The position numbers and the translations under genes are program-made. The notes beneath the pieces were generated by a model. The model was not told where the DNA came from, ran no database searches, and saw nothing but the letters and a program-made list of their open reading frames with translations. DNA of 52,865 bases. Origin: Myxococcaceae bacterium. Its GTDB lineage: Bacteria; Myxococcota; Myxococcia; Myxococcales; Myxococcaceae. Numbering within the stretch: position 1 is the stretch's first letter; every line of letters begins with the position of its first letter. Below are positions 1 to 52,865 of this stretch, piece after piece. The stretch covers positions 1-52,865 of the forward strand of contig JAIBBR010000017.1 of NCBI GenBank assembly GCA_019694575.1, given 5' to 3'.

Positions 1-121
1 TCGGCCGCCGTGGATCAGCGCGTGAGCAACCGCCGCTCTACAATCAACCCTGTGGCGCATACACCCGATCAGCGCTCACTCCGAAACCACCCTCAAATGA
101 CCATATGTTGCGGAAGTTGGG

Positions 122-1111
122 TTAACGCGCGTTGCGCGAGGCAACGGTGATGGCTTGCCCTTTTCGCCCGGCGCGCAGCAGGTACGCCCACAACGCGGCG
201 CCCAACGCCACGCCCAGCGGCGCTTTCACCCAGAGAGGGAAGAGCGTGCCCGGGCTAATGAAGCCTTCGACGATGCCAATCAACGCCATGAACGGCGCGG
301 CGCCGAGCAAAAGCCGTGCTGCTTCAGTGCCTACCTGGCTCAAGCGCTCGCCGCGGGTCTGTTCGCCAGGCTCAATCAGTGCGTGGCCGATCATCAAGCC
401 CGCGCCTCCAGCGATCGCAATCACCGAAAGCTCTACCCACCCATGCGCGGCGATGAAGGTGAAGAGGGGTAGGCCCAGCTTGTTGTTGGCGCAGTAGGTA
501 AAAATGGCGCCCAACGAAAAACCGTTAAAGAGCAGAATCGTCACCGTGCCCAAGCCGAATGTCACGCCCAAGGCGAATGCCATGAAGATCACGCGCAAAT
601 TGTTGAGCATGATCTGCGTGGCCAACGCTGACGGCGCTGAATAGTCGAGCAAGGGGTCGGTCCACAGTCGACCTTCGCTGACGAACTTTTGCAGGTGAGC
701 CGGCACCCAACGCTCTGCCGTGGCCGGCTCGAGCCACAGCGTGAGTGCGCCGAGAACGGCTCCCAATGCCAGCAAGCCGGCAGCGACGCCCACGTAGTGA
801 AGGTGGGCACGCAGCGCCTGGGGAAACTCGACACGGTAAAACGTCTGTACCGCTTGCCAACGGCGACGCGCGGGTCGGTAAATCGTGGTATATGCGCGGC
901 CGCACAGCGCGGTGAGAAAACGCTGCACGTCACTGCCGGGGTAGAACGCTTGCGCCTTGGCCAGATCAGCCGCAGCCAGTCGGTACAACCCTTCGAGCTC
1001 GTCGATCGCGCCGAGCGGCAACTGCCTTTTGCCGAATGCCGACACCAATTCGTCGAGCCGTGCCCACGATGGGCGCCGGCGCTCGACGAAAGAGGGCAGT
1101 GGCTCAGGCAC
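122..1111 (-). CDS. SpoIIM-family (DUF95) integral membrane protein
   Basis: 329 residues with a soluble N-terminal third of about 100 residues and then about five hydrophobic segments (roughly 105-127, 171-208, 223-246, 267-285, 291-312). The stretch HGWVELSVIAIAGGAGL near 223-239 is typical of the stage II sporulation protein M family. In Bacillus, SpoIIM helps engulfment; in other bacteria the family is widespread and its role is unclear, so no sporulation function should be assumed. The chosen start is a GTG that overlaps the end of the upstream RDD gene by 8 bases, so the two are probably translationally coupled. SpoIIM and RDD proteins often sit together in bacteria, which supports a shared membrane role. 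It is the last gene of the rsmB-RDD-SpoIIM minus-strand run. Confidence 0.85.
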   Translation of the reverse strand: MPEPLPSFVERRRPSWARLDELVSAFGKRQLPLGAIDELEGLYRLAAADLAKAQAFYPGSDVQRFLTALCGRAYTTIYRPARRRWQAVQTFYRVEFPQALRAHLHYVGVAAGLLALGAVLGALTLWLEPATAERWVPAHLQKFVSEGRLWTDPLLDYSAPSALATQIMLNNLRVIFMAFALGVTFGLGTVTILLFNGFSLGAIFTYCANNKLGLPLFTFIAAHGWVELSVIAIAGGAGLMIGHALIEPGEQTRGERLSQVGTEAARLLLGAAPFMALIGIVEGFISPGTLFPLWVKAPLGVALGAALWAYLLRAGRKGQAITVASRNAR

Positions 1112-1847
1112 CCCCAGAGCCTACCAGGCGCTGCTCGAAGTAGGCCTTGATTGTCTGCGCGTTTTGCAACACCGCTTGTCGCTGTTCAGCGTTCAATTCG
1201 CCCGCCACTTGCGTCAACAATTGCTCGGCGAGTGCTGTTTGCGCTGACGGCTGCAGGGCGTCGTAACGAGACAAAAACGTGTTGATCAACTCGGCGCTTC
1301 GAGTGTCGAGTTGAGATGTCGCGTTGTGCAGCCGCTGGTAATGCGAGAGGTCGACGGCCTCTTCACGAATCAACACCGTGCCCGCAACGAGATCGCCCAG
1401 CCGCCGGTGCTTGCGGTCGATCAACATCACTGTCAACCCAGTCATATAAAGCAAGGGCATGAAGTCGATTACCCGAACCAAGTTGCGCACCGCGCTCTCG
1501 AAGAATGTCACCGGTGAACCGTCGGCGCGCACCACGCGAATGCCGAGCATGCGTTTGCCGGGCGACTGCCCATTCCACATCAGCTCGCTCATGGTCCAAT
1601 AGCCCCAAAGCATGCCGAACATGAGAAAAGCCACCAGCACCCGCAGCACGGTCGAAAGCGTTTCGAACAGTTCAATCACGCTTGGGCCCACCAGCGAATA
1701 CGTGAAGTAAATCGCCAAGAACCCAGTGAAAAGAATCGCCGAGTCGACGGCATACGCCAAAGCGCGAGAGCCAATGCCGGCCAGCGGCAGCGACATCGCC
1801 ACCCGTTCGGGGGTGATTACGTCGAGCGCCGCGCCGTCGTGGCTCAT
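1104..1847 (-). CDS. RDD-family membrane protein
   Basis: 247 residues. The family signature is visible: R28 and D35 in the first hydrophobic segment, GQSPGKRMLGIRVV near 93-106, and RRLGDLVAGTVLI near 148-160. Three hydrophobic segments lie near 30-55, 66-84 and 130-144, followed by a helical soluble tail of about 85 residues. The ATG at 1847 overlaps the rsmB stop codon in an ATGA arrangement; the longer open frame upstream would run inside rsmB and has no family match. RDD proteins are small membrane proteins, some linked to ion or small-molecule transport; the substrate here is unknown. It is coupled to the SpoIIM-family gene downstream. Confidence 0.85.
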   Translation of the reverse strand: MSHDGAALDVITPERVAMSLPLAGIGSRALAYAVDSAILFTGFLAIYFTYSLVGPSVIELFETLSTVLRVLVAFLMFGMLWGYWTMSELMWNGQSPGKRMLGIRVVRADGSPVTFFESAVRNLVRVIDFMPLLYMTGLTVMLIDRKHRRLGDLVAGTVLIREEAVDLSHYQRLHNATSQLDTRSAELINTFLSRYDALQPSAQTALAEQLLTQVAGELNAEQRQAVLQNAQTIKAYFEQRLVGSGGA

Positions 1848-3241
1848 GCCGTGGGCTTCTTCTTCACCAGCACTGCGCCGAAGAAGCCATCGGTGCCGTG
1901 CCGGTGCGGGTAGAGCCGCAGAAACGGGCCTTGAAGAACAGTCTTGGCTGCGTCGGCCGGCAACCACTGCGCGGCGGAAACCACTTCGAAGTCGGGGTGC
2001 TCCGCGACGAACGCTTCAATCACTGCCTCGTTTTCTTCACGCAACACACTGCAGGTGCCGTAAATCAAACGGCCACCGGGCTTGACCAACGCCGCGAACC
2101 GGCGCAACAGCACGCCTTGCCGCGTCACATGCTCTGCCAGCATGGCTTCAGTCAGGCGGTAGCGTGCATCGGGTTTGCGGCGAAAGGTGCCGGTGCCGCT
2201 GCAAGGCGCGTCGACCAACACGCGTTCGGCTGAGCCCTGCAAGTCTTGCAGCGTCTGGGCGAGGGCGCCCGCGTCTGCCGGCAGCAAACGAATGCGCACG
2301 TTGTGTGCCCCCGCGCGGCGGGCTCGCTTTTTCAAGTCGTCTAGCCGGCGCTGCTCGATGTCGAGGGCGAACAGTTCTCCGCGGTTCTTCATTTGCGCCG
2401 CAAGCTGCAGCGTCTTGCCCCCCGCGCCGGCGCAGGCGTCGATCACCCGTCGCGGAGGTGCGTCGACCAACATGCCCAACAACTGACTGCCTTCGTCTTG
2501 AATCTCGAAGGCGCCGTCGCGAAATGCCTGCAGCGAAAAAGCGTTGATGCGCGTGTCGAGATGCAGACCCAAAGGCGAGTAGGGCGTGGGGCGAGTGCGC
2601 ACGTCTTCTTTTTCGACGCTCGCCGCCAAAGCGTCACGGTCACCCTTGAGCGCGTTGGCACGCACGGTGAGCGGTGCACGCGTGTTGAAGGCGGTGGCCA
2701 GGGCCGAAGCGTCGGGGCCGAGCTCGCGCACCAACCGCTCCGCCAAAAAGTGCGGTACTGAGCCTTCGATTGACAAGCGCTCTGCCAGCGGCATTTTTTC
2801 GAGCCAACCGCGGTCTGCCGTGACGTGAGCAAGCAACGCCACGTCGTCGTCAAGCAGCGACAGCTCGAGCCCTGCTGTTTGCGCTGACTCGCCCGAGAGC
2901 ACCCGCGCCACGGCCAGCCGCAGAAGATCTTTTTGGCTGGTGCTGCGCCGCTCGTACCCGGCCCAAAAGTTCTCGAGCAGATAGTCGACGTGAATCTGGT
3001 GCCGCAGCAACGCATAAACGCGTTCGGCAATTTCGCGGCGCTCTGCTGAATAGAGGTGCGCTTTTCGCCGCAACGAAAAGTCGATCGCCCGGTCGGCGAG
3101 ACGGCCTTCGTGACGAATGCTGCCGTATGCTTCGAGACAGGTTTGGGTAATCAGGTCTTCGCGAAGCCCGCGGCCTTTGCTTTTTCGGTTCGGTACACCA
3201 CTTGGCTTCTTGAAAGGCACAGGGCGCTTCTGGGTCGGCAC
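1844..3241 (-). CDS. rsmB: 16S rRNA (cytosine-5)-methyltransferase RsmB/Sun
   Basis: 465 residues, close to the usual RsmB length. The N-terminal part (about 28-165) has the NusB-like RNA-binding helical fold of this family, and the C-terminal part is the SAM-dependent methyltransferase. Visible motifs are the SAM-binding loop DACAGAGGKT (268-277), motif IV DAPCSG with C347, and motif VI YGTCS with C397. These are the two cysteines used in the m5C reaction. The expected role is methylation of a cytosine in 16S rRNA (C967 in E. coli). The start is a GTG after a basic, disordered N-terminus; a slightly later start cannot be excluded. It is the first gene of a three-gene minus-strand run and is divergent from a Ser/Thr kinase. 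Confidence 0.93.
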   Translation of the reverse strand: MPTQKRPVPFKKPSGVPNRKSKGRGLREDLITQTCLEAYGSIRHEGRLADRAIDFSLRRKAHLYSAERREIAERVYALLRHQIHVDYLLENFWAGYERRSTSQKDLLRLAVARVLSGESAQTAGLELSLLDDDVALLAHVTADRGWLEKMPLAERLSIEGSVPHFLAERLVRELGPDASALATAFNTRAPLTVRANALKGDRDALAASVEKEDVRTRPTPYSPLGLHLDTRINAFSLQAFRDGAFEIQDEGSQLLGMLVDAPPRRVIDACAGAGGKTLQLAAQMKNRGELFALDIEQRRLDDLKKRARRAGAHNVRIRLLPADAGALAQTLQDLQGSAERVLVDAPCSGTGTFRRKPDARYRLTEAMLAEHVTRQGVLLRRFAALVKPGGRLIYGTCSVLREENEAVIEAFVAEHPDFEVVSAAQWLPADAAKTVLQGPFLRLYPHRHGTDGFFGAVLVKKKPTA

Positions 3242-3359
3242 GGGGCTCTTCTAGCGCGCTTAGGCGCCAGGGTGTGAGACAAGCTGCCGGTAACATTGTC
3301 GTTTCGTGCGAGCGCTGGCTAAGATCACTGCAAAGGGTCAAGCAGCACCGTTGCGCTCG

Positions 3360-5405
3360 ATGTCGTCAGAAACCTTCGGCAAATACCAGCTGATTAAAAA
3401 GCTCGCCACCGGCGGCATGGCCGAGGTGTGGCTGGCGAAGCAGACCGGCATCGAAGGTTTCAACCGCCACGTGGTGCTGAAACGAATTTTGCCGCACCTC
3501 GCCGCCGACCCCGACTTCATTCAGATGTTCTTGAACGAAGCGAACATCGCTTCGCGCTTCAACCACCCCAACATCGCGCAGGTTTACGACTTGGGCGAAC
3601 GCGACGGCCAGTATTTCATCACCATGGAGTTCATTCACGGCGAAGACTTGGGCCGGGTAATGCGCAAGGCCTGGTCGACTGGGCAATGGGTGGCCAGCCC
3701 ACTGGCGCTGCGCATCGTCGCCAATTGCTGTGAGGGCCTGTTCTACGCGCATTCTCGCGCTGACGAGAATGGCAAGCCGCTCAAGGTGGTGCATCGCGAC
3801 ATTTCTCCGCAGAACATTTTGATCAGCTTCGATGGCTCGGTGAAGTTGGTCGACTTCGGCATCGCCAAGGCGGCTGACCAGCGCTCGGTGACCAAGTTGG
3901 GCGCGATCAAAGGCAAGTTCGCGTACATGGCTCCCGAGCAGGCGGCAGGTAAGTCGCTCGACGCGCGTACCGATATTTTTGCCATTGGCCTGGTGCTCTA
4001 CGAGTTGCTCACCGGCGTGCGGCCCCTCAAGCGCGACAACGACTTGGGCACGCTGCAGGCGGCGCTCGAATGCGCCATCGAGCCTCCGTCGGTAGTCGCC
4101 GAAGTGCCGAGCAGTCTCGACGACGTGGTGATGAACGCGTTGGCGAAGAAGCCCGATCAGCGCTACCGCGACGCACGCCAGTTTCAAATGGCGATTGAAG
4201 AATATTTGATTGGCCAACGCATGGTCGCCACTTCGGTGCAGATCTCGGAGCTGATGGACGTACTGTTTGCCGAGCGCCGCCAAGAAGAAGCGAAGCTGGG
4301 AGCGCCGAACCCCAGCGCTGATTCGAACCAGAGCATTCCCCGCTTAGACGCCGCGCCCGTGCTCACCAACCCTTCGACGCCCAGCGCCCGTGAGGCGCAG
4401 GCCGAGCCTTCTCACCCAGAGCTTGGCTCACAGACGCGCGACGCGCGGGTTGTGCCTGGTCGCTCACTGTCCGACGACTCGCTCGACATGGCGGTGGGTG
4501 ACACTGCTCCGCCCAGGTTCAGCCGCGAAGATTCGTTGGTGGCAATGCCTTTGAGCGCCGAATCGCTCGCGCCGACCGAGGCATGGCGGGTGTCGAAAAG
4601 CGAGGCGCGAAAACGAACCCCACCGGCGTTGGGCGAAAGCCGCATGCCGTCAGCACCGCCCCGCCGCGCAAGCCGCGATCGCCCGCTCGATGACGAGCCC
4701 GAGGCGAGTGACCCTGCCGAATTCAAGCGCCGCGAGGCCGATCGGTCGAAGACGCCCCTCGACGTGCCGGTGGTGTCTGCAGACCAGGCCAAAGCCAACG
4801 CGAGCCATGCCCGTGCGGGTGATGACCGTGCCCGCACCGAGCGGCTGCGGTGGGTGATCGCCGCCGCGCTGGCCGCTTTGGTGGCCTTGGTGCTGGCGTT
4901 GAAGCTTTTCAAGCCGCCGCCTCCGCTGCTCTCCGGTACGCCTGTCGTTCTCTCGGTCAACTCGTTGCCGCGTACTTCGGTGACGATCATTCCCGCCGAG
5001 AAGGGGCGCGAGCCGCTGGACTGGGGTGAAACACCCATTCGCGAAAGAGAAGGTGCCTTCGTCGGCGACACGGTGCGCCTCTACAGCAAGGCGCCGCGCA
5101 TCGACTTCGAGAAGACCATCGAATTTGGTCAGCCGCACGAGCAGATCAAAATCGAGAAAGAATTCAAACAAGGCAATGTGGTGATTACCGCCGTGCCTGA
5201 AACACCGGGGCTGTCGCTTTGGCAGGGTGACACCAAGTTGGGCGCGCTCGGCACCCACATTCTTACCTACGAAGGTAAACAGCGCTTCAAGGTGAAGGGC
5301 GGCGAATTCGGTCGTGAAATCGATATCACCGTCGACGTGGTGGGTGGTCAGCGCCTGCAGCTGCTGCTCGACCTCGGTAGCGGCAAGTTGTCGCCCGCTC
5401 AGTAG
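3360..5405 (+). CDS. Membrane-anchored Ser/Thr protein kinase (Hanks type)
   Basis: 681 residues from the ATG at 3360. The kinase domain occupies about 8-285: glycine loop TGGMAEVWLAK (17-27), lysine K41, catalytic HRD at 145-147, DFG at 165-167 and APEQ in the activation segment. All catalytic residues are present, so it should be active. A charged, proline-rich linker of about 200 residues follows, then one transmembrane helix near 497-520, then an extracytoplasmic domain of about 150 residues rich in beta strands. This is a typical myxobacterial receptor-like kinase with a cytoplasmic kinase and an outside sensor. An upstream GTG at 3306 is in frame, but ATG 3360 fits the family start better. 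The end overlaps the convergent rhodanese gene by 7 bases. Its signal and targets are unknown. Confidence 0.93.
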   Translation: MSSETFGKYQLIKKLATGGMAEVWLAKQTGIEGFNRHVVLKRILPHLAADPDFIQMFLNEANIASRFNHPNIAQVYDLGERDGQYFITMEFIHGEDLGRVMRKAWSTGQWVASPLALRIVANCCEGLFYAHSRADENGKPLKVVHRDISPQNILISFDGSVKLVDFGIAKAADQRSVTKLGAIKGKFAYMAPEQAAGKSLDARTDIFAIGLVLYELLTGVRPLKRDNDLGTLQAALECAIEPPSVVAEVPSSLDDVVMNALAKKPDQRYRDARQFQMAIEEYLIGQRMVATSVQISELMDVLFAERRQEEAKLGAPNPSADSNQSIPRLDAAPVLTNPSTPSAREAQAEPSHPELGSQTRDARVVPGRSLSDDSLDMAVGDTAPPRFSREDSLVAMPLSAESLAPTEAWRVSKSEARKRTPPALGESRMPSAPPRRASRDRPLDDEPEASDPAEFKRREADRSKTPLDVPVVSADQAKANASHARAGDDRARTERLRWVIAAALAALVALVLALKLFKPPPPLLSGTPVVLSVNSLPRTSVTIIPAEKGREPLDWGETPIREREGAFVGDTVRLYSKAPRIDFEKTIEFGQPHEQIKIEKEFKQGNVVITAVPETPGLSLWQGDTKLGALGTHILTYEGKQRFKVKGGEFGREIDITVDVVGGQRLQLLLDLGSGKLSPAQ

Positions 5406-5740
5406 CGGGGCAGCTGGTGATCGATCTCCAAGCTCCAAGCGTCAATGCCGCCGCGCAGCGAAGTGACGTTGAAACCATGGTTCGACAGCAGCACCCATGC
5501 TGACATGCTGCGAATGCCGTGGTGGCAGTAGCAGACGATCAACTCGACTTTGAGATCAGCCAGCTCGTCGAGACGGTCTTCGAGCTCATTCAATGGAATC
5601 AGCTTCGACTTGGGCAGCGCGGCATAGGCGTGCTCGTCGGGCCGCCGCACGTCGAGCAACACCGGCTGCGGCCGGTTCGCATCGCTAAGCCACTGCGAGA
5701 GCTGTTGAACGGTGATTTCTCGAGGGAGCGCCACGTTCAT
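5399..5740 (-). CDS. Single-domain rhodanese sulfurtransferase
   Basis: 113 residues forming one rhodanese domain. The active-site loop is CHHGIRS with catalytic C72, and the conserved DVRRPDEH lies near 30-37. The ATG at 5740 overlaps the stop of the upstream rhodanese-MoeB gene (ATGA), so the two are co-translated; the open frame further upstream lies inside that gene. Single-domain rhodaneses carry sulfur as a cysteine persulfide. Next to a MoeB-type activating enzyme, it probably supplies or relays sulfur for molybdopterin, thiamine or tRNA thiolation. The specific acceptor cannot be read from the window, since no moaD/thiS-like gene is present. Confidence 0.88.
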   Translation of the reverse strand: MNVALPREITVQQLSQWLSDANRPQPVLLDVRRPDEHAYAALPKSKLIPLNELEDRLDELADLKVELIVCYCHHGIRSMSAWVLLSNHGFNVTSLRGGIDAWSLEIDHQLPRY

Positions 5741-6897
5741 GCCGCGGTAGAGCAGAACTGCTCGTAATCGATGAAGGTGATCTTCGCGCCGTCGCTGCAC
5801 ACCGGGCATTTCGGGTCGCGCCGCAACTTTAAGGTGTTGAACGTGGTGCCCAAGGCGTCGAAGGTCAACAAGCGGCCCACCAACGGTTGACCAAACCCAG
5901 CGATCAACTTGAGCGCTTCAATCGCTTGAAACAGGCCGATGACACCCGGGAGTACGCCGAGCACGCCCGCCTCGGCACACGAAGGCGCCATGTCTTTCGG
6001 AGGCGGCTGCGGGTACAGACAGCGGTAGCAAGGCCCCTGACGCGGTACGAACGTGGTGACCTGCCCTTCGAAACGGTAAACCGAGCCGTGAATGTTCGGC
6101 TTGTTGTACAGCACGCACGCGTCGTTCAGCAGATAGCGCGTGGGAAAATTGTCGCCCCCGTCGAGCACCAGGTCGAACCCTTCGAGAATGCGCGAGACGT
6201 TGTCGCTGGTGAGACGTTCTTGAAACGGTACCACTTTGACATCGGGGTTGAGCGCGGCAATGGCTTCAGTGGCGCTCGCGGTCTTCGCCATACCCGCCCG
6301 TTCATGGCTGTGCAGAATTTGCCGTTGCAGGTTGGAAAGATCGACCACGTCCATGTCGATGATGCCGAGCGTGCCCACGCCGGCCGCCGCCAAGTACAGC
6401 GCCGCGGGAGACCCCAGCCCGCCCGCGCCCATCAACAACACCTTCGACTTGAGCAGCTTGGCTTGGCCCTCTTCACCCACTTCGGGAATCGACAGGTGTC
6501 GGCGGTACCGCTCTTTCTGCGCCGGGGTCATGATGAACGGCTTGTCGGTGGGGTACGCCGCGTCGTGCCAGCGGTTATAGCCACCCGCCATCGACGCTAC
6601 GTTTTGGTAGCCCATGTCGGTGAGCGTCTTGGCCGCCAATGCTGAACGCGTGCCGCCGGCACAGTAGAGAATGACCGGCTCTTCGCGCGCCGCCTTCTCT
6701 TCAATGCGTAGCTCCAAGAAGCCACGGGGCACCGAGATCGCTCCAGGCAAGCGCCCGGCCGAATATTCTTCGCCTTCGCGCACGTCGATGAGCTTCATCG
6801 GCGCCTTGGCATCGACGAGCTTCTTCACGTCGTCGACTGAAACCTCGCGAATGCCTTTCTTCACGGTAGACAGCATTTCTCGAAACGTCGTCGCCAT
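5737..6897 (-). CDS. Rhodanese-MoeB/ThiF fusion, ubiquitin-like-protein adenylyltransferase
   Basis: 386 residues. The N-terminal rhodanese domain (about 18-115) has the active-site loop CAGGTRS with C79. The C-terminal part (about 125-386) is a MoeB/ThiF/HesA E1-like enzyme with nucleotide loop GAGGLGS (157-163), the DxxxxSNLQRQ region near 181-193, and two CxxC pairs (C290/C293 and C364/C367) that should bind zinc. Such enzymes adenylate the C-terminal Gly-Gly of a MoaD- or ThiS-like sulfur carrier. In MOCS3/Uba4 and MoeZ proteins the rhodanese domain is C-terminal; here it is N-terminal, and a second free rhodanese follows in the operon. The pathway (Moco, thiamine or cysteine) is undecided. 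It is divergent from the reductase at 6924 with only 26 bases between them. Confidence 0.9.
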   Translation of the reverse strand: MATTFREMLSTVKKGIREVSVDDVKKLVDAKAPMKLIDVREGEEYSAGRLPGAISVPRGFLELRIEEKAAREEPVILYCAGGTRSALAAKTLTDMGYQNVASMAGGYNRWHDAAYPTDKPFIMTPAQKERYRRHLSIPEVGEEGQAKLLKSKVLLMGAGGLGSPAALYLAAAGVGTLGIIDMDVVDLSNLQRQILHSHERAGMAKTASATEAIAALNPDVKVVPFQERLTSDNVSRILEGFDLVLDGGDNFPTRYLLNDACVLYNKPNIHGSVYRFEGQVTTFVPRQGPCYRCLYPQPPPKDMAPSCAEAGVLGVLPGVIGLFQAIEALKLIAGFGQPLVGRLLTFDALGTTFNTLKLRRDPKCPVCSDGAKITFIDYEQFCSTAA

Positions 6898-6923
6898 AGA
6901 CAGACGTATAACGCACCCCCGCT

Positions 6924-7700
6924 ATGGACGCGACGGAAGCGAGACCTTTGGAAGGCAAAGTAGCTTTGGTGACAGGGGGCGGTGTGCGCCTGGGCCAGGC
7001 GATGGCGCTCGGCTTAGGTCGCTGGGGCGCAAAGGTGGCCGTTCATTTCAACGGTTCGGCGGCTGCCGCCCTTCACACCATCGAGCAGGTGAACGTCGAC
7101 GGTAACGGAGCGCGGGCGTTTCAGGCCGATCTCACTGACGAGGCGCAGGTGATTTCGCTCGTCGAACGCGTGGACCGTGAGCTGGGCCCGGTGGCGATAG
7201 TGGTCAATTCGGCCGCGCTCTTCGAACGGGCGCCTCTGCACGAAACACCCGCCGCGATGGCTGATCGGCTGTGGGCGCTCAACGCCCGTGCGCCGCTGCT
7301 CGTTTCGCGCGAGGTGGTGAAGCGATGCCGGGGCAGGGGCCTGACCGACATTGTCAACATGGTCGACGTGGGAGGCGCCTTCAACGCGTGGCGCAACTAC
7401 GCGGCTTACGGCATGACCAAAGCGGCGATGCGCTCGTTGACTGAAACATTGGCACTCGAGCTTGCTCCCGACGTACGGGTGAATGGCATTGCGCCGGGCA
7501 CGGTGCTCCCTCCCGCAGACATGAGCCCGAAGACCCTCGAAACCTTGCGGCAGCGCATTCCGCAACAGCGCTTCGGTTCGCCCGACGACATCGTCGAAAC
7601 GCTTCGTTATTTGCTGCTTGGTTCGCGCTTCGTGACGGGGCAGATCATCGCGGTCGACGGCGGTCGAACGCTCGAGACGGGCGCACGTGACGGCGGTTAG
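6924..7700 (+). CDS. SDR-family pteridine reductase-like oxidoreductase (PTR1/FolM type)
   Basis: 258 residues, a classical short-chain dehydrogenase/reductase. The N-terminal loop TGGGVRLGQA (17-26) binds NAD(P)H. The catalytic tyrosine and lysine are Y162 and K166 (YGMTK). The usual catalytic serine is replaced by aspartate in NMVD (D148), as in Leishmania PTR1 and E. coli FolM; this, with VNGIAPGTVLPP near 182-193, points to a pteridine/dihydrofolate reductase rather than a generic SDR. The likely reaction is NADPH-dependent reduction of dihydropterins or dihydrofolate. If so, pairing with the divergent MoeB-like gene would put two pterin-related functions side by side. A TATAAC box at 6907-6912 lies just before the ATG, so the mRNA may be leaderless. 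Confidence 0.82.
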   Translation: MDATEARPLEGKVALVTGGGVRLGQAMALGLGRWGAKVAVHFNGSAAAALHTIEQVNVDGNGARAFQADLTDEAQVISLVERVDRELGPVAIVVNSAALFERAPLHETPAAMADRLWALNARAPLLVSREVVKRCRGRGLTDIVNMVDVGGAFNAWRNYAAYGMTKAAMRSLTETLALELAPDVRVNGIAPGTVLPPADMSPKTLETLRQRIPQQRFGSPDDIVETLRYLLLGSRFVTGQIIAVDGGRTLETGARDGG

Positions 7701-7834
7701 CGACGGCCGGTCTAACCCATTGAAAATACATGGTTGCTCTCCCAATTCTTAAGTAACGAAGTCTGCGCCGCTTGGCTCCTTTGGCGTACTTCGTGCTACC
7801 CAGCACGTCCGTGCAACTGATACCGGGGCAATTG

Positions 7835-8935
7835 ATGCGAAACCATGCCTTCTCGATCGTAGCCGCAGCGTTAACCGTTAGCTTCGTAACAGCCGCCCAG
7901 TCTGACAGCCCCGCAGTTGAACCGAAACTGTCGACGCCAGCACCTTCTGCGCCTTCGCTCGCGCCGGTCGAAGCGAAGACCGTGACCCAAACGGTGGAGC
8001 CCAAGAAGAAGAAACTCCCCTTCGCCGGAACACAGGTTGTCTACGGCCACTCTTCAACCGCGTTCACTTTGGCCCCCAACGCTGAGCCGCTCTACAACCC
8101 GACGTGGGTTCACCACATCACGTTGGCGCCGCGTTGGAACTTCAACGATGACTTCGCGGTGTCAGCCCTGTGGTCGGTGGAACAAGAGCTCACTCTGTCT
8201 GACACCACCGCGACGCGCAATGAGTTCGAATTTGCTGACTTGCGCTTGTCAGGCCACTGGAAGGGTTGGCAAGAAAAGGTCACCGGCATTCACCTGGCGG
8301 CTGACGTGCGGCTCACCTTTCCGGTCTCCAAGCGTTCATTGGCGCAGACCCGTGTGTTGAGCATTGGGCCGGGCATCAACGTGTCGCGCGACTTCAAGGT
8401 GCTCAGCAACCTCAAGCTCGCTTATGGCGTGCGGCCGACCTATCGCTTTCACCGCTACACCACGATGCAGTTCAACAACCCCGACCCCAACCAGACGCCT
8501 GAAGAGAGCGCCGAGAAACTGCCTCCCTGTACCGCGCGCCGCGACCCCGAGTGCTTTCAGCAAACCACTTCGGGCGTGAGAAACGTGCCCTTCGATTTGA
8601 CGCACGGCCCCACGGTCTCACTCGACATCACCGAGACCATCGGCCTCGAAACCAGCTTCGCCTGGTCATACGGTTGGCTTTACCCGCTGACCGCTCCGAC
8701 CCAAGGGCCCGCGCCGCTCGCGTTCACCGATACCAGCATTCGTTACCTCACCAACTTCACCATTGCCGCCAACTGGCAAGTCACCAAGGCGGTCGGCTTG
8801 AGCCTGGGAGCGATCACCTTTGGCACCCAGTTGGGCGCCGACGGCCGCTATCTCTTTCCGCTGTTTAACCGCAATACCACGCTGTACCTCGACGCGAGCT
8901 TCGACGTTGAAGCATTCGTATCGGGCCTGAATTGA
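7835..8935 (+). CDS. Predicted outer-membrane beta-barrel protein
   Basis: 366 residues from the ATG at 7835, which begins a clear signal peptide (MRNHAFSIVAAALTVSFVTA). A proline- and alanine-rich segment follows, then about 280 residues of alternating short polar/hydrophobic strands ending in a hydrophobic C-terminus, consistent with a transmembrane beta barrel. No named family is recognised. An in-frame ORF opens earlier, but the upstream residues would hide the signal peptide. It sits 12 bases before the giant lipoprotein metalloprotease gene at 8948 and is almost certainly co-transcribed with it. A partner or export role for the protease is possible but unproven. Confidence 0.7.
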   Translation: MRNHAFSIVAAALTVSFVTAAQSDSPAVEPKLSTPAPSAPSLAPVEAKTVTQTVEPKKKKLPFAGTQVVYGHSSTAFTLAPNAEPLYNPTWVHHITLAPRWNFNDDFAVSALWSVEQELTLSDTTATRNEFEFADLRLSGHWKGWQEKVTGIHLAADVRLTFPVSKRSLAQTRVLSIGPGINVSRDFKVLSNLKLAYGVRPTYRFHRYTTMQFNNPDPNQTPEESAEKLPPCTARRDPECFQQTTSGVRNVPFDLTHGPTVSLDITETIGLETSFAWSYGWLYPLTAPTQGPAPLAFTDTSIRYLTNFTIAANWQVTKAVGLSLGAITFGTQLGADGRYLFPLFNRNTTLYLDASFDVEAFVSGLN

Positions 8936-8947
8936 GGAGCCGTCAAC

Positions 8948-11900
8948 ATGATTAACCGTCGCTCGTGGCTGGTCGTTGTTCCCCTGTTGATTGCCGGGTG
9001 TGCAATCGAGCAAGAGCCGCTCGATCGTGTGCAGCCTGACTATTTCGACAAGTCATTCTTCATTGGTAAAGACTATGTGAGCACCGCTGACGACCCTGAG
9101 TTTTATTCGCAGGGCACCTTGGTCGACGTCGGTTATGGCGCCGGTCAAGACGGCTTGTTCACGTCGACCTATGCGCAACCTCTGACCCGCGTGAAGTGGA
9201 CAGTGCAGAAAGACCTGCTCATTGCTCGCTTGGCGTATGAGCGCATCGAAGGTGCCGACGGCAAGGGGGCAGGCAAGGCGACCCAAGACGGCATTGTGGT
9301 AGCGGCGTACCCCATCACCAGCCACTTCGATCGTCAGCGCACCTACAACCCGAGCACAGGCGAGCAGACCAACGTCATCGACGAGAACACCTACGACCGG
9401 CCGTGGAACGAGCGGCAGTTCATTCGTGTCGACTGGTCGAAAAACCTGTCGACCGACAACTACGACTACGACACCCTGTCGCAAATGGGCGTGTACGGCG
9501 GCATTTCGTATGAGCCGTTGGCGTACAGCGTGCTCGACCCCAAGCACCCCGATGCACCTCGCTTCGACGGTGAAAACGGTTACCTCGACATCACCAACAA
9601 AGCGTTTGCTCGCCCGTTGATGGTAGACCTGTCGCGCTTCGGCGGCGGCGTGATGCCCGCCTGCTATTTCGACGCTGACTTCTCAGGTGGCACGGCACCG
9701 GCGTCGGGTTGCTCCCCGGTTGAGATCACCATTCGTCAGTCGTTCCGCAAAGTGCAAGACGGCGACTACGAGCCCGCCGACTGGGACGGGTTTCGTTTTC
9801 AGGCGTTCGGCGCGTTCACCACCGATCGCAAAGGTTACGCCCGCAACTACGGCATGACCGACACCCAGTGGCACCGCTTCATCAACCGCTACAACATTTG
9901 GGAGCGCAGCCACGTTTACGAAGACGCCACCAAGATGACCGGCGCGGTGGCCTGCTTTACTCCCAACACCACCCCGTTGGGGGCTGACCCGCACCGCGAC
10001 GACAACGGCGACGGCACTGAAGACGAGTGCGCGGCGATCGGTGGCGGTTCACGTTGCGATACCTTCAGCCAGAAGTGCACCTTGCCGTACCGTGCGCGTA
10101 AAGAAAAACCGGTGGTTTGGTACTTCTCTGATGGCTCGGGCCTCGATTTCTTCGAGCCGACCCGTGCCGCGGCCCACGAGTGGGACGTCGCCTTGCGCAG
10201 CGCGGTAATCACCTCGCGCTACGCCGAGTGCGTGAAAACCCATGACGCCGACTGTGCGGCGCGCTTCCCCGTGTACTTTGGTCAGCAAGACGAGAACCAA
10301 GACGCAGTCGAGCTCGCGCGTGAAGTCGATGACTGCCGTGCTGGCCTGACGTTCGGCGGCCAAAACTGCGAAGCGCTCGCCGATCGCATCGGTCAAGAGC
10401 GCGGCTACAGCGCGGGCGTCATCGCCCTGGCGAAGATGCCTGAGATGGTCGTTTTGTGCCACAGCCCGGTCGAAGCCAATGACCCCTCGGCGTGCGGTAC
10501 TCCCCGCCTGCCGGCGGGTACCACCGCGGCGCAATGCGCAAAGGCGTACGCCGATGGTGATTCAAACACCTTGGTTGATACCTGCCACGCCGCGCTCAAC
10601 GTGCGCAAAGGCGACTTGCGCTACCACATGATCAACGCCATCGTGGCTCCGCAAACGCCGTCGCCGTGGGGCATCATGGTCGACTCCAATGACCCGTTGA
10701 CCGGTGAGACCATCGCCGCGAGCGTCAACGTGTGGACCCACGTCAACGACTTGTGGAGCCAAAGCGTGGTCGACATGGCCCGCTACATCAAGGGCGAGCT
10801 GAAGACCGCCGATGTCACCGAAGGCACCTACGTGCGTGACTGGGCGAACGCCGCCGAAGCGTCGACCAAGCAAGGCTCGTTGCCCAAGCTGACCGCTGAA
10901 GGCCGCCAACGCACGATCGCCGACCTGCTCGGCACCGACGTGCACAAGCTCGAGATCGACGTGAAGGCGCTTGAGCACACCGCATTGTTTGCCGAAGCGA
11001 AAGAAATGGCCCGCGACGTGGCGAGGTCGGTTCGTGCCGACGCGCTCGCGCCCACCAGCAACCGCGTGGTGTACGAGAGCCGCCGCAAGAAGGCGCTCAA
11101 CTCGCGCACCGAGGCCGAGCTCACCACCAAAATGATGCAGTCGTACGCCGGTGGCGTGGGCAAGCTCGACAGTGAGTCGGTCGTCGAGTTCGCGTCGCCA
11201 CTGCGCGGCGCCAACCCCACCGTGCAACGTGAAGTGACGCGCGCCAAAGAACTGGCGCTCGCCGAGCGCGGCGCGTGCATCATGAACGAGTCGCCGGCGC
11301 CGTTCGCGATTGCCGACTTGGCTGAGCAGCTGCAACAGAAGTTCGGCCGCTTTGACCCTGCTCAGGACCGCAGTGAGCAAGCCAAGCGCGCTGAGGCGAT
11401 GCGCAAGTACGTGGCGCAGAAGGCTCAATATGCAGTCGTGGCGCACGAAATGGGTCACTCCATTGGTTTGCGCCATAACTTCGTCAGCTCGTCTGACGCG
11501 TTCAACTACCGTCCGCAGTACTGGCAGTTACGCACCAGCAACGGTACCAACAACAACCTGTGCACCACGCTTGACCCGACCGGTGCCTGCGTGGGGCCGC
11601 GTTACAACGACCCGGTGACTGCTGAAGAGAAGACCAACCTGATCACCATGTTCATGCAGTCGTCGACGATGGACTACGCGGGTGAAGCGACCCAAGACAT
11701 GCTCGGTTTGGGTGCTTACGACTTCGCCGCGGCGCGCATGTTCTATGGCGATGTGGTTTCGGTGTTCAAAGACGCCGATATGCGGGCGGGTACGCCGACC
11801 GCCAGCGGTGCCCTTGCGAAGCTCGACGGCTTTGGCGGCATCTTGGGTATTCAGTACCAGTTGGGCGATGGCCAGAACGCGACCGACATACATTACTCGG

Positions 11901-13690
11901 CGCTACAGAAAGAATTCAGTTTGATCAGCAACTGCCGTGAAGTCGATGTGAACAAGTTCAAGCCCGCTTCGTGGAACGAGCAGTTGATGGGCCAGTGGAG
12001 CCCGTTGCTCGACGGCTTGATTGTCACGGTCGGCGGCAAGACCACCAAGTGCGGGCAGCGCCCGGTCGACTACGTGACGTGGACCGACCTTCGCGGCACC
12101 AACAGCTCGAACACCCGTGCGAGCGGTCACCAGATTGACGCTGCAGGCCGGGTGCGTTTCCCCTATGGGTTCGCGACCGACCGGTGGGCTGACGTCGGTA
12201 ACTTGAGCGTGTACCGCCACGACAACGGTGCTGACCCCTACGAGTTGTTCGACTTCCTCATCACCCAGCAGGAAGTGAACCACATTTTCGATAACTACCG
12301 CCGTGGCCGTCAGACGTTCAGCGTGCGTTCTGCTGCTTCACGTTCACTCAGCCGCTACAACGAGAAGCTGCGCGACGCCACCAAGGGCTTGGGCCTGATG
12401 GCGAACGTCTACCGCGACTTCGCGCTCGCTCAGGGTTACGACTTCGATACCTTGTGGGTGGCGTTGGGCGCCCAATATTTCGGAGACAACTTGGTTGTCT
12501 CGGGCTTGGGCTTCGATCATTTCACCAAGCAGTTCTCACGTCCCCAGTCGGGCCCGCACACGATGGGTAAGCAGGGTGCCGACATTGTGCTGCGCTCGGC
12601 GACCGACACGGTGAATAACCCCACTGCCACAGTGGTTGACGTGCCCAACGGAGCGACGGGTTACTTCGGTAACGTGGGCGTGGGCGGCCGGCCGCTCGAG
12701 AACGCGATGGCCAGAGATCGTGGCGAGTACGATGCCGAGTACACGATCAACGCTGGCTCGTACTACGACAAAGCCTACGTGGCGATGTTGATGACCGAGT
12801 CGGTTGACAACTTCATCTCTGACTCACGCCGTGACTTTTTGGACTCGCGCTACCGCGCGGTCTCGGTGGCCGACGTGTTCCCCGAAGGGTACCGCCGCTG
12901 GTTGGCCAACAACCTCACGGGCGACGACACGATCAAGAGCCCCCGCGTGGCCTCGACCGGTACCGGCAACAGCGCCCGACCAGTGAAAGACTCCGCTGGC
13001 TTCCCGTCAGAAGGTATCGGCTTCACCACCTGGTGGAAACCCGTGCCCGAAACCTGTTTCCCCAAGAACGAAAACCTAAAGTGCGATTCTTCGCCGGCCA
13101 GCAGCTTGCCGCTCGAGGGTCAAGTCGGTTGGGAGCAGCAGAAGTTCCTCATCGCGTGGACGCTGATGTACTTGCCTGAGAATCAGCAACAGACTTGGTT
13201 GAACCAAATGGGCATTTGGGAAGTTGGCGCCGACACCGACCCCGGTTTCACCAACCGCATCGAATACCACTCGCCCAACGGCAAGACGTACGTCGCGCGT
13301 ACCCAAGGCAAAGAGACGATCTTGGGCAAGTCAGTGCAGAAGGGTATCTCGGCGCGCATTCTCGAATGGGCGAACCAGTTGTTGGTTCAAGCCTACGTCG
13401 TGACCGATGGTCCCGACCTCGACGGTGATACCAAGCCCGACTGGTACACGCCGACCTATGCGGCTGGTAAGCCGGTGGTGAAATACGATCCCTCCATCGC
13501 CTCGATCAACTCGGAGGGGAAGGTCGTCAACGGCCGCCCAGGCTGCAACGCGGCTGATAGCAGCCAGTGCACGTGCACCTCGAACCGCTATTGCGTCGAG
13601 TTGTCGCGGTACGAAGAAGTGCCTTTCTTCATGCGGCAAGCGATGCGTGACTACGGTTTGGCTGACCCGTCGATGAAGGGTATTTATTAA
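8948..13690 (+). CDS. Giant lipoprotein zinc metalloprotease (metzincin-like)
   Basis: 1580 residues. A lipoprotein signal peptide ends in LIAGC, giving lipidated C18. Near the middle, AHEMGHSIGLRHN holds the zinc site HExxHxxGxxH (H833, E834, H837, G840, H843). A candidate Met-turn, SSTMDYAG with M908, follows 65 residues later, as expected for metzincins. Asp-rich loops of the calcium-binding thrombospondin-3/EF-hand style occur near 348-360 (DDNGDGTEDE) and 1488-1496 (DLDGDTKPD). Several cysteine-rich segments suggest disulfides in an extracytoplasmic protein. The ribosome-binding site GAGGAG lies about 10 bases before the ATG. It belongs to very large zinc-dependent metalloproteases seen in myxobacteria; its substrate is unknown. 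A strong hairpin terminator follows the stop codon. Confidence 0.85.
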   Translation: MINRRSWLVVVPLLIAGCAIEQEPLDRVQPDYFDKSFFIGKDYVSTADDPEFYSQGTLVDVGYGAGQDGLFTSTYAQPLTRVKWTVQKDLLIARLAYERIEGADGKGAGKATQDGIVVAAYPITSHFDRQRTYNPSTGEQTNVIDENTYDRPWNERQFIRVDWSKNLSTDNYDYDTLSQMGVYGGISYEPLAYSVLDPKHPDAPRFDGENGYLDITNKAFARPLMVDLSRFGGGVMPACYFDADFSGGTAPASGCSPVEITIRQSFRKVQDGDYEPADWDGFRFQAFGAFTTDRKGYARNYGMTDTQWHRFINRYNIWERSHVYEDATKMTGAVACFTPNTTPLGADPHRDDNGDGTEDECAAIGGGSRCDTFSQKCTLPYRARKEKPVVWYFSDGSGLDFFEPTRAAAHEWDVALRSAVITSRYAECVKTHDADCAARFPVYFGQQDENQDAVELAREVDDCRAGLTFGGQNCEALADRIGQERGYSAGVIALAKMPEMVVLCHSPVEANDPSACGTPRLPAGTTAAQCAKAYADGDSNTLVDTCHAALNVRKGDLRYHMINAIVAPQTPSPWGIMVDSNDPLTGETIAASVNVWTHVNDLWSQSVVDMARYIKGELKTADVTEGTYVRDWANAAEASTKQGSLPKLTAEGRQRTIADLLGTDVHKLEIDVKALEHTALFAEAKEMARDVARSVRADALAPTSNRVVYESRRKKALNSRTEAELTTKMMQSYAGGVGKLDSESVVEFASPLRGANPTVQREVTRAKELALAERGACIMNESPAPFAIADLAEQLQQKFGRFDPAQDRSEQAKRAEAMRKYVAQKAQYAVVAHEMGHSIGLRHNFVSSSDAFNYRPQYWQLRTSNGTNNNLCTTLDPTGACVGPRYNDPVTAEEKTNLITMFMQSSTMDYAGEATQDMLGLGAYDFAAARMFYGDVVSVFKDADMRAGTPTASGALAKLDGFGGILGIQYQLGDGQNATDIHYSALQKEFSLISNCREVDVNKFKPASWNEQLMGQWSPLLDGLIVTVGGKTTKCGQRPVDYVTWTDLRGTNSSNTRASGHQIDAAGRVRFPYGFATDRWADVGNLSVYRHDNGADPYELFDFLITQQEVNHIFDNYRRGRQTFSVRSAASRSLSRYNEKLRDATKGLGLMANVYRDFALAQGYDFDTLWVALGAQYFGDNLVVSGLGFDHFTKQFSRPQSGPHTMGKQGADIVLRSATDTVNNPTATVVDVPNGATGYFGNVGVGGRPLENAMARDRGEYDAEYTINAGSYYDKAYVAMLMTESVDNFISDSRRDFLDSRYRAVSVADVFPEGYRRWLANNLTGDDTIKSPRVASTGTGNSARPVKDSAGFPSEGIGFTTWWKPVPETCFPKNENLKCDSSPASSLPLEGQVGWEQQKFLIAWTLMYLPENQQQTWLNQMGIWEVGADTDPGFTNRIEYHSPNGKTYVARTQGKETILGKSVQKGISARILEWANQLLVQAYVVTDGPDLDGDTKPDWYTPTYAAGKPVVKYDPSIASINSEGKVVNGRPGCNAADSSQCTCTSNRYCVELSRYEEVPFFMRQAMRDYGLADPSMKGIY

Positions 13691-13716
13691 GCCAATTTAG
13701 GTCTTCGGGCTTAAGA

Positions 13717-13756
13717 GCGAGGCCGGGTGCCGAAAGGTGCTCGGCCTCGCGTTTTC
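13717..13756 (+). terminator. Rho-independent terminator after the metalloprotease gene
   Basis: Perfect 9-base arms GCGAGGCCG (13717-13725) and CGGCCTCGC (13742-13750), a 16-base loop and a following GTTTTCT tract. It lies 27 bases after the stop codon of the metalloprotease gene. Confidence 0.85.
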
Positions 13757-13811
13757 TGCTCCAAACAATCGATGCTTTCGAAGACTAAGAAAGTACCGGA
13801 CTTTCATCAGG

Positions 13812-13839
13812 TTGCCGCGGTACGGCCGAGCGTTATACA
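13812..13839 (+). promoter_or_regulatory. Putative sigma-70-type promoter of the Fe-S carrier gene
   Basis: TTGCCG at 13812-13817 and TATACA at 13834-13839 are separated by 16 bases. The expected transcription start lies only a few bases before the ATG at 13848, so the mRNA leader would be very short or absent. No Shine-Dalgarno sequence is evident. Confidence 0.45.
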
Positions 13840-13847
13840 AATGAGCT

Positions 13848-14237
13848 ATGGATACCACGCTCACCGCTCCTGAAGCCTCGAATACCCTGGCGCCTGCCGC
13901 TGAAAAGCGTACCGCCTTCAAGCTCACTGCCAACGCGGTGGCTCAAGTGAAAGAGGTGATCACCCAGCAGAGCTTCGAAGGTTACTACCTTACCGTGCGT
14001 GTGGTGCCCGCCGGCTGCAGTGGCTTGGGGTACGATCTGAACCTGGTGAAAGATCACAACGCAGGTGACACCGTGTGGGAACAAGACGGCATCAAGATCT
14101 GCACCGACGCGATCAGCGTGAAGTACCTGACCGGCACCGAGGTCGACTACGTGAAAACCGACACGGCGTCGGGCTTCAAGTTTCAGAACCCCAACGCTAA
14201 ATCGTCGTGCGGTTGCGGCACGTCGTTCTCGACGTAA
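13848..14237 (+). CDS. A-type iron-sulfur cluster carrier (IscA/ErpA/HesB family)
   Basis: 129 residues. After about 20 extra N-terminal residues comes a standard HesB/IscA domain with the three cluster-binding cysteines C57 (AGCSGLGY), C121 and C123 (SCGCGTSF). These proteins receive [Fe-S] clusters from the scaffold and pass them to apoproteins in the cytoplasm. The sequence alone does not separate IscA from ErpA, so no symbol is given. It stands alone, between two terminators, and faces the minus-strand thioesterase gene. No isc or suf genes are nearby. Confidence 0.92.
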   Translation: MDTTLTAPEASNTLAPAAEKRTAFKLTANAVAQVKEVITQQSFEGYYLTVRVVPAGCSGLGYDLNLVKDHNAGDTVWEQDGIKICTDAISVKYLTGTEVDYVKTDTASGFKFQNPNAKSSCGCGTSFST

Positions 14238-14267
14238 GCAGCTTCACGAAAACTTCGGCAGCTTACG

Positions 14268-14296
14268 AAAGGTCCGCCCAACCAGCGGGCCTTTTT
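14268..14296 (+). terminator. Terminator between the convergent Fe-S carrier and thioesterase genes
   Basis: Arms AAAGGTCCGC (14268-14277) and GCGGGCCTTT (14285-14294) pair with one T:G contact and are followed by further T residues. The A-rich start of the left arm means it may also work on the minus strand, where the thioesterase gene ends at 14296. Confidence 0.75.
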
Positions 14297-14844
14297 CATT
14301 TCGAAGGCGACACTGAGCCGCGCGTTACCAACGGCTGCCAGTCAGCCCCCACCTCTTTGCGCGACAAGCGCTCTTGTCGGCGTTCATGGGCCGCGGCAGA
14401 AGCTTTCTTCTCTTCTTCGGTCTCTAGCAACAGCGGCGGTACGAGCACCTTGCTGCCGTCGCGTGCCAACGCCACGAAAGTCAAAAGCGCGCTGGTGGTG
14501 ATCGCCTTCTCGCCGGTGAGCGGGTTCTCGGCGTGCACCGTCACGCCTACTTCCATCGAGGTGTGAAACGCAGCCAACATTCGCGCGCGCAACGTCACGA
14601 TCCACCCCACGCGAATGGGAGCGTGAAAGTGCAGGTCGTCCATCGAGGCTGTGACGACCGTCTGCCGACAATGGCGCTGCGCCGCGATAGCGCCGCAAAT
14701 GTCGATCCACTCCATGACCCGGCCGCCGAACGCCGCGTTCGCGGGGTTCGCGTCTGAAGGCAGAATCATCTGCGTCATTTCGACCGCGGTGTCGCGGGCT
14801 GCTTTGGGCGGCATCAAAGGCGCTGTTGGGTTTGGCTGGCTCAT
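14296..14844 (-). CDS. Acyl-CoA thioesterase, hotdog fold
   Basis: 182 residues. One hotdog domain (about 18-140) has the acyl-CoA thioester hydrolase signature: the helix-start motif DANPANAAFGGRVMEWID near 31-48, then a beta strand region with DDLHFHAPIRVGW. A charged tail follows. Family members hydrolyse fatty acyl-CoA to free acid and CoA in the cytoplasm; chain-length preference cannot be read. The ATG overlaps the stop of the deoxynucleoside kinase gene (ATGA), placing it last in the kbl-tdh-kinase-thioesterase minus-strand run. Confidence 0.87.
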   Translation of the reverse strand: MSQPNPTAPLMPPKAARDTAVEMTQMILPSDANPANAAFGGRVMEWIDICGAIAAQRHCRQTVVTASMDDLHFHAPIRVGWIVTLRARMLAAFHTSMEVGVTVHAENPLTGEKAITTSALLTFVALARDGSKVLVPPLLLETEEEKKASAAAHERRQERLSRKEVGADWQPLVTRGSVSPSK

Positions 14845-15497
14845 GCGTTGAAGAACGTGCTCACGTTGTCGAGAAATTCCTGCCGGCCCTTGCCGGTACG
14901 AATGTCGGTGGTGGAAACATCGACCGTCATCACTTCAATGCCGTACTTCTTGCCCAGCACCATGGGAAACGTGCCGTAGTAGCCATTCAACCCGCGCAAG
15001 AAGGTCGACTGCATGCCTTTTTCTTCTTCACGGCCGCGGCGCTTAATGCGTGAGAGCAACACGTCGACCTGAGGCACATCGAAACAAATCACCTTGTCGG
15101 GGTGCTTGATCTGCAGCGAGAGACGCTTGAAATACTCGAAGTACAAGTCGAGCTCGTTGTCACTCATGTGACCCAGGCCATGCAGGTACTTGGCGAAGAT
15201 TTCGGGGTCTTCATAGAGCGTGCGGTCTTGAATGCACGACTTCGAGACGGTGTGAATCAGCTCGTGGTGCTCCACGCGCCGAATCAAGAACTCGAGCTGC
15301 AGCGTGAAGCTCCAGCGCCGCATGTCTTGGTAGTAGTGCCGCAAAAAACGGTTGTCGATCACCGGCTCGTCAAAGAGTTCGAAACCGAAGGCATGGCTGA
15401 TCATCTTGGCGGCGGTCGTTTTACCTGCGCCGATGTTGCCCGCCATCGCCACGAAGAGCTTGGGCTTGCTGCCGTGCTTGATCTTCAGCTTGCCCAA
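14841..15497 (-). CDS. Deoxynucleoside kinase (dNK/dGK/dAK family)
   Basis: 218 residues. P-loop GNIGAGKTT at 20-28, the DEP motif with E44 (candidate base), and DRTLYED at 91-97 with the DR pair of the deoxyribonucleoside kinase family. An arginine-rich lid region ([11 protein letters not shown]) lies near 148-158. It phosphorylates deoxynucleosides with ATP for dNTP salvage; base specificity cannot be assigned by eye. The start appears to be a TTG at 15497, inside the last codons of tdh (13-base overlap): no ATG or GTG lies in frame nearby upstream, and the first internal ATG would remove a core beta strand before the P-loop. The weak start implies coupling to tdh translation. Confidence 0.85.
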
Positions 15498-16513
15498 TCG
15501 AGCACCACTTTCCCCGACTGGCCGCTGCGCATCACTTCGAAGGCATCTTGAAATTTGTCGATTGCGAAGCGGTGGGTGAGCACCGGCTTCACGTTCAACC
15601 CGCTCTGCAGCATGGCGGTCATTTTGTACCAGGTCTCGAACATCTCGCGGCCGTACACGCCCTTCAGCACCAGGCCTTTGAAGATCACCTGGTTCCAGTC
15701 GATGGTGACGTCGCTGGGAGGAATGCCCAATATCGCCACGCTGCCGCCGTGGTTCATCACCTTCAGCATGTCGCGAAACGCCGCGCCGTTGCCTGACATT
15801 TCTAAGCCCACGTCGAAGCCTTCTTTCATGCCCAATTGCGACATGGTGGCTTCGAGCGTGGTTTTGCTCACATTCACCGCGAGCGTGGCGCCCATTTGCT
15901 TGGCCAGCCCCAGTCGATAGTCGTTCACGTCAGTCACCACGATGTGGCGTGCGCCGGCGTGACGGCAAATGGCCGCGGCCATCACGCCGATGGGGCCGGC
16001 GCCGGTGATCAGCACGTCTTCTCCTACGAGATCAAAAGAGAGCGCCGTGTGCACCGCATTGCCGAGCGGGTCGAAAAAGGCGGCGATTTCGTCGGGAATT
16101 TCTGCGGGAAGGCGAAACACATTCACCGCGGGTATCGCCACATATTCAGCGAAGCTGCCGGCGCGGTTGACACCGATGCCCACCGTGTTGCGGCACAGGT
16201 GACGCTTGCCGGCGCGGCAGTTGCGGCAATGCCCACAGGTGATGTGCCCTTCTGCCGAGACCCGCTCGCCTTTCGTGAAGCCGGTAACTGCGCTGCCCAG
16301 CTCGGCGATCTCTCCCATGAATTCGTGGCCCACCGCCATGGGGACCGGAATGGTGCGTTGCGACCATTCGTCCCAGTTGAAAATGTGAATGTCGGTGCCG
16401 CAGATCGCGCTCTTCTTCACGCGAATCAGCACGTCGTTGGGGCCCAATTGAGGAACGGGAACTTCCTGCATCCACAACCCGGGTTCTCGCTTCGCCTTGA
16501 CCAGTGCCTTCAT
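15485..16513 (-). CDS. tdh: L-threonine 3-dehydrogenase
   Basis: 342 residues, one more than the E. coli enzyme. Catalytic zinc ligands C38, H63 and E64 and structural zinc cysteines C93, C96, C99 and C107 occupy the same positions as in E. coli Tdh. The NAD-binding loop GAGPIG is at 171-176, and [13 protein letters not shown] (38-50) is diagnostic. It oxidises L-threonine to 2-amino-3-ketobutyrate, the substrate of the Kbl enzyme encoded 4 bases upstream. The pair forms the threonine-to-glycine plus acetyl-CoA pathway. The order kbl-tdh matches many bacteria. Confidence 0.96.
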
Positions 16514-16517
16514 GTTT

Positions 16518-17705
16518 TCAAATCACTCCCAGCGTCTTGCCGACTTTCGCGAAGGCGGCGATGGCGCGGTCTAAATGCTCACGGGTGTGCGCGGCCGACA
16601 TTTGGGTGCGAATGCGCGCTTGACCTTTAGGTACCACGGGAAAAGAGAAGCCGACGACGTAAATGCCTTGCGCCAACATCGCTTGCGCGAATGTGGAAGC
16701 CAATTTTGCATCGCCCAACATCACTGGAATGATCGGGTGGCCTTCGCCGGCCAACGTGAAGCCTAATTTCACCATTGCAGAGCGAAAGTAGGCGCTGTTC
16801 TCTTGTAACCGCTGACGGGCAGTGCCACTCGACTCGAGCAGCTCCAACGCCACGAGCGTGGTGTGCGCGATGGCCGGCATCAGCGTGTTTGAGAACAAGT
16901 ACGGCCGTGATTTTTGCCGCAGCAGCGTCACCACTTCGCTCGAAGCCGACACGTAGCCGCCCGAGGCCCCGCCGAGCGCTTTGCCCAGGGTACCGGTGAT
17001 GATGTCGACCTTGCCCATTACCCCGCGCAGCTCATGCGTGCCGCGCCCACCGGGGCCGGTGAAGCCCACCGCGTGCGAGTCGTCGACCATCACCAAGGCG
17101 TGGTACTTTTCAGCCAACTCGACGATGCCTGCAAGGTTGGCGATCACGCCGTCCATCGAGAACACGCCGTCGGTGGCGATCAGCTTGTAGCGCGCGCCCG
17201 AAGCCTCTTTGAGGCACTTTTCGAGCTCGGCCAAGTCGTTGTTGGCGTAGCGGTAGCGCTTGGCTTTGCACAACCGAATGCCGTCGATGATCGACGCGTG
17301 GTTGAGCGCATCAGAGATGACAGCGTCTTCTTCACCCAGAATGGTTTCGAACAAACCGCCGTTCGCGTCCCAGCAGGAGGAATATAAAATTGTCTCGGGT
17401 TGACCCAAGAACCTCGAGATTTTGGCCTCGAGCGCCTGATGCACCGTCTGGGTGCCACAAATGAAGCGCACCGACGACATGCCATAGCCGTAGCGCTGTA
17501 ACCCTTCGCGGGCGGCGTTGATCAGCTCGGGCGCGTTGGCCAAGCCGAGGTAGTTGTTGGCGCAGAAGTTCAAGACCTGCTCACCGCTCGAGACGCCAAT
17601 CTGTGCGCTCTGCGGCGTGGTGATGACGCGCTCGGTCTTGAACAAGCCTTGCTCACGCAAAGCGTCTGCCTGAGCCTTCAAGTGGGAATGAAACGACGAA
17701 TTCAC
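16518..17705 (-). CDS. kbl: 2-amino-3-ketobutyrate CoA ligase (glycine C-acetyltransferase)
   Basis: 395 residues from a GTG at 17705. This start leaves 19 residues before the GLFK motif, the same spacing as in the E. coli enzyme; an upstream TTG would overlap the prkA start. It is an alpha-oxoamine synthase of PLP fold type I with the PLP lysine K242 in [21 protein letters not shown] near 136-142 and [10 protein letters not shown] near 208-217. It cleaves 2-amino-3-ketobutyrate with CoA to glycine and acetyl-CoA. It is followed at once by tdh. The divergent prkA starts only 23 bases away, so promoters must overlap or lie inside the coding regions. Confidence 0.95.
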
Positions 17706-17728
17706 GAACGCGAGTGCTAGTCTTACCA

Positions 17729-19969
17729 ATGATGGAAGCCAAACGGTTTCTCCAGGCAGTGGGCAGCGAGGTGTCGAGCGACTTCGTCAAGAACCGCTCG
17801 ATCTTGTCCTTCGAAGAATACTTGGCGCTGTTGATTTCTCAGCCCAAGGCACAGCTGCGAAACGCGGCGCAATATTTGAAAGACTGCATCGACTCTTTCG
17901 GCAGCGAGCAGGTGCCGCACCCCAGGGGGCACATTCGGCGCTTCAAGATCTTCGACGGGCCTGGCGGCGAGCGCGAAGGGCGTGTCGCCGGCCAAGAAGA
18001 AGTGCAGAACGCGATTTACCGAATCATTGGCAACTTCGTGCGGGCGGGGCGAATCAACAAGTTGATCTTGATGCATGGGCCCAACGGTTCGGCCAAGTCA
18101 TCGCTGGTCGATGCGCTGAAGGGCGGCATGGAGCATTACAGCCGGCAAGAAGAGGGCGCGCTCTACACTTTCAACTGGGTGTTCCCCACCGAGAAACTGA
18201 TCAAAGGCGCGATCGGTTTTGGCGATCGCCCCAGCACTGCCGACAAGAGCCCACTGACCACGTTTGCGCACTTGGAGGCCGAGAACATCGAGGTGCGCCT
18301 CACCAACCCGATGCGTGAGCACCCGCTCTTTCTCATACCCCGTGCAGAACGACAGAAGCTGATCACCGAGGCGGTGGGTAAGCATGGCGGTGAAAAAGGT
18401 GGCTTCGTCGTTTCGCGCTACTTGCTCGAGGGCGAGCTGTCGCACAAGTCGCGGCGCATTTACGACGCGCTGCTCGCTTCGTACGGTGGTGACTATTTGA
18501 AAGTGCTCCGTCACGTACAGGTCGAGCGGTTTTACGTCTCGCGCCGCTACCAAGTGGGTACTTTCACCGTCGAGCCGCAGATGAGCGTCGACGCGTCGTA
18601 CCACCAGGTCACTGCAGATCGCACCCAGGCCAACGTGCCTCCGGCGTTGCACAGCGTGGTGCTGTACGAGCCGCAGGGTGGGTTGGTCGCCGCGAACCGG
18701 GGGTTGATCGAGTACTCCGACTTGCTCAAGCGCCCGCTCGAGGCCTTCAAGTACTTGCTGGGAGCGAGTGAGACAGCCGAAGTGTCACTCGAGCATTTTG
18801 TGTTGCAGCTCGACGAGGTGTTGGTGGCGTCGGCCAATGAAAAGCATTTGGCCGCGTTCAAAGAGCTGCCCGACTTTGCCTCGTTCAAAGGGCGCATCGA
18901 ACTGGTGCGCGTACCGTATTTGCGGCGCTTCAAAGTAGAGCAAGAAATTTACGACGCCCAGGTGAACACTTCGACCGTGGGCAAGCATGTGGCGCCGCAC
19001 GCCACGTGGGTCGCGGCGATGTGGGCGGTGCTGACCCGTCTCAAGAAGCCGATTAGCGACCGCTACCACGGCGACGCACGCGCGCTGGTCGAACGGCTGA
19101 CGCCGATCGAAAAAGCACGGCTCTACCAAGACGGCACGGTGCCTGAAAAAATGTCACTCGCGCAGGGCAAAGAGCTGCGCAAAGTGGTGCAGGCACTCTA
19201 CGAAGAGTCTGACGCTTACCCGCATTACGAGGGGCGCTCCGGCGCTTCGGCGCGCGAAATAAAAACCGCGCTGTTCAATGCCGCTCAAAGTGCCGAGCAC
19301 GACGGGCTGCACCCGCTGGGCGTTCTGAAAGAGCTCACCGCGCTGTGCAAAGACAAGAGCGTCTACGAGTTTCTGCAGCAAGAAATCGTCGACGGGTACC
19401 ACGATCATGAAGCGTTCGTGAGTGTCGTTGAAACAGAGTACCTAGACATCGTCGACCGCGAGGTGCGCGACTCGATGGGGTTGGTCAGTGAAAGCCAGTA
19501 CAAAGAGCTTTTCGAGCGCTACGTGCAGATGATTTCGCATTGGGTGAAGGGCGAGCGGGTGACCAACCGGCATACCGGCCAGGCCGAAAAGCCCGACGAG
19601 GCCCGCATGGCCGAGTTCGAGGGCTTCGTCATGCCCAAGGGTGAAGACCCGGCCGAATTTCGCAAAGGGTTGATTGCCAACATTGGCGCCCATCGCATCG
19701 ATAACCCTGAAGGAGCGATGAACTATGCCCTTATATTTCCTGACCTTTTCAAGAAACTGCGCGATCACTTTTATGAAGAGCGCCAGCGACAGCTTCGACG
19801 CAACGTCGAGAACATTTTAAAATACCTCTCTGAAGACAAAGGCCAGCTCTCGGCCCGGGAGCAGGAGCACGTTCGCTCCACGCTGGGAACCATGGTTTCG
19901 CGGTACGGGTACACCGACGGCTCAGCCCGCGACGCGATCGTTTTCTTGGTCAGAAAACGCTATAGCTAA
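17729..19969 (+). CDS. prkA: PrkA-type serine protein kinase (AAA-like)
   Basis: 746 residues from the ATG at 17729 (a second ATG follows directly). This is the PrkA/YeaG family: an AAA-like N-terminal domain with P-loop GPNGSAKSS near 118-126 and the typical segments [18 protein letters not shown] and [12 protein letters not shown], then a C-terminal PrkA helical domain. At about 640 residues in E. coli and B. subtilis, most members are shorter; the extra length here is spread over the C-terminal half. Family members have been reported as Ser/Thr kinases or as AAA proteases linked to stress, nitrogen starvation and sporulation. The usual partner genes (yeaH/yhbH, spoVR/ycgB) are not in the window. 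Confidence 0.9.
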
Positions 19970-20179
19970 CGGCCGGTTACCTACAGACCCGCACATCAGC
20001 CAAAACACCTGAAGAGGCTTGACTTTTTCCCATAAAATCGAGGAAATTGCGCGCCCCAAAATCAAGGCCGGGAGCGTACTTCGCGATTATCAGGGGTGAA
20101 GGCTAAATCGCGAGGAACAAAGCCCGGTGGCTTCGGTTTTTCAACCAAAAAGCCAATGTCGTAAGGAAGGCGAGTTCAA
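19970..20179. promoter_or_regulatory. Intergenic region with two inverted repeats upstream of the tandem ATPase gene
   Basis: A perfect 8-base inverted repeat TCGCGATT (20081-20088) and AATCGCGA (20106-20113) has a 17-base spacer. Directly downstream, a compound hairpin spans 20129-20154 (GGCTT/AAGCC outside, GGTT/AACC inside, TTTC loop). The ribosome-binding site GTAAGGAAGG follows. TTGACT occurs near 20019 but no well-spaced -10 box was found. The first repeat could be an operator and the second a leader hairpin; neither matches a named site. Confidence 0.5.
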
Positions 20180-22114
20180 ATGAGCGACACCCAAGTTCTG
20201 CATTTCTTCGGCGGTAAGGGAGGTGCGGGCAAGACAACGTTGAGCGCTGCATTCGCCCTGACTTTGTCTGAGAAAAAACCGGCAGACAAGATTCTTTTGG
20301 CGTCTTTCGAGCCGTCAAACGCCTTCACTGATCTTTTCAAGAAGAAGCCGGGTCCCAAGCCCTCCAAGTTGATTGCGGGCAAAGGCAACGGTGGGTTGTT
20401 TATCGCCGAGTTGGAGCAAAAGCCGTACGCCGATGCCTTCGTGAAAAAGTACCGCGAGGCGCTGTTGGCTTCGGTGAGCAAGGGTGTCTTGTTGTCAGAA
20501 GACGATATTCGCAAGGTGCTCGAGGCGAGCACGACGCAAATGGGCGAAATCGCCACCTTGTTCGCGCTCTACGACATGCTCGATTCGAAAGAGTTCGACC
20601 GCATCGTGATTGACGGGCTGGGCACTGCCCACACCCTGCGCGTGCTCGATCAGGTGACGTCGATGCGCAAGCTGATCGGCATGGTTCGCGGTGAGCGGCC
20701 GGGCAAGCAGCCGAAGTCGGCGCCTCCGCGGCCGCCGGTGCCGGTCGACGAGTACGCCACCCGCTGCGAGCAATTGACGGCGTTGCTCACCGACCCGGTG
20801 CGCTTCGCGTTTCACATCGTGGCGTTGGCCGAGCCGGTGCCCGAGGCGCAGACCCGGTTGCTCTTCAATGGGCTCAAAGAACGCAACATTCCGATCGACG
20901 AGATTCGCACCAACCAAATTGAAGACGGGCAGGGCAGCATTATCGCTCAGCGCCGCCGTGGCCTGCAGGCGCCGCACGTGCGCAAGTACCAGTCGCTCGG
21001 CGTGAAGGTCGAGCTGGTGGGCCGCCGTATGGTGGGCCCGCGCGGCATTGACGAGCTGAAAAAATTTGCCAAAGAAATGGCGACCGGCAAAGAGACCAAG
21101 TCGCTGGCGTTTTCGCCTTCAGAAGGGCCTCCGCCACTGGTGTCGGCCCCGTCGCGGCCGCCCATTGAGGCGCCGCCACTGCCTCCGACGCGCTTTATCT
21201 TCTTCGTGGGCGCGGGTGGTGTGGGCAAGAGCTCATGCGCCGCCGCCGCCGCCGTCACGTTGACCGAGAAAGAAGGGCCGGTGCTGCTCATCTCTACCGA
21301 CCCGGCGCACTCGTTGTCTGACGTGCTGCAAAGCCGTCTGACTGATACCGAGACTCAGGTGAAGGGTACCAAGGGCCTTTACGCGCGTGAAATCGACATT
21401 CCGAACTGGTTCGCGACGCTGCGCAAGCGAATCAAAGAAAAGGCGGAAAGCGCCTTTGGCCCCGAAGCGAAGGGGCAAGAGTTCGCTCTCGATCGCGAGT
21501 TGGTTCGTAACCTGCTTGATGCCGCGCCGACCGGTATGGACGAGCTGGCCGCGATGTCGGCGCTGACCGATGCGTTGGTGCAAGAGCGGTTCAAGCGCAT
21601 CGTGATTGACCCCGCGCCCGCGGGCCATACCTTTCGCGTGCTCGAGTTACCGGCGATCGCCAAAGAATGGTTCACCACGCTTCACAACGTGTTCAACAAG
21701 TACCGCGCCAAGGGCTTGGGCCCGATGGCTGACGAAATCGCCGCGCAGCTCAAGCACATTGCCCGTTTCGAGTCGGCAATTGTGAACCCCAGCGAGTGCC
21801 GTTTCGTGGTGGTCACCCGTGGCGACGAAATGGCCGTGCCTCCGGTTGAACGGCTGAGCGAGTACTTGAAGGCGATGAAGCTGCCGGTTGATCGCGTGTT
21901 GCTCAACCGCTTGTTGCCGAAAACAACTTGCGCAGTCACTGAAGAGCGGCGCAACCACGAGCTCGAGATCGCCAAAGTCTTCGAGAAAAAAGTGGGCCTG
22001 CCACTCACGGTGACGCCGGCGCTCGGCCGTCACCCCGCGGGCTTGCGCGAGCTCAAACAGTTTCGCACCTCGTGGTACGCGTTAACGCCGACGACGAAGA
22101 TCAAAGCCGCCTGA
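20180..22114 (+). CDS. Tandem ArsA/Get3-like P-loop ATPase
   Basis: 644 residues made of two ArsA/Get3-like domains, about 1-300 and 335-640. Domain 1 has the full deviant Walker A GKGGAGKTT (12-20), but its switch regions are degenerate (FEPSNAFTD, IDGLGTAHT). Domain 2 has good switch motifs (DPAHSLSD, DPAPAGHTFR), but its Walker A reads GAGGVGKSS (344-352), losing the signature lysine. So each half keeps what the other lacks, suggesting one composite or asymmetric site. The arsenite-binding cysteines of ArsA and the CxxC of Get3 are not seen, and no ars genes are near, so arsenic export is unlikely. It may share a transcript with accA 24 bases downstream. Its role is unknown. Confidence 0.8.
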   Translation: MSDTQVLHFFGGKGGAGKTTLSAAFALTLSEKKPADKILLASFEPSNAFTDLFKKKPGPKPSKLIAGKGNGGLFIAELEQKPYADAFVKKYREALLASVSKGVLLSEDDIRKVLEASTTQMGEIATLFALYDMLDSKEFDRIVIDGLGTAHTLRVLDQVTSMRKLIGMVRGERPGKQPKSAPPRPPVPVDEYATRCEQLTALLTDPVRFAFHIVALAEPVPEAQTRLLFNGLKERNIPIDEIRTNQIEDGQGSIIAQRRRGLQAPHVRKYQSLGVKVELVGRRMVGPRGIDELKKFAKEMATGKETKSLAFSPSEGPPPLVSAPSRPPIEAPPLPPTRFIFFVGAGGVGKSSCAAAAAVTLTEKEGPVLLISTDPAHSLSDVLQSRLTDTETQVKGTKGLYAREIDIPNWFATLRKRIKEKAESAFGPEAKGQEFALDRELVRNLLDAAPTGMDELAAMSALTDALVQERFKRIVIDPAPAGHTFRVLELPAIAKEWFTTLHNVFNKYRAKGLGPMADEIAAQLKHIARFESAIVNPSECRFVVVTRGDEMAVPPVERLSEYLKAMKLPVDRVLLNRLLPKTTCAVTEERRNHELEIAKVFEKKVGLPLTVTPALGRHPAGLRELKQFRTSWYALTPTTKIKAA

Positions 22115-22138
22115 AGCGGGTTGGCGTAAAACGATTTT

Positions 22139-23110
22139 ATGGCGCAGAACGTAAACGTTGCCCACGCGTTGGAATTTGAGCGGCCGCTCCTCGAGCTCGA
22201 GAAGAAAATCGAGGAGCTAAAGTCGCTGTCATCGACTGGCAAGGTCGATTTTTCGAACGAGATCGTCAAGCTCGAGAAAAAAGCGAAGCGGCTGCAGGCA
22301 GAGATTTTCGATGATCTGTCTCGCTGGCAGATCGTACAGCTGTCGCGGCACAACGCGCGGCCCTACCTGCTCGACTACGTGAGCCTGTTGTTCACCGACT
22401 TCTGCGAGTTGGCGGGCGACCGGCACTTTGGTGAAGACCCGTCGATCGTCGGTGGCTTTGCGCGGTTCGAAGGTCGGTCAGTGTTGGTGTTGGGCCATCA
22501 AAAAGGTCGCAGCACCAAAGAAAACATGCTGCGCAATTTCGGCATGCCCCGGCCAGAGGGTTACCGTAAAGCGCGTCGGTTGATGGAGCTGGCGGCACGT
22601 TTTGAGCGGCCGATTCTGACCTTTGTCGACACGCCTGGGGCGTACCCCGGCATTGGCGCCGAAGAGCGTGGCCAGGCCGAAGCGATCGCGGTCAACATCG
22701 AGGTGATGGCGGGGCTGCCGGTGCCCATTATCTCTACGGTGATCGGCGAAGGTGGCTCGGGCGGCGCGCTGGCGATTGGGGTGGGCAACCGGGTGTTGAT
22801 GCTCGAGAACAGCATTTATTCGGTGATCAGCCCCGAGGCATGCTCTTCAATTTTGTACCGTGACGCGAGCAAAGCAGAGAAGGCGGCTGATTCGCTGAAG
22901 GTGACGGCGCGCGACTTGCTGGAAATGAAAGTGATCGACGAAGTGCTGCCCGAACCTGAAGGCGGCGCACACCGCGACCCCAAGTTGATGGCCGAGCGGG
23001 TGGGCAAGGCATTGCGCAAGCACTTGGGCTCGCTGTGTTCAATGTCGGCTGAGCAGTTGATTGAAGATCGTTACCGAAAATTTCGTGCCTTGGGAGTCTT
23101 CAAGAGCTAG
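22139..23110 (+). CDS. accA: Acetyl-CoA carboxylase carboxyltransferase subunit alpha
   Basis: 323 residues, the usual AccA length. The N-terminal coiled segment LELEKKIEELKSL and the crotonase-like core with GRSTKENMLRNFGMPRPEGYRKA, DTPGAYPG, GEGGSGGALAIGVGN and SVISPEACSSILYRD are characteristic. AccA pairs with AccD to transfer the carboxyl group from biotin to acetyl-CoA, the first step of fatty acid synthesis. accD is not in the window. No clear Shine-Dalgarno is seen before the ATG, so translation may depend on the ATPase gene upstream. It heads a tight run accA-hisC-cmk-cyclase. Confidence 0.95.
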   Translation: MAQNVNVAHALEFERPLLELEKKIEELKSLSSTGKVDFSNEIVKLEKKAKRLQAEIFDDLSRWQIVQLSRHNARPYLLDYVSLLFTDFCELAGDRHFGEDPSIVGGFARFEGRSVLVLGHQKGRSTKENMLRNFGMPRPEGYRKARRLMELAARFERPILTFVDTPGAYPGIGAEERGQAEAIAVNIEVMAGLPVPIISTVIGEGGSGGALAIGVGNRVLMLENSIYSVISPEACSSILYRDASKAEKAADSLKVTARDLLEMKVIDEVLPEPEGGAHRDPKLMAERVGKALRKHLGSLCSMSAEQLIEDRYRKFRALGVFKS

Positions 23111-23130
23111 CACGACAAACACTTTCACCC

Positions 23131-24222
23131 ATGCGACCTCTGGTTCCCGAGTACATCGAAACACTCAAGCCGTACGTGCCCGGCAAGCCGATCGAAGAGA
23201 CTGAGCGCGAGTACGGGCTGACCAACGTCATCAAGCTGGCATCGAACGAGAACCCGCTGGGGCCCTCGCCGTTGGCGCGCGACGCGATGGAAGATGCAGC
23301 GTCGAAGGTGCACTTGTACCCCGATGGTTCCAGTTACTACCTGGTACGGGCGTTGGCGCAGTTTCTTCAGGTAGAGCCCGGAGAAGTCTTTGTCGGCCAC
23401 GGTTCGAACGAGATCATCGAGTTGGTGATTCGTACCTTCACCACGCCCGATGACGAGGTGCTGCTCTCGGCGGGCAGCTTCATGATGTACAAAGTCGCGC
23501 TGCAGTCGCACGGTCGCAAGTTCGTTGAAGTGCCGATGAAGAGCGGCTTTCGCTACGACTTGGAAGCAATGGCCAAGCGCCTCACCCCGAAGACGCGGGT
23601 GGTGTTTCTTGCCAACCCCGACAACCCGACCGGCACCGCTTTCAGTCGCGCCGAGTTAGAGACCTTTTTTAGCCACGTGTCTTCCGAGACGTTCGTGGTG
23701 CTCGACGAGGCGTACTTCGAGTACGTCGACTGGTCCGAGTACCCCAACGGCATGAATTATTTTCGTGCCATGCCGAACCTCATTGTGCTGCGCACGTTCT
23801 CTAAAATTTACGGCTTGGCGGGTGTGCGGCTCGGCTACGGCATCATGCAGAACAAGCTGGTGGGTTATTTGAACCGCACCCGCATGCCGTTCAATTTGAG
23901 CTCAATTGCACAGGCGGCTGGTATCGCCGCGCTGGGCGACGTTGAGCATGTGCGCACCACCCGCGAGATGACCTGGCGTGGGCTGCGCTATTTGGAAAAT
24001 GAATTGCGTCGGTTGGGTTGTGACGTGCCGCGCAGCTACGCCAATTTCGTGTTCGTCGATCTGAAGCGCCCCGCGCAGCCGGTGTACGAAGGCTTGTTGC
24101 GCAAAGGGGTGATCACCCGCCCGGTGCCGGGCAGTGGCTGGCCGAATGCGCTGCGCATCTCTTCAGGTTTACAGACGCACAATGAGCGGTTGGTGAAGGC
24201 GTTGGGCGAGGTTTTGGGGTGA
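23131..24222 (+). CDS. hisC: Histidinol-phosphate aminotransferase
   Basis: 363 residues, a PLP fold type I aminotransferase. The N-terminal motif LASNENPLGPSP, NPDNPTGTAFS, the DEAYFEY segment and the PLP lysine K225 in RTFSKIYGLAGVRLGYG identify HisC. It converts imidazole-acetol phosphate and glutamate to histidinol phosphate. Related enzymes act on aromatic amino acids, so substrate range is not certain; no other his genes are here, which is common for a stand-alone hisC. It lies 20 bases after accA and overlaps cmk by 4 bases. Confidence 0.92.
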   Translation: MRPLVPEYIETLKPYVPGKPIEETEREYGLTNVIKLASNENPLGPSPLARDAMEDAASKVHLYPDGSSYYLVRALAQFLQVEPGEVFVGHGSNEIIELVIRTFTTPDDEVLLSAGSFMMYKVALQSHGRKFVEVPMKSGFRYDLEAMAKRLTPKTRVVFLANPDNPTGTAFSRAELETFFSHVSSETFVVLDEAYFEYVDWSEYPNGMNYFRAMPNLIVLRTFSKIYGLAGVRLGYGIMQNKLVGYLNRTRMPFNLSSIAQAAGIAALGDVEHVRTTREMTWRGLRYLENELRRLGCDVPRSYANFVFVDLKRPAQPVYEGLLRKGVITRPVPGSGWPNALRISSGLQTHNERLVKALGEVLG

Positions 24223-24911
24223 GTACCCCGTTCGTGGTGGCCATTGACGGGCCGGCCGGCGCGGGGAAGTCGAGCGTCTCGAAGCAGTTGGCGCGAAATT
24301 TAGACTTCGCGCTCGTCGACACCGGCGCAATTTACCGCTGTGTGGCTTTGGCAGCGCGAGAGCAGGGGGTGCCGCTCGACGACGACGCAGAGTTGAAGAG
24401 GCTGCTCGACACCCTGACCATCGCCTTCGAGATGAGCGAAGAAGAAAACCACGTTTTTCTCGACGGGCGCGATGTGTCGCAAGCCATTCGCACGCCTGAG
24501 AATTCTCTCGCCGCGAGCCAAGTGTCGAGCCGGCCGGTCGTGCGTGCGGGCCTGCTGGGGTTGCAGCGCCGCCTTGGCCTCTCATCGCCACACGGAGCGA
24601 TTTTAGAAGGCCGCGACATTGGCACCGTCGTCTTTCCCGATGCGCAGGCGAAGTTCTTCTTAGAGGCGAACCCAGAGATTCGCGCCCGCCGCCGTCATCG
24701 AGAGCTCCTCGGCAAGGGCGTCGAAAAACCGTTCGACGAAATTTTGGCAGAGCAGAACCGCCGAGATCAAGATGATCGTGAGCGCGAGGTGGCTCCGCTC
24801 AAGCCCGCGGCCGATGCGGTGGTTCTCGATTCATCGACAATGCCGCTTTCGCAGGTGGTGAGCACGATGGAAAATCGCATTCGGCAGTTGATGGGCACCT
24901 CGAAGGCATGA
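24219..24911 (+). CDS. cmk: Cytidylate kinase
   Basis: 230 residues. P-loop GPAGAGKSS at 11-19, the DTGAIYR segment near 34-40, [14 protein letters not shown] near 129-142 and the arginine-rich RARRRHREL lid are diagnostic of bacterial CMP/dCMP kinase. It phosphorylates CMP and dCMP with ATP. The GTG start overlaps the hisC stop (GTGA), and its own stop overlaps the ATG of the cyclase gene (ATGA). The order hisC/aromatic gene then cmk is common in bacteria. Confidence 0.95.
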
Positions 24912-26143
24912 CCGCGCTCGACGCGGTGACGGCCCGCGCGCTCGAGGCCGAGCGGGCGCGCATGAGCGATCTGTTGCGTTTTCTGCGTTTGGCGGGCGCG
25001 GCGCTATGGGTATTGGCGGTGGTGGCCACGGCGATGATCGCCTCGGTCGACCCGATGGCCGAGCTTCGGGCTCACTTGCCGCCTCCAGGCGTGTATTTAG
25101 GGCTCGCTGTGGTGTTGTGGGCGGTGGGCCGCTACCCCCAATTTTCCATCAGTTGGATGCCGTGGTCAGTGCCGTTTCTCGATGTGCCGATTGTGCTGAT
25201 GATTCAAGCGGTGCGGGTCAGCCAGTCGAGTGAGCCGCTGGCCAACGTGATGTTCGCGCTGTCGCTTTTCGCGTTCATGGTGTTGCTCGCCACGCTGACC
25301 TTGCGGCGGGCGGTGGTGATCGTTACCGGGGCGTTGGCCACGCCGATGCAATTTGGGTTGTTGTGGAACTACGCGCCCGATCGCTCGTGGTTTATCGGCT
25401 CGTCGGCACTTTTGTTGATGATGACAGCCGGTGGCGCTTACTTGGCGACACGCGTGCTTGCGTTGGTGCAGCGCGTGGCGAATTTGGCGCGGCACTTTTC
25501 GCCCGCGGTAGCCGAGCTGGTCGAACAGCAGGGCTCATCGGCCGCGTTGGGCCAGTCGGCAGAAGTGACGGTGCTGTTTTCAGATCTGCGCGGCTTCACC
25601 GAAATGTCCGACAAACTCGAGAGCACGCAGGTGGTGTTGCAGCTCAATGACTATTTGTCGCGCATGGTGGAAGTGGTTGAGCGTCACCACGGTAACGTCG
25701 ACAAGTTCATGGGCGACGGCATTCTGGCGTACTTCGGAGCGCCGCAAGCACGCCCAGCGCACCCCGCCGAGGCAGTGGCTTGCGCGTTGGACATGTTGGA
25801 AGCGTTGAAAGTGCTCAACACCGAGCGCGCCGCGAAAGGGCTTGCCGAGCTGCGTATCGGCGTGGGCATTCACACCGGCCCAGTGGTGCTCGGCGAAATT
25901 GGCCCGTTGGAACGGCGTGAGTTCACGGTCATTGGTGACACGGTGAACGTGGCGTCACGCATCGAAGGGCTCACCAAAGTTCATGGGGCTCATGTGTTGG
26001 TGTCTGAATCGACCCGGGCCCGCGCCACTGAATTTTCGTATCAGCCGGCTGAACCGGTTGCTGTCAAAGGCAAACCGCAGCCGGTGGCGACCTTTGCCCC
26101 GTCGCGTGTCGCCGCCGCAGCAGCCACGCCAGCAACCCGGTAA
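24908..26143 (+). CDS. Class III adenylyl cyclase with N-terminal membrane domain
   Basis: 411 residues. The N-terminal half (about 25-188) holds five or six transmembrane segments with no extra sensor domain recognised. The C-terminal class III cyclase domain (about 216-400) has metal-binding D226 (FSDLRGF) and D270 (GDGILAYFG), transition-state N347 and R351 (NVASR), and K266 and D344 at the substrate-specifying positions, which favour ATP over GTP. All catalytic residues are present in one chain, so it should work as a homodimer making cAMP. It is coupled to cmk by an ATGA overlap. Its last 80 bases overlap, on the other strand, the end of the MYXO-CTERM gene. Confidence 0.92.
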
Positions 26144-27002
26144 TCGTACCGCTGGTGGCTGAGCCGCAGCCGCAGGCGCCTCCCCCGCCCCAAACGGGAG
26201 GGCCGGAAGCGTCGAGCCCCAGGCGGGGCCCCAAAACCCCTCCGTCGCCGAAGCCGCCATCGAAGAGAAGCTCCCCACCGTCGAGTGAGCCGACCTGCAC
26301 CAAGCCTTGCCAGTATGCGTCACATTGCGCGAAGCGCCCCGCCGTGGTGGCAATGCGAGCGCGAACAAAGCTAAGGCCGGCCGGTGCTTGGCGCGTATTG
26401 AGAACGAAGGTGACTTCATGCACGCTGCCGTTGACGACCAACACGTTTTCCACCGGCGTCTCGTGCCCCGGCTGTACGAAGTTGAATGCGATCGTCGCCT
26501 CGCCGAAGGGTATGTCGATCACCGCGCGAAGGGCCAGGTTTCCGTTTTCGTCGGCGGTGGTGTCGGCTGAAGATGTGATCCAGATCGACGGTGGCAATTC
26601 GTTCGCCTGGCCGACGCTGAACACGCCGGGCGCGGCGATCGCCCGCACCACCCCTTCGAGGGGATCGTTCAAAATGGCCACCGGTTGATAACAGCCGGTG
26701 GTGAGCCCCGAGGTGTCCCACGCGTACACGTTGGTGGGGTCGTTGATGCGCAGTTCTCCCGGTGTAATCGCAATGAGGGTTTGGGGGTCGACGGTGACGA
26801 GCGGAGAAACGCCACCGGCCACCGCGTATAGCGAGACCCGCGCCACGTCGGGCGTGTCGGGGCCGTCAGTCCATTGCAACACGGCAAACCCGCCGTCAGC
26901 GACGCGGTTGCCCACGCCTTCGGGAGCGGTGAACGCGAAGTTCACCACGTGCGCCGAAGCCGCGCTGGCCGCCAAAAGGGCGAAATAGGGAAAACGGCGC
27001 AT
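26064..27002 (-). CDS. Secreted protein with MYXO-CTERM sorting signal
   Basis: 312 residues from the ATG at 27002. An N-terminal signal peptide ([17 protein letters not shown]) is followed by a beta-rich body of about 240 residues. The C-terminus has a MYXO-CTERM signal: a Gly/Cys motif [12 protein letters not shown], a hydrophobic helix [11 protein letters not shown] and a basic cluster RRRHA. Such signals in myxobacteria direct cleavage and surface anchoring by myxosortase-type enzymes. The body matches no family I recognise. Fourteen residues follow the basic cluster, an unusually long tail, and these codons overlap the 3' end of the cyclase gene on the plus strand by 80 bases. It is divergent from a second MYXO-CTERM gene with a palindrome between. 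Confidence 0.82.
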
Positions 27003-27024
27003 GGTCGACCTGTTAAGCGAGCCG

Positions 27025-27043
27025 CGACTTGGTTTACAAGTCG
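27025..27043. promoter_or_regulatory. 19-base palindrome in the divergent MYXO-CTERM promoter region
   Basis: CGACTTG (27025-27031), a 5-base spacer and CAAGTCG (27037-27043) form a perfect inverted repeat. A two-base bulge allows extension to GCCG/CGGC on the outside. It sits in the 51-base gap between two divergent genes, so it could be a shared operator, or a leader hairpin of the plus-strand gene. Confidence 0.55.
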
Positions 27044-27053
27044 GCACTTGCCC

Positions 27054-28343
27054 ATGATCAGGTTTCGCATTCTTCGCGGTTGGTTTCTCGGCTCATTGCT
27101 GGCCGCGAATGCGGCGCTTGCGCACGGCGGCGGGCTGATCGTGCGCTCGTTAACTTTCGTAGATAACCAGCCGCAGAGCATGTTGGCGGGCACGAGCGCC
27201 GGCGCGCTGTTTACGAGCGATCGCGGCGCGCATTGGGAATGGATCTGCGAAGAGGCGATTGGTTATGGGCAAAACGACATTCCGGTGTGGGCGGTGAGTA
27301 AACAGGGAACGTTTTTCGCCGCCGCGCTCAAAGGGCTTTATGCGTCGCGAGACCACGGCTGCACGTGGACCGCCCAGCCCGACTTTGCCAGCACGGGTGC
27401 CAAAGACATTCAAGTCGACGCGCAGGGAACGCTCTATGTCACCACCCAGCGCTACAGCGCGGTAAACGGCTTATTCATTTCTAAAGACGATGGCGCCACT
27501 TTTTCTCCGACGCCGATTTCGAATGATCACCTGTTTGTCTCTTCGGTACGCGTGAGCCCTTCGCGGTTACAACGCATTTACGTGGCCGCTTGGTGGTTCG
27601 AAGCGCCGGCCACTTCGGTTTGGTTCGTCAGCGATGACAGTGGGCAGACCTTCAGCCAACGCGATGTCTCGGCGGAGCAGGGCGGAGGGGGCCCCTTCGC
27701 GGTGCTGGCAGTGCACCCCACCCGCCCAGAGATTGTGCTCGCCGCTTTGACATACGACAGCGGCAATCGACCATCGTTCTTGTTGCGCAGCGAAAATGGC
27801 GGTGCAACCTTCACCCAAGTGCTCACCGGGGCCGACGCCTACAACAGCGCGGCGTTCAATGCCGATGGCCGTGTTGCATGGGTCGCGGCAGGCAATGCGC
27901 TCTATCGCTCTGATGACGGGGGTAAGACGTTCGCCGCGCAGCCGGCTCCGACACGAAACGCCTGTGTGCAGACCCGCGGCGACGACGTGTTCGCCTGTGG
28001 TTGGTCGATCGTCGACGGCTGGGGCCTTGGGCTCTTCAGCGACGCCTGCCCGAATAAGTGGGAAGCGCTTTTTCGTTACGAGCGCATCGGCGCGGTCAAA
28101 AATTGCCCGGCAGGTTCGCCTGTTCATGACGTGTGCACGCCGCTGTTGCCGGCGTTGCAGGCCACGGTGCCGGTTGATCTGCCTTATGACGCGGGTTGTG
28201 GAAATCTCGGCGAGGAGCCGAGTGATGCCGGGCCGGGTACGACTGCCGTCAAGTCTTGTGGCTGCGGCAGTGCGTCGGCGCTGAGTGCTCTGGGGGCCTT
28301 GGGGGTGCTCGCTTTTTTGCGAAAGCGTCAGCAAACGCGTTGA
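27054..28343 (+). CDS. Secreted beta-propeller (BNR/Asp-box) protein with MYXO-CTERM signal
   Basis: 429 residues from the ATG at 27054, the start of a signal peptide (hydrophobic segment through AANAALAHG). The body carries repeated Asp-box motifs of the S-x-D-x-G-x-T-F type (SKDDGATF, SDDSGQTF, SENGGATF, SDDGGKTF), typical of sialidase/sortilin/YCF48-like beta propellers. No sialidase catalytic residues are evident, so enzyme activity should not be assumed. The C-terminus has a MYXO-CTERM signal: SCGCGSAS, a hydrophobic stretch ALSALGALGVLAFL and RKRQ. It should be surface-anchored. The stop is 1 base before the ATG of the downstream Ser/Thr kinase gene, implying co-translation. Confidence 0.85.
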   Translation: MIRFRILRGWFLGSLLAANAALAHGGGLIVRSLTFVDNQPQSMLAGTSAGALFTSDRGAHWEWICEEAIGYGQNDIPVWAVSKQGTFFAAALKGLYASRDHGCTWTAQPDFASTGAKDIQVDAQGTLYVTTQRYSAVNGLFISKDDGATFSPTPISNDHLFVSSVRVSPSRLQRIYVAAWWFEAPATSVWFVSDDSGQTFSQRDVSAEQGGGGPFAVLAVHPTRPEIVLAALTYDSGNRPSFLLRSENGGATFTQVLTGADAYNSAAFNADGRVAWVAAGNALYRSDDGGKTFAAQPAPTRNACVQTRGDDVFACGWSIVDGWGLGLFSDACPNKWEALFRYERIGAVKNCPAGSPVHDVCTPLLPALQATVPVDLPYDAGCGNLGEEPSDAGPGTTAVKSCGCGSASALSALGALGVLAFLRKRQQTR

Positions 28344-28344
28344 C

Positions 28345-29823
28345 ATGGCCTACCGCGCTGACGAATTTACCGGCCGGTGCTTGGGCAAGTACGAAGTGCT
28401 CTGCCGCATTGCCGTGGGTGGTATGGCCGAAATTTTTCTCGGCTTTGCGCGAAGCGGCCCCGCGCCCAACCAGATGGTGGTGCTGAAGCGCATCTTGGCT
28501 GATCAGCGTGGTGATCGTGACGCGTTGCCGCTGTTGATCGACGAAGCCAAGGTTTGCGCAATGCTCAACCACCCCAACGTCGGCCGCGTGTTGGACCTCG
28601 AGCGCGCCGATGAAGAAGTGCTGCTGGCGATGGAGTTCATTCGCGGGGCCACGCTCGATGAGCTGAGCACCTTGCACTTGCAACACGGCGAACGCTTACC
28701 GTTGGGGTTTGTGCTGACGGCGATTCGTGACGCCGCGTTGGGGTTGAGCCACGCGCACACGTACGTCGACAGCGCGCACCAGCCCGCGCCGATTATTCAC
28801 CGCGACGTGACACCGCGAAACCTGATGGTGGGTTTCGACGGGCTGGGGCGGGTGCTCGACTTCGGCATCGCGCGGAGGTTGGGGGCGGCCCGTCGAACCG
28901 TGGCCGGCATGGTGCGTGGCACAGCGGCGTATATGGCGCCGGAGCAGGCGACTGATCGCGAAATGGACACACGCGCTGATCTCTTTTCGCTGGGCATCGT
29001 GTTTCACGAAATGCTCACCGGTCGTCGCCTCTTCTACAAAGGCAACCCAGCGCTCGACATGGCCGCGGTGTACGAGGCGCCGATTCCCGCTCCGTCGCAG
29101 GTGCAACGGGGGTTATCGAAAGCGCTTGACGAGGTGGTGCTCAAGGCGCTTACCCGCAACGTGGCGCAGCGTTACCAAACAGCGCATGAGTTGATTGCCG
29201 ACCTCGAGAAGGTCGCCGCAGGTCAGTTTTGGTCGCGGCAGCGCGCGGCGGCCTTGGTCTGTGACGCATTCGCTGATCGCCAGCGAGAGATCTTTGCGCT
29301 CGAGGCGAGGGTGGCCCGCCGCGAGTCGACGCCACTTTCAACCGTTGCTGGGTGGCCCGTCTTCAAGGTGCTTGAGGGAGAAGGCCCTTTCTCGGGGTCG
29401 TGGAAAGGGCCACCGGCGCTGAAAGCGGCGAGCGAACCCCCCGCTGCAACGCGGCCAAGCGTCGATCGTACGCAGCCCAATGAGCCAATGCCCCCCACAA
29501 CGCGCCGTTTTCGCCGCGGTTCGTTATGGCTGGGCGCGATAGCGGCAATCGGTGCGGGTGCGATGACCGCGGTGGCGGTTTACCGGTGGAAAGCGGCAGA
29601 AGCTGACATCGCGTCGGGTGTCTCTATCGTTGCGCCTCGGCCACTGGAGGTGCGCTACGGCAGCCAGCGTCTGGGAGTAACGCCGCTCAATGCCCTTTCG
29701 CTACCCGCGGGTCGTCAACGCCTCGAAGTGCGTGAAGGTGACGGCCCCTGGCGCTCGATGGAAATTGAAGTTCCTGCGCAGGGCGCCATTCAGGTCGACG
29801 TCGTGCTGGACAGCGCACCTTAA
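28345..29823 (+). CDS. Membrane-anchored Ser/Thr protein kinase with PEGA-like outer domain
   Basis: 492 residues. Kinase domain about 13-290: glycine loop VGGMAEIFLG, K48, HRD at 152-154 with N159, DFG at 172-174 and APEQ. All catalytic residues are kept. A linker leads to one transmembrane helix near 393-413 (LWLGAIAAIGAGAMTAVAVY). The outer C-terminal part (about 420-492), with PRPLEVRYGSQRLGVTPL and further short strands, resembles a PEGA domain. The ATG lies 1 base after the stop of the beta-propeller gene; the earlier in-frame start falls inside that gene. A hairpin is formed at its stop codon. Confidence 0.93.
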   Translation: MAYRADEFTGRCLGKYEVLCRIAVGGMAEIFLGFARSGPAPNQMVVLKRILADQRGDRDALPLLIDEAKVCAMLNHPNVGRVLDLERADEEVLLAMEFIRGATLDELSTLHLQHGERLPLGFVLTAIRDAALGLSHAHTYVDSAHQPAPIIHRDVTPRNLMVGFDGLGRVLDFGIARRLGAARRTVAGMVRGTAAYMAPEQATDREMDTRADLFSLGIVFHEMLTGRRLFYKGNPALDMAAVYEAPIPAPSQVQRGLSKALDEVVLKALTRNVAQRYQTAHELIADLEKVAAGQFWSRQRAAALVCDAFADRQREIFALEARVARRESTPLSTVAGWPVFKVLEGEGPFSGSWKGPPALKAASEPPAATRPSVDRTQPNEPMPPTTRRFRRGSLWLGAIAAIGAGAMTAVAVYRWKAAEADIASGVSIVAPRPLEVRYGSQRLGVTPLNALSLPAGRQRLEVREGDGPWRSMEIEVPAQGAIQVDVVLDSAP

Positions 29824-29843
29824 CCCCAGTGAATCGTGGGGTT
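29822..29843 (+). terminator. Hairpin at the stop codon of the second kinase gene
   Basis: Perfect 7-base arms AACCCCA (29822-29828, including part of the TAA stop) and TGGGGTT (29837-29843) with an 8-base loop. No T tract follows, so it is a weak terminator candidate or an mRNA-end hairpin. Confidence 0.4.
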
Positions 29844-29896
29844 GAGACGCAAATTCGCGTGAGTTCTGCGCAGAGCTGCCTTAAGGGGGCGCGACC

Positions 29897-31720
29897 ATGT
29901 TCACTACCCTTGTTGCCAGTTTGCTGTTGGGTGTCACCGCGCCCAAAGTTCCTGCTAACCCCAAGCCTGAAGATGCCAAGGCCTTCGTTGCGCAGGTGAA
30001 TACCGACTTGAAGAAGCTGTGGACACGCTCTTCAACCGCCGAATGGATCAAGTCGACTTACATCACCGATGACACCGAGCGAAACGCGGCGTCAGCCAAT
30101 GAAGACGTGATGGAATACCTCACGGCGGCGATCAAAGAATCGCTCAAGTTGAAAGACGTGAAGGTCGACGCTGACACAGGCCGCGCGTTGTATTTGCTCA
30201 AAGTGTCGCAGGCGTTGCCGGCGCCGGGCGATGCTGCCAAACGCAGCAAACTGGCTGAACTGGCGGCCAAGCTCGAAGGCATGTACGGCAAGGGCAAGTG
30301 GTGCGGCAAAAATGACGTGCCAGGCAAAGACGAGAAAGAAGACAAGAAGCACTGCCGCGATTTGCAGCAGCTCTCTGACGTGCTGACCAAGGGTGGCAAG
30401 TACGAAGATCAGCTCGAAGCGTGGGAAGGCTGGCACACCATTTCGGTCGATATGAAACCGCTCTATGAGCAATTGGTAGAGCTCTCGAACGAAGGTGCGA
30501 AAGAAATCGGCTATGGCAACTTGAGTGAGCTCTGGCGCGCGGGTTACGACATGAGCCCGGCCGACTTCGAGAAAGAGACCGACCGGCTTTGGACACAGGT
30601 GAAGCCGCTTTACGACGACTTGCACTGCTATGTGCGCAAGCAGTTGTCGAAGAAATACGGCGCCGACAAAGTGAGCCCGACCGGCCCCTTGCCCGCGCAC
30701 TTGCTCGGCAACATGTGGGCGCAAGAATGGTCGAATGTGTACCCCTTGGTTGAGCCGTTCAAGGGCCAACCCAGCCTCGATGTCGAAGCGGGCTTGAAAA
30801 AACAGAAGTACGACGAAAAGAAATTGGTGAAGTTGGGTGAAGCGTTCTTCACCTCCTTGGGGCTGGACCCACTGCCCGCGACCTTTTGGGAACGTTCTCA
30901 GTTCAAGAAGCCGCAAGATCGCGACGTGGTGTGCCACGCCAGCGCGTGGGACGTGACGTTCGATAACGACTTGCGCATCAAGATGTGCATCAAGATTGAT
31001 GAAGAGAATTTCACCACCGTGCACCACGAGCTCGGGCACGACTATTACTTTATGAATTACTACAAGCTGCCGGTGCTCTTTCAGGCGGGAGCGAACGACG
31101 GCTTTCACGAAGCGATCGGCGACGCGATCACCCGGTCGATCACTCCGGGCTACTTGAAGAACTTGGGGTTGATCAAAGAGGTGCCCAAAGACGACAAAGG
31201 CTTAATCAACGTGCAAATGAAAGAAGCGCTCGACAGCATCGCCTTCTTGCCGTTCGGTCGAATGATCGATCAATGGCGGTGGGACGTGCTCTCGGGCAAG
31301 GTGAAGCCGGCCGACTACAACGCGCACTGGTGGGCGCTGCGTAAGAAGTACCAAGGCATTGTGCCGCCTGGCCCTCGCCCCGCCAACGCGTTTGATCCCG
31401 GCGCGAAGTACCACATTCCCGCCAACGTGCCGTACATGCGCTATTTCCTCGCGCGCATTCTTCAATACCAGTTTCACCGCGCGCTCTGCCAAGCCGCGGG
31501 GCAGAAGGGGCCTCTGCACAGCTGTTCTATTTACGGAAACAAAGACGCGGGCGCGAAGCTGAAGGCGATGTTGTCAATGGGCGCGAGCAAGCCCTGGGCT
31601 GACGCGTTAGAAGCCATCACCGGCCAGCGCCAGATGGACGCAACGGCGATCATCGATTACTTCGCTCCGCTGCAAGCCTGGTTGAAGAAGCAGAACGAAG
31701 GCCAAACCTGCGGCTGGTAG
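29897..31720 (+). CDS. Secreted M2-family (ACE-like) zinc peptidyl dipeptidase
   Basis: 607 residues with a short signal peptide (MFTTLVASLLLGVTA). The zinc site is HHELGHD with H377, E378 and H381; the third ligand E405 (GFHEAIGD) is 28 residues after H377, the same spacing as in human ACE. Other family marks are VVCHASAWD, RIKMCIKI and GANDGFHEAIGD. M2 enzymes remove C-terminal dipeptides from peptides. The ribosome-binding site AAGGGGG stands 7 bases before the ATG. It acts outside the cytoplasm, probably in the periplasm. It is followed 19 bases later by a second zinc peptidase. Confidence 0.92.
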   Translation: MFTTLVASLLLGVTAPKVPANPKPEDAKAFVAQVNTDLKKLWTRSSTAEWIKSTYITDDTERNAASANEDVMEYLTAAIKESLKLKDVKVDADTGRALYLLKVSQALPAPGDAAKRSKLAELAAKLEGMYGKGKWCGKNDVPGKDEKEDKKHCRDLQQLSDVLTKGGKYEDQLEAWEGWHTISVDMKPLYEQLVELSNEGAKEIGYGNLSELWRAGYDMSPADFEKETDRLWTQVKPLYDDLHCYVRKQLSKKYGADKVSPTGPLPAHLLGNMWAQEWSNVYPLVEPFKGQPSLDVEAGLKKQKYDEKKLVKLGEAFFTSLGLDPLPATFWERSQFKKPQDRDVVCHASAWDVTFDNDLRIKMCIKIDEENFTTVHHELGHDYYFMNYYKLPVLFQAGANDGFHEAIGDAITRSITPGYLKNLGLIKEVPKDDKGLINVQMKEALDSIAFLPFGRMIDQWRWDVLSGKVKPADYNAHWWALRKKYQGIVPPGPRPANAFDPGAKYHIPANVPYMRYFLARILQYQFHRALCQAAGQKGPLHSCSIYGNKDAGAKLKAMLSMGASKPWADALEAITGQRQMDATAIIDYFAPLQAWLKKQNEGQTCGW

Positions 31721-31739
31721 CCGTGCTCGGAGATGTGAC

Positions 31740-33773
31740 ATGTCAGCCTTGCTCACGCTGTTTCTGCTCGCTGCTGCACCTGCGAAGATGACCATCGACA
31801 AAACGGCGGTGAAAGCGCAGTTGCTCAAGAGCCACCCTGAAGCGAAAGACCGCATTGAGCGTGGGGTGGAGCAGGCGGCGTCGCTGTGGAAAAAAGAAGA
31901 TGGCGACTTCGCAGCGTTCGCAGCCGAAAACTTTGTTTCTGACCCCAAGGAACTCGAAGCAATCTTCAACCGGTTCGAGGCCAACTTAGAGCAGATCGAC
32001 GGGCACCTTTTGGAAATTGGCCGTGAATTGCGGCGCCCCACCGAGCTCGACCTGGGCCCGTTGACCAAGGTCGACCCGCTGTTTGCGGCGGTTGATCCTA
32101 CGGCGCATGTTACCGACGATCTTTTCGACGGCAAGCTCGGCTTTGTGGCGCTGCTCAATTTTCCCTTGAGTACGCTCGATGAGCGTTTGGCCGACGGTGC
32201 GAAGTGGACACGGCAGCAGTGGGCGGAAGCGCGGTTGACAGGCCGGTTCGCGCGCCGCGTGCCGGCGGAAGTGGCGCAAGAGGTGGCGAAGGCGAGCGCG
32301 GCGGCTGACCTGTACATCGCCGAGTACAACATTTGGATGCACCATTTGCTCGACGACTCGGGTGACCGGCTTTTCGAAAAAGGCAAGCGGCTGATCAGCC
32401 ACTGGAACCTGCGCGACGAGCTGAAGGCGAACTATGCCGATGCGAAGGGCCTGGCCAAGCAGCGCATGATCGTCAAGGTGATGGAGCGCATCGTCACCCA
32501 AACGATCCCCGCGGCGGTGATCGACAACCCCAACGTTGACTGGAACCCGTTCACCAACAAAGTGACGGCGGCTCCGGCAGCCGAGCTAGAAGAGAATGCT
32601 CCGAAGAAACCGGTGGTGCTCGACGGCAAGCCCGAGGCTGACGTGCGGTACCAGCGGTTTTGGGCGAATTATGCCGCGGCGCGCCGGGCAGACCCTTTTT
32701 CGCCCACGGCCAAGACGCAGATTGAGCGTGCGTTCGCGATGGGCGCCGAAATGCCCGAAGCACGGGTGAAGGCGATGCTCGAAGAAGTGCTCAAGTCTCC
32801 GCTGGTCACCAAGGTCGCCGAAGAAATGAAGAAACGTCTGGGGCGCGAGCTCGAGCCGGCTGACCTTTGGTACAACGGCTTTGTCCCGCGAGGAAAAATT
32901 CCCGAAGGCGAGCTCGATGCCAAGGTGAAGAAAAAGTACCCGACCGCCGAAGCGTTCGCCGCCGACATTCCTCGCATTTTGAAAGATCTGGGGTTTTCGC
33001 CAGAGCGCGCGAAGTACCTGGCTGAGCACATCAAGGTCGATGCGTCGCGTGGAGCAGGGCATGCCATGCAATCGGCGCGGCGGGGTGATTTCCCACGGCT
33101 GCGTACGCGCGTCGAAAAAGACGGCATGAACTACAAGGGCTACAACATCGCGGTGCACGAGCTCGGCCACAACGTCGAGCAGGTGTTCAGCCTTTATGAT
33201 GTTGATCACACGTTGCTCGCCGGCGTGCCGAACACGGCGTTCACCGAAGCGCTGGCGTTTGTGTTCCAGGCGAAAGACTTAGAACTGCTGGGCTTGGGCA
33301 AGCCCGACGCTGAGACCGAGCGGCTGCGGGTGCTCAACGATTTCTGGATGACGTGGGAAATTGCCGGCGTGGCGCTGGTGGACATCGCGGTCTGGCATTG
33401 GATGTACGAGAACCCCAAAGCCACTCCTGCGCAGCTGCGTGAAGCCACGGCCAAAGCCGCGCGTCAGGTGTGGAACCAGTATTACGCGCCGGTACTGGGT
33501 GGAAAAGACACCGCGTTGCTCGGCATCTACTCGCACATGATCAGTTACCCGCTGTACCTGTTCAATTACCCGGTGGGGCACTTGATCGCGTTTCAGATCG
33601 AAGAGCAGGTGAAGAAGACCGGCAAGCTGGGGCCTGAGTTCGAGCGCATGGCGAAGCAGGGCGCGGTGTCTCCCGATTTGTGGATGACGAATGCCTCTGG
33701 CGAGCCGGTGGGAGCAGGTCCCCTGTTGCGGGCGACGGCGGCCGCGCTGGGTATCAAGCCGGGAAGCGGCTGA
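31740..33773 (+). CDS. Secreted gluzincin-type zinc peptidase, M3-like
   Basis: 677 residues beginning with a short hydrophobic signal (MSALLTLFLLAAAPA). The zinc site is HELGHN with H473, E474 and H477; a candidate third ligand E503 (NTAFTEALAF) follows 30 residues later. The mostly helical make-up and the AGVPNTAFTEA segment recall thimet oligopeptidase-like M3 enzymes, but overall similarity to named families is weak, so M3-like is tentative. The N-terminal 300 residues are helical and match nothing I know. It is paired with the ACE-like gene 19 bases upstream. An oligopeptide-degrading role in the envelope is the simplest inference. Confidence 0.78.
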   Translation: MSALLTLFLLAAAPAKMTIDKTAVKAQLLKSHPEAKDRIERGVEQAASLWKKEDGDFAAFAAENFVSDPKELEAIFNRFEANLEQIDGHLLEIGRELRRPTELDLGPLTKVDPLFAAVDPTAHVTDDLFDGKLGFVALLNFPLSTLDERLADGAKWTRQQWAEARLTGRFARRVPAEVAQEVAKASAAADLYIAEYNIWMHHLLDDSGDRLFEKGKRLISHWNLRDELKANYADAKGLAKQRMIVKVMERIVTQTIPAAVIDNPNVDWNPFTNKVTAAPAAELEENAPKKPVVLDGKPEADVRYQRFWANYAAARRADPFSPTAKTQIERAFAMGAEMPEARVKAMLEEVLKSPLVTKVAEEMKKRLGRELEPADLWYNGFVPRGKIPEGELDAKVKKKYPTAEAFAADIPRILKDLGFSPERAKYLAEHIKVDASRGAGHAMQSARRGDFPRLRTRVEKDGMNYKGYNIAVHELGHNVEQVFSLYDVDHTLLAGVPNTAFTEALAFVFQAKDLELLGLGKPDAETERLRVLNDFWMTWEIAGVALVDIAVWHWMYENPKATPAQLREATAKAARQVWNQYYAPVLGGKDTALLGIYSHMISYPLYLFNYPVGHLIAFQIEEQVKKTGKLGPEFERMAKQGAVSPDLWMTNASGEPVGAGPLLRATAAALGIKPGSG

Positions 33774-33847
33774 AAAAAAGAGCCGCATCAGCGGTAACGG
33801 CGATCTGTTTTTTTGACTGTGCCGATCAGGGCCGTAGCATTTGCTTC

Positions 33848-34174
33848 ATGACCGACAAGCGCAAGAACCGCCGGGTGCCGTTGGATATCTACCTGAACAA
33901 GTACATCGGCGGAGTGCCCTACATGGCGCGCTCGGCCGACATCAGCCCCGAGGGCGTCGGTTTGGCGCACTTGATCGAGCCGCAAATGCACGGCCGCCGC
34001 GTGGGCTTGCAGTTTCAGCTGCCCGGTTCTGAAGAAGTCATCTACGCCGAGGGGGAAATTGTGCGCGAGTGGATGGCGCCCGAAGTTGAAGGTTCGGGCA
34101 TCAAGTTCACGCTGCTCACCGAGCGTCACAAGAAGCTGATTGACGGCTTTGTCGCCACGCGCACCGAAGAGTAA
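33848..34174 (+). CDS. PilZ-domain protein
   Basis: 108 residues from the ATG at 33848. The c-di-GMP-binding signature is present: RKNRR at 5-9 (RxxxR) and ADISPEGVG around 30-38 (D/NxSxxG), then a beta-barrel core to about residue 95. It is a stand-alone PilZ domain with no effector domain, so it would act by binding a partner. In myxobacteria such proteins can affect motility and exopolysaccharide; the role here is unknown. An earlier in-frame start lies inside the peptidase gene and is rejected. A hairpin terminator follows. Confidence 0.88.
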   Translation: MTDKRKNRRVPLDIYLNKYIGGVPYMARSADISPEGVGLAHLIEPQMHGRRVGLQFQLPGSEEVIYAEGEIVREWMAPEVEGSGIKFTLLTERHKKLIDGFVATRTEE

Positions 34175-34182
34175 TTGAAGGT

Positions 34183-34245
34183 CGCTCAGGTGTGCGGCGT
34201 TTCTCACCAAGACGCACTGCTGCGCACTTGAGCGTGCATCATTTT
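34183..34245 (+). terminator. Candidate terminator after the PilZ gene
   Basis: Arms CGCTCAGGTG (34183-34192) and CACTTGAGCG (34225-34234) form ten pairs with one G:T, around a loop containing a smaller GCGT/ACGC pair. A short TTTT tract follows at 34242-34245, a little distant from the stem. Confidence 0.5.
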
Positions 34246-34248
34246 GCT

Positions 34249-34273
34249 GCCCCGAAAACTTTCGAATCGGGGC
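34249..34273. repeat. Inverted repeat upstream of the envelope-protein operon
   Basis: Perfect 7-base arms GCCCCGA (34249-34255) and TCGGGGC (34267-34273) with an 11-base spacer that contains TTCGAA. It lies 33 bases before the TTGACA box and could be an upstream operator or the end of a terminator region. Confidence 0.45.
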
Positions 34274-34305
34274 GGCCGGCGATGTGGTTTGAATAACTGC
34301 GACGC

Positions 34306-34351
34306 TTGACACTCGGTAAGTGGGGTGAATGAATGTTCACTCTTTCCCCAC
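34306..34351 (+). promoter_or_regulatory. Putative promoter and overlapping hairpin of the envelope-protein operon
   Basis: A consensus -35 box TTGACA is at 34306-34311; a weak -10 (ATGAAT, 34329-34334) follows a 17-base spacer. The same region folds as a hairpin: GTGGGG (34320-34325) with CCCCAC (34346-34351), and inside it GTGAA (34325-34329) with TTCAC (34336-34340). A ribosome-binding site AGAGGG precedes the GTG start at 34382. Overlap of promoter and palindrome suggests repressor binding. Confidence 0.45.
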
Positions 34352-34381
34352 ACTTACGATTCAAACCAAAGAGGGTGTCAC

Positions 34382-35176
34382 GTGAAGCGACTCGTCTTGA
34401 TGCTGGCATTGGCTATTCCGTTTGGAGCACCTTGGGCCCAAGGTAAAGACGCCAAGAAGGTCGAAGGCGACCCCAAGCCGATGCAGGGCGTTAACTGGAG
34501 TGGGCAGGTGGTGAAGGCGACCGGTTCTGGCGCGCCTGATGTGAAGGCCTCGAGCCCGGCGCAAGCCCGTTTGGGGGCCGAGCGTGCCGCTACCTTAGAC
34601 GCCTTTCGTAACTTGTTGGCCCAGGTGAAGGGCATTCAGATTTCAGCGGGCAAGACAGTGAACGACGCCACGGCCAGCGACGAGATCAAGGCCAAGGTCG
34701 AAGGCGTGGTCAAAGGCTACAAAATTGTCGGCAAGCGCTATTTCTCGGACGGAGGCGTGGAAGTCGACGTTGAGGTGCCGTTGGCCGCGCTGACCGACGT
34801 GTTTGACCCTGAAGCGACGCAGCAGATGGCGACCAAGACCGACGGCGAGAAGACCAACACTGGCTTGGTCATCGACGCCCGTGGGTTGAAGGTGAGCCCC
34901 GCGCTCGCTCCCCGCGTGCTCGACGAGTCGGGCAAGGCGCTGTACTCGGTTGATTCGCTGTCGATCGATGCGCGCAAGCAGACCGGCGTCGCGTCGTACG
35001 TGCAGAGCTTGGACGAAGCGAAGAAGAGCATGAAGGCGGGCGACAAGCCGCTGATCATCAAGGCCGCCAAGGCCAATGGCACCGACTTGCAGCTGGGTAG
35101 CGACGAAGTGAAGAAGCTGGCCAGTGCCAACACCAGCTACCTGGCCGAGGGCCGGGTGGTGATCGTGCTCAACTAA
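34382..35176 (+). CDS. LPP20-like secreted envelope protein
   Basis: 264 residues from a GTG at 34382, preceded by an AGAGGG ribosome-binding site; this start begins a signal peptide (VKRLVLMLALAIPFGAPWAQG). The body has the LPP20/FlgT-N type pattern: ARLGAERAATLDAFRNLLAQVKG, then a region ending YKIVGKRYFSDGGVEVDVEVPL. LPP20-family proteins are often lipoproteins, but no lipobox cysteine is present here, so it is probably periplasmic or outer-membrane associated. It is the first gene of the six-gene envelope operon. Confidence 0.75.
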   Translation: MKRLVLMLALAIPFGAPWAQGKDAKKVEGDPKPMQGVNWSGQVVKATGSGAPDVKASSPAQARLGAERAATLDAFRNLLAQVKGIQISAGKTVNDATASDEIKAKVEGVVKGYKIVGKRYFSDGGVEVDVEVPLAALTDVFDPEATQQMATKTDGEKTNTGLVIDARGLKVSPALAPRVLDESGKALYSVDSLSIDARKQTGVASYVQSLDEAKKSMKAGDKPLIIKAAKANGTDLQLGSDEVKKLASANTSYLAEGRVVIVLN

Positions 35177-35204
35177 CTTTCAACCTTCAGCGATAAAGGG
35201 AACC

Positions 35205-36386
35205 ATGAAAACGCTCAAATGGAGTGTCTCTAGTTTGCTGTTGGCGATGGCTGCGTTCGCGGCTGAACCGGTGGTGACGAAAGAAGCGACCGGCGAAGCG
35301 GCGATTGTCGGTTCTGACGAACAGAAGGCCTTCGAAAAGGCCAAAGACGCGGCGCTGCGGTTGGCGGTTGAACAGGTCGCCGGCGTGCAGATCGATGCTG
35401 ACTCGGCGACGGTGAACTCGGTGCTGGTGCGCGACGCGGTGTATGCCAACACCACCGGCTACGTGAAGAAGTACGACGTGGTCAGCAAAAAGAAAGAAAA
35501 GAACGTAATGATCGTCACGGTGCGTGCCGACATTGGCACCGCCGAGCTAGACAAAGACATCGCCGCGGCCAAGGCGCTGATCAAACGTTTCGGTCGGCCG
35601 TCGATCATCTTCTTGATTCAAGAGCAGGCGATTCAAGTCGTCGCTGACAAGGGTGCGGTGACCACCAGCGATCACACCGGGGTAATTCTGTCGAACGCCT
35701 TCAAGGCCGACGGGTGGGACGTAAAAGACGCCGCGTTCGCCAACGGCAAGGTGAAGCTGGCCGCGGGCGCTACGTTCGGTGCGGCTGAAGCCAAAGAAGT
35801 CGGTGACATCAGCAAGGCGGCGTACATCGTTTATGGCAATGTGATTATTCGCCACCAAGACCCCGGCTCCATGGGGGCCAGCCCTTCAGACGGTAAGCAG
35901 GTGTTCTTTCCCGTCACTGGCGAGTATGACTTGACCTTGTTTGCCACGGCTTCGGGCAGCGTGATCTCCAAGGTGTCGGGCAAGCTGACGATGGACCCCA
36001 ACATCAGCCGCAAGGCGACGTTGTCGTACGAGCGCACCGCGATGGAAGTGATTGAGCGTCAGAAGAAAGAGATCGTCGACTCGATTCGCAAAGGCGCCCT
36101 CGAGTTCTTCCGCAACAACCAGATGAATGGGTCGAGCTTCGTGGTGAACGTGGCCAATGTGGCTGACTTCGCGTTTGCCAAAAAAGTGAAAGCCTCGCTG
36201 CAAAACATCAAGGGCATGAAGGAACTGCAGCAAGAAGACTTCAAGAGCAACAAGTTGCAGCTCAAGGTGACGTACTTGGGTACACCCTCTGACTTGGCCG
36301 ATGCGCTGGAAAACACCAGCATCGATAAGAAGAAGGTCAGCGTCACCGGAGTGACGGCGAACAGTCTCGACATGGGCTTGAAGTGA
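35205..36386 (+). CDS. FlgT-like periplasmic protein
   Basis: 393 residues with a signal peptide (MKTLKWSVSSLLLAMAAFA). The N-terminal domain (about 20-115) shows the FlgT-N pattern GEAAIVGSDEQKAFEKAKD AALRLAVEQVAG-like, with a conserved tract of small residues and ending in a beta strand (MIVTVRADIG). The middle and C-terminal parts alternate helices and strands as in FlgT, which stabilises the H ring of Vibrio flagella. No flagellar genes are in the window, so this is a FlgT-fold protein in another setting. Ribosome-binding site AAAGGG. The stop overlaps the start of the next gene (GTGA). Confidence 0.7.
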   Translation: MKTLKWSVSSLLLAMAAFAAEPVVTKEATGEAAIVGSDEQKAFEKAKDAALRLAVEQVAGVQIDADSATVNSVLVRDAVYANTTGYVKKYDVVSKKKEKNVMIVTVRADIGTAELDKDIAAAKALIKRFGRPSIIFLIQEQAIQVVADKGAVTTSDHTGVILSNAFKADGWDVKDAAFANGKVKLAAGATFGAAEAKEVGDISKAAYIVYGNVIIRHQDPGSMGASPSDGKQVFFPVTGEYDLTLFATASGSVISKVSGKLTMDPNISRKATLSYERTAMEVIERQKKEIVDSIRKGALEFFRNNQMNGSSFVVNVANVADFAFAKKVKASLQNIKGMKELQQEDFKSNKLQLKVTYLGTPSDLADALENTSIDKKKVSVTGVTANSLDMGLK

Positions 36387-36730
36387 AGTGGGTGTGGGTA
36401 GCGGCCCTGCTCACAGGGTGCGCTGCTCAGCAACCGGGCTCGATGAACGCGCAGCTCGAAAAGGGGCTGCGCGACTGGGCGAAGCGGGCAGGTGAATTGA
36501 AGCTGCGCTGTACCCCGCCTGACGCTGAAGTGTTGATCGACGGTTTTTCAGTGGGCCCGTGTCACCAGTTCGAAGGTAAGCCGAAGGGGTTGACGCTGTC
36601 GAAAGGCATGCGGCAGGTGGTGGTGAAGAAGAGCGGGTTCTTGCCGTACTTTGGTTATGTGGACTCAGACGGAACGATGGCTGCTCTCACCATTGAGCTC
36701 GTTCCGCAAACAGTAGGGAGCGCACAGTGA
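36383..36730 (+). CDS. Small lipoprotein with PEGA domain
   Basis: 115 residues. The lipoprotein signal VWVAALLTGC puts the lipidated cysteine at about residue 13. A PEGA-type beta domain follows (KLRCTPPDAEVLIDGFSVGPC, then SKGMRQVVVKKSGFLPYFGYV), with a likely disulfide between the two cysteines. PEGA domains often mediate contacts at the cell surface or peptidoglycan. The GTG start overlaps the stop of the FlgT-like gene and its own stop overlaps the FecR gene start, so the three are translationally coupled. Confidence 0.78.
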   Translation: MKWVWVAALLTGCAAQQPGSMNAQLEKGLRDWAKRAGELKLRCTPPDAEVLIDGFSVGPCHQFEGKPKGLTLSKGMRQVVVKKSGFLPYFGYVDSDGTMAALTIELVPQTVGSAQ

Positions 36731-37458
36731 AACGCACGCTTTTGACCGCCGTGATGTTGTTCGCCTCGTTGGCTTGGGCTGACATTGGTAAGATCACCGT
36801 CGTCGACGGTTCAGCCACCCGCGCGCCGAAAGGCGGCCAGGCCGAAGCGTTGAAGGTCGGCTCTTCGATTGAGCTGGGCGACACGCTTGAGGTGGCGAGC
36901 GGCAACTTGAAGCTGCAGCTCACCGACGAGAGCGTGATCATACTGGGGCCGAAGAGCAAGCTCGAGATCACCGAGGCTGAATTCGAAGGGCAAGAGCGCA
37001 AAGGTTTTTCGGCGCTGCTGTCCGGAGGCAGCTTGTGGACCAAGGTGAAGAAAGCGTTGGGCGGAGCGAAATATGAAGTGAAGACCGAGCGCGCGGTGGC
37101 CGGTGTGCGGGGCACCATTTTTCGCATTGATGCTGACCAACTGGTGAAAGCGGCGAAAACGGGTGGAAAAGCGAGAACAGCTTCGGTGGTGCGCGTGGTC
37201 GACGGTGTGGTCAACGTGCGGCCGACCGACGCGGTGATCAAGGCCTCCAAAGGGCAGAAAGCAGCGCCCAAACCCAAAGGACCTCGCGTTCAAGTGGCGG
37301 GCCCACAAGAAGTGTCGGCCGATGAATGGGAAAAACGCTTTGTCGATTTGCAGAAGAACGCGCAAGTCGTGGTCGGCATCGACCTGTGGGAGCAAGCTGA
37401 ATTTGAGCAATCGGCCAAGGCAGACGCTTTTGCGAAGTGGGTTGAAAAAAACCAGTGA
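36727..37458 (+). CDS. Secreted FecR-domain protein
   Basis: 243 residues. Signal peptide MKRTLLTAVMLFASLAWA, then a FecR domain (about 20-140) with the marker segment TERAVAGVRGTIFRID. The C-terminal 100 residues are lysine-rich and helical. There is no transmembrane anti-sigma region, so this is the periplasmic-domain-only type, thought to bind or organise envelope polymers rather than control a sigma factor. GTG start in a GTGA overlap with the PEGA lipoprotein gene. The stop overlaps the next gene. Confidence 0.82.
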   Translation: MKRTLLTAVMLFASLAWADIGKITVVDGSATRAPKGGQAEALKVGSSIELGDTLEVASGNLKLQLTDESVIILGPKSKLEITEAEFEGQERKGFSALLSGGSLWTKVKKALGGAKYEVKTERAVAGVRGTIFRIDADQLVKAAKTGGKARTASVVRVVDGVVNVRPTDAVIKASKGQKAAPKPKGPRVQVAGPQEVSADEWEKRFVDLQKNAQVVVGIDLWEQAEFEQSAKADAFAKWVEKNQ

Positions 37459-38666
37459 GCGAGCCGGCGGCACCTGCACCAGGGGCGGGCGCGATAGTCA
37501 GCCCTGATTCAACTTCGTCACCGCCACCGGTGGTTGAGACGTTGCTCGTTTCGCCCGCGGGTACTCCTTTCACCCGAGACGAAAACGAAGGGCTGATGGA
37601 GCAAGACGCGAGGCGTGTCGATTTTACCTGGGCCGCGTCGATGGTGGCCGGTGTCGCGCTCGTCTTTTTGTTTCTTTCGCAAGTGCGTGGCGTGGCGGTG
37701 CCGGTGGTCTTCTCGCTGGCAATTGCCTACGCGCTGAACCCAGCAGTGACTTACTTAGAGAAGAAGGGCATCAAGCGCACGTTGGGTACGGTGTTGGTGT
37801 TCGCTGCCGGCGTGATGTTGCTGTTCGGCTTCGTGATGTACCTGATACCCGTTGCCACCGAACAAGCCGACAAGCTGCCCGAGTTTTTTAAGCAGGCGAG
37901 CACGCAGCTCTTCCCTTGGGTCGAAACGCAGTTTGGCATTTCAGTGCCCGAGCTGATTCGTGAGCGCACCGCCGAAGTGGGCCATGAAGCTGCCAACTTG
38001 GCGACGCAAGTGGGGCCTGCCGCTGCGAAAATGGTGGCGTCATTCGCAGGTACCACGGCCAGCGTGGTGGCGGCGGTAATGGGCTTGCTCTTCGTGCCGG
38101 TGTTGACGTTCTTCTTTCTCGCCGACTACCCGCAGATCGTCGATCGCATGCGCGGGTTGCTACCGCGTCGCTCGCTGGCGCTGGTGAGCAAGCGTTTCGC
38201 GCAAGTCGACGAGGTGCTCTCGGCGTTTTTGCAGGGGCAGGTCACGGTGGGAGCGATTTTGGCGGTCATCTATTCCACCGGGTTCTCAATCGCCCGTATC
38301 GACATGGCGATCGTGATTGGGCTGCTCACCGGTATCGGCAACATGGTGCCGTACTTGGGCACTGGCATTGGGGTGGTGGCGTCGCTCGCCGCACTGGCGC
38401 TCTCGTGGCAAGGGCCATGGCAGTTGGTGGTGATCGCCGGTACCTTCGTGGTGGCGCAGGTGCTCGAGGGGTTGGTGATTACCCCTCGTATCGTGGGTGA
38501 ACGGGTTGGCTTGCCTCCGGTGGTGATCATTATCGCCGTGCTCGCATTTGCCGAGCTGTTTGGCTTTTTGGGGGTGCTGCTCGCGGTACCCGCGACGGCG
38601 GTTCTCAAAGTGGCGTTGAACGCGGTGATCTTTCGCTACCGGCGCACCACGCAATACGCCGGGTGA
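37455..38666 (+). CDS. AI-2E-family (PerM/YdiK) membrane transporter
   Basis: 403 residues. After a disordered Pro/Ser-rich N-terminus of about 50 residues, hydrophobic segments occur near 58-75, 78-95, 108-130, 200-225, and a cluster from about 265 to 385. This is the layout of the AI-2E transporter/PerM family (DUF20), with the typical long loop between the third and fourth segments. Some members export autoinducer-2, others move ions or support Na+/H+ exchange; the substrate cannot be told. The GTG start overlaps the FecR gene stop (GTGA). Confidence 0.88.
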   Translation: MSEPAAPAPGAGAIVSPDSTSSPPPVVETLLVSPAGTPFTRDENEGLMEQDARRVDFTWAASMVAGVALVFLFLSQVRGVAVPVVFSLAIAYALNPAVTYLEKKGIKRTLGTVLVFAAGVMLLFGFVMYLIPVATEQADKLPEFFKQASTQLFPWVETQFGISVPELIRERTAEVGHEAANLATQVGPAAAKMVASFAGTTASVVAAVMGLLFVPVLTFFFLADYPQIVDRMRGLLPRRSLALVSKRFAQVDEVLSAFLQGQVTVGAILAVIYSTGFSIARIDMAIVIGLLTGIGNMVPYLGTGIGVVASLAALALSWQGPWQLVVIAGTFVVAQVLEGLVITPRIVGERVGLPPVVIIIAVLAFAELFGFLGVLLAVPATAVLKVALNAVIFRYRRTTQYAG

Positions 38667-38685
38667 CGCGCATGGGTCGCACTTC

Positions 38686-39513
38686 GTGATCGCCGCTGGT
38701 TTGGTGGTGCTGATACTGGCCCAAGGTGACGTGTGGCCGGTGGTGCGCGAAAGTGATGCCGGCTCAGAACGCCCAGGTCGCACCGCACCAGCGGGAGCTC
38801 TTACCCCACCAGGCTCGCACCCACTGCCGGTGCATGTCTTTGCCGACGAAGAGCTCGACGTCGATGTGCTGCGGGCACTTGGCCATCAAGCCGGAGTAAC
38901 GGTGTGGCTGACGACGCGTGGCGCAGCGCTGAGAGAATCAACGCTCGATACCCTGGCGCGTTCTGCGCAGGCCTATGTGCAAGTGCGCCCTCCCTTCAAT
39001 GCTGCGCTGCGGGCTCAGTTGGCGCGCGTACCGAGTGCCGGGTTGTGGGTCAATTTTGAAAACATGTCGCAAGTGGGGGCGGTGCTTGGCAACCGGCCAC
39101 TCGCCGTTTCAGTACCGGGCGTGTTGGAGCCGGCCTCGGCCGAGCGGTTGATCGCTGCCCGGCCACGGGTGGTGTTCTGGTCGCCCCCATCGCCGCCCGA
39201 TTTGTTGGCGCTGTCTTTCGCCCGTCAACTCACCGGCAAGGTGTGGCTCGCCTGGCCGCGCGACATGCCTGTACCCGCGGCGTGTTCGCTGCCTCGGGGC
39301 GTGGTGCTTCGGGTCGGCTTTTCGTCAGTCGACACGCTTGCACCCAGTTGTGCCCAGCAGTCGATTTTCGCGGTCGCACTGCTCACACCAGCGAATGAAC
39401 TGCAGAAATTGGCGCAGGTGGCGCCGGCCGCCCAGGTGGTTTTTGAGGTGGGGGCTGACCTCGAGCGTGCCCGGTCAGTTTTAGAGCGGCTCGACGCAGC
39501 GGGCTGGAGGTAG
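38686..39513 (+). CDS. Uncharacterised secreted protein
   Basis: 275 residues from a GTG at 38686, 19 bases after the transporter gene. The N-terminus (MIAAGLVVLILAQG) looks like a short signal peptide or anchor. The body has alternating helices and short strands with segments such as LPVHVFADEELDVDVLRALG and VPGVLEPASAERLIAARPR that suggest an alpha/beta or TIM-barrel fold. No family is recognised. It is the last gene of the envelope operon and is followed by the 230-base leader of the gliding cluster. Confidence 0.65.
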   Translation: MIAAGLVVLILAQGDVWPVVRESDAGSERPGRTAPAGALTPPGSHPLPVHVFADEELDVDVLRALGHQAGVTVWLTTRGAALRESTLDTLARSAQAYVQVRPPFNAALRAQLARVPSAGLWVNFENMSQVGAVLGNRPLAVSVPGVLEPASAERLIAARPRVVFWSPPSPPDLLALSFARQLTGKVWLAWPRDMPVPAACSLPRGVVLRVGFSSVDTLAPSCAQQSIFAVALLTPANELQKLAQVAPAAQVVFEVGADLERARSVLERLDAAGWR

Positions 39514-39743
39514 CGCGGCGGCAAAGTGGCCCTGTCGCGAATCAGGTGGACTGCGCGTGCCCACTCCGCTTGGTAACAGGACTTTGCTTGACGCCGTTCG
39601 TTGGCGCAGCGCATGATTCGGCCCCACAGTTGAAGGGGTTTGCTAGGAGTCCCGCCTACTTGCCGATTGCAAGACATGGCCCTTGATCGAAAGGCAACAG
39701 CGGTTGCCTTGTGTCGCCGCCCCTGCCTTACGAAGGAAAAAAA
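39514..39743 (+). promoter_or_regulatory. Promoter/leader region of the gliding cluster with 8-base hairpin
   Basis: A perfect hairpin with arms AAGGCAAC (39691-39698) and GTTGCCTT (39703-39710) and an AGCG loop lies 33 bases before the gltD start. A TTGACG box is at 39588-39593, with no clear -10 at good spacing. The ribosome-binding site AAGGAAAA comes directly before the ATG at 39744. The hairpin lacks a following T tract, so it is more likely a leader element or operator than a terminator. Confidence 0.5.
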
Positions 39744-42700
39744 ATGCGCCGAACCCTCACCATTGCACTGTTGATGTTGTCTTGGGCCGCAGTGGCTCAA
39801 AAGAAAGAAGCGAAAGAAGCCGACCTCGGCAAGAAAGAGACGTCGGTCGCTCCCGACAAAGGCCTTGCCGGCGATGTCACTCGCAAGAAAGTCAACAAAG
39901 ACGAGCTCGCGCCGTCGTTGAAATACGACGTGTTTCGCATGACCGTCGAGTCGCAGGTGGCGGGCAAGCGGCAGGAGCAGATTAATGATCTCACCAAGAT
40001 CATTTCGCTGACGACCGACGAAAAAGAGCGCCCCAAGCTGCTCTTTCGGTTGGGCGAACTGTTTTGGGAAGAGTCGAAATACAAGTTCTTTCAGGCCAAC
40101 CGCAAAGACGACGACTACATCGCGGCGATGAACCGGCAAGACAAGGCCGGCATGGAGCAGGCGAAGAAAGAAAAAGAAGCGCTGCTTGGCGAGAGCAAAG
40201 AGAACGCCAAGCTGGCCGTCGATCAGTATTCAGAGATCGTTCAGAAGTACAAAGACTTTCCCCGTAATGACGAGGTGCTCTATTTCCTCGGGCAGAACTT
40301 GATGGAAATGGGCGACGAACGGCGCTCGCTCATTTCGTACAAGCGGCTGATCGAAAAGTACCCCAAGTCGAAATACCTGCCCGACGCGCACTTGGCCTTC
40401 GGCGAGTACTACTTCAACAATTCGAAGGGTAAGCGCGACTTTCTCGACAAAGCGCTCGAGTCGTACACCAAGGCCGCGGCTTACCCCGACAACGCGGTGT
40501 ACGGCTTTGCGATTTACAAACAGGGTTGGTGCTACTTCAACATGGCCGACTACGAGAAAGCGATGGACCGCTTCAAGTCAGTCGTGCTGCTCGAAGATCT
40601 GCTCGGTAAAGAAGAAACCGAAGGCGGCAAAGGCAAAGGCGGCACCACCGCGCGGGCGGGTCTGATCAAAGAAGCGCGCACTGACTACGTTCGCGCCTAC
40701 AGCCGTGTGCCGAGCGGTACGCCAAGCGAAGGCAAAGATCGCTTCGCCCGTCTTGCCAAGAAGCCCGACGACTTGCGCGTGATGATGAAGCAGCTCTCGG
40801 GGCTTTATTACGAAGACGGCAAAGATAAAGAAGCCGCGGTGGGCTACAACATGCTGATTGTCGAGCGGCCTACGTCGCCCGAGGCGCCCGGCTTTCAGAG
40901 CAAGATCGTCGACTGTGTGCTCCGTGCGGGCAACAAGTCGATGACCGTTCAACAGGTGCGTCGCCTGGTGAAAATCATGAACGATGTGAAAGACGCGGTG
41001 AAAGACGAGAAAGATCGCAAAGCGATCGATGAAGCGCGCGAGCTCTCAGAGCGCATTTTGTCGAACTTGGCGGTCAACTGGCACAACGAGGCGAAGAAGA
41101 CACGCGACGACGAGACCTTCAAGTTCGCCGACATGGTTTACGCCGACTACCTGACGCTCTTTCCCGAGAACCCCAAGGCGTACGATTTGCGCTTCTTCTG
41201 GGCTGAATTGCTGAACGACAATTTGAACAACTACCCCAAGGCCGCCGAGGAATACACCAAGGTGCTGATGCAAGACGTCAAGCGCATCGAGGGTGGCGAG
41301 AAGAGCGAAGATGGCAAAAAGAAGGCGGGTAAGCCCGGCAAGTTCATGGTCAACGCCGCGTACAACGCGATTCTCGCCTACGACGAGGTGGTGAAGAAGG
41401 CCACCACCGAGGGCAAGATCAAGATCGAGACCACCAACGACCCCGACAAGAAGCTGACGATTCACCCCGAAAAATTGGCGTTGCTCGAAGCGTGCGAGCG
41501 CTACCTCAAGTACGTGCCCAATGGCGATAAGCGGGTCGAGATCTCGTACAAAGTGGCGAAGATTTATTACGACTACAACCACCTCGATGAATCGACCGCG
41601 CGCTTCAAAGATCTGGCGCTCAAGAACAAGACCTACAAGTTCGAGAATGGCGACAAGGTCTGCGTGCTGGCGGGTAACTTGGCGCTCGACGCGTACAACT
41701 TGCGGCGTGATTTCGCCGGCATCGTCACCTGGGGGCAGAAGCTGCTCGACGAGGGCGCCTGCGAAGACAAGCAGTTCGCCACTGACTTGGCGGTGTTGAT
41801 TCCGAAGACGATCTTCAAGCGCATCAACCAACTCGAGGCGAACAAAGACTTCTGCCAAGCCGCCGACGAATACATGGCCTTCGCCGAGAAGTACGAGAAG
41901 CATGAGCTGGCCGACAAGGCGCTCTACAATGGCGCGATCGACTTCTTCAATTGCCGCAAGCTCGACAAGGCGATCGAAACCCGGAAGAAGTTGGTGACCA
42001 ATTACCCTAAGTCACAACATGTGCCCGCCACGTTGTTTGCCTTGGCTGAAGGGTACGAGGCGATCGCCGACTTCGACAACGCTGCCGACTACTACGAGCA
42101 ATATGCCCATGAGTACGAGAAGAGCATGGGGGGTGGTGCAAAACCAAAGAAGACTGCCGCCAAAGGCAAGAAGGGCGATAAGGACAAAGACAAAGCGCCC
42201 AAGGCCGACGGCGAGCAGGTGTGGGAAGAGTCGAAGGCTCAAATAGCGCTCTTCAACTCAGGGGTGTTTCGCGAAGGGTTGAGCCAGTTCAAGAAGGCGC
42301 TGGCCGACCGCGAGAAATATCTGCAGCTGTGGCCTGACTCGGCCGATTCAGAAGCGGTGCAGCTGTCAATTGTCGATTTGCTCGAGAAGAGCCAGGCCTA
42401 CGCAAAGGCTGCCCGCGGGCTTGAAGACTACGAGAAAGACAAGAAAGTGAGTCGTTCGCCTTCGAAAATTCTGACCGCCGAAGGCCGCATCGCCAGCATT
42501 TTCGAAGAGAAGATGAAGAACAAGAGCGGGGCGCGCAAAGTGTATGAGCGCATTTTGAAGTACCACGAGAACTTGCCCAAGAAGGCCAAGGGTGACCTCG
42601 AGATCACTGCGCTCGACGCCGTGGCCCGCGCGCACTTCGTGACCAGCGAAGATCAATACAAGAAGTACACCGGCATCAAAGTGCGGTGGAGCAAGCTGAC

Positions 42701-43340
42701 CAACATCGGCGAGTTTAAAAACAGCGTGAAAGAAAAGGCCAAGGCGCTCGAAGGCATTCAGAAGTTGTATACGGTCACCGTCGGCTTCAAGTCGGCTGAC
42801 CCGGCGATCTGCGCGCTCGACAAAATTGGCAAAGCGTATGATCACTTCTCTGACGCGTTGCTCAACGTGAAGCCTCCCAAGGGCATGCCTGAAGATCTGA
42901 TGGTTGAGTTTCGCTCGCAGCTCGACAACGAAGTGTTGCCGATCAAGACCAAAGCGTCTGAAGCGTTCATGGCCGCGGTGGCCAAGAGTCAAGAGCTCGA
43001 CGTCTATAATACCTGCACCACTGAAGCGCTCACCGCGCTGCGTACCAAGTACAAACCAGAGCAGTTTCCCGCGCGCGCCGAAGACGTGTTGGACCTGAAG
43101 ATGGACGGCAAAGCCGTGCCCGCCATTGGTGGCGACATGTTGTTGGCAATTCAGAACATTCCCGTCGCGCCGACGGCCAAGCCAAAAGAAAAGAGCGACG
43201 GCAAGAACGTGGCTGAAATCGATTTGTCGGCCACTCCGAGCAAAGAAACGTCGGTGGCGCCGTCGAGCCCCAACAACAGCGGCAAGGGGGCTGAGAAAAA
43301 GAAAAAGGGTGGCAGCGAAGAACCGGACGAGCCCCTATGA
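39744..43340 (+). CDS. gltD: Gliding motility protein GltD/AgmU-like, periplasmic TPR protein
   Basis: 1198 residues, very near M. xanthus AgmU. Signal peptide MRRTLTIALLMLSWAAVAQ from the ATG at 39744 with a good ribosome-binding site; the in-frame GTG at 39711 would mask it. The rest is a long solenoid of TPR-like helical hairpins (about 85-1130) rich in Lys, Asp and Tyr, with Lys/Glu-rich inserts near 290-320, 530-545 and 795-820. A short motif KETSVAP occurs near both ends (31-37 and 1167-1173). The tail ends acidic (EEPDEPL). In M. xanthus, AgmU/GltD is a periplasmic component of the gliding motor. Assignment rests on size, architecture and gene order. The stop overlaps gltE (ATGA). Confidence 0.78.
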   Translation: MRRTLTIALLMLSWAAVAQKKEAKEADLGKKETSVAPDKGLAGDVTRKKVNKDELAPSLKYDVFRMTVESQVAGKRQEQINDLTKIISLTTDEKERPKLLFRLGELFWEESKYKFFQANRKDDDYIAAMNRQDKAGMEQAKKEKEALLGESKENAKLAVDQYSEIVQKYKDFPRNDEVLYFLGQNLMEMGDERRSLISYKRLIEKYPKSKYLPDAHLAFGEYYFNNSKGKRDFLDKALESYTKAAAYPDNAVYGFAIYKQGWCYFNMADYEKAMDRFKSVVLLEDLLGKEETEGGKGKGGTTARAGLIKEARTDYVRAYSRVPSGTPSEGKDRFARLAKKPDDLRVMMKQLSGLYYEDGKDKEAAVGYNMLIVERPTSPEAPGFQSKIVDCVLRAGNKSMTVQQVRRLVKIMNDVKDAVKDEKDRKAIDEARELSERILSNLAVNWHNEAKKTRDDETFKFADMVYADYLTLFPENPKAYDLRFFWAELLNDNLNNYPKAAEEYTKVLMQDVKRIEGGEKSEDGKKKAGKPGKFMVNAAYNAILAYDEVVKKATTEGKIKIETTNDPDKKLTIHPEKLALLEACERYLKYVPNGDKRVEISYKVAKIYYDYNHLDESTARFKDLALKNKTYKFENGDKVCVLAGNLALDAYNLRRDFAGIVTWGQKLLDEGACEDKQFATDLAVLIPKTIFKRINQLEANKDFCQAADEYMAFAEKYEKHELADKALYNGAIDFFNCRKLDKAIETRKKLVTNYPKSQHVPATLFALAEGYEAIADFDNAADYYEQYAHEYEKSMGGGAKPKKTAAKGKKGDKDKDKAPKADGEQVWEESKAQIALFNSGVFREGLSQFKKALADREKYLQLWPDSADSEAVQLSIVDLLEKSQAYAKAARGLEDYEKDKKVSRSPSKILTAEGRIASIFEEKMKNKSGARKVYERILKYHENLPKKAKGDLEITALDAVARAHFVTSEDQYKKYTGIKVRWSKLTNIGEFKNSVKEKAKALEGIQKLYTVTVGFKSADPAICALDKIGKAYDHFSDALLNVKPPKGMPEDLMVEFRSQLDNEVLPIKTKASEAFMAAVAKSQELDVYNTCTTEALTALRTKYKPEQFPARAEDVLDLKMDGKAVPAIGGDMLLAIQNIPVAPTAKPKEKSDGKNVAEIDLSATPSKETSVAPSSPNNSGKGAEKKKKGGSEEPDEPL

Positions 43341-44935
43341 GCGAGCACACGACGACCATGAAGAACATTCACCCCATGAACCGGTTTCTCGCGCTTATTT
43401 TCGCTGCGCTCGCCCCGCTGACACTCTTGGCAGGTTGCAAGACCAGCTCGGCGGCCTCTGACGTCAGTGTGGGCGGCCCTCGTGAAGCCACGGCCGACAA
43501 AAAGGGCGGCGCCAAAGAGCCCAACCAGACCGCGACCGAAGTGGTGCCGCAGGTGAACACCAAGGCCAAGCTGGCCTTTGAAGACGCCACCAAGACGCTC
43601 GAGGCGCAACGCAAGAGTGGCAAGTACGACTACCCCGCGCTGGAAAAGAAGTTTCAGTCGGCGGCCGACGCAGACAGCCGGCTCGCTGAAGCGACCTACA
43701 ACTTAGGCGTGTTGGCCGAGCGCCAGGGCAAAACCAAAGAGGCGATCTCACTCTACAAGTCGGCGCTCAAGTCGAGGCCTTCGTTGCATCAGGCGGCCGA
43801 GAACTTGGCGGTGATCGCTCAGAATTCAGGCGACGAAGCGGGAGCGGTCGAGATTTACCAAGACATTTTGCAAAAGTACCCCGACGACGCAGGCAGCCGG
43901 GCGCGGCTGGCTGAAATTTACCGCCGTCGTGGCAATTTAGATCAAGCGGTGGCTTTGGCGCGCGAGGCGCTCTTCCGTGAGCCGCGCACCTTGCAAGCGT
44001 ACAAGGTGATGATGCTCGCCTATTACGAGCAAAAACAGATGTCGATGGCCAAGCTGGTGGCGTTGCGCGCGGTCAAGCTCGACGAGAATGACCCCGAAAT
44101 TTATCACACGCTCGGGCTGATCAGCCTGGAAGAGAAGGACAAGCCCCGAGCCCGGGTGCAGTTCAAGCGCGCTGTGCAGGCGCGGCCCGACTATCTGCCG
44201 TCGCATTATCAACTGGCGAAGATGGCGCTCGAGCAAGAAGACTACGCTGGTGCTGAAGAGAGTATTCGCCGCATTCTGCAGGCCAACGGGCCCACGGCTG
44301 AGCTGCTGGTGAACTTGGGTGTCGCGTACAAGGGCACTGGGCAATATGACAAAGCGCTACAGGCATACGACGAAGCGCAGAAGCTGAACTCAGCGCTGCC
44401 GGCGATCTACCTGAACAAAGGTGTGATCATGGCGGTGAAGCAGCAGCCCGAAAAGGCGCTCGAGCTTTACAAAACGTACATTCAAATGTCGGGTGGCGAG
44501 ACCGCGGTGTCAGCCGAGCACCCTGTTTTTGAAGAGATTCGCAAGCAAGAAGCCGTGCTCGCCAAGCGTGAAGAAGACAAGAAGGCCGCCGAAGAAGCGA
44601 AGAAGATGGAAGAAGAAATGAAGAAGACTGAAGACGCGGCCAAGGCAGCCGAGCGCGCCAAAAAAGAAGACGAGTTCAAGAAAGTGCAGGACAGCGCGAA
44701 GGGTAAGGGCAAAGAGAAAGACGATGGTAAAGGCGCAAAAGACAACAAAGAGACCAAAGACGCTGATGCCGCCAGTGCCGACCCCGAGCCTGTGACTGAC
44801 AAAAAAGAAGACCCGAAGAAGAAGAAAGAAGAGAAGAAGAAGGTTGAACCGGCTGCTGCTCCCGTTCCGGCGGCGGGAGCTCCAGCGGCTCCGGCCAAAA
44901 AGAAGCGTGAAGACGAGCCTGACGACGCGCTGTAG
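43337..44935 (+). CDS. gltE: Gliding motility TPR lipoprotein GltE/AglT-like
   Basis: 532 residues. A lipoprotein signal (LTLLAGC) puts the lipidated cysteine at C34 if the ATG at 43337 is used; later in-frame ATGs at 43358 and 43376 would give a more usual signal length. About seven or eight TPR units span 85-390 (for example LAEATYNLGVLAERQGKTKEA and PEIYHTLGLISLEEKDKPRA). The last 130 residues are low-complexity Lys/Glu, ending REDEPDDAL, like the gltD tail. In M. xanthus, AglT/GltE is an envelope TPR protein needed for gliding motility. It overlaps gltD by 4 bases and so is coupled to it. Confidence 0.8.
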   Translation: MSEHTTTMKNIHPMNRFLALIFAALAPLTLLAGCKTSSAASDVSVGGPREATADKKGGAKEPNQTATEVVPQVNTKAKLAFEDATKTLEAQRKSGKYDYPALEKKFQSAADADSRLAEATYNLGVLAERQGKTKEAISLYKSALKSRPSLHQAAENLAVIAQNSGDEAGAVEIYQDILQKYPDDAGSRARLAEIYRRRGNLDQAVALAREALFREPRTLQAYKVMMLAYYEQKQMSMAKLVALRAVKLDENDPEIYHTLGLISLEEKDKPRARVQFKRAVQARPDYLPSHYQLAKMALEQEDYAGAEESIRRILQANGPTAELLVNLGVAYKGTGQYDKALQAYDEAQKLNSALPAIYLNKGVIMAVKQQPEKALELYKTYIQMSGGETAVSAEHPVFEEIRKQEAVLAKREEDKKAAEEAKKMEEEMKKTEDAAKAAERAKKEDEFKKVQDSAKGKGKEKDDGKGAKDNKETKDADAASADPEPVTDKKEDPKKKKEEKKKVEPAAAPVPAAGAPAAPAKKKREDEPDDAL

Positions 44936-45224
44936 TGTTGAACCGCTACGTCACCCGTCGTTGCTTCGGCTCAAAAAGCATTTTCGCGGCCAAGCGGTGG
45001 AATCGCTTGAACCACTGTGAAGTGCAGTTCACAGGGGGCTTGATGCAGAAGACGCGAAAGAACGGGGTGTTAAGCGCGTGTCAACTGGGTGCGTTTTGTG
45101 CAGTCAGGTATCGCACCATGTCGCACGCGTGGCTCGTACCCTTACCCACCTGGCGCGTTAACACTCGACGAGGCAGTCTGCGGTGGTAGCATTGCCAACA
45201 TCTTTAAGGGGCTTCGGAGGTTGC
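44936..45224 (+). promoter_or_regulatory. Intergenic region with 20-base inverted repeat upstream of gltF
   Basis: CTGTGAA (45015-45021), a 6-base spacer and TTCACAG (45028-45034) form a perfect inverted repeat. It resembles a CRP/FNR-type site but the TGTGA and TCACA halves are 8 bases apart rather than 6. No ORF in the region looks real. The gap implies that gltF and the genes after it can be transcribed separately from gltDE. The ribosome-binding site CGGAGG precedes gltF by 4 bases. Confidence 0.5.
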
Positions 45225-45476
45225 ATGAAGAAGCTTTTCATTTCGGTCATTTTTCTCTTCGCGGTCAGCGCCTTTGCCCAAGACAAGAAGGGTGAGGGCA
45301 ACGTTCAGTACAAGAAGACGACTGAATTCAGCTTTGAGGACGACACCATCGAAGGCGATCTCACCAAGCCCGACGGCGAATACGTCGAAGCGCGCAAAAA
45401 GGTGAAGCATTCCAACCTGATTCGCATTCGTGAAGAGTTCAAAGACAAAGTCATGCAGTCGGTAGGTGAGCTTTAA
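45225..45476 (+). CDS. gltF: Small secreted protein in the gltF position
   Basis: 83 residues from the ATG at 45225, with a strong ribosome-binding site (CGGAGG). A signal peptide MKKLFISVIFLFAVSAFA is followed by a short charged domain with FEDDTIEGDLTKPDGEYVEAR and a helical end (IRIREEFKDKVMQSVGEL). No fold is named. The call as gltF comes from its size, export signal and position between gltE and gltG, which mirrors M. xanthus, and not from a recognised domain. The start at 45183 lacks a signal peptide and is rejected. Confidence 0.68.
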   Translation: MKKLFISVIFLFAVSAFAQDKKGEGNVQYKKTTEFSFEDDTIEGDLTKPDGEYVEARKKVKHSNLIRIREEFKDKVMQSVGEL

Positions 45477-45536
45477 GGGTTTTGCGACGGCGCTCGGGTA
45501 GGAACTTGAAGCGGGTGCCGGTGTCTAAAAAGGGGT

Positions 45537-45560
45537 GAGCTGACTTTCAGCTCGAGGTTT
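45537..45560 (+). terminator. Hairpin between gltF and gltG
   Basis: GAGCTGA (45537-45543) and TCAGCTC (45547-45553) pair perfectly around a CTT loop, followed by GAGGTTTT. It could be a weak terminator/attenuator or a leader hairpin just upstream of the gltG ribosome-binding site TAGGAGG. Confidence 0.45.
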
Positions 45561-45575
45561 TAGGAGGCGTACACC

Positions 45576-47477
45576 GTGGGCGTTCCACTGACGTTGAAGG
45601 TCTTCAAGGGCGACCAGTTGTTGGCGTCTAAAGAGTATGACCGCGACATCATCAAGATCGGGCGTCTCTCGTCGGCGCACTTATGCCTCGATGACGAGAA
45701 AGTCTCGCGCATTCACTCCGTGATTGAAGTCAGCCCCGACGGCAATCTGTCGATCATCGACATGGGCAGCGTCGAAGGTACTTTCGTCAACGGCAAGCGG
45801 GTGAACAAAGGAACGCTGGCGCTGGGTGACGAAATCAAAGTCGGTAACACGACGATCAAGGTCGAAGGCACGCAGCCTGTGGCTTCGGTAGCTCCGGCTA
45901 TCGCTCCCGTGGGAGGGCCTGAAGCCGTCACCGCGCAGCACAGCATGCCGTCAGATTACGCGTCGCAACCCACTGCGGTAGGGCCGATGCCGACCGCCGC
46001 CGCGCCCGCGGCTGCCACGGTGATCACTCCGCCACCAGCGCCTGCTCCCGTGGCTGCTGTCGCCAAGCCGGTACAAGACGAGAGCACCGGGCAGGTGGTT
46101 CGAGGTCGCCCGCGCCGCCGCAAAGGGGCAGGCCCGTTGGGGCTCGAAATTCGTTTGATGTGGGGCGATCAAATGGTCGCCAGTCACTTCATTGCCCCTG
46201 ACAGCAAAAAGTCGTTCTTTGTCGGGTCGGCCGCGGGAGTCGACTTTGCGATGGGCGATGGCCGCTTGGGCGGGCCGAAGTTTGAAGCGGTGCGCATGGA
46301 AAACGGCCAAGCCACGGTGCGCTTTACCAGCAAAATGAAGGGTGAGCTGCACCGCACCCAGAGCGATCAGACAATCTCGCTCAAAGACGTGATTGAAAAG
46401 CGCATCGCTTCTTCTGAAGGTGAAGGCTACGCGCTTACCGTGCAGTCTGATGATTTCGTGTGGGTCGACTTGGGTGGCGTGGTGATGGAGGTGTTCTTTC
46501 AACCCGTGCCCAAGGCCGTGCTCGTGCCGTTGAGCGAGTCGATCGATTTCACCGCGCTCAACATTTTTTTGTTGATGTTCTTCGTGGGTGCGGTGTTCGT
46601 GATCAGCGCGATCAACCGAGGGCTCGAAGGCGACGAGTTCGACGACGAGCTCAATGGCAACAACGCGCGCATCGCTAAACTGATCATCAAGCCTCCCGAA
46701 CCGAACAAGCTGGTGGCGGCGCTGCAGAAGAAAAAAGAGTCGGGTGAAATGGCCCAGAAACACAAGGGCGACGACGGCCAGATGGGCAAGAAAGAAGCGC
46801 CCAAGCGTTCAGCACATGCGGCACCCAAAGGCGACCCGAACAACAAAGACCAAGCGCGCATGTTGGTTCAGAAAGTGTTCGGCGGTAACAGCGGCGGCAT
46901 CTCGACCATCTTCGGCCACAACGGCTTGGGCGGTGAATTGAAGGCGGCGATGGGTAACATGTTCGGCGCTGCGCCTGGTGACGCGGCGGGTTTTGGCGGG
47001 TTGGGCTTGCGCGGCTCGGGTTCTGGCGGCGGTGGTCTGGGTGACTCCATCGGTATCGGTGGCATTGGCACCAAGGGCCGTGGTGGCGGCACCGGCGGCT
47101 ACGGTTCGGGCGTGGGCGTGCTCGGCGGCAAAAAAGGCGTCGACATTGGCATCGACTCTACTGACCCGACCGTGGTCGGCTCGCTCGACAAAGAGCTCAT
47201 TCGCCAGGTGATCAAACGCAACATCGGTCAGATTCGTTATTGCTACGAGTCTGAGCTCACCCGGTCGCCGAAACTGGGGGGCAAGGTGTCGATCAAGTTC
47301 GTGATCTCGGCGTCGGGCAGCGTGGCGCAATCGAGCGTCGCCGACTCGAGCATGAACAACGCCACCGTTGAAACCTGCGTCGCGGGTCGGGTGCGCACGT
47401 GGCAGTTCCCGAAGCCGAAGGGCGGCGGCGTGGTGATCGTCACTTACCCGTTCGTCTTCAAGCAGTCGGGCGGGTAA
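45576..47477 (+). CDS. gltG: Gliding motility protein GltG/PglI-like: FHA, transmembrane helix, TonB-like C-terminus
   Basis: 633 residues from a GTG with ribosome-binding site TAGGAGG. Domains in order: FHA phosphopeptide-binding domain (about 6-98, with GR 29-30, SRIH 44-47 and VNG 71-73); Pro/Ala-rich linker; a second beta domain (about 185-315); one transmembrane helix (about 326-347, ALNIFLLMFFVGAVFVISAI); a Gly-rich spacer (about 455-520); and an AgmX/PglI-type TonB-like C-terminal domain (about 535-633). This is the layout of M. xanthus GltG (PglI), which spans the inner membrane and links the cytoplasmic motor to periplasmic partners. The FHA domain could bind phosphothreonine made by a Ser/Thr kinase. 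A hairpin follows the gene. Confidence 0.87.
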   Translation: MGVPLTLKVFKGDQLLASKEYDRDIIKIGRLSSAHLCLDDEKVSRIHSVIEVSPDGNLSIIDMGSVEGTFVNGKRVNKGTLALGDEIKVGNTTIKVEGTQPVASVAPAIAPVGGPEAVTAQHSMPSDYASQPTAVGPMPTAAAPAAATVITPPPAPAPVAAVAKPVQDESTGQVVRGRPRRRKGAGPLGLEIRLMWGDQMVASHFIAPDSKKSFFVGSAAGVDFAMGDGRLGGPKFEAVRMENGQATVRFTSKMKGELHRTQSDQTISLKDVIEKRIASSEGEGYALTVQSDDFVWVDLGGVVMEVFFQPVPKAVLVPLSESIDFTALNIFLLMFFVGAVFVISAINRGLEGDEFDDELNGNNARIAKLIIKPPEPNKLVAALQKKKESGEMAQKHKGDDGQMGKKEAPKRSAHAAPKGDPNNKDQARMLVQKVFGGNSGGISTIFGHNGLGGELKAAMGNMFGAAPGDAAGFGGLGLRGSGSGGGGLGDSIGIGGIGTKGRGGGTGGYGSGVGVLGGKKGVDIGIDSTDPTVVGSLDKELIRQVIKRNIGQIRYCYESELTRSPKLGGKVSIKFVISASGSVAQSSVADSSMNNATVETCVAGRVRTWQFPKPKGGGVVIVTYPFVFKQSGG

Positions 47478-47515
47478 GCGTCACTTCGGCGCGCGAAGAG
47501 CACCACGAAAAGGGG

Positions 47516-47553
47516 GGAGCCACCCCCGTGAAGGAAGGTGGCTCCTCATATTT
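47516..47553 (+). terminator. Hairpin terminator or attenuator after gltG
   Basis: Perfect 9-base arms GGAGCCACC (47516-47524) and GGTGGCTCC (47537-47545), 12-base loop, then TCATATTTG. The T tract is imperfect, so read-through to the next gene is likely. Confidence 0.6.
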
Positions 47554-47576
47554 GATTGCGCTAGGGTCTCTCGTCC

Positions 47577-48266
47577 ATGAAGCGACTTGTCTTGCTGGTG
47601 GGGTTTGCCGTCTCTTCTGTTTCCTTCGCCGCTGAGACGTCATCAACGCGGTTGATCGAAGACAAGAAGGCGCCCACTTACAACGAGATTGAGCGAGGCT
47701 TTCACATTGGCCTCACCGCGGGCGCGTTCTTCATGATCAACGCGCCTACGGGCGCCCCAACGGGTGACATTCTTACCCACGGTTGTTCGGCCGAAGCGCT
47801 CGAGGCGCGCAACCGGAGGGCCCGGCCGTTGTCAGCGGGTCAGTCGGCGCAAGTTGAAATGGGGTACGACTTTGGCGAGCGGGTGTCGGTGGCGTTGTCG
47901 CTCACCAGCACCCGAAATGGCGCCAGCGCTGACTTTTTGGGTTTTTCAAAGTGCAATGACCCTGTTGCCGGCGATTTTTCGGCGCTCATTCCCGGTCTTT
48001 CGGTGCGGGTCAATTTGGTGGGGTTCAATGACAGCCAAGAGGTGAAGCGTACGTGGATCTACGTCAAGGCCGGCGGTGGTTACGCGATCATGTCACCCAG
48101 CGCGATGTTCAACTCGGGTGACGTGTTTCTGCACGCGGGGGTGGGCGTGTTGTATTTCACCAAGTTGCGCCATTTTTCGATTGGCGTTGAAGCGACGGGC
48201 AATTTCCTCGCCCTGACGGGGACTATTGGGTTTGCCATCACGCCCAGTCTTCGCTACGCGTTCTAG
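47577..48266 (+). CDS. gltH: Outer-membrane beta-barrel protein in the gltH position
   Basis: 229 residues with a signal peptide (MKRLVLLVGFAVSSVSFA). The body has about eight amphipathic beta strands, including GFHIGLTAGAFFMI and FSIGVEATGNFLAL, and ends in a C-terminal phenylalanine (SLRYAF), the usual signal for the BAM complex. This fits a small outer-membrane barrel. M. xanthus has such barrels (GltH and others) in the outer-membrane part of the gliding machine. Assignment is from fold and gene order. A weak ribosome-binding region precedes the ATG. It lies directly after the gltG hairpin and 2 bases before the next gene. Confidence 0.7.
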   Translation: MKRLVLLVGFAVSSVSFAAETSSTRLIEDKKAPTYNEIERGFHIGLTAGAFFMINAPTGAPTGDILTHGCSAEALEARNRRARPLSAGQSAQVEMGYDFGERVSVALSLTSTRNGASADFLGFSKCNDPVAGDFSALIPGLSVRVNLVGFNDSQEVKRTWIYVKAGGGYAIMSPSAMFNSGDVFLHAGVGVLYFTKLRHFSIGVEATGNFLALTGTIGFAITPSLRYAF

Positions 48267-48268
48267 GC

Positions 48269-49939
48269 ATGGACACACAAGGCAGGAACGGCCGCGGACA
48301 CAGCGGTGGCCGTGGAGACGGTGGCAATCGCCGTGGCGGCGAACGAGGGAAAGGCAAAGGCGGTCGCCGTACAGATCGTGATCGCCAGGGCCGCGGCCAA
48401 GAACGTGACGATCGCGGCGGTGCGGCGTTTCGCGTACTTCAAGATCTCGGTGCCATCGAGAAAGCGTTGACCGCGAAAAATTTTACCGAGCAGAAGTCGC
48501 CGCTCGAAGCGATTTTGCGCGCCCTGCGCCCGTTGAAGCTGAAGTCGATTGACGAGCTCGATCTCAACACCCGTGGGCGAATGATTACGACGTTGGCCCG
48601 AGTGGCGCGTCAACCAAAGCCTGAAGGGGTTGAGGCGCCGGAGGCAAAGACGGCTCCAGTTGCTGAAGCTGCCCCGGCAGAATCTGCGCCGGTGGAAGCC
48701 GCGGCTCCGAGCGAAGCGCCTGCTGATGCAGCTCAAAGCGATGCGCCTTTCGCAGCTGAAGTGACGGCGACACCTGTCGAAGGCGAAGCAACTTTGATCA
48801 TGACTGAAAGTGCGGCGCCGGCAGTGGCAGAAACTGCGCCGAGCAAGCCAGCGCATGCTCCGGTAGACCCTAAACTGCGGGCGTACCAAGACGTGATGCA
48901 CTTGGTGGGCTCCATTTGGCGTTCAGTGGGAGACACGCACCGCGCGGCGTCGGCCTTTGCCTCGAGCGGTCGGCCATTCGAAGAGCGCGAAGCGGTGAAG
49001 ACGTTTCAGAAGTCGGGAGACTGGCGAGATGAAGCGTCTGCGCTCGAGCAGCAAAAGCGCACCCGCGACGCAGCCAAAGTTCATGAGAAGCACCAGTCGT
49101 TTGTCGACGCGGCCCGGCTTTATGAGGCAGGGGGCGACTTGAAGAGCGCGTTACGTGTCGCGGCGGCAGGTAAAGACGAAACGTTGGCGAAGCGGTTGAT
49201 GCAAGGGTTGCCTCTGGCCGAAGTGGCGTTGGCCCTCGAAAAAGCCGGCGCGTGGGAATGGTTGATGGCCTTTCACGTCGAGCACAAGCAGTTCGACGCG
49301 GTGGCCAAGCTCTACGAGCGCGCGCGACAGTTTGATCAAGCCGCGGTCGCATGGGAGCGCTCGGGTAAATTTTCATTGGCGCGCAAGGCCTATGAGCGGG
49401 CGAAAGACTCGACGGGCGCGGCCCGGGTTCGTGATCTCGAAGTGGGCAAGTTGCTCGAGCGCGGCGATCGGTTGGGCGCTGCGACGTTGCAATTGGGCGC
49501 CGGCATGAAAGACGCGGCCGTCGAAACGGTAAAAGCGATTGGCGGCGTGAAAGCGTTTCGCTTTTTGCAGAAGCTGAAGCTCGACGAGCAGGCGGTGTCG
49601 TTCGCGAAAGAAGAGATCGCCAAAGCAGAAACGGCGAAGCAGCCGGGCGAGCGTGCCCGTTGGCTCGAGCTGCTGGGTGATGTCGCGGTGGCGGCTGAAG
49701 CATGGCTCGAAGCCGGCCGGGCTGATCGCGCGCTCGCACTTTTTGAGCAAGGCGGCATGTGGGCCAAGGCCGCACCTTTGGCTGAAAAATTGGGCGAGCT
49801 CGATAAAGCCGAAGCGCTTTTTCACCGTGCCGGCGACAAAGACAGCGCCAGCCGGGTAAAGGCATTGCCGCGCGTGCCCGAGGCATCTTTGAGCCCGGCG
49901 GCGAGCGAGCCCGTTTCACCGCCTCCTTCGGTGGTTTAA
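48269..49939 (+). CDS. Helical-repeat protein with Arg/Gly-rich N-terminus, gliding cluster
   Basis: 556 residues, no signal peptide or membrane segment, so probably cytoplasmic. The first 50 residues are very rich in Arg and Gly (RNGRGHSGGRGDGGNRRGG and similar), like RGG boxes that bind RNA or other polymers. A helix-containing region (about 52-110) and an Ala/Pro/Glu-rich linker (about 115-205) follow, then an alpha solenoid of TPR-like units (about 206-530). It starts 2 bases after gltH, so it belongs to the same transcript. In M. xanthus one or more less-studied genes lie between gltH and gltI; I cannot say which matches. Confidence 0.75.
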   Translation: MDTQGRNGRGHSGGRGDGGNRRGGERGKGKGGRRTDRDRQGRGQERDDRGGAAFRVLQDLGAIEKALTAKNFTEQKSPLEAILRALRPLKLKSIDELDLNTRGRMITTLARVARQPKPEGVEAPEAKTAPVAEAAPAESAPVEAAAPSEAPADAAQSDAPFAAEVTATPVEGEATLIMTESAAPAVAETAPSKPAHAPVDPKLRAYQDVMHLVGSIWRSVGDTHRAASAFASSGRPFEEREAVKTFQKSGDWRDEASALEQQKRTRDAAKVHEKHQSFVDAARLYEAGGDLKSALRVAAAGKDETLAKRLMQGLPLAEVALALEKAGAWEWLMAFHVEHKQFDAVAKLYERARQFDQAAVAWERSGKFSLARKAYERAKDSTGAARVRDLEVGKLLERGDRLGAATLQLGAGMKDAAVETVKAIGGVKAFRFLQKLKLDEQAVSFAKEEIAKAETAKQPGERARWLELLGDVAVAAEAWLEAGRADRALALFEQGGMWAKAAPLAEKLGELDKAEALFHRAGDKDSASRVKALPRVPEASLSPAASEPVSPPPSVV

Positions 49940-50124
49940 CAGGCGCCAATAGTAGGCAAGAAAAGCGACGCGCACCTGGGGCGATTGGCCGAAAGGAGCG
50001 CCCGCTACAGATCTGTGCGTCGCCAAGTGGAAACAGGGAAAGTCCGGTACCTGCGGGAGCCTGAAAAACCATGAGGTTTCGCGTTCTTATTTCGGGGCAA
50101 CAGAAGTAGATTTCGTGCGCCTCC
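49940..50124 (+). ncRNA. Structured leader before the gltI-like gene (candidate cis-regulatory RNA)
   Basis: A long imperfect hairpin spans 49965-50023. The outer stem pairs 49965-49975 with 50015-50023 (nine pairs, 2-base bulge). Inside, CTG/CAG and GGGCG/CGCCC pair (49976-49983 with 49999-50010), closing on CC-GAAA-GG, a GNRA tetraloop (49989-49996). A second small hairpin AAACC/GGTTT is at 50066-50079. A CAGG/CCTG pairing is possible between them. No T tract follows, so it is not a plain terminator. No Shine-Dalgarno is seen before the ATG at 50125. I could not match it to a known riboswitch class. Confidence 0.45.
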
Positions 50125-52865
50125 ATGAACGTCAAGACCGTCGAAAGACCCTTCGCTGCTGTCGAGGCCGCGCTCGAAAAGTCAGGCCTCGTCGAAGACC
50201 AACTGCGCCTCTATGAAGCGCGCTCGCGCGAAGTGCCGAGCACGCAAGAAGCGGGGTGGCTGTTGGCCCGGGCTGGCGAGCTCGCGCGAGATCGTCTGAA
50301 GAACGCGGTTCGGGCCGAAGAGCTGTTTCGGCGTGCGCTCGTTTATGCACCTGCTTCGAAAGAGGCGCTCGAGGGTTTGCGTGCGCTCTACGAGCAACGG
50401 CAAGACCATGGGGCCTTGGCTGAAATTCTCGAACGGTTGGCGGGTACCCAGACGGGCCCGGCTGCAGCGGCGCTTTACCTGCGCGCGGCCGATCTGCATG
50501 AGAACAAGCTCGGTCGAAAAGATCGCGCGGTGTTGTGCTGCCAGCTGGCGACCAAGGCGGCTCCGCAAGAACGCCCAGCGTTTGGGCGCGCGCGCAAAAT
50601 TTTGTGGTCTGAGAGCCGTTATAATGCCGTCTTCGATTCACTCGAGCGCGAACGCGCCACGTTGGGTGAGCGCGAGCTGATTGAAGACTATTTGAAGTTC
50701 GCCGAGAGCCTGGCCGATGATCCGCATCAGCACCCGCTGGCCGAGTTGGCCCTGCAGCGGGTGCTCTCGGTCGACGCCACCAACGCCAAAGCGCAGGCGA
50801 TTCGCAGCGCGATGCAGACGTTGGCGCAAGACTGGGCGACCAAGGTCAAACAGCTTCGGCACGCGTCACTCGAAGAACGTGATCGCCGCGCCGCCGCGCG
50901 TATTTCACTGCAGGTGGCGAAGCTCTATTCGTTCTATGAGCCCACCGCGGTTGGCAAGATGAAAGAAGCGCTTGATCGCTGCTTTCTGCTCTGGCCAGCG
51001 ATGCCCGACGCCGTCGAGGTCTTGGAGCAGGTGGCGGGCAAGAGCGGCGATTTCAAAGCGGCGATCACCGTTTTTTCACGCCTGGCGGCCGCGACCAAAG
51101 ACAAGGGCGCGCAAGTCGACCTCTGGCTGCGGGTGGGCACCATTCACTTGGCGCGGCTCAATGACCCCGCCGCGGCGCTCGAGGCGTTTCTTAAAGCAGC
51201 GAGTCTCGATGTGACTCGGGGCGATGCCGCCGGTCTGGCCGCCGAGCTGCTCATCGAAAAGGGAAAAATCGAAGAAGGCGTGGCGCTGCTTGAAAAGTAC
51301 CTTGCCACGCTGAAGCTGAAATCGTCGCAAGTGGTGATGCACCTGCGGCTCGCCGACTTGTGGATCGCCCAGGGTAAAAACCCCAAGGGCGCGCGCCGCC
51401 ACCTCGAAGCGGCGGTGCGCCTTGAGCCTGCCAATGCTCACGCGGCGTTTCGTTTGGTGCGGGCGCTCGCCGATGCCGGCGAGCTCGAGTCGCTCTGGTT
51501 CTACCTCGAATTGGCGGCGTCAGCCCCGCGCCCAGCCGAAGAGCGGGTGAAGTTCTGCGTCGATGTGGCAGGCCAGTTTGAAAGGGCCAAAGACTATGAG
51601 CGCGCGTTCTACGCGCTTTCATATGCGTTGCCGTTAGACCCTTCGCGCAAAGGGCTGGTGCACGCGCTGATTGAAATGGCCAGCAAAGCGCAGCTCGAGC
51701 CGGCGCTGGCGGTCACCTTGCGACGCGCGGCCCAGGTCGACGACGGGCCGAACGCCGTGCGGTTGTGGCGCGAATTGGCCAAGCTGCTTTCGGGCGGTGG
51801 TGTCTCTAAGCAAGTCGAAGCCATGGAGGCATGGCTCGAGGTTGAACGCCGTTCGCCGCAAGACAAAGAGGCGACCGCGGCGATTGCGCTGCTCAAAAAG
51901 TCTATCACCCAAGACCCGACCGACCCCCGCACCAAGCTCGAAGCTGAAGCACGCAAGCTCGAGGTGGCGGCGGCCGACCCCGCGGCACAGGCGGCGGTGT
52001 ACCGGCAGATTCTCGAGCTCGACCCGAACAACGTCGTCACCTTGAAAAAACTGGGCGGTGCGTGCGCCAGCCTTTCGCAATGGGGCGAAGTGGCTTTCGT
52101 CGCCGAACGCTTGATGGCACTGGCTGAATCTACCGCTGATCGCCAAGAGTGGCGCGCTCGCTTGGCACAGCTTTACGCCGAGCGGTTGAACCGCAAAGAA
52201 GAAGCGGCCGGGTTGTATTTGAACCTGCTTCACGAAGGTGTCGAGAACGCGGCGGTGGTGGGCAGCTTGGAGCGCTTGGCCTCACAGGGCATTCGCCAAA
52301 TAGAGATCTCGCGTGCGCTCGCTCCGTACTACGCGAAGAGCGGCGACTACCAGCGGCAGGTGGCGTCGCTTTTGGTGCAGCTGGCTTCGGTGCAAGAAGT
52401 CGATGGGCAAAAGGAGCTGCTCACCATTCTCGCCGAGACCAGCGAAAAACGTTTAATGGACCCTGAGGGAGCGTTCAACTTTCGCCTGCGCGGGTTGGCG
52501 CTCACGCCCGATGATTCTACATTTCGCGCCGAGGCCATTCGGCTCGCTCGTGAACATTCGGCGCATGGGCAAATGTCGCGGGTGCTTTCAGAGCTCGCGG
52601 CGAAGAGCAGCGATACGGCGCTGGCTGCTTCACTGTTGCAAGACGCCGCGGTGGTCGCCGAGCAGGGCGGAGCAATCGATGACTCTGCGGCGGCGCTCAA
52701 AGCGGCGCTGGCGCAGAACCCTGCTCACCTCGAAAGTCCGGCGCAGTTGTCAGAACTGTACCTGCGCCACAAGCGCTTTTCTGACTGCGAACAGGTCTTG
52801 CGTCAACGCGCGACGGTGGTGCCCGACCACGAGAAGTCGCGCATTTATTTGCAGTTGTCTGAGGT
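50125..52865 (+). CDS. gltI: Large TPR protein in the gltI/agmK position (3' end outside window)
   Basis: The frame opens at the ATG at 50125 and has no stop to the right edge, giving 913 residues of a longer protein. It has no signal peptide. It is a continuous alpha solenoid of TPR-like hairpins, for example YLRAADLHENKLGRKDRAV near 115-133, DLWLRVGTIHLARLNDPAAAL near 332-352 and LRLADLWIAQGKNPKGARRHL near 408-428. In M. xanthus the gene after this position in the cluster, agmK (gltI), encodes a cytoplasmic TPR giant of several thousand residues. Position, lack of export signal and repeat type agree; the full length is unseen. The start has no Shine-Dalgarno and follows the structured leader. 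Confidence 0.72.
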   Translation, partial: MNVKTVERPFAAVEAALEKSGLVEDQLRLYEARSREVPSTQEAGWLLARAGELARDRLKNAVRAEELFRRALVYAPASKEALEGLRALYEQRQDHGALAEILERLAGTQTGPAAAALYLRAADLHENKLGRKDRAVLCCQLATKAAPQERPAFGRARKILWSESRYNAVFDSLERERATLGERELIEDYLKFAESLADDPHQHPLAELALQRVLSVDATNAKAQAIRSAMQTLAQDWATKVKQLRHASLEERDRRAAARISLQVAKLYSFYEPTAVGKMKEALDRCFLLWPAMPDAVEVLEQVAGKSGDFKAAITVFSRLAAATKDKGAQVDLWLRVGTIHLARLNDPAAALEAFLKAASLDVTRGDAAGLAAELLIEKGKIEEGVALLEKYLATLKLKSSQVVMHLRLADLWIAQGKNPKGARRHLEAAVRLEPANAHAAFRLVRALADAGELESLWFYLELAASAPRPAEERVKFCVDVAGQFERAKDYERAFYALSYALPLDPSRKGLVHALIEMASKAQLEPALAVTLRRAAQVDDGPNAVRLWRELAKLLSGGGVSKQVEAMEAWLEVERRSPQDKEATAAIALLKKSITQDPTDPRTKLEAEARKLEVAAADPAAQAAVYRQILELDPNNVVTLKKLGGACASLSQWGEVAFVAERLMALAESTADRQEWRARLAQLYAERLNRKEEAAGLYLNLLHEGVENAAVVGSLERLASQGIRQIEISRALAPYYAKSGDYQRQVASLLVQLASVQEVDGQKELLTILAETSEKRLMDPEGAFNFRLRGLALTPDDSTFRAEAIRLAREHSAHGQMSRVLSELAAKSSDTALAASLLQDAAVVAEQGGAIDDSAAALKAALAQNPAHLESPAQLSELYLRHKRFSDCEQVLRQRATVVPDHEKSRIYLQLSE

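Follow-up and report, generated by a model that had tools for sequence, protein, structure and literature searches.

The closest described counterpart of the locus reported here is the Agl/Glt gliding machine of Myxococcus xanthus, which is encoded by the clusters G1 (MXAN_4870-62), G2 (MXAN_2538-41) and M1 (MXAN_6862-60). Its AglR, AglQ and AglS proteins comprise 245, 162 and 194 residues, respectively (PMC3169522), and GltI and GltG have been placed in an intracellular scaffold that couples the motor to MreB (2026 review, PMC13104615). Within G1, the slot between gltH (MXAN_4866) and gltI (MXAN_4863) is filled by MXAN_4864/65, that is, agmV. According to Luciano et al. 2011 (PMC3169522), a transposon insertion in agmV was recovered in an M. 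xanthus gliding screen, and MXAN_4864/4865 (agmV) were set aside as likely pseudogenes; this may be why AgmV is absent from current lists of Glt proteins. M. xanthus vesicle preparations were also reported to contain peptides of AgmV (MXAN_4865) (PMC4158809). Among the 20 literature matches listed, of 32, for agmV, MXAN_4864 and MXAN_4865, in a collection covering few subscription journals, these two papers are the only Myxococcus reports.

The window, i.e. the whole stretch of DNA that was analysed (52,865 nucleotides), is contig C15 in its entirety, and its right edge is thus a contig end. It belongs to a 5.28 Mb assembly (220 contigs, 98.9% complete) from an organism of the same family as Myxococcus, which is the sole representative of its genus in the set of genomes compared. 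A run of seven open reading frames, all on the forward strand, occupies positions 39744-52865 at the right-hand side of the window, about a quarter of its length, and holds the same genes as M. xanthus G1 in the same order. The reading proposed here, to which a probability of roughly 0.9 is given, is that this organism has the G1 and G2 gene sets, the AglRQS motor and CglB-like proteins, and that the RG-rich gene in the gltH-gltI interval is a genuine one whose product would act as a cytoplasmic scaffold. An ORF check recovered all seven products listed in a preliminary description of the window, with the places and sizes given there.

The first gene, gltD (agmU; 39744..43340, +), encodes an exported TPR protein of 1198 aa with the signal peptide MRRTLTIALLMLSWAAVAQ and a TPR_6 match at 8e-15. 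GltD is without an NCBIfam model and was identified via the Myxococcus gene in the same place (L048), with which it shares 50.5% identity over 1209 columns. It is followed by gltE (aglT; 43337..44935, +), which codes for a TPR lipoprotein with the lipobox LLAGC and scores 569 bits against NF033758 gliding_GltE (cut-off 225); its annotated start overlaps the gltD stop, and an alternative internal ATG near 43373 is possible. The small secreted protein of 83 aa encoded by gltF (cglF; 45225..45476, +) reaches 128 bits against NF033764 gliding_CglF (cut-off 90), and the 633-aa product of gltG (pglI; 45576..47477, +) 928 bits against NF033760 gliding_GltG (cut-off 650). GltG consists of an FHA domain (2e-15), one transmembrane segment near residue 328 and a TonB_C-like / AgmX-PglI tail, and is 63% identical over its full length to GltG of M. 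xanthus AM003, the strain used as the M. xanthus reference throughout, while paralogues match it only partially. The next gene, gltH (cglE; 47577..48266, +), encodes a small outer-membrane β-barrel of 229 aa with 138 bits against NF033755 gliding_CglE (cut-off 70). With GltE, CglF, GltG and CglE all above their equivalog cut-offs, the gltD-E-F-G-H arrangement is, judged from the profiles, not one of chance. Both the order D-E-F-G-H-RG-I and the strand are kept in each of the 34 named loci, up to the limits of the respective contig. The order of M. xanthus gltD-E-F-G-H...I, which the preliminary description had recognized, is thus borne out by four NCBIfam equivalogs together with GltD (~50% identity) and a GltI fragment (~47%).

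The RG-rich gene (48269..49939, +; 556 aa) starts 2 nt beyond the stop codon of gltH in the window and encodes an RG-rich α-solenoid protein. The earlier report of such a protein stands, and its being left there without a known counterpart does not, as it can now be matched to the agmV slot. It is equated with MXAN_4864/65 by position, in a comparison made with AM003 and not with the DK1622 record: the sole ORF in the gltH-gltI slot of AM003 (L070:3251-5119) is 55.6% identical to it over the repeat domain. In contrast to the two published locus tags, the slot holds a single open gene both in the window and in AM003.

Sequence prediction finds neither a signal peptide nor a transmembrane segment in the RG-rich protein, whose layout is that of an RG-rich N-terminus, a helical pair, an Ala/Glu/Pro linker and a C-terminal helical-repeat solenoid. 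Arginine and glycine make up 60% of its first 52 residues (the family mean is 65% in the comparable stretch). AlphaFold predicts this N-terminus to be disordered, followed by a helical region (52-113 and 201-233, with a disordered linker between) and a long, confident α-solenoid at 252-531 (pLDDT about 95). A profile search with the repeat domain gave a match to IFT122 (E 4e-6), and IFT-A chains rank first in the fold search, at TM-scores not above 0.24 and identities of 13-19%. The repeat class is one that the protein has in common with the IFT-A subunits (IFT122, IFT140, IFT144) and with other TPR/COPI-like solenoids, whereas the WD40 domains of the IFT-A subunits are absent from it. Because the TM-scores are low, the similarity to IFT-A was rejected as evidence of descent, and only the TPR-type solenoid fold class is supported; nor is function to be read from this resemblance.

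In the proposed mechanism, the RG-rich protein would be a cytoplasmic TPR-like α-solenoid that acts alongside GltI as a scaffold on the cytoplasmic side of the complex, and its disordered RG-rich N-terminus might provide multivalent contacts. Its position, its predicted fold class and the screen hit in M. xanthus point to AgmV as a soluble partner in the GltI/GltG scaffold, and the balance leans, if modestly, towards AgmV being a genuine but overlooked component of the motor, i.e. a cytoplasmic RG-rich TPR-like solenoid working with GltI that was added in the Myxococcus family. If AgmV takes part in gliding, the published parts list of the M. xanthus motor lacks one soluble scaffold protein, for which room has to be made in structural models. 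It has to be noted that the vesicle detection of AgmV sits poorly with a cytoplasmic protein, and that the agmV insertion, being upstream of gltI, could act through polarity.

A phylum-wide search with the repeat domain alone as the query found this domain in 89 Myxococcus-family genomes. In all 77 family genomes with the listed hits for gltG and for the RG-rich gene on one contig, the RG-rich gene lies downstream of gltG on the same strand, at a median distance of 1,693 bp. Loss of the gene in the six family genomes that gave no match was considered and rejected: in G092, gltJ is found ~12 kb into its contig, and therefore a contig break at gltI is likelier than loss, and the remaining genomes are for the most part incomplete and have a weak or truncated gltG. 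Some family genomes (G080:C966, G085:C366) have a second GltG above 1,000 bits, which suggests that gltG of the gliding type was duplicated recently. A very small metagenome-assembled genome of the Myxococcus family, of about 2.7 Mb (G144; L059, WRKR01000007.1), retains the entire order gltD-I, RG-rich gene included, carries gltC, gltB and gltA elsewhere, and may represent a minimal set of gliding genes. In the family of G161 (L121, L051), the glt cluster is split, with gltG and gltJ ~56 kb apart on one chromosome.

No match to the repeat domain was found in the Anaeromyxobacter-like family, and the RG-rich gene is therefore not universal to glt machines. In that family, gltC is located directly upstream of gltD, and ~8 kb lie between gltH and gltI; one member (G031, L053:17257-18960) has, just upstream of gltI, a dTMP-kinase-like N-terminus fused to alanine-rich repeats. 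More distant homologues of the RG-rich gene (E 1e-34 to 1e-52) occur in the families f4 and f7-f10. In four genomes of these other families that were examined, the homologues lie away from recognizable glt genes and no common glt-related neighborhood was seen, and those of the other homologues that could be assessed do not share a contig with gltG. Most simply, the RG-rich gene would have entered the gliding cluster in the Myxococcus family. Proteins that bind RNA often have RGG-rich tails, and this, along with the location of the distant homologues in neighboring families away from glt genes, would suit a gene that is real and unrelated to gliding, such as an RNA-binding housekeeping protein carried in the operon. 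Such a role is possible and yet unlikely, since the gltH-gltI slot is kept in every assessable Myxococcus-family genome, the gene follows almost immediately upon gltH in the window, and agmV was hit in a screen for gliding (PMC3169522).

The last ORF of the window (50125..52865, +), a TPR ORF cut at the contig end, is the N-terminal ~913 codons of gltI (agmK), a gene of roughly 4,100 codons when whole. This fragment is 47% identical to residues 93-979 of a Myxococcus GltI, and a 1396-codon ORF that lacks its 5' end, on contig C217, matches residues 2774-4169 at 61% identity; from these alignments it follows that C15 and C217 flank a gap of ~1,800 codons inside gltI. The missing middle was not found in the 220-contig assembly, in which nothing turned up beyond these two fragments except a paralogue of 27% identity on C84; the N-terminal ~913 and C-terminal 1396 codons that are seen contain no stop. 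Directly after the gltI C-terminus on C217 comes gltJ (agmX), with 532 bits against an NCBIfam cut-off of 450, the zinc-ribbon region of which matches the solved AgmX domain 7zok (3e-16) and the GYF region 7z3c (6e-36). The expectation that gltJ would be found just past the window was therefore right, with the amendment that the break falls inside gltI instead of just before gltJ.

The other parts had been expected elsewhere in the genome, and there they are; the absence of aglRQS and gltABC, which would have spoken against the assignment, is thus not observed. On contig C199, gltB-A-C stand in a row with a divergent gltK, at 58, 53, 67 and 39% identity, respectively, to their AM003 counterparts, and GltC exceeds its NCBIfam equivalog cut-off. 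The motor genes aglRQS lie on C192 in R-Q-S order and are 74, 63 and 68% identical to those of M. xanthus, which were picked as the MotA/ExbD/ExbD triplet whose lengths of 245, 162 and 194 aa agree exactly with the published ones. The G2 layout and the three-gene motor are thus common to both organisms, most products being 39-74% identical. A second motor-like triplet (MotA and two ExbD), distinct from AglRQS, is present on C159 of this genome (L115) and in AM003 (L117), is conserved at 59-67%, and in its M. xanthus copy follows an apparent topA. Two paralogous Cys-rich VWA lipoproteins resembling CglB are encoded on C63 (L176:917-2338) and C47 (L174:1070-2398); they are 45% and 33% identical to an M. 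xanthus VWA lipoprotein with 419 residues and 17 Cys, in contrast to the single match in AM003. From its size and place in the genome, the latter is taken to be CglB. Another candidate for M. xanthus CglB, L171, was rejected, as the reciprocal search led to the 419-residue lipoprotein.

For each of the 14 genes of G1, G2 and M1, at least a portion is hence present, and the sequence available is free of internal stops. It is the recovery of these genes on other contigs that supports the claim of the preliminary description that the organism has the trans-envelope core of the gliding machine, and with a nearly complete Agl/Glt gene inventory, the middle of gltI being unseen, that claim gains support at the level of gene content, which in itself does not prove gliding. 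By homology to M. xanthus, AglRQS in the inner membrane would turn proton flow into motion, and GltG and GltJ, both of which cross the membrane once and have a domain in the cytoplasm and a tail in the periplasm, would relay the force to the periplasmic GltC, GltD, GltE and GltF and to GltA, GltB, GltH and GltK in the outer membrane, at which CglB would grip the surface. This would extend a known machine to an uncharacterized genus with a comparatively small genome.

In comparison with M. xanthus, the genome is smaller and gltI is spread over two contigs with its middle unseen, and the genes of the machine might conceivably be degenerate or put to a non-gliding use in a small-genome lineage. 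Core Glt/Agl complexes are described from bacteria without reported gliding (PMC3169522), and the assembly contains no unbroken gltI. Set against these points, which leave degeneration or another use improbable, are the 14 genes that were at least partly found and lack internal stops where seen, and the inclusion among them of gltH, gltI, gltJ and gltK, which have been described as specific to myxobacterial gliding.

A gliding assignment for the cluster has also to be set against the related machines of myxobacteria, several clusters of which may occur in one organism. Counterparts of three M. xanthus glt-like paralogous clusters were observed in this genome, on C200 (L122), C8 (L124) and C164 (L123), the one on C200 (43-57% identity) probably being nfs (spore coat). 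Nfs and the other paralogue clusters have homologous GltD/E/G/C-like cores, at much lower identity to the window genes, and no match to the RG-rich gene was found in them. It is highly improbable that the window cluster is itself one of these machines, such as Nfs. The products are far closer to the M. xanthus G1 copies than to the paralogous clusters, so that the best matches stay within the Glt family: for GltD, identity falls from 50.5% against G1 to at most 28% against paralogues, for GltE from 52 to 31% and for GltF from 64 to 33%. Moreover, GltE, CglF, GltG and CglE lie above cut-offs set for the gliding equivalogs, gltH, gltI and gltJ are present, and the genome has its Nfs-like cluster at another place, on C200.

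The coding status of the RG-rich gene was assessed across the family. Each of the 34 named loci, AM003 included, has the frame open (32 complete and 2 running off the contig start). Over 13 pairs, the third codon position is the most variable (by ~3 to 8 times the first and second positions between close relatives), and dN/dS is 0.10-0.26, i.e. the gene is under purifying selection; the repeat domain is 52-63% identical between the window and other genera. That the ORF is non-coding or a pseudogene remnant, as proposed in 2011 for MXAN_4864/65 (PMC3169522) and as might be argued from its being in large part low-complexity sequence and from the long spurious ORFs that arise at high G+C, is already contradicted by the open frames, the third-position excess with its low dN/dS and the identity across genera, and is scarcely credible on such sequence data. 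The RG-rich gene is, by these measures of sequence, an intact and strongly conserved gene in nearly every Myxococcus-family member, and it is a genuine extra gene of the gliding cluster. For the model organism, this means that a gene amid the best-studied gliding cluster, once set aside, has been conserved under purifying selection family-wide.

Upstream of the seven-gene run, the window contains a short run of envelope genes (34325-37458) encoding proteins with LPP20-like, FlgT_N-like, PEGA and FecR domains, which is followed by an AI-2E family permease (37455-38666); none of these genes has a known link to gliding. Farther upstream, at 29897-31720, lies a full-length homologue of peptidase M2, the angiotensin-converting-enzyme family (E 5e-220).
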